IMG/VR virus record: IMGVR_UViG_3300035698_012206
Location: 1-49,249 of that record
Origin: a virus
Strand: one strand, 5' to 3'
DNA length: 49,249 nt
The translations under genes and the position numbers were made by a program. The notes beneath the pieces were generated by a model. The model was not told where the DNA came from, ran no database searches, and saw only the letters and a list, made by a program, of their open reading frames with translations. Within the stretch, counting starts at the first letter, position 1, and every line of letters begins with the position of its first letter. Positions 1 to 49,249 of this stretch are shown piece by piece.

Positions 1-127
1 TATTTCATAGGTTGTCATATTTGAAAAAATATGTTAGACTAATTACTAGGTAATTTTTGAAAATGCGAGAATATAGTATATATTATATATGTATATTGTA
101 TGTATTTGTATATGTAAGTGTTGTTTA
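1..127. repeat. terminal inverted repeat, left copy
   Basis: These 127 bases are the exact reverse complement of the last 127 bases of the window (49123-49249); the match stops at base 128. The repeat is very AT-rich with alternating TA tracts. A plausible inward-facing promoter lies in it (TTGAAA at 57-62, 16-base spacer, TATATT at 79-84). It could be the end of a longer inverted repeat, a recombination or inversion site, or an assembly-graph overlap, since 127 is a common maximum assembly k-mer size. Confidence 0.9.
57..84 (+). promoter_or_regulatory. possible sigma70-like promoter inside the inverted repeat
   Basis: TTGAAA at 57-62 and TATATT at 79-84 are separated by 16 bases and precede the gene at 150. 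The same sequence in the right-hand repeat copy faces inward ahead of the clamp-loader gene. The region is so AT-rich that chance matches are likely. Confidence 0.3.
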
Positions 128-149
128 ATCAAAAATATTAAAGGAAGCA

Positions 150-797
150 ATGGAAACACAGTTAAAAACATACTTAAATGAGAGATTAAAATTTGATGAT
201 ATTAATGAAGTTAGTGAACTTGCTGATTATATTAAGGATAATTGTAAACCATTTTTAAAAGAATGAAAACAGAATTATTATAATTATCAATTATTTCATG
301 GAAGGAAGAAACATTCTGAAATTTGATATCTTAGAACTGTAAGAAAAGATAGAAGACCAGCAGATATGCCTCTAAGAATACATAAATTTTTAGATAAATA
401 TTTTAAAAACAATTTTGGTATAAAACTTAGAAGTGAATCATTATTTTGTATATCAAGTCCATCAGTAGCTAGTGATTATGGTGGTGGTAGTGCTGGTGTA
501 TATGTTGTTGTACCAATAGGTAAATTTGGATTGTATTATAATGAAAATATAGATGATCTTTTTACAGATATATTTGAAGATGGTTATTTTGATTATTTTG
601 ATAATGGAAAATGAATAAAAGACAGTCCTTTTTATGATAATGATGAGGATAAATTTTATAGAATAATGAGTGATTATGAAAAGGGTTCTTTAAAAATTGC
701 TTCGAAAGCAAAAGTAGAAGTTATGTTATATGCAGATAAAGTATTATTAATACATACATCAATAATAGATGATGTGATAAAAGAATTGAAGGGATAA
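150..797 (+). CDS. ADP-ribosyltransferase-like protein with capsid-targeting-like N-terminus
   Basis: The protein is 215 aa and needs three TGA codons read as Trp. The start follows the ribosome site AAGGAAG. Residues 3-11 (TQLKTYLNE) match the MKFKxYLNE tag shared by the cluster at 27.7-38.2 kb. The rest is paralogous to the proteins at 29587-30210, 30200-30910 and 36983-37621. It has an HGR segment near residue 51, an FCISS strand near 99-103, a YVVVPIGKF segment, and a late EVML near 190. This layout resembles the R-S-E pattern of ADP-ribosyltransferases. The enzymatic call is inferred from pattern only. It lies directly upstream of the endolysin gene and is separated from its paralogs by about 29 kb. 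Confidence 0.55.
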
Positions 798-798
798 A

Positions 799-1281
799 AT
801 GACAGGTAATATAACAAAAAATTTTTCTTGAAGTGAAATGTTCAAATCAGATATAGCAGATGAAAAAAATATTAATAATATACCAACGGATGTACAAATA
901 TTATTTAATATTAGAACATTAGTAGAAAAGGTTTTACAACCTGTTAGAGATAAATTTGGTTCAATTAAAATTTTATCAGGCTATAGATGTCCTGAACTAA
1001 ATAAATCTGTTGGTGGAAGTATAACCAGTAATCATATATATGGAACAACAGCAGATATAGAAAGCAATAATAATGTACCTTTAATTGATATTATTGAATG
1101 AATTGATACTAATAAATATTATAAAGAGATGATTGCAGAATATTTACCAGATGGATGAATTCATATATGTTATGATATATGTGAATGTAAAAAGGCTTTG
1201 AAATTAAAAACTAAAGATATTAATTATATAAGACTTACAATGATAGAACTTAAAGAGTTCTTCTATTCTTTTAATTCATAA
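799..1281 (+). CDS. zinc D,D- or L,D-peptidase of the M15A type, probable endolysin
   Basis: The protein is 160 aa with three TGA-coded Trp. It has the Peptidase_M15_3 layout: an FSWSEM opening, a helix ending in PVRDKFG, then SGYRCPELN, then SNHIYGTTADIE, which carries the first zinc-ligand pair (His and Asp). A late WIHI supplies the third ligand. Enzymes of this family cut peptide cross-links of peptidoglycan, so host lysis is the likely role. No signal peptide or membrane segment is visible, so release would need a holin, which is not recognised here. The start codon is one base after the stop of the preceding gene. The 3' end overlaps the convergent uvsW fragment by 19 bases. Confidence 0.8.
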
Positions 1282-2681
1282 TCAAATATATTAAATTCAG
1301 CCTCTTCATAATATTCTAATCTTATATCAGCATGTTTAGGTAAAAATGTATTTGAATGATCAATTATATCATAAATATAAGCTTTACCATCTCCTCATTT
1401 TCTTAATGATCTACCTATAGATTGTAATACTCTAATTTTACCTTTACTGCTTGATGCAATGCCAATATGATTAAGGTTGGGAATATTAATTCCTAACTGA
1501 TATAATTGATACACAGCAATAATTATAACCTTTTTTTCATTAATACATTTTTGTCGTCATTCTTCTCTTTCGACTGGTTTTGTTTTTCTATATATGAATT
1601 TTATTTGATGGTCAGCAAATTCAGGACAAGATTTTAAATAATCTTCTAGTATTTCACCCTCTTTTTTAATCTTACCAACAAGCAATACTATATTTTCATC
1701 TCCTATAGATTTAACAATATTTGATATAGTACTTAATCTAAATTGTTTGCCAAACACTTCATCTTTAACCTCATTATATTTACCTTTAATTTCTTCATTG
1801 TAATATAAGTTATATCTTTTAACATTACATTCAGCTAACCAACCTTTTGCTATTAGATATGATACAGGAAAGGTTTTAACAACAGGTCCAAGAAAAGATT
1901 TAATAGTAAGATTATCAAGTCTATTATTAGGAAGTGTGCCAGTACATCCAATTTTATAAAGCATATGAGAACATTCTTTTAAAATTTCATTAAGTTTTAC
2001 AGCTTTACACTGATGGACTTCATCAATAAATATACAGTCATAAAATTCTAATTTTTCAAGATTATTAGATAATGTTTGTCAAGTGGATATAACAATCTGT
2101 TTATCCCACTCTTTACTATCTGAATACACTTCACCTATGATATTTTCATCAATACCATAATCAATCATATCAGATTTGAATTGTGTCACTAAATTAATTG
2201 TAGGAACAACCAGAATTACATTTGAAATCTTGCTACATTCGTATAAAGTTTTCCATATATATGTCAAAATTAATGAATTGTGGTGAGTCAGGCTATGTGA
2301 ATCTTTGAATAAATGTGGATATGAAATAGATATATCATATAAATAATCATCCTTCTTAAAAGGGGTAATTTGCTTTATATAAACATCATCTTTTAAAATG
2401 TCATCTGATGTAATATTTTTAATTTGTTTTTTACCATTAGATGTTAACATGGTATGATTTAAAGCAGTATTGAAGGTATGTCCATTAGATAATTTTACTT
2501 TATAACTATCTACTTTTTTGATAATAAATTCTTTGATAGGAACAAAACCATTATCAGGTGTATTAATATTTATATTGAATGGAGGATTTATTGATCTTAT
2601 ATCATTGCTTAATTCAGATTTTGAATTCTTTGGACCTATTTTATTAAATAAATCCTCCAGTTTAATTTTAAATTTTATCAT
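1263..2681 (-). CDS. uvsW: UvsW-like helicase, C-terminal half, with split-intein C fragment
   Basis: The 472 aa protein has two parts. Residues 1-135 form an intein C fragment: a block B region with GHTFNTALNH, a block F strand LYDISISYPHLF, and a terminal HHN followed by Ser136. Residues 136-472 are the rest of a superfamily 2 helicase: SLILTY completing the P-loop, DEVH at 220-223, GCTGT at 245-249, and QSIGR at 420-424. Trans-splicing with the product of 45691-46173 would rebuild GTGGGKS, a normal Walker A motif, and a 471 aa UvsW, close in size to T4 UvsW. UvsW remodels branched DNA during recombination-dependent replication. Its internal TGA codon follows IST at residue 200. Confidence 0.85.
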
Positions 2682-2717
2682 GTATTAATATAACATAATA
2701 TTAATATTATGTAAACA

Positions 2718-4331
2718 TTATTGTTTTAGTGTTATGATATCCGCAGCTGCAATATTAAGATATATATGTGGTCTAACATAACTGTCATAAATTAATGTGC
2801 TATTAGCTATTGCTTCATTATAAACGGTGCTTGTTATAGTATCAGTTGAAGTATAAATTTTAACATCCTTTATACCATTTGTACTACCATATTTACTATC
2901 ATGATGGTTATTAATAACTATATTATCAAAAATCAATGGCGTATCAAATACAACAATTAATCTTTGTTCAGTTGCAACATTAACTTCTGATAATCAACCA
3001 TTCCCACTAGCACTATCCATTTTTGATAATGTTGTATCAAATGCATACTCTGGTTGAAAATTTGCGTCATAATTAGTTGTAGCATAACAAGTCATTGCAG
3101 AAATAAGTGGTGAAACAAATATTGATTTTAAATAAAATTCTATACTTCTAACACCAATACTAGTTGATCCTCAATTATTTTTTATATCAAAGATTATACT
3201 TTTTGCAGTATAATTTTTTAATATAATGTCTTCTTCTTCTCATGGTAAAAATCCTGATGGTGGCATATACTGAAAATCTTTTAATTTAAAATATATGCTA
3301 TTTATATTATTTTTCGAATATATACTTGTAGCGGGATATCAAGTACCAGTAAAACCTTCACATACTGGGTCGGTTCCAGTAGCAGGATCAGGTGAATCAA
3401 CACCCTTCCAAATACCACCAACTGCAAATCACATATATCCAGCATCCAAATCCACAGCAATTTGATAACGATAACCTTCATTAACATTAGTAATATAAAC
3501 CGCAATCTGTCCATCATGATAAATATAACCACCATTACTTAATCCATAACCATTTACAGTATCACCAACTTTTATTGATGTGGATTCATTACCATTACCT
3601 ATTCCGGCAGTAGTAGTATTTCCAAGTGTTTGTAGCACTTCAAAATAATATTTACCAGTCGATCTTCCTAATGTAGCAGTTACTTGATTTCAAGCAGATG
3701 ATATAGCTTTTACATCTAATGAATCAGCATTTAAAGATAAACTAGCTCCAATGTTGTTAACATCTAATATTACAGTAGTAGAGTTGGGTATTAAAATATC
3801 TAAATTTCTATCATCTATTTCATCAACTGCCGAATGCATAACAAATATACCATCAAAAATTTTAGTACTATTTGTAATTATTTCATTATATACTGTACTT
3901 GTAATTGTATCTGTAGATGTATATATTTTGCAGTTTTCTGAGCCAAAATTAGCATTAGCACCACTATCATGTCCATTATTAATAATAATTTCATCAAAAG
4001 TTTGGACAGTATCAAATACACAAATAAGTCTAGAACTTTCTTGATATACAACAGTTTTTACTCATTGAGTGTTATCTTGTGATCCTGTTTTTGATTGAGT
4101 AGTATCAAAAACTTTATCTGCTTTGTGATCAGCATCAATAGAAGCATTTTCATATGCTGTAAATGTGGGAGTTAATAAAACTCCGTTTAATTTAAATTCT
4201 ATTGACCTTAATGTGTTATACGAAGAAGCACCTCAATTATCATATATATCAACTATTATGCTTTTAGCTGTATACGTAGCTCCACCACTACCACCAATCG
4301 TCATTAAATTTAAAAAAGCTATATTAGGCAT
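2718..4331 (-). CDS. tail fibre or receptor-binding protein: two discoidin-like domains around a SPRY domain
   Basis: The 537 aa product has about eight TGA-coded Trp and one TGG. Two related beta-rich domains, residues about 10-165 and 375-537, share AKSII.DI..NWG, LICVFDT or LIVVFDT, FD.I.INN.HDS and KIYTSTDTITSTVYNE. They look like galactose-binding or discoidin-like lectin modules. Between them (about 195-355) is a SPRY/B30.2-type module, with TLGRSTGKYYFEV, a YMWFAVGG strand and a terminal PPSGFLPWEE. The SPRY part is paralogous to the genes at 22445-23645. Surface display and host binding are inferred from domain type and position after the fibre gene at 4331. The start overlaps the previous stop by one base. 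Confidence 0.7.
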
Positions 4332-5161
4332 TAAGCTGGAGTCTCCTCTACGAAGTTAGAAAATGAAGAATAAAACATTCATCTTAATGTACCATTAATA
4401 TTACAACAAACACCTGTAATTGTTTCTCCAAGTGTATCTGCTGTATTTTGTATATGTTCATCAACAGCCATAGCTGTTCCATTTAAATAAAATAAATCAC
4501 TTCCATCTGGTTTGATATCCATTTGAAATTCATCACCAATAACAAATATAATATTACCCGCTGCGTGGGCTGCTGGCATAATAAATACATGGTCGGCACC
4601 AGAAGTTTGATAAGTTGATAAAGTTATATTAATTGTTTCTGTTGTAGTAAGTATAGAAGGTGTGGCTGTATCACCAAGATCATCAATAGTTAAAGATTGC
4701 ATTAGACATGATGTTACTTTTGCGGCTGGTATTCCATGATCACCAAGACCAGTCATACTAGTAATATCAGCGTTTACTCCAGAAGCTGCAAAATCTCCAG
4801 TGGATGCAGCTCCATCTATTTTAGCAACTGGTATTGAATCGTCATTAAGACCAGTCATACTAGTAATATCGTCATTTGCTCCACCAGCCGCAGCACCATT
4901 TACTTTAGCGAGTGGTATTCCATTATCACTAAGACCAGTCATACTAGTAATATCGTCATTTATTCCAGAATCCGCTTTACCTGATATATCTCCAAAAGCA
5001 TCTAATTTTCTTCATGTACTTGTTAATGGATCGCCAAAATATAAAGATCCGTCCGTACTTAAATATACTAATACTTTACTATACTCACTTGAATATGCAG
5101 GAAGAGCATTTCTATTTTGTAGAGTAAGTGGTCCTTCCATTGTAAGTCCATATGATTTCAT
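4331..5161 (-). CDS. repeat-containing tail fibre protein
   Basis: The product is 276 aa. It opens with MKSYGLTMEGPLTLQNR, and a similar opening (YGINMEGPINI) begins the fibre gene at 38262-39233, so this may be a shared attachment segment. Residues about 75-160 hold three or four copies of a 24-residue unit built on DDITSMTGL, a D-x-x-IP turn and AKVNGAA. The remainder is beta-rich. Units of this kind are typical of trimeric phage fibre shafts. The ribosome site AAAGGAGAT lies ahead of the start. The stop overlaps the next start in TAATG. Exact place on the virion is not known. Confidence 0.65.
4724..4965 (-). repeat. in-gene tandem repeat of a fibre shaft unit
   Basis: Three to four imperfect copies of a roughly 72-78 base unit encode a repeated DITSMTGL...GIP.AKV motif. 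The DNA is close to identical at the core (repeated 'agaccagtcatactagtaa'), so unit number may vary by recombination or slippage. Confidence 0.7.
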
Positions 5162-5172
5162 TTATATCTCCT

Positions 5173-5868
5173 TTAAAAAGCGAATCATGTATCCGCACCA
5201 TCAGTTTCCAATGTTACGTATGAATATTGTGCTGATAATGAAATAGTAGCATTACCATATATAGTTTCTGCTCCAGAAATTTCTGGAGTTATTGTTGAAA
5301 TAGTTCCATCATCATATTTAGCAAATTTTATTGTTCTTTTTGCTGTTATATCAGGTAAAGTAACATTTATAGCACCAGATAAAAATAAAGTTTCCATTAA
5401 ATCAACTGCAGTTATGGTATAATCTGCTGATAATATACTCGAAGTTACCTCAACAGAGTCAACAGAATCATTTCATTTTTTAGCTAATAAATTACTAATT
5501 AATTTATTTTTATGTAAAGATGTACCTGTATTTCCTGCATCAGTTTCATCAACTTCCGCTATATCAGTATCAAATAATGAAATATTATCAATATAACCTT
5601 CTTCTATACCTGCTCTAATTCATTCTACTTTAAATTTTTGATTTCTACTATAACCATTTGTATCATTTGAATCACCAATTCAAAACTCAAAATATCCTAA
5701 ATTATTTGTTGTTAATTGTGGACCTGTAGAAACTGTTGTAGCTCCAATTTCACTTGTATATAATGTAATTGCTGCTTCAGTCTCGGCTAAATATACATAA
5801 ATATCAGCGTTTGATATTGGTTGTCCTTCTTGATTGGTTAGTCACTTATAATAGTGTAGTCTAGCCAT
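5173..5868 (-). CDS. virion structural protein, probable tail fibre or adaptor
   Basis: The 231 aa product contains several TGA-coded Trp. The N-terminal half (NQEGQPISNADIYVYL, ITLYT, NNLGYFEFWIGD) matches a common beta-sandwich module of phage tail and fibre proteins. That module carries the 'default, then next value' parameters seen in many fibre N-termini. The C-terminal half has short beta strands rich in Thr and Ile. It lies between the gp7-like wedge gene, which it overlaps by eight bases, and the repeat-bearing fibre gene. The ribosome site AGGAGGATT is strong. Role as a baseplate-to-fibre connector is inferred from position only. Confidence 0.55.
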
Positions 5869-8740
5869 TTAAATCCTCCTTGCTTATTTTATAAAATATT
5901 ATCATTTTAACATCATTATCTTTTACTATATCAGAACAATCAGTAACAAAAATTTTGGTACCAGATCCATCTAAGACTCCTATTTCTCTTATAGTATATT
6001 TATCATCTTTTGGTATTTCTGCTGTTAAATAAATAAAATTACTATCTTCATGAATACTTGTTATTGATGTTATATAATCATATGTTGCTATATTATCTTG
6101 AGTATCGCTTATTGTAATAGAAGCATTTTCTAATCTATCATATATGCTTACTGTTTCAGGTATAAAATATAATACAGCATAACCTGTTATTGTTTTTCTA
6201 AATTCCGCTTGTGCTGTGTTTTCATCTATTATTTTTATATTATCAGGATATATTTGTTCATCATTGGAATTATAAAATTCTGATAAAAATCAAATATATC
6301 CAGTATCATGTTCTATATATCACGCACTGCTATTAGTAAAATTATAGGTTACAGTAGTTCCTTTTACCTGTGCTTTGCTATTAGGTAAAATATTATTAAT
6401 AGTTAAAGTATTATCATCTGTTAGTGTGACTTTATCAGGCTCATATACATCTCTAGTACTTGTTGACACATTTTCTATAATATCATCATTTAAATTATGA
6501 GTTATTATATCTATACTAGATTCAGTATAATAATCTGTTTTCGCAACTACTACAGTTCCATTTACTATATTAACAAAATCTATTGTAATTGTATTTGAAT
6601 CAGTATAATTAATTGATTTTGGTTTTATAAATTCATCATTTGTGTCATAACACTGCACCATAACATTTAAAGTATTTAAATTATGAGATACTACTCACTG
6701 AGTAGTATTTGCTGCATATGGCAAAACAAAATAAGAACTGCTATCTCCAATTTCAAAATAACTTGGATCACCTATAAGCTTTGATTTAGCATAAAGATCA
6801 TTTGATACTGTTTCATATAAATTATGATAATTACCAGTTATATCAGATTTAGGAGAAAATAATAATTGATAATTCGATACATTATTAATAGGTCTTGTTT
6901 TTTCTCAATACATTATAAGATTTTCACTAGTAGCTTCATTTAAAATAGCATCAGTGTTAACTGGTTCAGTTGTTAAATCAAGTTCAACTATATAAGAAGG
7001 TGATAAGATTAAATCATCATAATTATCTAACCCTTCTATTGATGTAATAGCAGAACCAATTTCAGTTAATAACACATAACCACTTAAACTTTCTGATAAA
7101 GTTATTTGAACATTATTTTCATCAACAATTTGAACTTCTTCTGGTAATATTCTCTCATTATCTTCATTATAAACATCTATTAATAAACTTGTTTTATCTA
7201 TTGAATGTGTTATATCTCAAACAGTACTTGCTGCGTCTGACCATACTTTTTCTGTTGCTTCATCTATTATTATATTACCATCTGTTTGTTCAGTTTCAAC
7301 ATAACCATCGGATAATTTTATAATTCGTGGATTTATACCATAATTATCAGCATCATAAAACATTGATGTTGCTAGCATATTAAATGTATGATCTATAGCT
7401 GATCCTGTGAGTGATGGTGTTTCAACAGAACTAATTATAGACGTATAATCAGTAGTTATTGATTTTCTGTATGTCGCTGATCTTATAAAACACATTCCAT
7501 TTATATTTTCATCAAATGTTATTTCTAAAACATTTTTATTTAATAGATAAGATGTTTTTGGAAGAATTTTTTTAAGTTCAAAATCATATATTTGAAATAT
7601 TATATTGTAAGTATTTAAATTATGATTTACAGTTCAACTACTACCAGAATGTGTACTATTATTAGTAAGATTATCACTTCATTCACCATTTGGAAAATAT
7701 TGTTTATAATATACACTACCAGTACCAGTATTTAAATAACTGTCATCTAAGCTTGTTATATAATTATGAAGATATAGATAATCTTCATAAGAACCTGCAC
7801 TTATTTGACCTGTCAAAGAAGAATCATGCCATCTTTCATATACATTAAGTCTATTATTTGAATTGTTTGAAAATACTTTATATAATAGATATATAGATGA
7901 TACTGTTCCTTTTCTTTTTAAAAGTAGAACAATGTCCCTTACAAACTCTCTTTCAGCTAATGTATACTCATCTTTATCAAGAAACGATCAATTTGTGAAT
8001 TCAACTATATAATTAAGCATATCATCATCTACAGACATAGCATCAATTAAATTTGGTAAATCCTTTGTTTTATGATAAATTTCTGATCAAATATTACCAA
8101 ATGATAAATTCAAAAATTCTTTTATTTTATCAGTTCTTTGATGTTCAGGAAGAATTCTTTGAGTAAATTCAGGAAAATTTTCATAATTAATTGTATATAC
8201 ATCATCTTCATCTGTTTCATATATTTTACCAAAATAAATAAACATTTCATTAATATTAATGAAATTTTTTGCTAAAAAATCGGAATATCATTGATCTTGA
8301 AATATAGTATCAGCTCCATCTTTTAATCAATTATGAAAAACACTATCTTTTCTAAAATAAACATTTTGAGTATTTTCAATTGTAACAGATTCTAGTGTTG
8401 ATTCATCATATATTTTAAATTTAGCTCCTTCTATAAAATAATCACCAGCTTCATTTGGTCCGTAAATATCACTAGTATCATTATATGTTAATTGATTATT
8501 TTTATTAAAAAAATATGTATTATTTAAATTATCTGTTAAACTGCTAAAAGATAATATAATTTTTTTATATCCCTCAGTAGTATTATCAATATAAAGTTCA
8601 ATTACATTACCACCTCTAGTAATTATAGAATCACCTCTTAAATGAGCATTAACAGTTGTAGTTGGCGTTGGATCAAGAGTACTAAGCTGATTTATGTATT
8701 CAGTTAATATAAATTTTGGTACATCGGAAAATTTAGCCAT
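5861..8740 (-). CDS. gp7/P2 gpI-like baseplate wedge protein
   Basis: The product is 959 aa, near the size of T4 gp7. Within the first 400 residues is a segment like P2 tail protein I: a helical stretch LPNLIDAMSVDDDMLNYIVEFTNWSF, then a conserved R-rich KRKGT helix and a VYERW strand. The rest is a series of beta domains that repeat the theme W..(V/I)xHNLN followed by a Pro-rich strand and a GTVVV or GYAVL strand, in at least four copies. The order gp25, gp6, this gene equals W-J-I in P2 and 25-6-7 in T4, which supports the call. Trp is written mainly as TGA. The stop overlaps the next gene. Confidence 0.7.
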
Positions 8741-8744
8741 TTAG

Positions 8745-10529
8745 TTATCCTTCATTAATAAAAGTTGTTGCGTCAATAGATAACACAGGAAATTGATTGT
8801 TTCCTAATGATATAGGTCTTACAAGATTATCATCATCAGTAGTGCTTATATCAACATCCCCATACATAGGATAAATATCATCTGTATTATAATCATATAT
8901 ATCAGTTTCATCACCAGAAAGACCTTGTGTATAAGTATCTATATCTCTTATAATAAAATTATCTAATCCCCTTATAGAAGCATAATTATCATCAGACGAT
9001 ACTTCTGTTAAATCTAGTATATAATTATGTATTTTTTTAAAATCTATTGTGCTATTAAAATTAACATTTTCAGGAGAAAAATAAAATACAAGTTTATTTT
9101 TTACATCATCTTGTACAGTTGTAAAATTATATGTTCTTTTGACTTTTAATCCAATATCAAATCTAAAATATACTAATGTAGGCACTACATAAATTTCATA
9201 TACATTTATCATTTTATATGGTTCAAGATATGTTGTTATTGTGTTTTCATAAGTATCATCATATTCAGTTGGTACTGGAATAGATACATCATCGTGTCCT
9301 GTTCATTCTGACGCAGAAGCTGCGGAGGTTGATATTGTAGAATTATCTCATTCATCTGGTATTAAAGACAAATAAGCTTTATAATAATATGATGTGTTTC
9401 CGGGTGTTTCTTCTTGCTCACCTCAAGCATTTGCTTTTACTATACTAGAATGATTTTCTAAATATCCGACATAATCTTCTGCTGATACATTTCTTGCTTG
9501 TGAAGAAAAGGTACTTCTTGCTTGATATTTTACAACATCCATACTTTGCTTATCTGCTGCGTATCTTGATGCAAGTGTATTTGATATAGAAATATAGTCA
9601 TCATCAATATCAGTCGCTTTTGTTATATTTTTTATTAAAGGTGTATCTACCAGTTCAAATAAACTAGTAGAAGCATCTAGTATATATATTTCTTGTGTTT
9701 CATCAAATGTAGTTAAATTACCCGCACCTAAAGATCCATCTGACGCAAGAGTTTTAAGTACCATTACTTCTATTTTTGCTAGACTATCAGGAACATTTCT
9801 ATAAGATGAAAATTTAATTAACATTCTTTCACTTTTATCATATTCAAATGTAAATACATCATCCGTATCAGTTAATGGTGTTAACTGATTATAAAAACTT
9901 GATACCCTGTCTCATTGCACTCCATCAACATACACACCAATAGATCTAGTAGTATATGGATACATACCATGATCATACATTACACTTGATAAAAGTATTT
10001 GATTATCAATAATATCTTCACCAGTAAAACTTAATTTAACTGGTTCACCTTGTTTTAATGTTATATCAAATTCATATGTATCGGTATCTGTTAGAGTTTC
10101 AGTATGACCTTCTGTTAAAGTATAATATATTGATTCATCATCGTCTGTTACTAATCCTGTATTAAAAGAATATCATGCTGGTAAATATATTTGATTATAA
10201 GCTTCCGCTGATAAAACATCAATAGTAAGAGTAACAGTTAATACCAGTTCTGCTGATATATTACCTATTGGGCTATATCCAAGAAATGTTGATAATCTAT
10301 GTAAGTTTTCATAAGTATCTGTTGTATCAAGATATTGATTTTTTGCTACCTTGTTTATATAATATGTATATAAATCACCCACATATGCAAACAATTCTAT
10401 TAATGTTGCTATATTAGATCCTTCATAATCAACATCTACAAATGTTGCCGATTCTTTAATTTGTGTTTTTAATCTATCTGATAATGTATTGAAATCTATA
10501 TTCAAATAATCAGGTATAAGATCGCTCAT
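8745..10529 (-). CDS. gp6-like baseplate wedge protein (J family)
   Basis: The product is 594 aa. The N-terminus carries the family signature FVDVDYEGSNIATLIELFAY, then YYINKVAKNQYLDT and LGYSPIG, typical of T4 gp6 and baseplate J proteins. The middle has the SAEDYVGYLENH segment common to the J family. gp6 forms the ring that links wedges in the contractile baseplate. The gene starts just downstream of the gp25-like gene and ends five bases before the gp7-like start. Trp is coded by TGA at several sites. Confidence 0.82.
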
Positions 10530-10539
10530 AGTATAATCC

Positions 10540-10920
10540 TTATATTTTAGTTAAAATGTAATCTAATTCTTGTGTTGTTTTGTTTGAATTTTTTAACCTA
10601 AAATTCAATTTAATTTTATATTGGTTATCGTCATATTTAGGTATAACATAAATATCTTCAATAATTACTCTATCATCTCAATCTTGAATACCTTCAAGCA
10701 TAAGTTCTCCTATTTGATGTGCTGTTATTTCATCTATAGGTTCAAATAACAATTGATATGCATTAAAGGCAAATGTTGGTAACATTCTTCTACTTCCTTG
10801 AAATGTATTTAGAATATTTTTAAGAGAATTTTTAATAGCATTAGTATCAATATCTTTTGTGATATCACCATTATTCGCTTTTGTTAATTCTATATCTATG
10901 TCTGAGTAATATGCTGTCAT
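10540..10920 (-). CDS. gp25-like baseplate wedge protein
   Basis: The product is 126 aa, the normal gp25 length. Key features are the helix with IKNSLKNILNT, the core GSRRMLPTFAFNAYQLLFEP, and the end segment IQDWDDRVIIEDIYV, where Trp is TGA. This family (gp25, gpW of P2) joins wedge to hub and starts sheath assembly. It sits between the PAAR gene and the gp6-like gene, as in related tails. Confidence 0.85.
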
Positions 10921-10933
10921 ATTTTATTTCCTT

Positions 10934-11221
10934 TTAAGATGTAAATACATCTGGTGATGCTGATGTTGCATATGGATTACAATGAGGTGGACCAATTGGA
11001 TCACACAGAGCATCTGCTGCGGCACTATCACCATTTATTATTACAAGAATACCTTCTACAAATACATCAGTAATAGAGTTTATTAAACCACCACCTCCGT
11101 GAGTATTTGGATCACCATTAACAGATATTAAATTTCCATTAGCGAAAACTGTAGAATTACCAGCAACCACAGTTGTTGCTCCACATACTCTTGAATCACC
11201 ATTTCTATGTATTCCAGCCAT
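10934..11221 (-). CDS. PAAR-repeat spike tip protein
   Basis: The product is 95 aa and Gly/Asn rich. It has paired turns such as NGNLISVNGDPNTHGGG and VEGILVIINGDSAAAD and the late CDPIGPPHCNPYA, typical of PAAR proteins (T4 gp5.4). Such proteins cap the membrane-piercing spike and bind a metal through His/Cys. The start overlaps the stop of the gp5-like spike gene by one base, which fits joint production of spike and tip. Confidence 0.85.
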   Translation of the reverse strand: MAGIHRNGDSRVCGATTVVAGNSTVFANGNLISVNGDPNTHGGGGLINSITDVFVEGILVIINGDSAAADALCDPIGPPHCNPYATSASPDVFTS

Positions 11222-12246
11222 TATATATCTACCTCTGTTGCTATTCCATCATTTAAATGAACTTGAGTTCCATCTATATTTATATTTCCACCACTTCAAA
11301 TATTAATACCATTTTTAGCACTTATATTTAAAGTTCCATCTATATGTAAAGTTCTATCACCATCTACTTGTTTTAAATCATTAGTTCCAATTTCTTCTGT
11401 ATTTATTGTTCCAACTTTTGAAGTTTTTGTTGTTCCTACAGTAACATCATGAGATGTTACAATATGAGTTTTTTTACTCGCATCTACTATTTCATATTTA
11501 TCGCCTGCATTTCTTATAATTAGCTGTCCATCTTTATTAATTTCAATATAAGTTTTAGATGGATGATAAATATGTATTCTTTCATTATCAGGAGTATCAT
11601 CTACTTCAATTGTTATACCACTTTTAGTTGAAAAAACATTATTATGTGGATAGGTAGCATTAAATGAAGAATCTGGTTCACTTCATGTTCCGCTTTTAGC
11701 TTTTGCAACATTGGTGTCTTTATTAGTATTTTCATATTCTATTATAGTGGAAGTTTTTACACCTCTTGATAATTTATGATAATCAGGCTCATTTAATGCA
11801 TTTGGTTTATGCGGAGCTACCACAGTTTTATAAGGATAAATTTCATCTGGGTCACTAAAACCTTCATCATCTTCAAATCCATGATTTTGATCAGTTGGAT
11901 ATCCCGGAATTGTAGCAAAATATCTTGGTTTTAAAATATTACCTTGTTCAAAAAAGATGAACACGTGAGTTCCCTGAACAGGAATAGTTCAAGCACCAAT
12001 ACCAGTAATACTTCCACCAAATAATCCTAAAGCTGGTTCAGCTCATGGAATTTCGCTTGTTGGTACACCTTCTATTTCGGTTTTTATTTTTTTAGGAGTG
12101 TGTACACCAAATACTCTTATTTTACATCTACCCATTTGTTTTTCGGTATCATTATTATCTTCAATAACGCCTTTATATATACCAAAAAGTTTATCTTCTT
12201 GATTGTTGAAGTAATCTGTAGGGTCATTCTTTATGATGTTATTCAC
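11221..12246 (-). CDS. gp5-like central spike protein without lysozyme domain
   Basis: The product is 341 aa. Residues about 15-130 look like the OB-fold domain of T4 gp5/VgrG spikes (KLFGIYKGVIED, GRCKIRVFGVHT, PVQGTHVFIFFEQGN). The C-terminal third is a repetitive beta-helix (IEINKDGQLIIRN, LHIDGTLNISAKNG, GGNINIDGTQVHL). T4 gp5 has a lysozyme domain between these parts; there is no room or motif for one here. The start codon is GTG, chosen because AAAGGAAAT precedes it. Trp is TGA. Confidence 0.8.
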
Positions 12247-12256
12247 CTATTTCCTT

Positions 12257-13024
12257 TTATGCACTGCATCTCATTTCTCCATATCCACATCCTGCTACAT
12301 TCATATGTACCCATTTATGGCAATCTATACAAAATGTAATACATTCATCTATATCAGCACTTGTAACAGGTGATTCATTCAATGGATATTTATGATGACA
12401 ATGTAATTGTATTTCTTCTATTGGTTTTCCACACTTTTGACAAGTATAATTATCTCTTTCAAGTACCATTTGTCTTAATTGTGGCTGAACTTCCCTTGAT
12501 GTTGCTGGTTTATTATCTTTTGGATGTATAACCTGATTGAATATAGGACAAGCTTGTTTACAGCCTTCTGAACAATATAAACCACAATCACCTTTACTTT
12601 TACTTTTTAATGATTCTATTCTATGTTGAATGTCGGATACTATAGGTATAAAATATTTACCACAATATCTACACTTGACTTCTAAAGTAATACCATCAAT
12701 ATCCAATTTTGGGTTTTCATCTATAGTAAGTCTTTCATAGTATGTTTCATATTTAGCATTTGATGTTTTATATTTTTTACAGGTATCTTTAACTTTGTTT
12801 TTATTGTTTTTTCTATATTCTTTTACCCTTCTATATATCACTTTTTTATTAGATTTGTAAGTATTTTTCGATCACTCCAATATAGTTTTTTTATTGTTTT
12901 CATAATAATTTTTAGTGCATTGTTTACAAGAGCAAGATAAATTATCTCTTTTTGATTTATCTTTACAAAAATCTGATATATCTTTTACTTTTTTACATTT
13001 AGTGCATTGTTTTGTTTTTATCAT
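12257..13024 (-). CDS. free-standing HNH homing endonuclease
   Basis: The product is 255 aa. Several Cys pairs in the N-terminal and middle parts (CTKCKK, CRYCGKYF, CSEGC) suggest zinc ribbons. The C-terminal HNH core is ERDNYTCQKCG, then LHCHHKYPLNES, then CIDCHKWVH. It is a close paralog of the protein at 21069-21848, nearly identical over the C-terminal third. It is wedged between the hub gp27-like gene, whose stop overlaps its start, and the gp5-like gene. Such genes are mobile and often sit next to conserved virion genes. Confidence 0.85.
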
Positions 13025-14247
13025 TATGATATATTCTTTTTAGTTGATTTAACGAGATTTCTTGCATCAGAATCCTCATATCCGTTTTTTATACAAAGCA
13101 ATTTTTGTCTATAATGTGGATTTTGAAATCCAGAAAAATGATGAGTAATACTTTTAACAAAATAATGCCCTGATAAATTCTTATTATATTTTTCAGTAGA
13201 ATCATTTTTACTCGGTCATTCCACATGTATTAATTGTCCACTATATCTTTTTTCATGTCCTCTTACCACTATACTTAATACTTGTTGAATATCGTATGTT
13301 TTATTTCATGTATTATGATATAAAGTATTTATATTATCAAGTGTTCTTTCTTCTGTGTTCTTATATATCATATTTGTTTCAGAATAATCAGGAAATAGAG
13401 TTTTATTTCCTAATATAGTATGATTTTTAACTGAATTTTTATATTTAAAAGTTTTCGTTAAAAATGTTTTTGTCATTGAATCATAACCATATAAAGTACC
13501 ACCAGATAATTTTTTTAAGGCTAACATATCTACTCCTGACAAAGACCATTGAAGTATTTTATTTGATAAAAATAAATCTGTATCTGTAAATACATAATTA
13601 TCAGGGTCAGCATTTGAAGTATTATTTAATAAAGTATCTAATGTAACAAAATTAGACCCATTAGGATTATTATACATACAATACCCTGCTTGTCCTGATA
13701 ATTTACCTTTACCTCTTTGTATCAGTCATTTAAGCGCTGTATGAGGTGTTCAATATGGCATATAAAAATAATCAAGTTCTTCACTTGTGGGTTCTCATTG
13801 ATCTCATTTCGTTATACCTAAATAATTGGTAGCAATATCTTTTACTATAAATGATATTTTTTTATCTGTTCAAGATTTAGATCATTGATTATAGTTTAAT
13901 GAATAAAACATTGTATCAACAAAAAATAATTCAATGTTTTGTTTTGCACTAGGCATTGTTTCATTAGCTTGTTCTACTTTTGATACCTTGTATATGTAAA
14001 ACACTAATTCTTTATCTTCTTCACCTTCACCATATATAAGTGTTATTTTTTCATTACCTGTAAGAGGACCGAACTCAAATAAACCTCTTTGATCAGTAAA
14101 TATCATTTTTCCGGTAATACAAAATGAGAATACATCTTCAACAAAATATAATTCTCTTATACTTGAATTATCTAAAGCAACCTCTCCTATATCCATAGAT
14201 ATAGATACAGAAAATTCACCTATTGATTCACCTATAGCATTAGCCAT
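13024..14247 (-). CDS. gp27-like baseplate hub protein
   Basis: The product is 407 aa, close to T4 gp27. It opens with a beta-rich domain (FSVSISMDIGEVALDNSSIRELYF, FCITGKMIFTD). The middle has WTPHTALKWLIQRG, and near the end QQVLSIVVRGHEKRYSGQLIHVEWPS and GHYFVKSITHHF, a layout seen in gp27/gpD-type hub proteins that hold the spike. Placement beside gp5 and gp53 fits. Eight or more Trp are TGA. Similarity is recognised by pattern and context, not by a strong single motif. Confidence 0.65.
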
Positions 14248-14249
14248 TA

Positions 14250-14624
14250 TTATATCCCTATATTTTTTATATCTTTCATTAACTGATATAAATACTCTTG
14301 TTTAAGAACGTATATACTATTCCCTGCTTCTAGATATTCAAATGGATTTACAACATCATTCATTAAAGCTATTATTCATCATAAAAATGGTGTATCATAA
14401 TATTTGTAAGAAATTGTATCTCATCAATCATCATTTTCTATATCATACATATCATATAATAAATAAGATTTAATATCATCATTTATACCATACGCTCTGC
14501 TTATATTAAGGAATTTTTCATTAGTACCAAAATCTCTTAATACAGGAAATTGATGTAATTGTGAAACATTATTTAATCTTTTTCCTGTTACTTCGTAAAA
14601 TGTTTCATCTATTTTCTCTATCAT
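14250..14624 (-). CDS. gp53-like baseplate wedge protein
   Basis: The product is 124 aa. The signature is a LysM-like segment, DDWWDTISYKYYDTPFLWWI followed by IALMNDVVNPFE, matching the W-x-x-IA-x-x-Y and yWw-x-I-x-x-x-N pattern of T4 gp53. Four of these Trp are encoded by two TGA-TGA pairs. gp53 joins adjacent wedges in the baseplate. The start overlaps the stop of the upstream gene by one base. Confidence 0.8.
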
Positions 14625-15418
14625 TATACTCCTCCAATTCCTCCTCTTTTTGATGTTGATTCACTTGTTTTAATAATACCACCTGATTCAAATGATTTTC
14701 TATATAATGGTTCTATGTCTGTAAACGTTAATAGCACATCACCATGACAAGCGTACCCACCAATATATGGAGCTTTTCATGTAATCTGAACACCTTTTAA
14801 TGCTGCATGATTTACTCGTAACATCTGAGATGGATAGGAATATAACTTGAATATAGCAGGGAATTTAATACCTATTATGTCACCATCTACTTGAGGACAT
14901 GAGTACTTCTTTAATTCTTGTAATGGTCTGTGTATTGACTCATATACATCTTTATCTCCAGGCATATAAGCAACTTGGAAGTTAAATGAAAATGTTCTTC
15001 TTCTAGTGCCCTGATAAGTAAAAGCAGTATCAACTTTCTGTTTTTCTATATCATGTCCTGCTGCGGTCACGGCGGCAGTTTTAGCTATAGCTATAGGATC
15101 AAACCCTTTTTTATTTTTTATAGTATTAAATGCACCCTTACCAGCACCTATAATACCAGCACCTTCTTTTATACCTTTAACAATTCCACCAACCTTTTCA
15201 GCAATACGAGCACCCATTCCTTCGTAATCACCTCATTCATGAGCAACTTCTTCTGATATTTCAAGAGGAGCCAAAAACTTTCATTGCCCTAAATCTTTAC
15301 CAGTTGTAATACTATTACTACCTCTAGCATATCCTTTTTGACTTATAAGTTCTTTTGCGTCAAAATGTATTCATAATAAATCTTTTCTATCTTGGTAATA
15401 TTCTGGAAAAACGTACAT
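14624..15418 (-). CDS. gp48/gp54-like tail tube initiator
   Basis: The product is 264 aa. An Ala/Gly-rich helical middle (GIVKGIKEGAGIIGAGKGAF) leads to RRTFSFNFQVAYMPGDKDVY and then HRPLQELKKYSCP. This is the fold pattern of tube-like proteins that cap the baseplate (gp48, gp54). The ending YIGGYACHGDVLLTFTDIEPL matches the last strands of tube proteins. Position between the tape measure and gp53 supports it. Whether it equals gp48 or gp54 cannot be decided. Trp is TGA. Confidence 0.65.
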
Positions 15419-16878
15419 TAGAAAGCGCCTCCCATTGCTGGTTTGTTCATTAAAATTAACCCCATATGTTCTATTTCGTCTACTATTTGTGTGTTTTGTT
15501 GTGTGGTTGAATTGTCCACAACACTACTATTAACTTGATTAACACTACTTACTAATTTTTCATTTTGTTTATCTTGTTTTGCTTCTGCTTGTCTTTGTAC
15601 TTCTTTTTGTCTAGCTAGTTTCTTCTCTTCATATTTCAGTTTGTTTTGTTTCTGAGCTTTCGCTAATTCATTTGGTGGTGGAACTATACCCTTAACATCT
15701 TCAATTTCTTTGTCATCTTTGAATCATTTTAATGGATTAAGACTATCTATAATAGCCATAGACTTATCTTTAAATCATTCAAGTATTCTGTCTTTGATTT
15801 CTATTAGTTTCTCTTTAAGCTTGTCCATGATATTTATGCTATTAGGACCACCTTCTTCTTCACCATTTCCATTAAATCATTCGATAAGACTTCTAATTGG
15901 TTGCATAATTTTATTAAAATATTCACCTATTTTGCTCTTCATTTCAATAAGACCATTAAATAACCATATCGCTGCATATCTAACTTTAGTAAATATGTTT
16001 ACTCATGTGTCAATTAAAGCAGATATGTATCATTTAATTCCATCCATTATCTTTGTGGCAACACCACCTTCCACTTTTATGTTAAATAAATTTAATACTC
16101 AATCAGCGATTCACCCAAATAATTTTACAGGTAATTCAAGAAAACCTGTAACAACCTGAGTAAGCCCAGATTTAAGTTTATCAACTATAGATCCATTTGT
16201 TGACATTCACCCTTTAATAAAATCAATTACTCCCATTATAATAGTTATAGGTCAAGCTATTTTACTGTAACCTCTAGCAAATGATTTAAATAACATACCA
16301 AGATATTTGCTTTTAGGTAATATTTTTGAAAAAGTTTTCCATAATTTTCCTATCCATGCAGATACTTTTCCAACTCCCGGAAATTTCTTTACTATCATTC
16401 ATACAGATTTTAACATACCACCAAATCACCTGACAACTGGCATCATAAATTTAAAAGCTTTGCCTATTAAAATAAATGGTTTAGTTATATAACCCACAAT
16501 ACCACCAAGAGCTAAAGCCACAGCAACACCAACTGCCATAAGTACAGCAACCATCATTCCATTACCTTTTTCTTTATCAAATTCCAGACCTTCTTCTTTA
16601 TCTTTTTTCTTAAATATGCTTAACATACCTTTTAGTATACCAGTTTGTTCTTCTGCTTCATCCAATTCTGGATTATCACTTTTACCAAAAGCCAATACAG
16701 TAGTAAGTCCACCTTTAACCATATTCATAGCACCAGAAGTAAGATTTTTAACATCATCAACTAGACTACCTAAAGCATCACCCATTATTTCACTGGTATG
16801 TGATCCAATAACACTAGTTGTTTTATCAAATCCTTGTGTTAATTCTTCCGCAAATTTGTCTCTTATTGATCCTGCCAT
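15418..16878 (-). CDS. tail tape measure/gp29-like hub protein
   Basis: The product is 486 aa. It is helical, with a hydrophobic, membrane-like stretch at about residues 110-150 (MVAVLMAVGVAVALALGG) and a charged coiled C-terminal third rich in Lys, Gln and Glu. Both are usual in tape measure proteins. It lies directly before the tube initiator gene, as T4 gp29 lies before gp48. About a dozen TGA-coded Trp occur. An upstream in-frame ATG (16908) is possible, but the ATG at 16878 has AAAGGAAGAC before it and is preferred. Confidence 0.65.
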
Positions 16879-16900
16879 ATTGTCTTCCTTTAAAGCAAAA

Positions 16901-16942
16901 AAGTCCAAAAAATGTATCGTTCCTGATACACTCTTTAGACTT
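16901..16942 (-). other. long hairpin in the leader of the tape measure gene
   Basis: On the minus strand, AAGTC and AAA and TGTATC pair with GATACA and TTT and GACTT around a six-base loop, with two small internal loops. It lies between the late promoter box at 16988 and the ribosome site near 16886. It could stabilise the mRNA or tune translation. There is no T-run, so it is not a typical terminator. Confidence 0.5.
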
Positions 16943-16987
16943 CTAAATAAATCCGTTAGCTAAAATGCTAAGTGAGTGTTGTATTAT

Positions 16988-16995
16988 TATTTATA
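16988..16995 (-). promoter_or_regulatory. T4-type late promoter box TATAAATA
   Basis: The minus strand reads TATAAATA 110 bases upstream of the tape measure start. T4 late promoters consist of only this -10 box, used by the gp55 sigma factor with gp33 and gp45. Confidence 0.5.
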
Positions 16996-17010
16996 AAAAT
17001 TTACTTCTTT

Positions 17011-17193
17011 TTATTCTTTTTCTTCTTTTTCTTCTTTTTCTTCTTTGTCTTCTTTGTCTTCTTTGTTGTCATCGTCATCATCTTCACAATGAGGACATTC
17101 GTCATATTTTTCGTTATCGAATTTCTTACCACATTTCTTACATTTAACCATTTCTTCTGATAAAAATTTATCAATTTTCGCTAATATATCCAT
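17011..17193 (-). CDS. small zinc-ribbon protein with acidic tail
   Basis: The product is 60 aa. It has two CxxC pairs (CKKCG and CPHC), a zinc-ribbon layout, then a run of Asp and repeated KEDKEE/KEEKEE units to the end. The opening MDILAKIDKFLSEE is shared with the next gene upstream (MDILEKIDRFLKE) and ends in LSE. Function is unknown. The homopurine coding strand is a strong low-complexity tract. The gene sits between virion genes, so a minor virion or assembly role is possible. Confidence 0.65.
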   Translation of the reverse strand: MDILAKIDKFLSEEMVKCKKCGKKFDNEKYDECPHCEDDDDDNKEDKEDKEEKEEKEEKE

Positions 17194-17221
17194 ATTATTT
17201 CTCCTATTCTTTTTTATCTAA

Positions 17222-17587
17222 TTAGAATATTTTTCTAAGTTTTGATGTTAATGATTTTAACATATCATTGATTTCTTCATCCTCTATATAAGAGATTCTT
17301 GATTTGACCATATCATAAAAATCTTCTGCTACTTCTTCAGCATCCATATCTCCTGAATTTTTTTTACCTTTTAAAAGAGAATTCTTTAAACCAAGTTCAA
17401 ATATAATATCTTCCAGTTCAGTTGTAACATCCTTTAATTTTTTATCATTACCCATTATGTCTTTTAACACAAGATATCTTGGAGTAAAGAATTTTTTAAA
17501 CTCTTTGTCTGTTATATCATTATGTTTGTTGTTATTTTTCTCAAAATTTTCTTTTAAAAATCTGTCAATTTTCTCTAATATATCCAT
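17222..17587 (-). CDS. hypothetical helical protein with MDILxKIDxFLxE opening
   Basis: The product is 121 aa, mostly charged helices (TTELEDIIFELGLKNSLL, AEEVAEDFYDMVKSRISYIEDEEIND). No known family is recognised. The N-terminus is shared with the zinc-ribbon protein downstream, suggesting a targeting or docking peptide used by both. It lies in the tail module between the gp26-like gene and the tape measure. Confidence 0.6.
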   Translation of the reverse strand: MDILEKIDRFLKENFEKNNNKHNDITDKEFKKFFTPRYLVLKDIMGNDKKLKDVTTELEDIIFELGLKNSLLKGKKNSGDMDAEEVAEDFYDMVKSRISYIEDEEINDMLKSLTSKLRKIF

Positions 17588-17597
17588 GTTATTTTTC

Positions 17598-17735
17598 CTA
17601 CTCTTTTTCTTTCTCGTCTTTTAATAACAATGCATAATATGCATGTCTATCAATATCTGCCATTCCTTCACTCTCAGCAATACTTATATTAGCATATCTA
17701 GCTAATTGGTATTGTTGTTCTATCACATATTCCAT
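17598..17735 (-). CDS. small hypothetical protein after gp26
   Basis: The frame gives 45 aa from the ATG (MEYVIEQQYQLARYANISI...EKEKE). The same frame stays open upstream into the gp26-like gene, so a longer form with a non-ATG start is possible. No family is recognised. Its position just after the gp26-like gene is like that of small assembly factors in other T4-like tails. Confidence 0.5.
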   Translation of the reverse strand: MEYVIEQQYQLARYANISIAESEGMADIDRHAYYALLLKDEKEKE

Positions 17736-17761
17736 ATTACAATCGGTAGTAAACAGTTTAG

Positions 17762-18487
17762 TTAAGAAAAAAAATTGGTCATTGGTAACTCTTTTTCTTC
17801 TTTATGACCACACTTATCACACTCTAAAGTGTGTTTTAAATTGATACCAAACTTATTAGTGTCAATCCATGTATCAAATTTTTCTTTTTCATTTTCAGGT
17901 AAATCGCCAATAAAATTAATTAACTCTTTTAAATCAATATCCATTTTATCTTTTTTTGTTTTGATACTTTTTACCATTGAAGCTAAATCTGCTATTTGCA
18001 TATCAACCTTTTTCTCTTTAGCTGATAATTTAGAATCAATTAAAGAGTAAGCTTTTTCTTGATCTTCTCTTAAAGGAAATTCAAGAGCCATTGTTAATTC
18101 ACCTTTAAGAAGTTTTATTGATTTGCTTTTAATCTTTTTTTCTACTACTATATCTTTTAAATTTATTGTTTGTAGAGATTGGTTTTTACATTTACTACAA
18201 GTATATGGAAATGAATATTCAGATCCTTTTGTAGCTTCTCTTATTTTAATAAACAAATAATATCTATCTAATACATATAATTTGCTCACATCAAAATCTT
18301 CATTCAATACTGATATTTTAATTATATAGTCCAGTATTTCTTCTTCTTTTAAATGATCTTTTTCATCTTCAAATATAAGTAATTTCTTCATTGTATTTGT
18401 AGAAAATCCTTTATATTTTATCTTTTTACCTGATCCCGGTAAGACAGTTTCAAATTCGTAAACATTTAAAAAATCTTGTAATGACAT
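17762..18487 (-). CDS. gp26-like baseplate hub assembly protein
   Basis: The product is 241 aa. It has two zinc-binding pairs, CSKCKN near residue 103 and CDKCGHKEEKELP near the end, with a helical middle. This matches the T4 baseplate protein family that includes gp26. Such proteins act in hub assembly. Its Trp is TGG and there is no TGA, unlike its neighbours. It ends with PMTNFFS before the small ORF. Confidence 0.65.
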   Translation of the reverse strand: MSLQDFLNVYEFETVLPGSGKKIKYKGFSTNTMKKLLIFEDEKDHLKEEEILDYIIKISVLNEDFDVSKLYVLDRYYLFIKIREATKGSEYSFPYTCSKCKNQSLQTINLKDIVVEKKIKSKSIKLLKGELTMALEFPLREDQEKAYSLIDSKLSAKEKKVDMQIADLASMVKSIKTKKDKMDIDLKELINFIGDLPENEKEKFDTWIDTNKFGINLKHTLECDKCGHKEEKELPMTNFFS

Positions 18488-18505
18488 ATTAACTCCTTTT
18501 TATAT

Positions 18506-19015
18506 TTATGCTGTTACTTCTACATGATACATATATGTGAATGTTACGGCAAATTCTTGTGTTTCTTTAGATGAATAATCTAGTGCAACTTCACCAAGTG
18601 ATGATGGTCATGCATTTACAAGTTTAATTCTTTTAGATGCTTCACCAGAAGTATTTAATAACCATACTTCTTGATCTTGCATATATGATGCAGGATTTCC
18701 TTGTTCATTTGTTACTGGATTATGTATCATTTTCTGTCAATTCAAGAAATCACTATATAAATCATGCGCGCTATCTACTGCAAATGTTACTGTTCAATCA
18801 CTATATGTATGTGTTGTTGGTAATTTGTACATCATACCTTGTCACCCTATTTCAGCAACATCTATAGTACTTTCTGGAACTGCACTAGATTTAACTAAAA
18901 ATCTTGTTTGATCTGTGCTTAGTACAGAACCCGGTACATTAAGCATGATATAGAATAAATATCCTCTTGCTCTATCTTGAAAGTTAGCTTTAAAACTATT
19001 AATATCAAAAGCCAT
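18506..19015 (-). CDS. tail tube protein (gp19-like)
   Basis: The product is 169 aa. It begins MAFDINSFKANFQDRARGYLF, has VPGSVLSTDQTRFLVKSSAVP, then YKLPTTHTYSDWTVTF and the final FAVTFTYMYHVEV, the standard gp19 tube layout. It forms the inner tube through which DNA passes. A TATAAATA late box lies 53 bases upstream. Trp is TGA at four of five sites. Confidence 0.88.
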
Positions 19016-19067
19016 GTTTTTCTCCTTTTTTGTCTTTATTTAATAAACAAAATATTCACATTATGTT

Positions 19068-19075
19068 TATTTATA
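19068..19075 (-). promoter_or_regulatory. T4-type late promoter box TATAAATA (tail tube)
   Basis: TATAAATA on the minus strand ends 53 bases before the tail tube start, a normal late-promoter distance. It overlaps the hairpin at 19074-19098. Confidence 0.6.
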
Positions 19076-19098
19076 AGGGGCTTTAAATTAGCCCCTTA
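19074..19098 (-). terminator. hairpin between sheath and tube genes
   Basis: A perfect 9-base stem (TAAGGGGCT with AGCCCCTTA) and 7-base loop lies just after the sheath stop. The minus-strand downstream sequence is AT-rich but lacks a strong T-run, so it may be a weak terminator or an RNA-processing or stability element. Confidence 0.5.
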
Positions 19099-19102
19099 AA
19101 TT

Positions 19103-21016
19103 TTATGGATTTAATGCTTGAGCCAATTCATTAAAATCAGCGCCTGTTTTTGTTGCAATGAAATTCAATACAATAAATTCGGCAGCTCTTGTTGGTTTAA
19201 TGAAAATATTACCTCAAAGTTCATTTCTGTCAATTCTTTCTGCAGTATTTGTATCTTCATTAATTTGTACCATAAAGTCATAAATACCTCTTCTACCTTT
19301 TATATCTCTCAAAAAAGGTTCTATCATATTAGTCATTAACATTCAAGTAACTTCATCATTTTGTTCAAATAAATAATATTTAGATACTGTACTGATTGAT
19401 TTTTCAAGAACTAAGAATAATCTTCTTACATTAATTCTATTAAATGCGCTTGATTTATCAAGTAATGTTTTTTGACCTCAAACTACTTTACCTTGACCAG
19501 CAAATGATACTATTGGATTAACACCAGCTTGATATAAAGTATCTCTTTCACCTAATGATGGATTTCAAGCTAATCTTCTTACACTTGTAAGAATAGTTCT
19601 ATTTAATCCCGCAGGTGCTCATCATGCATCATTTACATCATCTGTATGAGCATATACCCCAGCCATATGACCTGATGCAGGAATTCATCTATAAACTTTA
19701 TTTCATTTATCAAATACTTCAAGTCAATTACCATATAGTGCTGCGTATGATGTATTAGGATTAAATGTTGATGTTCCTTGTCCTTTTCTTCATTTAACTA
19801 TATCTGTTGCTTCAGAACCAGTATTATTAACAACATCGCCTCTATCAACATCAAGCAAAGCAAAACTATCTTTTCTTGTGTCTTGACAGATCTCAATTAA
19901 CTTTTGCTTAACAGTAATACCTTTATCAGCATCAATAAAAAGATTTACATCAATTTCTTCTGGATTATCATATAATTCATAAGCTGTTATTACTAATGAG
20001 TCTTCTGCATCTTGTTCATCTACATCATCATCTCTTCCAAAAACACCATTTTCTCCACCAGTTAATGTAATATAATCAGTAGTACTAAATGCTCTATCAT
20101 TTCTATCATTTTCTGAATCTGTAGTATAGTTTGTATTTAATGCAACATATACATAATCAGATTGTTCATTTAATACTGTTTCAATGAACATTGACTCGCC
20201 TTCGTCATTAATTTCATTTTCATCAGTAGAAACAACAAATATCTCTTTATCTACTCATGTTGATGTTCCTTGATCTTTAGCTTGTATAATAATACCAAGC
20301 TGATATGCTGATGTAAGAGGTGTATTTAAATCTAAGATTTTATTAAAAGATTCTAAAGAAGTTGTATACGTATCATCATACATTGCGATAGCGGCTGCTG
20401 AAGCGGCGGCTGTTATGGTTACACCTGTAGGTAAATCCATAGCCGAATTTGTTGTATCATAATATCTAATACTATTATATAATTCTTGATTATAGATTAA
20501 TAATCTTATATTATTTCCTCATTGTCCTCTTGATCTACTTGTAAATCATAAAGGTTCGTTTGTTCCCATTGTAGATCTGACTTGATCAGCATATAATAAT
20601 AAATCTGTTGCTCCTAATGATTGATAATCATAAGGACCATCATCTTCACTAGAATCAACACTTCCAGTTGCTCCAAAAGTATAAGCATCATCATGTGCTG
20701 TACTAGTAGCAGAATATCCTGATAGTGCTTTTGTTCCTGATAAAGTAGCATCATCCGGCATTACTCTTGTACAGTAAAGTTTATTACCATATTTTAAATA
20801 TCCCATACCAGCTAATAGGTCTTTATAAGAATTGGTTGTTGGAAAACCAAAAGCTTCTTTTAATTGTTCGTCTGTTGTTACTAGAGTTTGCTCATTTTCA
20901 GCACCTTTGAATGTTTGTCTTAAAACTAAAACTCCTATTGAAGTAGCAACTGCAGGTATTGTTGTTGATAAATCAATTTCATTAACTGCTACTTGTGGCG
21001 ATAAATAAAATGCCAT
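19103..21016 (-). CDS. tail sheath protein (gp18-like)
   Basis: The product is 637 aa, near T4 gp18 length. It opens MAFYLSPQVAVNEIDLSTTIPAVATSIGVLV, the sheath signature, and ends with VVWGQKTL, INVRRLFLVLEKSI, YYLFEQND and IKPTRAAEFIVLNF, all typical of the conserved sheath C-terminal domain. All thirteen or so Trp are TGA. The insert (about residues 95-130) is Ser/Asp-rich and acidic. Two TATAAATA boxes stand upstream. Confidence 0.92.
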
Positions 21017-21043
21017 TTGTTATCTCCTTTTCTTTTATATATT

Positions 21044-21061
21044 TATTTATATATATTTATA
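21044..21061 (-). promoter_or_regulatory. tandem T4-type late promoter boxes (tail sheath)
   Basis: Two TATAAATA boxes on the minus strand, at 21044-21051 and 21054-21061, lie 28-45 bases before the sheath start. The second lies at the very end of the HNH gene upstream, so the sheath does not depend on transcription through that gene. Confidence 0.6.
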
Positions 21062-21068
21062 TTTTTAA

Positions 21069-21848
21069 TTATGCACTACATCTCATTTCATGATATCCAC
21101 AACCAGCTACATTCATATGGACTTCCTTGTGACAATCTATACATAATGTTATACATTCATCTATATCAGCACTTGTAATTGGTGATTCATTCAATGGTCA
21201 TTTATGGTGACAATGTAATTCATCTATTGACCCACACTTTTGACAAATATAATTATCTCTTTCAAGTACAATTTGTCTTAATTGTGGTTGGACTTCTCTT
21301 GAAGTTGCTTGTTCTTGTCCTTTAGGATATTTAGATTGATTAAATATTGGACAAGCTTGTTTACATCCTTCTGAACAATATAATCCATTATCACCTAAAA
21401 CACCGTTTAATGATTGTAATCTATTTTGTATTTGTAAATATAAAGGTTTAAAATATTTACCACAATATCTACATTTTACTTCCAATGAAATACCATCATC
21501 TGATATTTTTGGATCTTCATCAATTGTCAATTTATTTTTATATACATCATATTTGACATTTGATTTATGGTATTTTATTTTTTTAATTTTAATTTCATTT
21601 ATATTGTTCATTCTATATTTTTTTGTTTGATCTTTTATTTTTTCAGTATTTTCAGTATAATAATTTTTTAGATATTCTTTTCTTTGTTCGTTTATTTTAT
21701 TCTTATTTTTATGATAATATTCTTTCATATAAACATTTTGACATAACTTACAAATATTTCTATACCCATCACTGGAATTTTTTCTTTTTCCAAATTCCAA
21801 TAAACTTAAAGATTTTTCACATTTAATACATTTCTTTTTTAATATCAT
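21069..21848 (-). CDS. free-standing HNH homing endonuclease
   Basis: The product is 259 aa and a paralog of the protein at 12257-13024. It has N-terminal CIKCEKSL and CKLCQNVYMKEYY pairs, a Lys/Asn-rich linker, CRYCGKYF, CSEGCKQACPIFNQ, and an HNH core (ERDNYICQKCG, LHCHHK, CIDCHKEVH). Where the paralog has Tyr after HHK, this copy has a TGA codon, read as Trp. It sits directly before the sheath gene. Confidence 0.85.
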
Positions 21849-21882
21849 AATTTTTGTTTCATAACTTAATATTCTTTATCTA

Positions 21883-21890
21883 TATTTATA
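21883..21890 (-). promoter_or_regulatory. T4-type late promoter box TATAAATA (HNH gene)
   Basis: TATAAATA on the minus strand lies about 35 bases before the HNH endonuclease start. Confidence 0.45.
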
Positions 21891-21901
21891 AAAATATATT
21901 T

Positions 21902-22402
21902 TTATTCTTTTATTTCATAATAATCGTATGTAAATGTGCATGTTCCTGTTAAAATCTCTTCTCCATCCCTATGTGATAGTGTTATTGCATCCAAACTTGA
22001 TGGAAACATGCCAATAAAAGCTAATTTTAATATAGCTGAATTAAAATTATCATACATGATTAAACTAGCATCAATAGCATAATTTGCTTTTGATTTTCCA
22101 GCAATATCTTTATTATTATTTATATATACTAATCAATTATATAATAATTGTCAATTTTTATAATCTTCATCTATTGTATAACTCGCTGTTAAATCTTCAA
22201 ATTCTAATGCACTATACACGTCTTTTGTTTTAAATCCTTGTCAATCTCTTTCATTAACGTTAAAACTTATACCCGGAATTATAGTTTCAAATAAATGTAA
22301 TGTTAAACTAATATTATCAGTCATATTATCTGATGTTGGTAATTTAGGAATGGTTAAGATAAATTTATCTGATGATGCTGGCATTAAACTATAGTCTGTC
22401 AT
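21902..22402 (-). CDS. tail tube-like virion protein
   Basis: The product is 166 aa. It has FILTIPKLPTSDN, LHLFETIIPGISF, a two-Trp helix (YKNWQLLYNWLVYI, both TGA) and a closing ILTGTCTFTYDYYEI strand pair. This resembles the tail tube protein fold, as also seen in completion and initiator proteins. It is not close to the gp19 copy at 18506. A role as tube terminator or second tube-type protein is inferred. Confidence 0.5.
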
Positions 22403-22444
22403 TATTTTATATCTCCATTAATTGATGTCTGTTTATTTATCATT

Positions 22445-23050
22445 TTAACTCTCCCATGCTACAAAACCTGATGGTACTGAATATGTTTGATCTGAAGCTT
22501 TGAACCTACCGATTATTTGGTCTGTTGTTAAATAAACAGTTCCTGCAGGATACATAGCTGCTGAATACAAATTAGAATAACCCGGATATGCTCCAGTAAC
22601 AGGATTAGCAGTGCCTGCAGCAGTAGATATCCAAGTTCCATTTTTACTCCACCAAATTTTATGGGCATCTAAATCAACAGCTACTCCTATTATATCACCA
22701 GTTGTATAATCTGTATAAGGAACTGGAGCAACAACACCAGCATTATAAAATCTACTATTAGACATAAAACCCCAACCATCTGGAGAATCACCAGTATAAC
22801 TATCAAAATTTTCTGTTCCATCTTGAATACCAATAGTAACTACAGAAGTTCCAGAATTTACATAAACTTCAAAATAGTATTTTCCAGTGCTTCTTCCAAG
22901 AGTGGCAATAGCTTGTTGCCAATCAGCAGAAGCCTTTCCTTGTGAAATAGTTAAATCTCCATTACTGAGAACTAAATCTGGACCCATATTGGCAGAATCC
23001 CAAGTTACAGACACAACAGACGTATTACTCCCCCCATGGGCTAAAACCAC
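22445..23050 (-). CDS. SPRY-domain tail fibre protein, downstream copy
   Basis: The frame gives 201 aa forming one SPRY/B30.2-type module: TLGRSTGKYYFEVYVNSG, VTIGIQDGT, DGWGFMSN, DIIGVAVDLDAHKIWWSKNGTW and a terminal PSGFVAWES. Similar modules occur in phage fibres that bind glycans or proteins. It overlaps the upstream SPRY frame by 26 bases at a run of six G. It may be a separate overlapping gene or the second domain of one frameshifted fibre. All seven Trp are TGG and none TGA, in contrast to neighbouring fibre genes. Confidence 0.65.
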   Translation of the reverse strand: MVLAHGGSNTSVVSVTWDSANMGPDLVLSNGDLTISQGKASADWQQAIATLGRSTGKYYFEVYVNSGTSVVTIGIQDGTENFDSYTGDSPDGWGFMSNSRFYNAGVVAPVPYTDYTTGDIIGVAVDLDAHKIWWSKNGTWISTAAGTANPVTGAYPGYSNLYSAAMYPAGTVYLTTDQIIGRFKASDQTYSVPSGFVAWES

Positions 23051-23645
23051 TTGGTGGGGTGTATGTTAAATCAGTAGTAAGCCCTCGTAAAGAAGCCTGT
23101 CCGAGAACGTACCTTTGACTATAACACAAAAATATATCCCCAGTTATAGTTGCATCTTCATAAATAGGGTCAGTTCCATTAGCAGGATCACCAGAATTTA
23201 ACCACGTATTATCCAACCCCCACCAAATCTTTCCTGCATCAATGTCTACAGCCATTTGTAAAATAGAAGAATCTACCCAATATCCCGGTGCTTTACCTGC
23301 TAATAATGCACTATTATGATAATACCTGTTATTATTCATCCAAGTCCACGAATAGTTTGTAAATCCACCCCTATTAGTACATAAATGGGATGAAGTACAT
23401 ATACCAACCATTTCACTACCAACTTCATTATCAACAAAAACCTCTGCATAATATTTACCAGAAGACTGAGATTCGACACTAATAGCAGTTTGGGCAGTTG
23501 ATGCCAATATACCTTCACAAGTTTTATTATCGTTAATCAGTTTAAAATCTGTATCATCTACCTTCAAAGGGTCAAATGTTACAGGCACTACAGGCACAAT
23601 AATTTCTTTTTTCTTTGCTACCGAATTAAAATAAACAGGTATCAT
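23025..23645 (-). CDS. SPRY-domain tail fibre protein, upstream copy
   Basis: The frame gives 206 aa: a short N-terminal segment (MIPVYFNSVAKKKEIIVP), then one SPRY module with SSGKYYAEVFVDNEVGSE, YSWTWMNNNRYY, AVDIDAGKIWWGLDNTW and the terminal PPSGFSPWGE. Its stop falls just after the G6 run. All seven Trp are TGG. It is paralogous to the SPRY part of 2718-4331, where the equivalent Trp codons are TGA. The start overlaps the stop of the repeat fibre gene by one base. Confidence 0.65.
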   Translation of the reverse strand: MIPVYFNSVAKKKEIIVPVVPVTFDPLKVDDTDFKLINDNKTCEGILASTAQTAISVESQSSGKYYAEVFVDNEVGSEMVGICTSSHLCTNRGGFTNYSWTWMNNNRYYHNSALLAGKAPGYWVDSSILQMAVDIDAGKIWWGLDNTWLNSGDPANGTDPIYEDATITGDIFLCYSQRYVLGQASLRGLTTDLTYTPPSGFSPWGE

Positions 23646-24958
23646 TATACATCTCCATCAGTTCATGAATTAGTTGATGCATATCAGCCATCCGCTGAAT
23701 AATATGTTAAAACAGCTATATCTCCGGCTGTTGATAAATTAGTAATTTTATGTCCAACTGCGAGTGCTGTTCCGTCAAGAACAATCAAATCATTATTATT
23801 TGGATCTATAGATACTTCTATATCACCTATAGTTAAAATTGTAACACTCATACCTTCAGCAATAGCATCAAGAGTTATTATGCTAGTACCAGTGACATAA
23901 ATTACATATCCATTACATTCAGCAGTTGATAATGATGCAGATGTAGCATATGATGCTGTACTTAAACTTGTAATTGTACTTGGATTTGCTCATTTTCATC
24001 CACCAGTTGCTCCTGAATCAGCAGTTAATACATAGTCATTTGTTGGAGCATTGCTAATTTTCATATTAGCTTCATCAACAATATTATTAGCTATTGTAAG
24101 TTCTTCACTACCAGAAACTTCACCTGTATGTGTAGCATTAGATGTTTTATTTGTATTAGCTACTATTTCATCGAATTTAGCTTTAGTAAGTAGACCAGCT
24201 CTGCTTGTACTAGCTGAAATTAATGTAGCATCAGTGCCATCACTTGATGTTACCTTAACTGTTGTTTCTGTTGATTCACCTTCTGCTAAATTTGTACTTA
24301 CATTATGGTCTACATCTGTTACTTTATTATTATTCAAAATATGATTATCATACATCGCACTATTCATTACACCTGTAAGGTTTGTTGAAGCTACTGGTAA
24401 TGTTATATCATCAGCTCCGCCATCCGAAGTAATAGACAATTCGGTTTTATTATTTGTACCAACTTCAAGTGTTGTACTTACATTATGATCAACATCTGTT
24501 TCTTTTAAACTATTAACTACTATTTCATCAAATTTAGCTTTAGCAAGTAAACCTGCTCTAATTGTGCTAGCTGAAACTAAAGTAGCATTATCACCACTAC
24601 TTGAATCAATTTTTACTGTTGTTTCTGTTGATTCACCTTCCGAAAGATCAGTTGTTGATCCACTTATTACTGCTCATTTCCATCCACCAGCTACTTCTGA
24701 ATCAGCAGTTAATATATATTCATTTGTTGGAGCATTGCTAATTTTCATATTAGCTTCATCAATAATATTATTAGATATTGTAAGTTCTGTTGCTCCTGTT
24801 ACTTCACCTGTATGTGTAGCATTATGATCTACATCTGTTTCTTTTAAAGTATTTAAAGAAATTGCATCATAATTTTCTGTAAAGTTATCGTCTATTGCAG
24901 ACATCATACTTTTGGGTGTAGTTCGTAAATTTATGTCGTCTATTTTCTTTTTAGTCAT
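23645..24958 (-). CDS. repeat-containing tail fibre protein
   Basis: The product is 437 aa. It opens MTKKKIDDINLRTTPKSMM, then two long duplicated blocks with THTGEV, ELTI.NNI.DEANMKISNAP, YVLTADS or YILTADS, GESTETTVK and RAGLL.KAKFDEIV. These are the standard shaft elements of long phage fibres. The last 100 residues have another beta-rich pattern. Trp is mainly TGA. The block downstream (SPRY genes) may form its distal tip. Confidence 0.7.
24005..24830 (-). repeat. long internal duplication in the fibre gene
   Basis: Two segments, about 24010-24300 and 24545-24825, are near-identical over several stretches (for example the DNA coding for NMKISNAP). The protein blocks match at about 80 percent by eye. 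This could allow fibre shortening or lengthening by recombination. Confidence 0.65.
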
Positions 24959-24968
24959 ATATTTTCCT

Positions 24969-25796
24969 CTATTTTCATTTTAATGGATAATTTATTGTTC
25001 AATCATCTTCATATACTGTCCATAATCCGTCATAATCTATATCACCTTTTATATAAGAAGTAGAATCATCAGGACCATTTAATATTTCAAAATTTGATAT
25101 AATAACAGACGATTCGTCTTTATATCCAGATGTATGTAATGTTTCAAGTAAAGAACTTCCAGATAAAGAAGGATTTTCATAAAAATCATGATTTTTCATT
25201 TGTAAATACACATCATGTATTTCACTTTTAGTAATTGTTGGTTTTACAAGATAACTATGTATTAAAAAATCAAGTGATCATGTAACAAATCTATTTTCAT
25301 CCGATGTCATACCTTCATCAATTTCTGGCGAAGCCCCATTAAGTATAACTTTTGCATCAAAATAAGAATCAATTTCTGGTATTTGAATTCGTACCATTAC
25401 ATAAGGAATAAAATAAGGTAAAATTTGTTCTAAAATTTGATCCGCTTCATTCATATATATTGTTGCTATCGTTAATCTAAAATTTATATCATATGGTACA
25501 AAATTTCTTCTATATTCAGAATTTGTATTGAATTTTATTAATTTATTACCAGATCTTGCGTTTGCTGCGGGTTCAATTCCTTCCATATAAGCACCAATCA
25601 TAGGAAATCTTTTTTCATTTTTTCTATTATTTAATCAATAGTGAAATTTTTGTTTAGGCGCAAGTTTGATAGGTACTTTAACATATTTAATAATTGTTCC
25701 ATCAGATTTATATTTTGCTATATTAATATTATTAAATAAATCAAGAAATTGTATAATTGTCTTTCTAAGACTTGAAAAGTAAAAATGTGTATCCAT
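24969..25796 (-). CDS. gp15-like tail terminator/sheath stabiliser
   Basis: The product is 275 aa, the size of T4 gp15. Features shared with gp15 are HFYFSSLRKTIIQFLDLFNNI, YVKVPIKLAPKQKFHYWLNN, the MNEADQILEQILPYFIPY helix (in T4, QIVEQILPYF) and VILNGASPEIDEG. gp15 closes the tail and joins it to the neck. It directly follows the gp14-like gene, as in T4. Confidence 0.85.
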
Positions 25797-25801
25797 ATTA
25801 A

Positions 25802-26461
25802 TTAATATCCATAATAATCTGTATCTTCATCATCGTAATCCTCAATATCATCCGATGCGTTTTCGATTCAATCATTATCACCATAAGCTGATAAAGGCTC
25901 ATTTTCAAATCCCGGATCATTCATATCTGGGAATAAACTGTCATTTGGGTCTATATCAAGTATAGTTTCAGCAGAATCACTGTCCTCTGAAAATCTAAAT
26001 GGTGTTAATGTGAATTCTCATATTAGTTTCTTTCCTTGAAATATTGATTGCTCACTACCAGCATTTGTAATTTCATATTTTCTATTATTTCAAAGAGTTA
26101 CGATTATGTCTCCAGCTACAGGTTTTAATGTTGGTGTGCCATAAGGTATAGCTACATCCCTAGTAAATATTCATTTTGGCATCATAGCAAATTCAATAGA
26201 ATCTTCTGATTGAAACCCCAATATATCCATCATATTTGTTTCTTCTGTTGGTTCGTATACTACTTTGGTTTCATATCCTGTTTCAGAAAATGTACTATTA
26301 GTTGTTTCACCATATAAAGGATCAGATGCATCAAGATTTGTTTTAATATAATATTTAATGGGAAATCCTGCTATATCAGTGAATTCAGCATTAATAGATT
26401 GAAATAAATCATGTTCTGATTTACCTTCTATAAAATCTACCATTTCTCAATTATTTTTCAT
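25802..26461 (-). CDS. gp14-like neck protein
   Basis: The product is 219 aa. It begins MKNNWEMVDFIEGKSEHDLFQ, with FTRDVAIPYGTPTLKPVAGD, VTLWNNRKYEITNAG and IFQGKKLIWEFTLTPFRFSE, then a very acidic tail rich in Asp. Pattern and its place between gp13-like and gp15-like genes support gp14. It builds the head-tail collar. Trp is mostly TGA. Confidence 0.7.
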
Positions 26462-26464
26462 AAT

Positions 26465-26584
26465 TTATTCCTGATCTTTTAAATTAAATATAATATCATT
26501 ATCAATAAGTTCAAACTGTATATCATTATCTACATGTATAAATATAATATCATTATCAATAAGTTCAAACTGTATATCTTCCAT
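26465..26584 (-). CDS. 39 aa protein made of two copies of one motif
   Basis: The short frame encodes the segment DIQFELIDNDIIF twice at an 18-codon interval, and the DNA copies are almost identical. Its start overlaps the stop of the preceding gene and its stop lies just before gp14. It could be a true small protein or a slippage-generated duplicate. No function is recognised. Confidence 0.45.
   Translation of the reverse strand: MEDIQFELIDNDIIFIHVDNDIQFELIDNDIIFNLKDQE
26490..26580 (-). repeat. 54-base spaced direct repeat
   Basis: A sequence of about 40 bases (core tcattatcaataagttcaaa) occurs twice, 54 bases apart, within the 39 aa frame. Confidence 0.75.
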
Positions 26585-26871
26585 TAAATATCTCTTACTT
26601 TTATTTTAATTTTTTTTAAATATGTTTGTGGTGATTTTATTATAGTATATACACCAGTATAATCACCTACATTAGCTGTTAAAGAATCATCTATAAGAAT
26701 ACTCATACTATTTTCATCAAGTGTACAAGCACCAGATAATGTTTCTGTACCTGTGCTGTCAGAAACTACTAAAACAGCCGAATCTGGTTCAAATGAAACA
26801 TTCTTTAAATACATTTTGTATTCAAGTATTTTTACAGCATTAACATAATATTCTATTCAATCTATATTCAT
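26584..26871 (-). CDS. hypothetical neck-region protein
   Basis: The product is 95 aa, predicted mainly beta (VLVVSDSTGTETLSGACTL, DYTGVYTIIKSPQTYLKKIKIKV). The start codon used includes MNIDWIEYYVNAVKILEY with TGA as Trp. It lies between gp13-like and gp14-like genes in one operon, so a minor virion role is possible. No family is recognised. Confidence 0.55.
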
Positions 26872-26883
26872 AATTTAATCCTT

Positions 26884-27651
26884 TTAATCATAAGCTATAT
26901 CCATACCCTCTCACATCTCATTTTTTAAACGCTCTTCCAATGCTTCTTTTTCTGCTTGTCCTTCACCTACCAAAGAATCACCATCTAAACTTATACTTGC
27001 ATTACCAAGACTTGTCATATTAGCAAATTTTCTTCTAATATGACCGAGTGGTATTTTACATAAAGCTATACAATAATCTTGAAATCACTCATCCTCATAT
27101 AAATATTCTCTCCAATCGCTATCTTGTGATGTTGAATTTAATTCATATCCTTCTTCCATGAAAGAATGTACTAATATATAATCAGAATCACCATTCATAT
27201 CAGCAGCGGAAGGAGTTGGTGAAACTGTTAAAGTATTATTATAAGGATGATATTTAAAATTATATTTGCTTGTAGTAAATTTTTCTATCATATCAATATA
27301 TTGCATACTAATCGTATAATCAATTAATGAAAATCCTGTTACATTATTTACTCATGATTGATATATAGCATTTTGTACAGAAAATAATTCTTGTGAGCCA
27401 CCTAAGTTATTTGATGAGTCATATACTTTTATAATACTATGAACACCCAAAGGCATATCATATTCTCTAATACCATCAGAAATTGATGCAGTAAAAAAGG
27501 TTTCTTGTGTAGCTATTCCTGTTCCTCATTTTCTGTGATAATTATAGGCTTTTTCTATAAGACCATCCATTGCTATATCATCCAATTCTACTTTAACCAT
27601 TGGATATCCAAAATGTTGTTTTATACGTAATTTAAGTTCTGTTAAATTCAT
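26884..27651 (-). CDS. gp13-like neck/head-completion protein
   Basis: The product is 255 aa. N-terminal helix MNLTELKLRIKQHFGYPMVKVELDDIAMDGLIEKA is the family opening (a short repeat-free helix, then V-E-L-x-D). The late part (IALCKIPLGHIRRKFANM, SISLDGDSLVGEGQAEKEALEERL) matches the C-terminal segment of gp13-like neck proteins. A TATAAATA box lies 21 bases upstream, so it opens the late neck-tail operon. Confidence 0.75.
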
Positions 27652-27671
27652 TAAGTTATTCCTTTAAAGTA

Positions 27672-27679
27672 TATTTATA
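27672..27679 (-). promoter_or_regulatory. T4-type late promoter box TATAAATA (neck operon)
   Basis: TATAAATA on the minus strand lies 21 bases before the gp13-like start, with the ribosome site AAAGGAAT between. It overlaps the gap after the HAD gene. Confidence 0.6.
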
Positions 27680-27686
27680 ATAAATA

Positions 27687-28364
27687 TTACTTCATTTCCT
27701 TTAAATTACCTTTTTCATCAACTCATAAAGCAAAAAATTTTATAGATTCCTCACTATCATCTAATCCATAAATTTTTCTTACTTTATCTTCAATTGATTT
27801 AGGTAAATTATCTCTTATACTAAGTAATGCTTTAAGATTTGGTTTGAAATCGTCTAGTAATCTTGCTCTCCTGTATATACCCTCTTTGAGGTATTTTAAC
27901 ATGATTATTTTTTTCTTACCTTCTGTTGTTCCTGTTGCTATATTTCCTGATCTTTCAACATATACATTAGATTTGTCCATTGATATACCATTTTTTTCAA
28001 ATGTCGCAAGGAATGTTTTCTTATCATCAAAATCAGCTCTTGCAGTTAAGAAAATTATCTTTGATCTAGATCCTGTTTCTCTTATTCTTGATAGCATTTT
28101 TTTGATTCTTTTGATAGTTTGTGGTATAGGAACAGATGTTTTATTGAATTTTTCCGCACTTCTAAATTCACCAAAATCAAAATCTTCACCATCCTTTAAC
28201 TTATATGAATTGAATTCCTGATTGTTTAAGCTATGGATTTCCTTACCACCTTTGATGACTTTTATTTCAGCAAAAGTCCTGAATACGGTCTCATCAACAT
28301 CGATAAAACTTATACCCCAGCCTTTTTTATCTTGCTCATTTAAATAATCATTAAAGTATTTCAT
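27687..28364 (-). CDS. HAD-family phosphatase with capsid-targeting-like tag
   Basis: The product is 225 aa. Residues 1-10 (MKYFNDYLNE) match the shared tag. The HAD motifs are visible: FIDVDETVF with the nucleophile Asp22 and Asp24, the FLTARADF motif, and LLDDFKPN with two Asp. Such enzymes remove phosphate from small molecules, nucleic acid ends or proteins; the substrate is not clear. It lies last in the tagged cluster. One TGG and one late TGA encode its Trp. Confidence 0.7.
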
Positions 28365-28622
28365 TTATTTTATCCTTTTAAGATTTTGTTTGGCTGCTTT
28401 TATCATACCATTTAACATTTGAGTAGCCCCTTCAGCTGCATATAAAAGGATTTCATCTCTCTGACCATTATAGTCAAATCCCTTCACTTGATCAATTTCT
28501 TTTTTCATAAAATCATCTATAGTATTTATTATGGCATTAGCAATTGTTCCATCTAATTTTTGTTGAAGTTTTTTTGTTTCAGGTGAAACTTTTGATTCTT
28601 CTAAATAATCTTTTATTTTCAT
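28365..28622 (-). CDS. tagged small helical protein
   Basis: The product is 85 aa. It starts MKIKDYLEES, a variant of the shared tag with LEE as the possible cleavage site. The rest is a charged helical protein (LDGTIANAIINTIDDFMKKEIDQV, AAEGATQMLNGMIKAAKQNL). No family is recognised. A late TATAAATA box lies about 20 bases upstream. Its stop abuts the start of the HAD gene. Confidence 0.6.
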   Translation of the reverse strand: MKIKDYLEESKVSPETKKLQQKLDGTIANAIINTIDDFMKKEIDQVKGFDYNGQRDEILLYAAEGATQMLNGMIKAAKQNLKRIK

Positions 28623-28640
28623 ATTAGCATCTCCTTGTAG

Positions 28641-28648
28641 TATTTATA
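28641..28648 (-). promoter_or_regulatory. T4-type late promoter box TATAAATA (tagged genes)
   Basis: TATAAATA on the minus strand lies 19 bases before the start at 28622. It would allow late expression of at least the last two tagged genes, as expected for proteins that must be packed into heads. Confidence 0.5.
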
Positions 28649-28651
28649 TAT

Positions 28652-29587
28652 TTAATTCTTTTCTGCTTCCCATCTATTAGATTGTCTTTTCTTAAAATCA
28701 ACATAACTAATCTTCTTAACTGTATACTTATTACCCAGTTCCTTAACTATATTATCATACTTAATCATCTGTCTATACAATGAAATATCACAATACAATT
28801 TATCAACACCATTTTCAGCAAATAGACCTAAAAAATCCATACTATCCATTTTAGGGTTATCTTTTACAAGATCATAAGCTTTTTTATTGAATTTATCAAC
28901 ATCTTGTGTTAGAATATAGACTGTTGTTTTCTTAGGAAGGGTTAAGACACTACTTTTTACAACTCATTCATTTTCACTTGAATATATTCGTCCAATCTCT
29001 AATAAGGATTTATATAATATATCATTTAGTTCTTTTGCTGTTATGTCATACTTTATACCTGTTTGTTCAGAAAATATTGTATGAATATATTCGTTTATAA
29101 CATTAGCTAAATCTTTAATATTTTTAATATTCAGTTTTACTTTTTTAGATCATTTATAGTCAACATTTCTAAATCCATAATATTCCATATCATAGAATAA
29201 TTGTTTATGTTTAGTACCTTTCATTTCAGTTCTAAGTCTTTCAAATAGATTACCAAACACTTGATTTACTCATCGTGAACCAGCAGAGTACATTCTTCTA
29301 AGTGCTCACATATTTTTACTAACTAGATAATGTGGATTATCATACATTATTCGTGTGATTTTATTTAATGATAACAGTTGTTTAGTATCAATTTGTAACA
29401 TAGCATCTCTAGCAACACCAAGAAACATAAATTGAATATCACTACTTGATGATATACCTTTTAAACCTTTAATTTTACCTGTTTTTAATTCAGGTAACAT
29501 TTCTTTTATATCAAATACTACTCAAAAATCTTTTGGTAAATCCTTTTCACTGAATGATTTTTCTGTTAAGTATTCATTAAATTTCAT
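28652..29587 (-). CDS. tagged protein of unknown function
   Basis: The product is 311 aa. It opens MKFNEYLTEKS, matching the tag with LTE. The body has a helical region (RIMYDNPHYLVSKNMWALRRMYSAGSRWVNQVFGNLF) and a C-terminal half resembling nothing recognised. It contains TGA-coded Trp and a TGG in the final segment SNRWEAEKN. It overlaps the stop of the next tagged gene by one base. A role after injection is inferred only from the tag. Confidence 0.6.
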
Positions 29588-30210
29588 TATAATGCTCCAA
29601 AATATTCTAATAATTGTCCATTAAATTTATCATTAACTATATAATAACTTTTACAAGTCAACATTATTTCATTGTTATGGAAGGTTAGTTTATCAGTATA
29701 TTTACCATTTTTAACGCTTCTAATAAATTCACGTTTAAACAAAGACATTTCATCATCATTAAGTGTATTGTATCTTTCTTGATGAAAATACATAAAAGCC
29801 GTATATTCTTTAAAAATACTAGACATTAAATTAAAAATATCATCAATTTTTTTACTAGATACTACTTTATATTTTCCTATAGGGAATATTAAAAATATTT
29901 TACCATAATCATCTGCTTGATTTGGATTAAATGAGCAAAATACAGCATTTGATCTAGAATTAACACCAAATTTAGTATAAAAAAAGGCATCCAATAATTC
30001 ATGTAATTCTAATGGTGTATCTTTAGGAGTTCTGCTCTTTCGTACTGGTTTTTCTTTATATCAATCAATATTTTCTTTTCTACCTGACATTAATCATTTA
30101 GAAGTATTAAGTTTCTTTCAATCCTTTAAGAAAGGTTTACAGTTCTTTTCAATATCTGTTACCATTTTAGTAAATTCATCTACTTCATTTAAATAAGATT
30201 TAAATTTCAT
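29587..30210 (-). CDS. tagged ADP-ribosyltransferase-like protein
   Basis: The product is 207 aa with tag MKFKSYLNE. It is a close paralog of the protein at 150-797: both have NCKPFLK, a GR segment, VRKxRxPxDxPL, FG...RS.....FC, a DYG, PIGKY or PIGKF, and a late EIML or EVML. The SGR, SFN and E positions fit an R-S-E style ADP-ribosyltransferase, though the motif is degenerate and may be inactive. Three Trp are TGA. Confidence 0.55.
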
Positions 30211-30910
30211 CCATTATTCCTCAAAATATTCTTTCATCTATCATTATTGATTTGCCTTGAATTCATATTTCTTTTCCATAAGACATATTTTTTAAACCAT
30301 GTTTGAAATTATTATATTCAGGTGAATATATATAATCCATTTCTTTAATGATATCTTTATTACGATCAAAGACACCAAAACCACCTTGTCTTATTATATT
30401 ACCTTTATTTAATTCTATTAAAGATGATTTCAACTCTTTTCAATTTCTTGCTGGAAGTTTATATTTTCTAAACATTTTAGATATAGTATCATTAAAATCT
30501 AATATATGAGTTTCTTTAAATGACCATCAAATATCACCATCTGGAGCAATACCAATATTAGTATTATCATAAGGAATAACCACATATAAAGTACCATAAG
30601 ATTTTGCATTTTCTTGGTCAGTAGCACAAATAATAGAATGTGATCTTTTAGGATATTTTTTTCAGGAAGGGAGGTTGTCCATTAATAAAGTAAAATAATT
30701 TTGTGTATTTGCTGATACTCTTGGTCTTCCTTTATTAGTATCTATTATTATATATTCACTTGATATAGAATCAACACCTCTAAATATTCAATCTTTTTTT
30801 TTCATAAAGAAGTTATAATTCTTTTTACAATTAGTTTTAATGTATCCAATAGCAGCTTCTTTATCAATAGAAACTGATCTGCCTTCATTTAAGTAATGTT
30901 TAAATTTCAT
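30200..30910 (-). CDS. tagged ADP-ribosyltransferase-like protein
   Basis: The product is 236 aa with tag MKFKHYLNE. It has IFRG near residue 42, RSHSIICATD, AKSYGTLYVVIP and a late KEIWIQGKSIMIDE. IFRG, the CAT strand and the E segment match the R-S-E layout better than in its two nearest paralogs. Six TGA codons are read as Trp, two in tandem; the last occurs in RIFWGIMDEI and extends the protein into the next start by 11 bases. Confidence 0.55.
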
Positions 30911-31495
30911 TTAAACTCCTTTTATAACATCACTTGATATTTGATTGCTTTTTTTAAAATTCTTTTTAAGTTGAACAAGGAAGATTTCTAATTTTTTTTT
31001 AGTTTCTCCTACTGTATCTTTTATTAATTCAGATATATGAGTTATAACTTTTTTTGCTCTATCATTAATTTCAATAACATTATTTTTCATAGTATCAACG
31101 CTTATATGTCATCCTGTTAAAGCATTTAATGTATGAATTGGACCAGTTAATATATGTAATGATATTACATCCAATTTCAATAAAACATCAATAACATTTT
31201 GTTTTGTTACTTTACTTGAAATTTCTCTTATTCTTTCTCTATGTTTATCATCTCTATTTGTATGATATTTAAATAAATGATAAAATAATTTACCTGTATT
31301 TTTTCCTGAATCAATTAATATTTGAATTAAACCTTTTTCTTTATGAGCTTTTAAACCAAGTTTATTTAACATAGTTTTAAGACCTTTACTTATATCATCT
31401 TTAATACCTTCATTAAGAGTATAAGTATCTAAAAAATAAGCTAATTCTATCATATTAACTGTATCAGATTCTTTTATATAATGTTTAAATTTCAT
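30911..31495 (-). CDS. tagged helical protein
   Basis: The product is 194 aa with tag MKFKHYIKES, where IKE replaces LNE. It is largely amphipathic helices (DISKGLKTMLNKLGLKAHK, IREISSKVTKQNVIDVLLKLD, ETKKKLEIFLVQLKKNFKK) and basic overall. It could be a DNA- or capsid-associated internal protein. No family is recognised. Its stop directly abuts the next start. Confidence 0.55.
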
Positions 31496-31504
31496 TAATC
31501 TCCT

Positions 31505-32320
31505 TTAATAATTCATAATAAGAAGCTCCGTACCTTTATTGGTCTTTACGTTCTTCTTTGCCGCTGCGGCTTTTGAGAATTCTTTTGACTCCCATCTATA
31601 TTTATCTTTTGGAAACCATTTTTCTAAGTCATTGAAATAATAATAACTTAAAATAAATTTACCTTTCATCCCTTTTAATACATTAGCTAACCTTAAATGG
31701 TCATCTCTTCCAAAATCATGAAAACTATAATATGTTTCAGTATTATAATATGGTGGATCAAAATACAGTAATGTATCTTCTCCATCTAATTTCTCTACAG
31801 CCTTTTCAAAATCAAAGTTATAAGTCTCTGTTATCATTGATAATTTATCTATCATTTTGGGTTTAATCAGTCTACCTCTAAAAGCATCAAACTTACTCTT
31901 GTACTTTCCTTTAAGGTCAATCATTTTGGTGTTCTCTTTCAATCCAAGACCTGAGAATACTTGTGTTAAGAGATAAGCATACTTGTATGCTAGGTCATAA
32001 TCAGGTATTTCTATTGAATCAGAATCCATTGACATAATTTGATCTCTGTATTCATTAAATAAATTATTATCTTGTGATTTTACATCAATGAAGTGATTAT
32101 GGAACTTAATATTATCGCGTGAACAATTTATCAAGTTCACCATGAATCTATTAAAATCATTGTAATAAACTCTTTCTAATGATGGTAATTTATATAGTTC
32201 GCTATTTATATATGTCCAAAAAGCACCACCAAAAATCTCACCATACACTTTAATATCTTCTGGTATAAATGAAGATATCCATTTTGCCATTCTGTACTTT
32301 CCGCCTATAAATGCAATCAT
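31505..32320 (-). CDS. dam: Dam-like N6-adenine DNA methyltransferase (D12 class)
   Basis: The product is 271 aa. It has the N-terminal GGKYRMAKWISSFIP, a GEIFGGAFW S-adenosylmethionine-binding segment, and the catalytic DPPYY motif (LLYFDPPYYNTETYY), as in phage Dam enzymes. It methylates adenine in a short site, likely to protect phage DNA. All Trp codons are TGG and none TGA. It carries no capsid tag and splits the tagged cluster, so a separate origin or early use is likely. Confidence 0.85.
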   Translation of the reverse strand: MIAFIGGKYRMAKWISSFIPEDIKVYGEIFGGAFWTYINSELYKLPSLERVYYNDFNRFMVNLINCSRDNIKFHNHFIDVKSQDNNLFNEYRDQIMSMDSDSIEIPDYDLAYKYAYLLTQVFSGLGLKENTKMIDLKGKYKSKFDAFRGRLIKPKMIDKLSMITETYNFDFEKAVEKLDGEDTLLYFDPPYYNTETYYSFHDFGRDDHLRLANVLKGMKGKFILSYYYFNDLEKWFPKDKYRWESKEFSKAAAAKKNVKTNKGTELLIMNY

Positions 32321-32335
32321 ATTTTCTCCTACAGT

Positions 32336-33652
32336 TTAACTAATTTCATATGATAATCTACCTTGTTCAGATTTAACAGATTTCATTGATCCCTTGCCTT
32401 GTTTCATCTTCAATGTATTTTTACCACTATGAATCATTTTAAATTCAAGTTGTCCTTTATGGAACTTAGCTTGATTTAGATTAGCTTGATAGAAATTCTT
32501 TGAACTTAATGCAATCATTATAGATTCAAGTGCTTTTTTGTCCTTATTGATTAATTCAGCTATATTTTGACATATGAAGTAAGTGAATGATCCCGGTAAT
32601 TTACTTATAATAGCTTTTTGATTTTTCATTATAGGTCAATTGTTTTTAGGATTGCTAACAATATCAAGTACATATTGTTCAGGTTCACCAATAATATTTT
32701 TACTTAAATTCTTATATATGCTAATAGGATTTGATTTTATAGAATCACCAAGTTTTCCCTTTAGCTGTTTCTTCATTATATAATTCATACCAATGTTATA
32801 TAAAAATTCAATATTAGTATAATTGGATTTCATTGAATCTATCATAAATTTTAATATAGGAGAAGAAGTTTTTATGTTATTTCCTATAAGAACTGGCATT
32901 ACATTTGCATGAAATGAAGCTGGTGCTCCTTTACCTGATTTACTTGATATAGGTATAACTTCACCTTTAAATGTGTTAAACATACTATCAACACCAGCAA
33001 AAGAACTGTCTGTAGGCATAATAAATTCTTTAATCTTTTTACCTTTAAATGGGTTAACTCCTGTCAACACATTGTATTCACCATTCATAACACATAAACC
33101 TATAAGAATTTCACCTAAATATTTTGCAATTTCATTTTTAAACTGTTTATTATCATACCCCTGCCAGTCAATGAATTGATATTTACTTTGAGATAGATAA
33201 TTACTCAATATATTTTTTAAGTCATCAGGTATAGTTTTTATTAGTTGAATACCATTTTGTACTGTAGTGGATACATCAACAGGATTATAAAAAACTTTAG
33301 CAGGAAATGTTTTACTTCCTATTGTTACACTTCTACCTTTAGCTGTTTTTAATAATTTAGTTGCTTGTATATTTAATTGTTCTCCGCCTTTTTTAGTAGG
33401 TTTTACTATATTAGCAAACTGTATTATAGTAGGAACACCTTTATATAAAACACTTATTTTCCCTTTTTGAAAGATAGAGGATGATGGTATAATAATTTCT
33501 TCGCCCATTTCTAACACATCATCTGTTTTTTTGTTGTTTATTCAAATTGGTGATGTCTTTTTAATGGTTGTAATTACTTCTTTATCCATAAAATACTTCT
33601 GTCAAGCACCTATACCAGATGATTCATTAACGTATTTTTTAAATTGTTTCAT
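32336..33652 (-). CDS. tagged 438 aa protein, possible nuclease
   Basis: The product is 438 aa with a variant tag MKQFKKYVNES. TGA codons at residues 17, 36 and near 339 are read as Trp; without recoding it would look like two genes. A segment with GEILIGLCVMNGEY, DSSFAGVDSMFNTF and PISSKSGKGAPASFH has a spacing reminiscent of PD-(D/E)xK nucleases (E, D, SxK), but this is a weak pattern match. The C-terminal third is basic. No family is firmly recognised. Confidence 0.55.
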
Positions 33653-34456
33653 TTAAAGCTCCAGTTGTTTCTGTTTTCTTTTCTTATAAGGATTTTTAAC
33701 AAAATGAAGTTTTTCTTCCTCTGTTAAAATGTTCCTTTCAGTTTCAAAATCTTTTATTCTATCATTAGCTTTATTAATATAATTGTCTGATATATCAATT
33801 CCTATATAATCAGATCCTAATAATTTTGCTGCAACGCCAGTTGTTCCACTCCCCATATAAGGATCTATCACTAATCCTTTTTCATAATTTAATATTGATA
33901 GTATACATCTTAAAGGTAAAACAAGTGGAAATGGGGCTGGGTGATCGTTCTTTTTATCAGGTGCAAAAGTCCATACTGAACTCATTCTTGCATGTTTGGA
34001 TTCAAGTCTTTTGCCTATAACATTTTTACCAATAGGTTTATATAACCAATAAATTCTTTCATCAATTTGATAAAATCTATATCCACCCACTTCTAATGGA
34101 CCTCTTCTGTTCCATATAATTTCTTGTCTTAAATGCCAATCACAATTTAATATCCACTCCATAGGATGAGTTGCTATACCTTTTAAATGTCTTATCTTAT
34201 GGTTATAAAAAAATGAACCGCCAGGCTTCATAATCCTATATAGTTCATTTAATACTTTTATCTGTTGATCCTGATATACAAATTCTGGTAAATCATCTGA
34301 TACAGAATCATATTCTATTGCATTAAATATAGCCTTTTTAGAAGATTTAGGTTGTTTCTTGTTGTATGGAGGTGAAGTTACTCCCATATCAATAGAATCA
34401 CTATCCAATGTCTTTAAGACATCAAGCACATTTCCGTTTAATATTTTATTTTTCAT
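33653..34456 (-). CDS. type II-like DNA methyltransferase (N4-cytosine or N6-adenine)
   Basis: The product is 267 aa. It has the catalytic motif TSPPYN at about 28-33, later the SAM-binding DPYMGSGTTGVAA (in reverse order, beta class), GSFFYNHKIRHLKG and WILNCDWHLRQEIIW. Beta-class enzymes of this type methylate exocyclic amines. Its seven or so Trp are all TGG. Untagged, and adjacent to a tagged gene on each side. Confidence 0.85.
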   Translation of the reverse strand: MKNKILNGNVLDVLKTLDSDSIDMGVTSPPYNKKQPKSSKKAIFNAIEYDSVSDDLPEFVYQDQQIKVLNELYRIMKPGGSFFYNHKIRHLKGIATHPMEWILNCDWHLRQEIIWNRRGPLEVGGYRFYQIDERIYWLYKPIGKNVIGKRLESKHARMSSVWTFAPDKKNDHPAPFPLVLPLRCILSILNYEKGLVIDPYMGSGTTGVAAKLLGSDYIGIDISDNYINKANDRIKDFETERNILTEEEKLHFVKNPYKKRKQKQLEL

Positions 34457-34488
34457 ATTCCTATAATAACATACAAAACATACAATGT

Positions 34489-35037
34489 CTATATTTTTTT
34501 ATACTCAAATTCTAGTTCAAATTTATTATTAAATAATTGAACTTCTTTTAATTTAATTGTTGGTAGGAAAAATTTTCTTTGATCTATATCATTTCATACA
34601 TAAGGATCAAGATCATCACCATCAATAGAGAATAATGATATATGTGGTTTCATCCCGCCTGGAAATTTTACTACATCTGGATAGACATTTTCAATCATCT
34701 CTAATGCTTTTTTATATTTATCCACTTGATTATACTCTATTGTTATAAACCATTTCTTTACATTTTTACCTCATAGTAATTTTAATTTTTTAGGTTTCAT
34801 ATTAAAATTAGATGGTATTTTATGTATTTCTCTAATAATATCATCTTTAGAGTATTTTCCTATAATTTGGGCAATAGTAATGTGATGATTCATAGTCTGA
34901 ATGTAAGGAATTTTTGTCTTATCTAAAAAACTTTTAATTGTTTTGGTTATTTGGTTTAAATCATTGGAATCTACTTTGTAACCTAACATAGTTTTATCCA
35001 TTCATTTTGTTTCATTTAAATACTGTTCAAACTTCAT
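34489..35037 (-). CDS. tagged 2H phosphodiesterase
   Basis: The product is 182 aa with tag MKFEQYLNE. It has two histidine motifs, H52-x-T54 (HHITIAQI) and H132-x-S134 (KPHISLFSI), about 80 residues apart, as in 2H phosphodiesterases. This superfamily includes phage anti-CBASS proteins of the Acb1 type, RNA ligase/CPDases and LigT. Combined with a capsid tag, delivery of a nucleotide-degrading enzyme into the cell at infection is a plausible reading. Trp is TGA at three sites and TGG at one. Confidence 0.7.
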
Positions 35038-35039
35038 AA

Positions 35040-35402
35040 TTAAATACCTTCTAATTTCTTTTCCATTTCAGCCAAACCAGTATAGTATGTATCAAATTCA
35101 GCTAAATGGTCTTGAGATATTTTCTTTGCTATCAAAGGATTTGTGGTATGTTCCATTTCAACTTTTATACCCATTTTCAATTGTTCTGGGTCATATTCAC
35201 CTTTAAAATCCTTTGATCTTCCTGCACCGAAAAATGAGCCAATTAGACTATATACGACCTCTTCAAATTTATGTGTATCCATGCCCTCATTTTCTGCAAA
35301 CGAATGAATTTGGCTATCTTTTGGAGTGGGATTGTCATGGAAAAACTTAATGATCTTCTCCTGAATATCTTCTTTTTCATTTAAAAAGTTTTCAAATTTC
35401 AT
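35040..35402 (-). CDS. tagged DUF5661-like protein
   Basis: The product is 120 aa with tag MKFENFLNE. The rest matches the DUF5661 pattern: FEEVVYSLIGSFFGAGRS, then VEMEHTTNPLIAKKISQDHL and YYTGLAEMEKKL. DUF5661 is found in many large phages and has no known activity. No Trp is present. Start and stop abut neighbouring genes of the cluster. Confidence 0.7.
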   Translation of the reverse strand: MKFENFLNEKEDIQEKIIKFFHDNPTPKDSQIHSFAENEGMDTHKFEEVVYSLIGSFFGAGRSKDFKGEYDPEQLKMGIKVEMEHTTNPLIAKKISQDHLAEFDTYYTGLAEMEKKLEGI

Positions 35403-35404
35403 AA

Positions 35405-35857
35405 TTAATCCTCTATAAATTTACCAAATGGTGTTTTTTTCTTTAGTTCTGATTTGACGGGTTTTACAGGTTCAGCATTAATTTCTTCCTTGATAACAAC
35501 ATCAATTTTAACTTCTTCTGTTAAGTCTTCATCAATATCCTCATGTATGGAAACATCAATAACAGGCTCAACTTTAATTTTTACTGTGTCTTCATATGGT
35601 TTAAGGTAATACTTATTGTTCCTGTCATTAACTTCTAATCTAATACCATCAATTTGTTCTAGCAAATCACTTCTTATGACAGCACTTAATGGAGGGATTT
35701 CAAAAACTATACTTCCATTCTTAGATTTACCTTTAAATCCTCAATTAATCTTTTCATTAAACAATCTTATGTTGTATTCTAAGAGGTCTGGGTTAATACC
35801 CTTTACCTCTATATCAAAACTAATTGTTTTTGTCTTATTTGGGTCAAATAATATCAT
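35405..35857 (-). CDS. hypothetical protein with acidic-basic tail
   Basis: The product is 150 aa and is untagged. The N-terminal domain (MILFDPNKTKTISFDIEVKG, INWGFKGKSKNGSIVFEIPP) looks beta-rich, and the tail has alternating Val/Glu/Lys and ends KTPFGKFIED. It is a single-copy unknown. The TGA codon at INWGF is needed to keep the frame. Placement among tagged genes suggests a capsid or internal role. Confidence 0.55.
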
Positions 35858-35866
35858 TTTATTCTC

Positions 35867-36082
35867 CTATACCATGTTTTTAACTTTCATTTTTTTAACA
35901 GCAAGGTTCAAAAGTTTCATTCTGTCACTTGAATTTAGATCTCTAAGATCATCATCAAAATAATTTGCTATATGATTTTTTATTATAACTTCAAGTTCTG
36001 ATGTTAATTCCATTGCATAATCCTTTATTGTAAAATCTTTAGCTACTGGTTTTCTTTCGTTTAAATATTGTTTTATTTTCAT
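35867..36082 (-). CDS. tagged small protein
   Basis: The product is 71 aa with tag MKIKQYLNE, followed by a helical, charged body (YAMELTSELEVIIKNHIANYF, DRMKLLNLAVKKMKVKN). No family is recognised. The sequence after the tag has no catalytic motif. It could be a head-core or internal protein. Confidence 0.6.
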   Translation of the reverse strand: MKIKQYLNERKPVAKDFTIKDYAMELTSELEVIIKNHIANYFDDDLRDLNSSDRMKLLNLAVKKMKVKNMV

Positions 36083-36083
36083 A

Positions 36084-36269
36084 TTAATCCTCTTCTATTT
36101 TATTTATCTTAAAAGATATGTTTTTATCTTCTTTGTCAATGTGTCTGATTGTAATAAGAGGCAATTTACGTTCCACTTCAACCTCTTGGATATAAGTACC
36201 ACCACCAGTTGCACCAGTAACCTCTGTCTTTTGGGTGAATTTGCCCATTGTGGTTAATGCTATTGACAT
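36084..36269 (-). CDS. hypothetical small protein
   Basis: The product is 61 aa, untagged. It has a Gly/Thr-rich stretch (TEVTGATGGGTYIQEVEVERK) and a basic end. No family is recognised. It lies tightly packed between two tagged genes. Confidence 0.5.
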   Translation of the reverse strand: MSIALTTMGKFTQKTEVTGATGGGTYIQEVEVERKLPLITIRHIDKEDKNISFKINKIEED

Positions 36270-36270
36270 C

Positions 36271-36981
36271 TTATCTCCTATACCATGAACTAATTAGTTT
36301 ATCTATGTATGATTTATCATAATCTTCCATGTCAATAAGATATTTATCTCCATCAGCAATCATTTTTTCTTGTAATTCTTTCCCTATTGGATTTTTTATT
36401 GGTGATGAGAAGAATTTGCTCATTTTCTTGTAAGCTGCCAATACAACTTTATCATTTAACTCACCTTCACCATTAAGGATCTCAGTGAAATTTCTGAACT
36501 CACTTGAATAATATTTTTTAAGTTTCTGTGATTCTTTGTATGATTCTTTAAGGAAATCTTCATCAACTATTCTTCCTCTGGCTTTGTTTCTTTTGATTGC
36601 GGTTTTAACAGGAGTATCAATAAAAACCATTGCTACATCATACCCCATTGATTGAAGTATTCCTTTACGTCTTAGTACCGCACTTGAATTAGCACTTGTA
36701 CCATCTATCCATAATGGAAGTAAGCTATTGACATAATTAGATAATTGAGCTTTGGTTAAATGTTTCTCTTTAACACCATACTCTTTCCAAGAGTAATTAG
36801 GATCAAATTTCATATGATATTCGGTCCAAGTATCTGTATTAACAATTTTTGGAGTAACATCACCACCAGATATCTGTTTTAAGACATAAGATTTACCACT
36901 GGCTGACGAGCCAGACATAAACACAGCCTTAAATATACCCTTGTCATTTATACCTTCTTGTAAATATTGTTTAAATTTCAT
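36271..36981 (-). CDS. tagged P-loop kinase, zeta-toxin-like
   Basis: The product is 236 aa starting at the ATG that gives the tag MKFKQYLQE; an ATG nine bases earlier is possible. It has a Walker A motif GSSASGKS at residues 24-31, then VNTDTW, LWIDGTSANS and VFIDTPVKTAIKRNKARGRIVDEDF, like the zeta toxin/AAA_33 kinase family. Members phosphorylate small molecules such as UDP-N-acetylglucosamine, or nucleic acid ends. Substrate is unknown. Its four Trp are TGG with no TGA. Confidence 0.65.
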   Translation of the reverse strand: MKFKQYLQEGINDKGIFKAVFMSGSSASGKSYVLKQISGGDVTPKIVNTDTWTEYHMKFDPNYSWKEYGVKEKHLTKAQLSNYVNSLLPLWIDGTSANSSAVLRRKGILQSMGYDVAMVFIDTPVKTAIKRNKARGRIVDEDFLKESYKESQKLKKYYSSEFRNFTEILNGEGELNDKVVLAAYKKMSKFFSSPIKNPIGKELQEKMIADGDKYLIDMEDYDKSYIDKLISSWYRR

Positions 36982-36982
36982 T

Positions 36983-37621
36983 TTATTCATATTTTATCAA
37001 TTCTTGATCTTTTTTATCCCATCCCAAAGAAAAATCACCCTCTGCGAACATATATTCTTTACAATTAATTCATATTTCATATCCATTTTTAATAGCTTTT
37101 TTTATCCCTTTATCAGTATGAAAATAATCTTTAAAAGGTTTTAATAAATTTTTATAATGATCAGGATAATGATCATAAAATACATCTTTTTTGTAATCAT
37201 AATAATTTATTGTATCTTTATGTCAATTAGTTCTACTATCACTCATATTAAGGTCTTTAGTTTCAACTCATGTATAACTAAATTTACCTATAGGAAAAGT
37301 ATAACAAGCAGTACCAAATACACCCGCATCATCAGCATTACTAGTAACCATAAAAGATTTATCTCTTGGATTATGTTTATTCTTTTGAAGCCATTCATTT
37401 AAATATCTAAATGTTAAAATATCAGTACCTTGTGGTTCTCTGTCTTTTCTTACTTCTTTAATACCCATTTCAGTATTTTCATGCATACCTCTATATAAAG
37501 GTTTTTTAAAAGGTTTGATAAACTTTAAATAAGGTTTACATTCTTTATGTAAAGTATTATTAAACTCGTTAACATCTAATATTTTATATGCTCCTTCATT
37601 TAAATATTTTAAGAATTTCAT
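36983..37621 (-). CDS. tagged ADP-ribosyltransferase-like protein
   Basis: The product is 212 aa with tag MKFLKYLNE. It has PLYRGM near residue 44, VRKDREPQGTD, KSFMVTSNADDAGVFGTACYTFPIGKF and a late GYEIWINCKEYMFAE. YRG, the VTS strand and EIW fit the R-S-E order best of the four paralogs. T4 Alt, a head-packed ADP-ribosyltransferase, is the functional comparison. Three TGA-coded Trp and one TGG occur. Confidence 0.6.
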
Positions 37622-37624
37622 AAA

Positions 37625-37822
37625 TTATTTTCTTCTATTTTTACCTTCTCCACCACCAGATCCGTCTTTTAATCCACCTCCAGATCTGTTTTTACCCTGT
37701 CCTTTGCCTCTTCCTTTACCTGTGCCTCTAGGAACACATTTTTTGTCTATTGGACATCATTCCTCACCATTAACACATCCATCTTCGCTAACTAATCTAT
37801 TTATTCTATCTGTTACTTTCAT
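37625..37822 (-). CDS. basic Gly/Lys/Arg-rich small protein
   Basis: The product is 65 aa. It begins MKVTDRINRLVSEDG, a possible tag variant with VSE, then a CVNGEEWCPIDKKC segment with Cys residues, and then a string of Gly, Lys and Arg (GTGKGRGKGQGKNRSGGG). It is strongly basic. Such sequences can bind and condense nucleic acid. The Trp codon is TGA. Stop and start overlap the adjoining genes. Confidence 0.6.
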
Positions 37823-38187
37823 TATTTTACTCCTTTTATATATGTGTTCAGTTTTTTAATAACTGCATCAATTGTTTTTGGTCTTGATTTTCTTAAACCC
37901 TTGACACCAAAACTACCACTAAAATGCTCTAATATATGATCTTTGGCTGTAAGATGTAATCTTATATATCTTGAATTTTCAAGAATACCATTAACCCAAT
38001 CTTTCTTCTCATCTAATGATATCAATATCATTATAGAAATATTTTTATTTCCACCTAATGTGCTTTTATCAACCATTACAAGAGGTGCTTTGACACCATC
38101 TTTAATTTGTTTAACAATTTTATTGACATTATCTATTGTAAATAAAGGTTCAATATCTTTTTCATTCAAATATTTTTTAAGTTTCAT
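37822..38187 (-). CDS. tagged protein, first gene of the cluster
   Basis: The product is 121 aa with tag MKLKKYLNE. The body (IMILISLDEKKDWVNGILENSRYIRLHLTAKDHILEHFSGSFGV) is alpha/beta and not recognised. It is the promoter-proximal gene of the tagged cluster, behind a promoter with a TTGACT/TATAAT pair. Its Trp is TGG. Confidence 0.6.
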   Translation of the reverse strand: MKLKKYLNEKDIEPLFTIDNVNKIVKQIKDGVKAPLVMVDKSTLGGNKNISIMILISLDEKKDWVNGILENSRYIRLHLTAKDHILEHFSGSFGVKGLRKSRPKTIDAVIKKLNTYIKGVK

Positions 38188-38222
38188 TTAATATCCTTGT
38201 TTCAGTGTTTATTTTATAAATC

Positions 38223-38251
38223 ATTATACATAATATAATATAAAAAGTCAA
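38223..38251 (-). promoter_or_regulatory. sigma70-like promoter of the tagged cluster
   Basis: On the minus strand TTGACT, a 17-base spacer and TATAAT precede the gene at 37822-38187. It would give early or constitutive transcription of the cluster, with a late box further down at 28641. Confidence 0.55.
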
Positions 38252-38261
38252 ACTGTAAATT

Positions 38262-39233
38262 TTAAACTGCCATGTATGTTAAAGTACCTGATTGTAAAGC
38301 AGAAGATCCAGTTAATATAGATGTATATGAATTAAGTCTAGCAGCAACATAACTAGTTGGACATGTTGGATAATTAACTCCATATCCACTTGTTGTACAA
38401 GACCCATATAAACGAATTTTTGTTATATCCGCTAATGTTGTTACATTTAAATTAAATACATGTGATGTATTGTGTGGATGATAATTAGCTGATCAACCAG
38501 AATCTTCTCAAACACTACCTGTTCATACTTGTAATTTTATATAATAACTTCATCATGTACTAGATATAGAAACACCCGGATTAGTATAATTTTCAACAAG
38601 CCCTGTTGCTGTTATGTTCGCTGTTAAATCTCTTGTATTTGGTTCAATATCCGTAAATTCGGTTGTGGTGAATGTTCAAGTCCCTAAATTTCCATAAGTA
38701 TCACTTACAAGCTTTGATTTATATTCATCAACGGTTTTTCCTCCTACACCACTGTCAAGAACAAGATCACATTTTGGCATAAACGAATATGTATTTTCTG
38801 AAATTAAAGTTAAATCATCAGCATCAATAACTATTTTTTGATCTTGCGCAGATGAATCAGCATCATAAGTAGGCATACTAGCAGGTGTTAACATAATGCT
38901 TGGTGGAGAAGTATAACTATTATCTAATGTTTTTGTAACACCAGATTCACAAGTTCCAATCTCTATACTATTAATACTATCTTCTAAATCTTCAATCTTA
39001 TCATATACAGCATTTTTACTAGGTGATACATCAACAACACCATTTCAAGATGAACTATAAACTAAATCAGATACACTGCCAATTAATATTCAAGCTGAAT
39101 TTCCTCCACCATAATATACATTTTCATCAATTACAAAAACAACTCTACCAACATCCGTTGCAATTCAAGAAGACAAAGACGCTAGCCTTTCTATATTTAT
39201 TGGTCCTTCCATATTTATTCCATAATGATCCAT
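38262..39233 (-). CDS. tail fibre-like virion protein
   Basis: The product is 323 aa. It opens MDHYGINMEGPINIERL, related to the opening of the fibre at 4331-5161, so the two may attach at the same place. The body has VFVIDENVYYGGGNSAWILIG and a long beta-rich C-terminal domain rich in TGA-coded Trp (two in tandem in STWWSYYIKLQVW). A late promoter TATAAATA stands at 39261. It could be a fibre or decoration protein. Its end is 11 bases from the cluster promoter. Confidence 0.55.
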
Positions 39234-39260
39234 ATTTTTCTCCTTTAATACTATAAAATA

Positions 39261-39268
39261 TATTTATA
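39261..39268 (-). promoter_or_regulatory. T4-type late promoter box TATAAATA (fibre gene)
   Basis: TATAAATA on the minus strand lies 27 bases before the fibre gene start at 39233. Confidence 0.55.
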
Positions 39269-39312
39269 TAAATTGTTTATTTTCTTTTATAGTATTTATC
39301 ATTATAAAATAA

Positions 39313-39350
39313 AAATCCTTTCTATAGAATAATTTCTATAAAAAGGATTT
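39313..39350 (-). terminator. terminator after the Hsp20 gene
   Basis: A long stem (AAATCCTTT and TATAG pairing with CTATA and AAAGGATTT, one mismatch) is followed on the minus strand by a T-rich run. It lies after the Hsp20 stop at 39373. Confidence 0.8.
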
Positions 39351-39372
39351 GTGTATTACAGAATTTTTATTT

Positions 39373-39753
39373 TTAGCTTATTGTTATATTTAATATATTT
39401 TTATCTTCTTTTTCTCTATATAAAGTAATAGATAAAACACCATTAATTAAACTTGCTTCAGCTTTTGATCTGTCAACATTTTCATCATTACTATGATATT
39501 TATATTCTTCATTTCTATCATCATTTTTAGCTGTAATGGTAAGAAGTGTTTTGCCATCTAAATCACTTAACGTTATTTTAATATCATCTTTATTAAAACC
39601 CGGTAAATCCATTTCATACGTTACACTTTCATCAGTAATGTTCTTAACTTTAAGAACTTCTTTTTTTGTATTTGGATCACCACCAAATATTTTATCTAAT
39701 AAACCATCACAATAAAAATCAACCATTTCATTTTTGTTCATAAATTTGTCCAT
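39373..39753 (-). CDS. Hsp20 small heat shock protein
   Basis: The product is 126 aa. The alpha-crystallin domain is clear: TYEMDLPGFNKDDIKITLSD, LLTITAK and, near the end, the hallmark AEASLINGVLSITLYR. Small heat shock proteins hold unfolded proteins and are common in T4-like phages of aquatic hosts. The gene is alone between a promoter (39781-39808) and a terminator. No Trp is present. Confidence 0.88.
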   Translation of the reverse strand: MDKFMNKNEMVDFYCDGLLDKIFGGDPNTKKEVLKVKNITDESVTYEMDLPGFNKDDIKITLSDLDGKTLLTITAKNDDRNEEYKYHSNDENVDRSKAEASLINGVLSITLYREKEDKNILNITIS

Positions 39754-39780
39754 AATTTTTCTCCTTTTATATTATTTTAT

Positions 39781-39808
39781 ATTATAATACATTTTTGTCG
39801 TTTGTCAA
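39781..39808 (-). promoter_or_regulatory. sigma70-like promoter of hsp20
   Basis: TTGACA, a 16-base spacer and TATAAT on the minus strand lie 28 bases before the Hsp20 start. Confidence 0.65.
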
Positions 39809-39829
39809 GTAATTATTTTCGAGCAAAAA

Positions 39830-39856
39830 AAGGAAGCCCCCTTTCAAGGCTTCCTT
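39830..39856 (-). terminator. intrinsic terminator after the DUF932 gene
   Basis: A perfect nine-base stem (AAGGAAGCC with GGCTTCCTT) is followed on the minus strand by seven T residues, a strong intrinsic terminator, 22 bases after the DUF932 gene ends. Confidence 0.85.
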
Positions 39857-39877
39857 GTATTATTCATTTAAGTTAAT

Positions 39878-40723
39878 TTATCCTATTTTTATAAAATCTT
39901 CTGCCAATCGTTCTGTTCTTTTGTATCCCTGTGTAAATAAATGGGAGTTGGTTGATTTTGTTGCTGTGTGGTGAGTAGCAATTGCTGTGATTACATTATA
40001 TGCTCCCCATTTAGTTTCGTTTTCATTGTATTTGTTCATAACTACAGGGTAAAGAGATTTGATACCTTCTGCTTGTTTTTCTGAAAGGTATTTGATTGTT
40101 GTAGTCTTCTCACCAGCTTCTTTAGTCCTATCACCAATAAATTTGTTAAAGTCTGATTTAAGATAAGGTTTTGTTGCCCAGTCACCCATTTTATCAAAAA
40201 CTTTTGTATAATTTTCAAATTTAGTAGAGAAAGAGTTTCTAATAGTATTAATAATATCATTACCAAGATGAGGAAGTTTTGTGGAAAACATATTTTTCCA
40301 ACCCATCATTCCATTTGTACATACAAGTCTGTATCCTTCAAGAGCGTATCCTACAGAAGTTGTACCATTATATCCATTCCAAAGTTTGAGTTTAAGTTTA
40401 ACAGCATCTCCGGGGATGATTTCTTTAACAAATTTATCATCATTGAATACCATCTCCCTGATCCAACGATCTCCACTGTTTGAGCCATGATCACCAATGA
40501 TAGAAACGTCATATTTTTCAAATGCAGTTTCAAAAAAGTCTCTTACATCATTGTTTTGAACAAGAGCATATCCTTTTGAAACAACCCCAAGAACATCACC
40601 TGTATCAGCATTTAGAAGAACATCTTTATTGATTTCTTTAGTTTCACCATTAAAGGTTACTTTGGCAGGTTCTCTTATCACTTCAAAGAAAGGATTGAAA
40701 GTTTTAGTAAGATTAGTTGTCAT
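39878..40723 (-). CDS. DUF932-like phage/plasmid protein
   Basis: The product is 281 aa. It shows the DUF932 pattern: NKDVLLNADTGDVLGVVSKGYALVQN, a GDRWIREMVF strand, GDAVKLKLKLWNGYNGTTSVGYALEGYRLVCTNGM and a C-terminal AITHHTATK segment. Its function is not known; it is widespread in phages and plasmids. All five Trp are TGG. It has its own promoter and a strong terminator, so it is a single-gene unit. Confidence 0.75.
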   Translation of the reverse strand: MTTNLTKTFNPFFEVIREPAKVTFNGETKEINKDVLLNADTGDVLGVVSKGYALVQNNDVRDFFETAFEKYDVSIIGDHGSNSGDRWIREMVFNDDKFVKEIIPGDAVKLKLKLWNGYNGTTSVGYALEGYRLVCTNGMMGWKNMFSTKLPHLGNDIINTIRNSFSTKFENYTKVFDKMGDWATKPYLKSDFNKFIGDRTKEAGEKTTTIKYLSEKQAEGIKSLYPVVMNKYNENETKWGAYNVITAIATHHTATKSTNSHLFTQGYKRTERLAEDFIKIG

Positions 40724-40765
40724 ATTTATTCTCCTTAATTATTGGTTAATGTTTATTATGTAACT

Positions 40766-40794
40766 AATATACACCCATTTTATCATATTGTCAA
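40766..40794 (-). promoter_or_regulatory. strong early-type promoter of the DUF932 gene
   Basis: TTGACA, a 17-base spacer ending in ATGGGTG, and TATATT on the minus strand. It overlaps no gene and belongs to the repeated promoter set of this region. Confidence 0.75.
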
Positions 40795-40797
40795 GAA

Positions 40798-41031
40798 TTA
40801 TTTAAAAGAATTAATAAAACCATATAGTATTTCTCTTGGATATGTGTCCATTTTACCCATAAATCTTTCAACTCTATCAAATTCTTTATTTTTAATTAAA
40901 TCAACAACAGTCATCATATCAGCAACATCATCTTTAAGAACATTAACCATTTCAGAATTATTCTTATATATCTTTAATTCAGATTCAAAGTAATCATTTA
41001 TAACTTTTTTAAGTTCTTTTAATTCTTTCAT
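40798..41031 (-). CDS. hypothetical early protein
   Basis: The product is 77 aa and helical (KELKELKKVINDYFESELKIY, VLKDDVADMMTVVDLIKN), ending REILYGFINSFK. No family is recognised. It has its own promoter at 41064-41092, and the start lies after AAGGGATAA-like sequence. Confidence 0.55.
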   Translation of the reverse strand: MKELKELKKVINDYFESELKIYKNNSEMVNVLKDDVADMMTVVDLIKNKEFDRVERFMGKMDTYPREILYGFINSFK

Positions 41032-41063
41032 AATTTATCCCTTTTCTAATTGATTATAGATAC

Positions 41064-41092
41064 ATTATATACCCATTCAATCAAATTATCAA
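41064..41092 (-). promoter_or_regulatory. strong early-type promoter
   Basis: TTGATA, a 17-base spacer with AATGGGTA at its end, and TATAAT on the minus strand, 33 bases before the gene at 41031. Confidence 0.7.
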
Positions 41093-41099
41093 GAATTAT

Positions 41100-41414
41100 C
41101 TACAATTTTTCCATTTTAAAATCACAAAAAAATTCATAATCACTCCAGAAAAGACCATCCTGATCATAATTATCTTCATCAATGGTTTGATCACATCTAA
41201 GTTTAACATCCTTTTGAACAATGTGGTGTGTTTCTATACCCTCACCTATCTTAATGGAATAAAGCATGTCTTCTTCCCACATACCATCCTCATTATTCTT
41301 ACATTCTTCTATAAGGTATTCAACAAAAACATCTCTGTCTTCAATATTATCATAGAATATAATGTCACCTTCCATAGGATCATATGCCCAATATTTTATA
41401 TCATTAGTATCCAT
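41100..41414 (-). CDS. hypothetical acidic early protein
   Basis: The product is 104 aa and acidic, with YWAYDPMEGDIIFYDNIEDRDVFVEYLI and a C-terminal FCDFKMEKL. It resembles small accessory proteins of phages but no family is recognised. Three Trp are TGG. It overlaps the next gene by 11 bases. Confidence 0.55.
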   Translation of the reverse strand: MDTNDIKYWAYDPMEGDIIFYDNIEDRDVFVEYLIEECKNNEDGMWEEDMLYSIKIGEGIETHHIVQKDVKLRCDQTIDEDNYDQDGLFWSDYEFFCDFKMEKL

Positions 41415-41637
41415 AACAATGTTCCTCTATTTTTTTTATTATATCAAATTCATTTTCAGCTACAAACAAATTAAACAATGAAAGTGATACAGGATTATCA
41501 TTAAATAAAATGTCATCAATTGTGAATTCATCAGGTTCATCAGGTTGGAAATAATCATTTGAAACTTGTCCTTTTGTGGCTGTGAACTCGATCTCGTATT
41601 CAAAACCATTAATTATATAGTTGATAGAATCGTACAT
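41404..41637 (-). CDS. hypothetical early protein
   Basis: The product is 77 aa and acidic (TATKGQVSNDYFQPDEPDEFTIDDILFN), ending EEHCYGY. No family is recognised. A promoter of the repeated type (41667-41695) and the ribosome site AGGGAGATG stand ahead. No Trp occurs. Confidence 0.55.
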   Translation of the reverse strand: MYDSINYIINGFEYEIEFTATKGQVSNDYFQPDEPDEFTIDDILFNDNPVSLSLFNLFVAENEFDIIKKIEEHCYGY

Positions 41638-41666
41638 ATTACATCTCCCTGTTTAATTATAGATGA

Positions 41667-41695
41667 AGTATACACCCATTTAATCAGTCTATCAA
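41667..41695 (-). promoter_or_regulatory. strong early-type promoter
   Basis: TTGATA, a 17-base spacer ending ATGGGTG, and TATACT on the minus strand; it lies 30 bases before the gene at 41637 and just before the stop of the upstream gene. Confidence 0.75.
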
Positions 41696-41698
41696 GGA

Positions 41699-41857
41699 TT
41701 ATCCAAATTCATGGTTTGAGGTATATGTTTCAAAATCTTCATACACCATACCACCTTTTTCTACATACTCAATCATACATTCTTCACAATAGATATCACC
41801 TGAATCATCTATATATTCACCTTCTCCATCACAACCCCATATCTCACATTGAGCCAT
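41699..41857 (-). CDS. 52 aa putative zinc-binding protein
   Basis: The product has four Cys (CEIWGC and CEEC spaced 14 residues apart), suggesting one zinc site, and a small acidic tail. The single Trp is TGG. The stop of the next gene overlaps its start by one base. No function is recognised. Confidence 0.55.
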   Translation of the reverse strand: MAQCEIWGCDGEGEYIDDSGDIYCEECMIEYVEKGGMVYEDFETYTSNHEFG

Positions 41858-42210
41858 TATAGCACCTCTTCTAATTGTCTTTCAATTTTTTCAATCTTCT
41901 CAATTTCTTTTTCAACAAATTTATCCTGATAATCTTCAAGAAGTTGTTCTTTTTGTTGATGAACAACCCATAAAACCCATTGCATATAATTGTCATCTAT
42001 TGTCATTTGAATTTCAGAAAGATAATTAGGATCACATTTCATAATATCATTGAATTGGTCAATTTCATAAACACCCTCCATGAATAAAACTTTGTCATAG
42101 ATGTATTCAGTAATATCTATGAATAAATCATGTTCATTTGCAAGGATACTTCCAATAGTTGGGAATGACATTTCTACAACCAATATTTTTTCAATTTCTC
42201 TTAATTTCAT
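41857..42210 (-). CDS. hypothetical early protein
   Basis: The product is 117 aa from the ATG after AAGGGAGAT. It is acidic-helical, ending with a Glu/Lys-rich coiled coil (KFVEKEIEKIEKIERQLEEVL). No family is recognised. A longer frame would start further up, but the ribosome site and the promoter at 42238-42266 favour this start. Two TGG-coded Trp occur. Confidence 0.55.
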   Translation of the reverse strand: MKLREIEKILVVEMSFPTIGSILANEHDLFIDITEYIYDKVLFMEGVYEIDQFNDIMKCDPNYLSEIQMTIDDNYMQWVLWVVHQQKEQLLEDYQDKFVEKEIEKIEKIERQLEEVL

Positions 42211-42237
42211 ATGATCTCCCTTTTTAATTATAGATGT

Positions 42238-42266
42238 AGTATACATCCTTTTAATAAAGGTGTCAA
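42238..42266 (-). promoter_or_regulatory. strong early-type promoter
   Basis: TTGACA, a 17-base spacer and TATACT on the minus strand, followed by ATCTATAATTA, the same downstream sequence as at 41667. Confidence 0.75.
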
Positions 42267-42301
42267 GGATTATTTCATTTGATTTATAGATGTGCGTGAT
42301 T

Positions 42302-42432
42302 TGGGTATGTGTGGTTCAACACTTTGAAAACCCCATACCCATAAAATGTTTAACACCAAACACACAATTACACAATTACAAACCCTATTATCATTTTTAG
42401 CGCGTCTCTCAAGGTATCTCCTTATTTAATTA
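42302..42432 (-). ncRNA. possible small structured RNA or leader peptide
   Basis: A promoter at 42439-42467 precedes a 200-base stretch with no long gene. A ribosome-like AAGGAGAT is followed by TTG and a 14-codon frame (ending GFVIV). Further down is a stem-loop at 42302-42341: TGGGTATG pairs with CATACCCA and GGTT pairs with AACC inside. The unit could be a short regulatory RNA or a leader peptide ahead of the promoter of the next gene. No known family is recognised. Confidence 0.35.
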
Positions 42433-42438
42433 TAAGCA

Positions 42439-42467
42439 AGTATATATCTATTTAAACAAAATGACAA
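42439..42467 (-). promoter_or_regulatory. early-type promoter ahead of a short leader
   Basis: TTGTCA, a 17-base spacer and TATACT on the minus strand, followed by AAGGAGAT. It sits downstream of the 62 aa gene ending at 42471. Confidence 0.6.
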
Positions 42468-42470
42468 TAT

Positions 42471-42659
42471 CTAAACTAATTTTATTTTTAGTTTAGTATT
42501 TATTAGTAACTTAAAAGCATCTCAGTCCTCACTCTTAATGATTTTTTCCATTTGAGAAATTTCTGTATTTGATGCTTTTTGATAGAACATAGCCATTTCA
42601 CTAAACCCTATGTTTCCTTTATATGATTTTTCATATATAAAATGTTTTAATTTATTCAT
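42471..42659 (-). CDS. 62 aa hypothetical protein
   Basis: The frame has one TGA-coded Trp (SEDWDAF). It opens MNKLKHFIYEKS, a looser match to the tag with IYE as the possible site, so it may also be head-targeted. The rest is helical and basic at the end. It overlaps the upstream gene by eight bases. A seven-base inverted repeat (42471-42496) covers its end. Confidence 0.5.
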
Positions 42660-43302
42660 TAAATCCTTCTTTATGCATTTTATTGAAATGTAATTTTACA
42701 CCTTTAGGGCTTTTAAAAGATTTTAAACATTCAGGGCATATAAATTTATCAAATCCTTGTGTTTTTTTAAGTTTTTCCATCTCAACTTGTGATTCATCAT
42801 GGAGTTTTGTTAAATCTAAAGATTCAGCTTTATGTATTTCAATATCTGTTTTAAGTGTACTAATTTCAGCTTTAAGTTTTTCAATTTCATCTGTGTATTT
42901 TTTAGTATCTATTTGTTTTGATGAATTTGGTTTATCAATCTCCATTTGAACAATCTTTTCATGTAACATTTCAATTTCTTTTACATATCTAGTATCATTA
43001 GAAACATTAGCTTTACTAGATCTTAAAATTTCAATGTCATCATCAGCAGTCATTAAACAACTTTTTAAATGTTGTAATTCAGTTTTAAGTTTTTTAATTT
43101 CTTCTTTACCTTGTAATAAAGTATATTTAATGCTATTGGTCATTATATGTAAATCCATTCCAATTTCTACCTGAACCAAATTTTTAACATTTTTTTGTCT
43201 ATCTAATAGTGTTTTTACTGCTTGTTCTCTGTTGTCTGCTATTATACCAACAACCATTGTATTGCCGTTTTTTAAAGTATACTTAATTTTAATTGCTTTC
43301 AC
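42652..43302 (-). CDS. coiled-coil protein with C-terminal C2H2 zinc finger
   Basis: The product is 216 aa. After an N-terminal alpha/beta domain of about 60 residues comes a long coiled coil (KEEIKKLKTELQHLKSCL, IEKLKAEISTLKTDIEIHK). It ends with FICPECLKSFKSPKGVKLHFNKMH, a C2H2 zinc finger with the C-x2-C and H-x4-H pattern. A DNA- or RNA-binding role is plausible. It has no Trp. Confidence 0.65.
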   Translation of the reverse strand: MKAIKIKYTLKNGNTMVVGIIADNREQAVKTLLDRQKNVKNLVQVEIGMDLHIMTNSIKYTLLQGKEEIKKLKTELQHLKSCLMTADDDIEILRSSKANVSNDTRYVKEIEMLHEKIVQMEIDKPNSSKQIDTKKYTDEIEKLKAEISTLKTDIEIHKAESLDLTKLHDESQVEMEKLKKTQGFDKFICPECLKSFKSPKGVKLHFNKMHKEGFNE

Positions 43303-43951
43303 TTATTTCTCCTTTATGTTTTCCTTTTGTAGAATAAATTTTCATTGTATTTAAATCAATTCCTGTTAATATACCAGTATGAAAACACCCTGTATCAATA
43401 CACCAGTGTTTATCATGGTATTGTGTTGCTTGTTTATGTGGAGTATGACCAAAGATATTTATATAAGAATCAAGATTTTTTGTTGGTTTTTCTAATAATT
43501 TTCTATCCCATAATAAATTATACTCCATTGTATCAAGACCATCTTGAGCATAACTGTGTGATATTAAAAATTTTTGACCATCTTTTCTCTGACATTCTAT
43601 AGACCAAGGCAGACTTTGAAACCAGTCAAACCAACCATCTTCTTTCATATTTCTCATACTGTCTTTATACCAATCCCATACACCATCATCAACATCATGA
43701 TTAATAAAAGATTTTAATGTAGACATTTGACCATTAATACTCCATAAGTTATGATCTCTATATGCCATTTCTTCATGATTGCCTATTACACATTCATGTT
43801 TATTATCCCTGACAAATTCAAGGACTTTCTTTGAATCAGGTCCACGATCAATTAAGTCACCCACAAAACATAACTTACTGTCTTTAGGTAATACATCAAC
43901 TAATTCCATTAATTCATTGTAACAACCATGACAATCCCCTATAACTATCAT
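43289..43951 (-). CDS. metallophosphatase, lambda-type protein phosphatase
   Basis: The product is 220 aa from the ATG after TTAGGAGATAAA. It carries the metal motifs: GDCHGCYNEL, GDLIDRGPDS, GNHEEM, and later SHSYA and FGHTPH. This matches Ser/Thr protein phosphatase of the lambda type. It could remove phosphate from host proteins or act on nucleotides. All its eight or more Trp are TGG. Confidence 0.85.
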   Translation of the reverse strand: MIVIGDCHGCYNELMELVDVLPKDSKLCFVGDLIDRGPDSKKVLEFVRDNKHECVIGNHEEMAYRDHNLWSINGQMSTLKSFINHDVDDGVWDWYKDSMRNMKEDGWFDWFQSLPWSIECQRKDGQKFLISHSYAQDGLDTMEYNLLWDRKLLEKPTKNLDSYINIFGHTPHKQATQYHDKHWCIDTGCFHTGILTGIDLNTMKIYSTKGKHKGEISESN

Positions 43952-43959
43952 TTTATCTC

Positions 43960-44124
43960 CTAATTTTGTGGAATTTTTGGTAATTTTTGTTGTTTCCAGT
44001 AACAATCATCTCTTGCATCTGAAAAAAATTGTATCCAAATAGTCCCATCATTACATAAAACTTTCATCTGTATATTCTTAAGTCTATCTTCTTCTGTTAT
44101 AATCTGTATAATTTTTCTTTCCAT
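43960..44124 (-). CDS. 54 aa hypothetical protein
   Basis: The frame (MERKIIQIITEEDRLKNIQMK, TIWIQFFSDARDDCYWKQQ) fits between the phosphatase and the J-like gene with no gaps. Both Trp are TGG. No family is recognised. Confidence 0.5.
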   Translation of the reverse strand: MERKIIQIITEEDRLKNIQMKVLCNDGTIWIQFFSDARDDCYWKQQKLPKIPQN

Positions 44125-44502
44125 TTATTTTCTTACTCCAGTTATTTTAACTTTTCTTAATGAAGTCCATGATCTTCCTGTTCTATTTTTTGTTTCTTTT
44201 GTAAAATAAATTCTTTGAGCAGTTGTATGACTAACAATAAATCCATCACCCCAACCATATATCATCACCCTTATACTACCAAAATATTTTTTGTTTGGTA
44301 CAAGAGGTGGAACTTCAATATGTCTTTTAGGTTGTGGTTTAACCCCTTTAATAAGATTCCAATGCACCATACATTCATAAAGTTTTGCTTCATCATTCTT
44401 ATACAACATAACAGTACTAACCAATTCACCCACATTTTTAATATGAGGATTCTTGTCAGGATGAACCATTTTTATTGCTTCTTTGAATGATATGGTATTC
44501 AT
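44125..44502 (-). CDS. J-domain-like small protein
   Basis: The product is 125 aa. Its N-terminus has FKEAIKMVHPDKNPHIKN, with the HPD motif of J-domains but without the full J-domain length. The C-terminal part (IRVMIYGWGDGFIVSHT, RTGRSWTSLRKVKI) is basic and beta-rich. A co-chaperone link is only a suggestion. Three TGG-coded Trp occur. It has its own promoter. Confidence 0.45.
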   Translation of the reverse strand: MNTISFKEAIKMVHPDKNPHIKNVGELVSTVMLYKNDEAKLYECMVHWNLIKGVKPQPKRHIEVPPLVPNKKYFGSIRVMIYGWGDGFIVSHTTAQRIYFTKETKNRTGRSWTSLRKVKITGVRK

Positions 44503-44531
44503 GTAAATTCTCCTTATTTAAGTTTAGATAG

Positions 44532-44560
44532 ATTATATCAAACTTATTAAAGGTTGTCAA
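44532..44560 (-). promoter_or_regulatory. sigma70-like promoter
   Basis: TTGACA, a 17-base spacer and TATAAT on the minus strand, 29 bases before the J-like gene. Confidence 0.8.
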
Positions 44561-44563
44561 TCA

Positions 44564-44794
44564 TTATTTAAAATCTGGGTGTTCTTCTAAACTTCTTACA
44601 ACTTCAAATTTTTTAGTTTCATTAATTTTACGCTTTACAATCTCACCATAATATTTTTTACCACGATTATACATTTCAGCTTCTTCATATATTTCAGCTA
44701 AACTATAATTATCTGTTATACAAAGCAAATAATTGTGACTATCAAAATTACCATATCTATACATGGTCACAACAAATATATTTTCACTTTTCAT
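44564..44794 (-). CDS. hypothetical early protein
   Basis: The product is 76 aa (MKSENIFVVTMYRYGNFDSHNYLL, SLAEIYEEAEMYNRGKKYYG). It is an alpha/beta small protein. Its end lies four bases before the promoter of the J-like gene. No family is recognised. Confidence 0.55.
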   Translation of the reverse strand: MKSENIFVVTMYRYGNFDSHNYLLCITDNYSLAEIYEEAEMYNRGKKYYGEIVKRKINETKKFEVVRSLEEHPDFK

Positions 44795-45183
44795 TAAAAT
44801 TCCTCTTCATAAATTGTACCATTCTTAACAACTATTTCATCCATGCCAAAATTATCATATATAGCTCGTCCAATACCTTCATCATCGTTTGAACAAGTAC
44901 AAATAAGAACTGTTAATTCACCTTTAAGAAGATTTTCCATTTCTTCATACTTGTCAAGTTCTCCATCATAATATTCATGATCTTTTTTGGCTTCTTCAAT
45001 TGATATATTATATTCATATTCAAACCAATCATCTAACTGATCAATAGTTTTAATTTCATATTCTACCATATCTTTAATAGGCATTTCAATTGATATTGTT
45101 ATATCTTTAATTTTATGATTATCTGTTGTTATTATAAAAGAACTGCTTGAACTGTTACTCACAAATCCACTCCTTATTTTCAT
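44794..45183 (-). CDS. hypothetical protein with Ser-rich start
   Basis: The product is 129 aa. It opens MKIRSGFVSNSSSSSFII, a start seen in many unannotated phage and bacterial proteins of the same small family. The rest is acidic, with VLICTCSNDDEGIGRAIYD. Function is unknown. A divergent promoter pair lies upstream with the uvsY gene. Confidence 0.6.
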   Translation of the reverse strand: MKIRSGFVSNSSSSSFIITTDNHKIKDITISIEMPIKDMVEYEIKTIDQLDDWFEYEYNISIEEAKKDHEYYDGELDKYEEMENLLKGELTVLICTCSNDDEGIGRAIYDNFGMDEIVVKNGTIYEEEF

Positions 45184-45206
45184 AAATGACTCCTTATATT
45201 TAAATT

Positions 45207-45235
45207 ATTATACTATTAATTTAAAGCATTGTCAA
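45207..45235 (-). promoter_or_regulatory. sigma70-like promoter, leftward, of a face-to-face pair
   Basis: TTGACA, a 17-base spacer and TATAAT on the minus strand. Its -35 box is shared with the rightward promoter of uvsY. Confidence 0.8.
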
Positions 45236-45257
45236 TATACAATTTTTATTATATTAT
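45229..45257 (+). promoter_or_regulatory. sigma70-like promoter, rightward, of uvsY-uvsW(N)
   Basis: TTGTCA, a 17-base spacer and TATTAT on the plus strand; the -35 box overlaps that of the leftward promoter in the sequence TTGTCAA. Confidence 0.55.
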
Positions 45258-45283
45258 AAGTATATACATTATGAGGAAAATAT

Positions 45284-45691
45284 ATGAATGAAGAAGAAAT
45301 TAAAAAAGAATTATACGAACAATATCCTATTGATAATGAGCTTAGCTTCAATGAATTCACTATAGAAGATAGTATCCAAAATCAATTAAAACTAGAATTG
45401 AAATATTGGGATTTACTTCAAAATGAAACATATAAAATGAACAAATTAGATGATATAATGATTGATTATAGATTTAAAGCATATGATAAACTCAGATTTG
45501 AGAATGACAGAACTTTAACAAAATATGAAATTGAAGAGGTATATCTACCTAAAGAAAAATCCATTAAAGCAATTAAAGCAAAAATAATAGAACAAAATGT
45601 TAGGATAGATTTTTTTAAAATGTGTTATGATTCTGTTAAACAACTAAGATGGAACATACAAACTTTTCTTAAAGCACAGGGACAACAATAA
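45284..45691 (+). CDS. uvsY: UvsY-like recombination mediator
   Basis: The product is 135 aa, the length of T4 UvsY (137 aa). It is helical, with LELKYWDLLQNETYKMNKL, TLTKYEIEEVYLPKEKSIK and SVKQLRWNIQTFLKAQGQ, matching the UvsY layout of a helical core and a late Trp-bearing helix. UvsY loads UvsX on single-stranded DNA. Its stop overlaps the start of uvsW(N), as uvsY and uvsW neighbour each other in T4. Two TGG-coded Trp occur. Confidence 0.6.
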   Translation: MNEEEIKKELYEQYPIDNELSFNEFTIEDSIQNQLKLELKYWDLLQNETYKMNKLDDIMIDYRFKAYDKLRFENDRTLTKYEIEEVYLPKEKSIKAIKAKIIEQNVRIDFFKMCYDSVKQLRWNIQTFLKAQGQQ

Positions 45692-46173
45692 TGACAGAAT
45701 TAAAATTACACAATGATAATATGATACAAGTTGATACGGATGATTTTGAATATTTAATTGAATTGAAGAAATTCTTTACTGAATTTGTAGAAGGATATAT
45801 TTTTATGCCTAAATATAAATCAGGTCAATGAGATGGAACTATATCAGTGTTTAATAAAGGAAATAGAACATTTCCTTATGGTTTATTGTTTGAATTTATA
45901 AAATTTCATAAAATGACATTTCCATATCTACCATTACATATACCAGATAATATTAAAGCCTTATTTAAAGGAGATGATCTAAAAGGTATATATGATTTAA
46001 AATATGAACCAAGAGATTATCAATTAGAATGTATTGATGCTGCGATTAAATACAAAAATAATCTTTTCGTTTGTGGTACTGGTGGCGGTAAATGTGTATC
46101 TAACATTTATGTAGATATAGAAACATCAGAGGAAGATTATGAAAAATACTTCTCTGATTGTGAAAAACTTTAA
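45691..46173 (+). CDS. uvsW: UvsW-like helicase, N-terminal half, with split-intein N fragment
   Basis: The product is 160 aa. Residues 1-134 are the helicase N-terminal domain: YKSGQWDGT (Trp from TGA) near 42-50, EPRDYQ at 106-111 and the incomplete P-loop GTGGGK at 129-134. Cys135 starts a 26-residue intein N fragment (CVSNIYVDIETSEEDYEKYF...). The frame ends after it. The partner fragment is the first 135 residues of the protein at 1263-2681, and the extein there resumes with SLI. The stop overlaps the next convergent gene by four bases. Confidence 0.85.
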
Positions 46174-46622
46174 TCAATTTCATTTATACTTACTTTTGGA
46201 GAAAAATACTTCTTTTCATGATTCTTTTCTTTAAAGTTTCTTTTCCATTCTACAAGACGACCATATTTTTTAGGATTTAACAACATCTTAAATGGTATTA
46301 ATAATGCTTTAGATTTATCTTTATTACCTATTACAAGTCTAAAACACATTTTCTTTTTATCAACTGATAAATTCATAAACTTTTTTATGGGGTGTCTTAA
46401 AAAGAATTGTAATTCTATAGGATTATATAACTGTCTATTATCCAATATAAAACTAACAAAAATTTTATGCAATTTAAGACAATATTCAAGCTTTTGTTTA
46501 AAGTTTGGACCTAATAATAGATTTCTTAATCTATTATCAATAACCTCTATATTGATATATTTTTCTATATCATTTATTCTAGTTACCTCTCTTTTTAATT
46601 GTTCTAATTCAATTTCGTTCAT
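46170..46622 (-). CDS. hypothetical protein downstream of the sliding clamp
   Basis: The product is 150 aa, basic, with helices EIELEQLKREVTRINDIEKYI and KLEYCLKLHKIFVSFIL, then a beta-rich part (CFRLVIGNKDKSKALLIPFKM). Its place after gp45 is where T4 has small transcription-associated proteins, but no match is recognised. One TGG-coded Trp occurs. Confidence 0.55.
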   Translation of the reverse strand: MNEIELEQLKREVTRINDIEKYINIEVIDNRLRNLLLGPNFKQKLEYCLKLHKIFVSFILDNRQLYNPIELQFFLRHPIKKFMNLSVDKKKMCFRLVIGNKDKSKALLIPFKMLLNPKKYGRLVEWKRNFKEKNHEKKYFSPKVSINEID

Positions 46623-46625
46623 ATT

Positions 46626-47354
46626 TTATCCTTCATCTAATACTGACATTAAAAAATATTTTTCTGTATCATCGTTTTTAACAAAACACATTAATCCAAG
46701 ATTATTTTTCTTTACATATGAATATTTAACTGTAAAATCTTCATTAATAAGTGTCATTAAATTAACAAGGCTTTTATATTTAAAACATAACGTAAGATCT
46801 TTATGTTTAACATTGCTTAAATAAAATTTAACACTATTGCTTGCTGTGTTTGTTTTATCTGTTGTTTCCATATATAACTTATTATCTATTACAGAAAAAT
46901 AAACTTTACCAAAATTTCTTCCTATTTTCTGTATCTTATTGAAATTAGTAATAAAATTATCATCAATTATTTCACTAAGAAAAAAATCAATCTTACTGAT
47001 AGGATTATCTTTACCAAAAATATCAATAACAGATTCATCACCAAAGTTTAATTTAAGCTGTTTATTAATTATAATTTTTTCATCACTTACCTTAATAGGA
47101 ACAACATCATCATCCAATATATCAAGATATGGTTTAACACTATTATTTGGTTCAATTCAATTTAATGTTATTTCATCATTAATATCTTCAATAAGATTAT
47201 TTGGCATATCAAGGAATAACAATACATTACGGTCCTTTGATATCATATTACATTTAACTTGATCTTTATTAACAACAAGACCAATGCTCTCAATTAAATA
47301 ATTAAGAGTACCTTTTTTTAACACATTTTTTAATTCATTTACATTTAATTTCAT
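46626..47354 (-). CDS. sliding clamp (gp45-like)
   Basis: The product is 242 aa. It opens MKLNVNELKNVLKKGTLNYLIESIGLVV and continues as beta-strand blocks with LFLDMPNNLIEDI and YLSNVKHKDLTLCFKYKSLVNLMTLI, then ends EKYFLMSVLDEG. Length, layout and its position two genes after the clamp-loader pair support gp45. In T4 it also acts with late transcription. One Trp is TGA (LNWIEP). Confidence 0.75.
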
Positions 47355-47363
47355 ATATTTCCT

Positions 47364-47609
47364 TTATATTAAATTTCAATTCAATTCATCTCATTTCTGA
47401 GTTATAATTTCTTCTCTTGGTGTAATCTCAGCATTTTGTTTAAAATTTGCTAGATTCCAATCCGACTCTGTTTCCAACATGTTCTGTAATTTTCCTGATA
47501 TATAATCACCACAGGAATGTAAATCAATAACAGCTAAAACAGCAGCTCCATAGGAATCATTACACAACTCACCATATTTTTCTAATTCTTTCCAATCATC
47601 ATCAGTCAT
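47364..47609 (-). CDS. hypothetical small protein
   Basis: The product is 81 aa with SYGAAVLAVIDLHSCGDYISGKLQNMLE and the end EIITQKWDELNWNLI, in which both Trp are TGA; two further Trp are TGG. No family is recognised. It lies between the clamp-loader and clamp genes. Confidence 0.5.
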
Positions 47610-47660
47610 AACACACCTTATAAGACATCTAAGCCTTGTTTTTAATACTTAATACACCTT

Positions 47661-47834
47661 TTAAGCATCTTTATGCCAATCAAATTTTCTTGTCACAGCG
47701 TCATTATAATTCATTAGACACTCATACAGGTAATCTGCTAAAATATAATCTGGTGTATCACTTTCATTTTCCAACGAATATTTATTGATTAAATCTTCCA
47801 AATCCTTTACAAATTCATTATATCAATCCTTTTT
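47661..47834 (-). CDS. small protein frame without a clear start codon
   Basis: The frame opens after a TAA inside gp62 and reads to TAA at 47661, coding for NEFVKDLEDLINKYSL, then DTPDYILADYLYECLMNYNDAVTRKFDW. The second part matches a widespread small phage protein pattern. No ATG lies in its first half; a TTG at 47801 preceded by AAAGGA is the only obvious start. The listed start is simply the open frame's limit. Confidence 0.45.
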
Positions 47835-48138
47835 TTATCTCAAGAATACTACAATTATGTTTCTTTGACAACTCAAGAAGTATAGATTCTTTCTTTTTAT
47901 CAACTTTGTCCTTCTTTGTCCATTTAATATATCTTTTACCCTTTGGTATAGCATGAAAATAATACTGATATATTAAATCATCGGACAATGAAAATTGATA
48001 TCTATTCAAATTATTAACAATATCCAATAATCTATTGTCGTGAGACAACCACATTGATAACATAAATCCATTAGCTTTCTTTTTATCATATTCAAATTTC
48101 TCCTTTTTATAAAATATAGCATTAAGTGTATTAAACAT
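47818..48138 (-). CDS. clamp-loader small subunit (gp62-like)
   Basis: The product is 106 aa, shorter than T4 gp62 (187 aa) but like the short forms in other marine T4-like phages. Features are the basic N-terminal FYKKEKFEYDKKKANGFMLSMWLS and the later YQYYFHAIPKGKRYIKWTKK. It completes the loader with gp44. The start codon follows the gp44-like stop directly. Both Trp are TGG. Confidence 0.7.
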   Translation of the reverse strand: MFNTLNAIFYKKEKFEYDKKKANGFMLSMWLSHDNRLLDIVNNLNRYQFSLSDDLIYQYYFHAIPKGKRYIKWTKKDKVDKKKESILLELSKKHNCSILEIKKGLI

Positions 48139-49050
48139 TTATATCACTTCACTTTTCATTAAATTGAACACATAATGTATGAAATTTATTTCTTTAATTC
48201 CTACTGAAGCATTTCTATATAAATGTTCACCTGTTATTAATATAAATTCAGCGGGTAATTTAACCAAATCTGGATCATCCATTACCTGTTTATAACAAAA
48301 ATTATACAATTCATTATAATCAACATAACCTTTTAATATTTTACGAACATTTTCAATATCATTCTTTAACATATAATCAAACACCTTTTGATACATATCA
48401 GTCATTGTGTTATATAATATACTATCAATAACACCATTATTAACATTTGACTGTATAACACCTATCATTTGTCTTATATCAGGGTATAATTTCTTAATTA
48501 TATTAACAATATGTGTTTTCTTTTTAACAGTAACTTTTTCTTTATATAATATATTAGTTAAATAATTAAAGATATCTGTAGCTGGTGGGTTATTTAAATC
48601 AATTTGATAAGCACATCTTGATATCAAAGGAGATTCACCTCTAGAATCATATAATCTATCAGGATTATTACATACAAAGAAAAACCTTGTTATATGCTGT
48701 ACATCTTCTATAAGTTGATTTAATGAATTTTGTGCTTGAGGAGATAATCTATCAGCTTCATTTATATAAACAATTTTTTTATTTAAAGAATAAGCCGTTG
48801 CAAAAGATTTTACTTTATCCCTCATAATATCCACACCAGTCTCATCAGATCCATTTATTTTAAGACAATCAACTCCTGTTGTTTCTAACAGGATATTCAT
48901 AAATGTACCTTTACCAGTTCCGGGTTTACCAGCAATTAAAGTATTAGGTATTTCATCCAATACCTTTTGAAGAATTTTTCTTTTATCATCTGTTAGTATC
49001 ATATCATCTAATTCAACAGGTTCATGTTTAAATGTTCACAATGTTTGCAT
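48139..49050 (-). CDS. clamp-loader large subunit (gp44-like ATPase)
   Basis: The product is 303 aa, with the start at 49050 giving MQTLWTFKHEP (Trp from TGA), the usual opening of gp44/RFC subunits. The P-loop is GKPGTGKGT at 41-49, with Gly where Ser/Thr normally follows Lys. The Walker B region reads VYINEAD at 94-100, with Asn97 in place of Asp. Sensor-1 (FVCNNPDR) and the arginine finger motif SRC are present. It loads gp45 onto DNA. Confidence 0.8.
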
Positions 49051-49081
49051 AAATATTTTCCTTTATTTTAATTTATTACTA

Positions 49082-49110
49082 ATGATAACACACATTTAAG
49101 TATATGTAAA
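49082..49110 (-). promoter_or_regulatory. possible promoter of the clamp-loader operon
   Basis: TTTACA, a 17-base spacer and TATCAT on the minus strand lie 32 bases before the gp44-like start and just inside the inverted repeat. Confidence 0.4.
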
Positions 49111-49122
49111 TAAAAAATCGGA

Positions 49123-49249
49123 TAAACAACACTTACATATACAAATACATACAATATACATATATAATATATACTATATTCTCGCATTTTCAAAAATTAC
49201 CTAGTAATTAGTCTAACATATTTTTTCAAATATGACAACCTATGAAATA
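49123..49249. repeat. terminal inverted repeat, right copy
   Basis: This is the exact reverse complement of 1-127. Inside it the inward direction (minus strand) carries the same weak promoter-like pair as the left copy. The gap between this repeat and the gp44 gene holds no coding sequence. Confidence 0.9.

What the first reader, a model, noticed from the sequence alone, without database searches (positions are those of the whole stretch)
27687..38187. A cluster of proteins with a shared capsid-targeting-like N-terminal tag: a probable injected arsenal
Seen in sequence: at least twelve proteins in this cluster, plus the one at 150, start with near-identical short peptides (MKFKSYLNE, MKFKHYLNE, MKFEQYLNE, MKFENFLNE, MKIKQYLNE, MKFKQYLQE, MKFLKYLNE, MKLKKYLNE and variants), then unrelated bodies. 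Known: T4 internal head proteins start with MKTYQEFIAE, a capsid-targeting sequence cut by prohead protease gp21 at (L/I)xE. The tag here ends in LNE, LTE, LQE or IKE. Inference: the bodies (ADP-ribosyltransferase-like, HAD phosphatase, 2H phosphodiesterase, kinase, unknowns) are packed in the head and released into the cell with the DNA.
Basis: partly seen in the sequence, partly recalled or inferred. Interest (0 to 1): 0.9.

Follow-up and report, generated by a model that had tools for sequence, protein, structure and literature searches.

The report
Phage head-packing tag on many enzymes
A T4-like phage that reads the stop codon TGA as tryptophan puts nearly the same nine-residue start, ending in the cut site of the phage's head protease, on about fifteen mostly unrelated proteins, which most likely packs them into the virus head to be shot into the next cell with the DNA.

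Summary
Read with TGA=Trp, 13 of the 18 genes at 27687-38187 (14 with a weaker variant), plus 150-797, begin with M-K-x-x-x-(Y/F)-(L/I/V)-x-E. Chance for the 11 strict cases is about 3e-26. The bodies fall into about a dozen unrelated families.

The same kind of start occurs on dozens of body families in T4-like and jumbo phages. Its spelling follows the phage genome, not the attached protein. It ends in the L/I-x-E cut motif of the T4-type prohead protease, which also lies at the capsid-protein maturation site of the tag-bearing genomes.

Independent support: TGA share of Trp codons puts the tagged genes (29/41) with virion genes (98/113), not with replication-side genes (6/36) or the two untagged DNA methyltransferases inside the cluster (0/9). 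In Agrobacterium phage Atu_ph07 a tagged array (gp53-63) lies inside a cluster where mass spectrometry found 29 virion proteins.

So capsid targeting is well supported; packaging and injection in this phage remain inferred. The 'ADP-ribosyltransferase' label is not supported: a confident model has no PDB match. Verdict: T4 internal-protein strategy, expanded into a large enzyme set in a recoded phage; new variant of a known kind.

The parts
37822..38187 (-). tagged protein, 121 aa, tag MKLKKYLNE; body unknown
   Evidence: no relative, no family
37625..37822 (-). 65-aa protein with a weaker variant start MKVTDRINRLVSE; basic Gly-rich body
   Evidence: similar to the second tag class (M..IEKIDEYLNE)
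36983..37621 (-). tagged protein, 212 aa, tag MKFLKYLNE; phrog_11975-type body
36271..36981 (-). tagged P-loop kinase (zeta-toxin / AAA_33 type), 236 aa, tag MKFKQYLQE
   Evidence: Pfam AAA_33 and Zeta_toxin over cut-off; alignment A3
36084..36269 (-). untagged 61-aa protein inside the cluster
35867..36082 (-). tagged protein, 71 aa, tag MKIKQYLNE
35405..35857 (-). untagged 150-aa protein inside the cluster
35040..35402 (-). tagged protein, 120 aa, tag MKFENFLNE, C-terminal DUF5661
   Evidence: Pfam PF18905 E 1.7e-12
34489..35037 (-). tagged 2H phosphodiesterase-like protein, 182 aa, tag MKFEQYLNE
   Evidence: H52-x-[T/S]-I and H132-x-S-L kept in three phages; Pfam hit below cut-off
33653..34456 (-). 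untagged N6/N4 DNA methyltransferase; internal control
   Evidence: Pfam PF01555; 0 TGA, 5 TGG
32336..33652 (-). tagged protein, 438 aa, tag MKQFKKYVNE; body without relatives
31505..32320 (-). untagged D12-class adenine DNA methyltransferase; internal control
   Evidence: Pfam PF02086; 0 TGA, 4 TGG
30911..31495 (-). tagged protein, 194 aa, tag MKFKHYIKE
30200..30910 (-). tagged protein, 236 aa, tag MKFKHYLNE; phrog_12810-type body; AlphaFold pLDDT 90.8, first six residues disordered; no PDB match
29587..30210 (-). tagged protein, 207 aa, tag MKFKSYLNE; same family
28652..29587 (-). tagged protein, 311 aa, tag MKFNEYLTE; unknown, one relative with tag MKFYNYINE in another code-4 contig
28365..28622 (-). 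tagged protein, 85 aa, tag MKIKDYLEE; relative in L055 bears a differently spelled tag (MNNIEKFLNE)
27687..28364 (-). tagged HAD-superfamily phosphatase-like protein, 225 aa, tag MKYFNDYLNE
   Evidence: D-x-D-x-T, T-A-R and D-D invariant in four phages
150..797 (+). outlying tagged protein, 215 aa, tag METQLKTYLNE; same family as 29587-30210
17222..17587 (-). possible second tag class, MDILEKIDRFLKE
   Evidence: compare MKLIEKIDEYLNE between gp21 and gp22 in G001
17011..17193 (-). possible second tag class, MDILAKIDKFLSE; acidic low-complexity body
26884..27651 (-). neck protein (head-tail adaptor Ad2, T4 gp13 type), next gene after the cluster
   Evidence: phrog_211 E 2.5e-22

Best explanation
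The shared start is a capsid-targeting sequence of the T4 type. During head assembly it docks each tagged protein into the prohead core. The phage's S77 prohead protease (T4 gp21 type; expected on the unsequenced part of this genome) cuts behind the glutamate of (L/I/V)-x-E, the free bodies stay in the head with the DNA, and they enter the next cell with it. Shown by sequence: the tag, its cut motif, its modular use on unrelated bodies, its genome-specific spelling, the matching motif at gp23 maturation sites of related genomes, and membership of the tagged genes in the late TGA-using gene class. Inferred: docking, cutting, retention, ejection, and action of the bodies (kinase, HAD, 2H phosphodiesterase, a large family of unknown fold) against host functions or defences.
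For: Tag far above chance. Tag pattern found in 21 viral contigs against 0 for two scrambled versions of the same composition. In loci chosen only by body sequence, 29.4% of proteins have [LIV]xE at residue 7 against 1.6% further inside the same proteins. Tag spelling follows the genome: identity 0.49 between unrelated bodies of one genome against 0.31 between related bodies of different genomes, 0 of 500 shuffles; same with loci not chosen by tag, 0.30 against 0.18, 0 of 1000. Relatives found with the tag cut off mostly carry their own tag; methyltransferase relatives do not. gp23 of 14 other phages has [LM]xE at the column of the T4 E65 cut site. S77 protease matches in all six related records first tested (two of them weak) and in most large tag-bearing contigs. 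In G001, also code 4, a tagged 78-aa gene lies between gp21 and gp22. T4 control. TGA share of Trp codons. Atu_ph07 tagged array gp53-63 lies in virion cluster CDS 31-76.
Against: No virion of this phage has been seen. gp21 and gp23 are not in the window. Two tags have V instead of L/I before xE (VNE, VSE). Asp variants (MKFKxYLND) exist in three distinct proteins; in T4 an Asp there blocks cutting but not targeting (PMC9026906). Some small tagged proteins could be core parts and never leave the head. The T4 late-promoter motif is not enriched in the window.
Confidence: 0.85

Rival explanations
1. The tag is a docking peptide for the prohead core or another assembly site, and the tagged proteins serve head assembly rather than attack on the next cell.
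For: A tagged 78-aa protein sits between gp21 and gp22 in G001; small acidic tagged proteins such as 35040-35402; T4 gp21, gp22 and gp24 share the N-terminal motif.
Against: Several bodies are enzyme-like with no assembly role known, and sets differ between related phages. T4 proteins with such a start are packed and ejected (PMC5694885, PMC9026906).
Confidence: 0.1
2. The start is shared because of recent copying of gene starts or because AT-rich MKFK codons help translation, not because of a targeting function.
For: AAA and TTT dominate codons 2-4; the similarity lies at the gene start.
Against: YLNE at residues 6-9 is not explained; synonymous codons vary; scrambled versions give no match and a D-for-E version of equal degeneracy only three distinct proteins; genomes near 50% GC use the same tag (L053); the tag differs by genome on the same body.
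Confidence: 0.03
3. The tag is an intracellular address of another kind (for example to the membrane or a phage-made compartment) that is not cut.
For: Short start with basic and aromatic residues; Asp variants, which a gp21-type protease should not cut, exist.
Against: The motif matches the gp23 cut site of the same genomes and the starts of T4 internal proteins.
Confidence: 0.02

Closest known systems
T4 internal proteins IPI, IPII, IPIII with the capsid-targeting sequence (Mullaney and Black; reviewed in PMC9026906)
   Same: about ten N-terminal residues ending in L/I-x-E; same start on unrelated bodies; genes cluster
   Different: T4 has three such proteins; here about fifteen, several with enzyme motifs; spelling differs (MKFKxYLNE, not MKTYQEFIAE); the phage is recoded
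T4 Alt, an ADP-ribosyltransferase packed and injected with a 6-residue N-terminal propeptide (PMC5694885)
   Same: an enzyme delivered from the head, N-terminal ITE cut
   Different: the large tagged family here has no detectable relation to T4 ModA/ModB, to Pfam ART families or to PDB structures
Agrobacterium phage Atu_ph07 gp53-gp63 (PMC6102473)
   Same: homologous bodies in tandem, most starting M[KR]WxQL[TNI]E, inside a virion-protein cluster
   Different: mainly paralogues of one family; shorter tag; standard code
Polyvalent / MuF-fused packaged effectors (PMC9503650)
   Same: many effector domains, including 2H and ART, predicted to be packed in heads
   Different: there packing is by fusion to head domains; here by a short start on separate proteins
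Long propeptides of phiKZ / SPN3US inner-head proteins (PMC5694885)
   Same: cut by a gp21-related protease behind Glu
   Different: much longer propeptides, different phage group

Membership tests
T4-type capsid-targeting sequence / internal head proteins | short N-terminal leader shared by otherwise unrelated proteins | tested here: met
T4-type capsid-targeting sequence / internal head proteins | leader ends in the prohead-protease motif L/I-x-E | tested here: met
   12 of the 13 clear tags in the cluster and the copy at 150; one has V-x-E
T4-type capsid-targeting sequence / internal head proteins | genome encodes an S77 (gp21-type) prohead protease | tested here: inconclusive
   window is a 49-kb fragment without head genes; the nearest large relative G001 has it, as do most large tag-bearing contigs
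T4-type capsid-targeting sequence / internal head proteins | same motif used at the gp23 maturation site of the phage | tested here: inconclusive
   seen in 14 tag-bearing or related genomes; gp23 of this phage not available
T4-type capsid-targeting sequence / internal head proteins | protein present in virions, leader removed | not testable with these tools
   needs virion mass spectrometry; Atu_ph07 cluster data suggestive only
T4-type capsid-targeting sequence / internal head proteins | protein ejected into the host | not testable with these tools
   inference from T4
   no ART family of Pfam in 32 members, PDB fold search none, hhalign to ModA/ModB 1-3%; only a by-eye motif (RG, S-x-S, one invariant E)
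Zeta-toxin / AAA_33 kinase | Pfam match over cut-off with P-loop | tested here: met
HAD phosphatase | motifs DxDxT, T/S, DD | tested here: met
   Pfam hit below cut-off
2H phosphodiesterase | two H-x-[T/S]-x motifs | tested here: met
   Pfam hit below cut-off

The most novel reading that the evidence does not exclude
The packed proteins are written in a code that a fresh host cell cannot read. If the host uses the standard code, TGA-rich late genes can be translated only late in infection; putting such proteins into the head is then how they can act at the start of the next infection. Packing and stop-codon recoding would be coupled: tagged genes use TGA for 29 of 41 Trp codons, replication-side genes and the untagged methyltransferases mostly TGG.
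Probability: 0.3. Interest if true: 0.8.

Novelty: new variant of a known kind. Interest (0 to 1): 0.7.

Why it matters
The tag gives a sequence-only way to list the proteins that T4-like and jumbo phages carry in their heads, most of them annotated 'hypothetical'. Its genome-specific spelling suggests that the leader co-evolves with each phage's own head machinery, so tag, core protein and protease specificity become testable together. It also exposes a large, widespread family with a confident but unmatched predicted fold, and links stop-codon recoding to which genes are packed.

Tried and rejected
Translation with code 11 breaks many genes; rejected for code 4. TAG or TAA as sense: rejected. 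TGA=Gly: rejected, the aligned residue is Trp. ART identity of the four-member family: tested by Pfam, PDB fold search, viral fold search and hhalign, not supported. T4 late-promoter motif TATAAATA: 20 found, 23 expected, no information. Relatives of the 438-aa protein: none. Structure of the 311-aa protein: model too poor to use (pLDDT 55). No suppressor tRNA found in the window or in G001. PADLOC gives nothing for the tagged bodies beyond a weak kinase match. The kinase-locus set is partly selected by a tag-like pattern, so the main tests were repeated without it. The E-to-D control was not empty: 7 contigs, 3 distinct proteins.
Full report
WHAT THE WINDOW IS. The record is a 49,249-base viral fragment, 27.8% GC, from a T4-like myovirus: neck (gp13, gp14 type), gp15 type, sheath, two tube proteins, baseplate (gp6, gp25, gp53 type) and clamp loader. 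It reads TGA as tryptophan: coding cover goes from 70% to 95% and median ORF length from 98 to 212 aa only when TGA is sense; with the TGA residue masked, the aligned residue in standard-code homologues is W 208 times, next L 67, F 61, G 25. All genes below are read with code 4.

THE TAG. From 38187 down to 27687 there are 18 genes on the minus strand. Eleven match M[KR]x4[LIV]xE exactly; the same pattern occurs at 0.19% of internal positions of the window's proteins (P = 2.8e-26); no other window gene of at least 100 aa matches it. Two more have one extra residue (MKQFKKYVNE, MKYFNDYLNE), one is a weaker variant (MKVTDRINRLVSE), and 150-797 has METQLKTYLNE. Codons vary at synonymous sites, so the likeness is of peptide. 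Four genes are not tagged, among them two clear DNA methyltransferases.

THE BODIES. Kinase of zeta-toxin/AAA_33 type; HAD phosphatase-like with its motifs invariant in four phages; 2H phosphodiesterase-like with both H-x-[T/S] motifs kept; a DUF5661 protein; several without relatives; and four members (150, 29587, 30200, 36983) of a family known only as phrog_11975/12810/15932. By eye there is an RG, an S-x-S and one invariant E, but the AlphaFold model (pLDDT 90.8, residues 1-6 disordered) has no PDB match (best E 1.6), no ART family of Pfam matches across 32 members, and hhalign against T4 ModA and ModB gives 1-3%. In predicted viral structures it finds its own family, led by Atu_ph07 proteins. 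I treat it as a family of unknown function.

THE TAG ELSEWHERE. A DNA pattern for MKFKx-YLNE finds 21 viral contigs; two scrambled versions of the same composition find none; an E-to-D version finds 7 contigs holding 3 distinct proteins. The contigs hold strings of tagged genes, for instance L059 (tagged kinases, HAD and two members of the large family), L044, L050 and L053 (from a 343-kb contig, 50% GC). Loci fetched only by body sequence show [LIV]xE at residue 7 in 29.4% of proteins against 1.6% at residues 25-75. A second start class, M..IEKIDEYLNE, occurs in the same phages.

TAG FOLLOWS GENOME. Among 153 tagged proteins of 72 body families, the free tag positions agree in 0.49 between unrelated bodies of one genome but only 0.31 between related bodies of different genomes (0 of 500 shuffles). 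On a set not chosen by tag, 0.30 against 0.18 (0 of 1000). Examples: MKFYxYINE in code-4 contig L074/L154, MRLQQYITE in L157, M[KR]WxQL[TN]E in Atu_ph07. Relatives found with the tag removed from the query mostly carry a tag of their own. That is what a leader read by the phage's own head machinery would look like.

LINK TO THE HEAD PROTEASE. T4 gp21 cuts behind L/I-x-E, and the first ten residues of IPIII suffice for packing (PMC9026906; PMC5694885). Run on part of T4, a loose form of the pattern finds IPII, IPIII, gp21, gp22 and gp24, plus two others; it misses IPI, whose leader is longer. gp23 from 14 other phages that are tag-bearing or carry relatives of the tagged bodies has [LM]xE at the column of T4's E65 cut site (in G001 the exact site is ambiguous, NYLKE or NMVNE). 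S77 protease matches are found in all six related records first tested, two of them below cut-off, and in most large tag-bearing contigs. In G001, the 133-kb relative that also uses code 4, a 78-aa protein starting MKLIEKIDEYLNE lies between gp21 and a gp22-like gene.

TWO INDEPENDENT LINES. First, codon use: TGA makes up 98/113 Trp codons in virion genes, 29/41 in tagged genes, 6/36 in replication-side genes and 0/9 in the two untagged methyltransferases inside the cluster (Fisher: tagged against replication 2.6e-6, tagged against methyltransferases 1.2e-4). Some phages are reported to switch code by suppressor tRNAs while infecting standard-code hosts (PMC10879173). So the tagged genes sit with the late, virion class. 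Second, proteomics: Atu_ph07 virions hold 131 proteins by ESI-MS/MS, with CDS 31-76 one of three main clusters, 29 of its products found and only two foreseen (PMC6102473). Counting genes from the record (gp1 = AUZ94813, gp70 = primase-helicase as in the paper), the tagged array is gp53-gp63, in the middle of that cluster. The protein-by-protein table was not open to me.

MECHANISM AND LIMITS. Most likely each tagged protein docks in the prohead core by its start, is freed by the gp21-type protease, stays with the DNA and is ejected. The sequence steps are shown; docking, cutting, packing and ejection in this phage are inferred from T4 and Atu_ph07. Not every tagged protein need be a weapon. 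T4's internal proteins inhibit type IV restriction enzymes (PMC12373910), and head-packed ARTs and 2H enzymes have been proposed (PMC9503650), so the strategy is known; the size and enzyme content of the set, its genome-specific spelling, the unmatched fold and the tie to recoding are what is new. I found no paper describing this tag across phages in the open library, which does not cover most subscription journals.

Noticed in passing
window 1-49249: The phage reads TGA as Trp (163 TGA to 83 TGG, no TGA stop in genes of 100 aa or more), and TGA use is concentrated in virion genes; no suppressor tRNA found.
   Followed up: yes
window 33653-34456 and 31505-32320: Two DNA methyltransferases embedded in the tagged operon use only TGG for Trp, unlike their tagged neighbours; probably early genes or recent arrivals.
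   Followed up: partly
window 17222-17587, 17011-17193; G001 34214-34450, 63773-64096; L064; L094: A second start class, M..(I/L)..KID.(Y/F)L.E, on small proteins, one of them between gp21 and gp22 in G001.
   Followed up: partly
L038 (LR756508.1 head region) 2405-12784: Another repeated start, roughly MKxxExKLRxIIREEIxxVLxE, on about ten small genes around the prohead protease of a 484-kb phage.
   Followed up: no
G001 38166-39329 and 31711-32952: Two gp23-type capsid proteins in one phage, as T4 gp23/gp24.
   Followed up: no
window 12257-13024 and 21069-21848: Two related proteins with an HNH-like C-terminus lie between tail genes; probable homing endonucleases (read from sequence only).
   Followed up: no
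window 1263-2681 and 45691-46173: Pieces of a UvsW-like helicase at opposite ends of the fragment, each broken near a Cys with intein-like sequence; possible split intein (read from sequence only).
   Followed up: no
G001 81364-82728; window 44794-45183: Small proteins sharing the start M(A)K(I/V)R(T/S)GFVSNSSSSS, another shared N-terminus in this phage and its relative.
   Followed up: no
L148 2168-3136: A tagged protein (MKKFKQFLNE) joining an HExxH metallopeptidase-like segment to the HAD domain.
   Followed up: no
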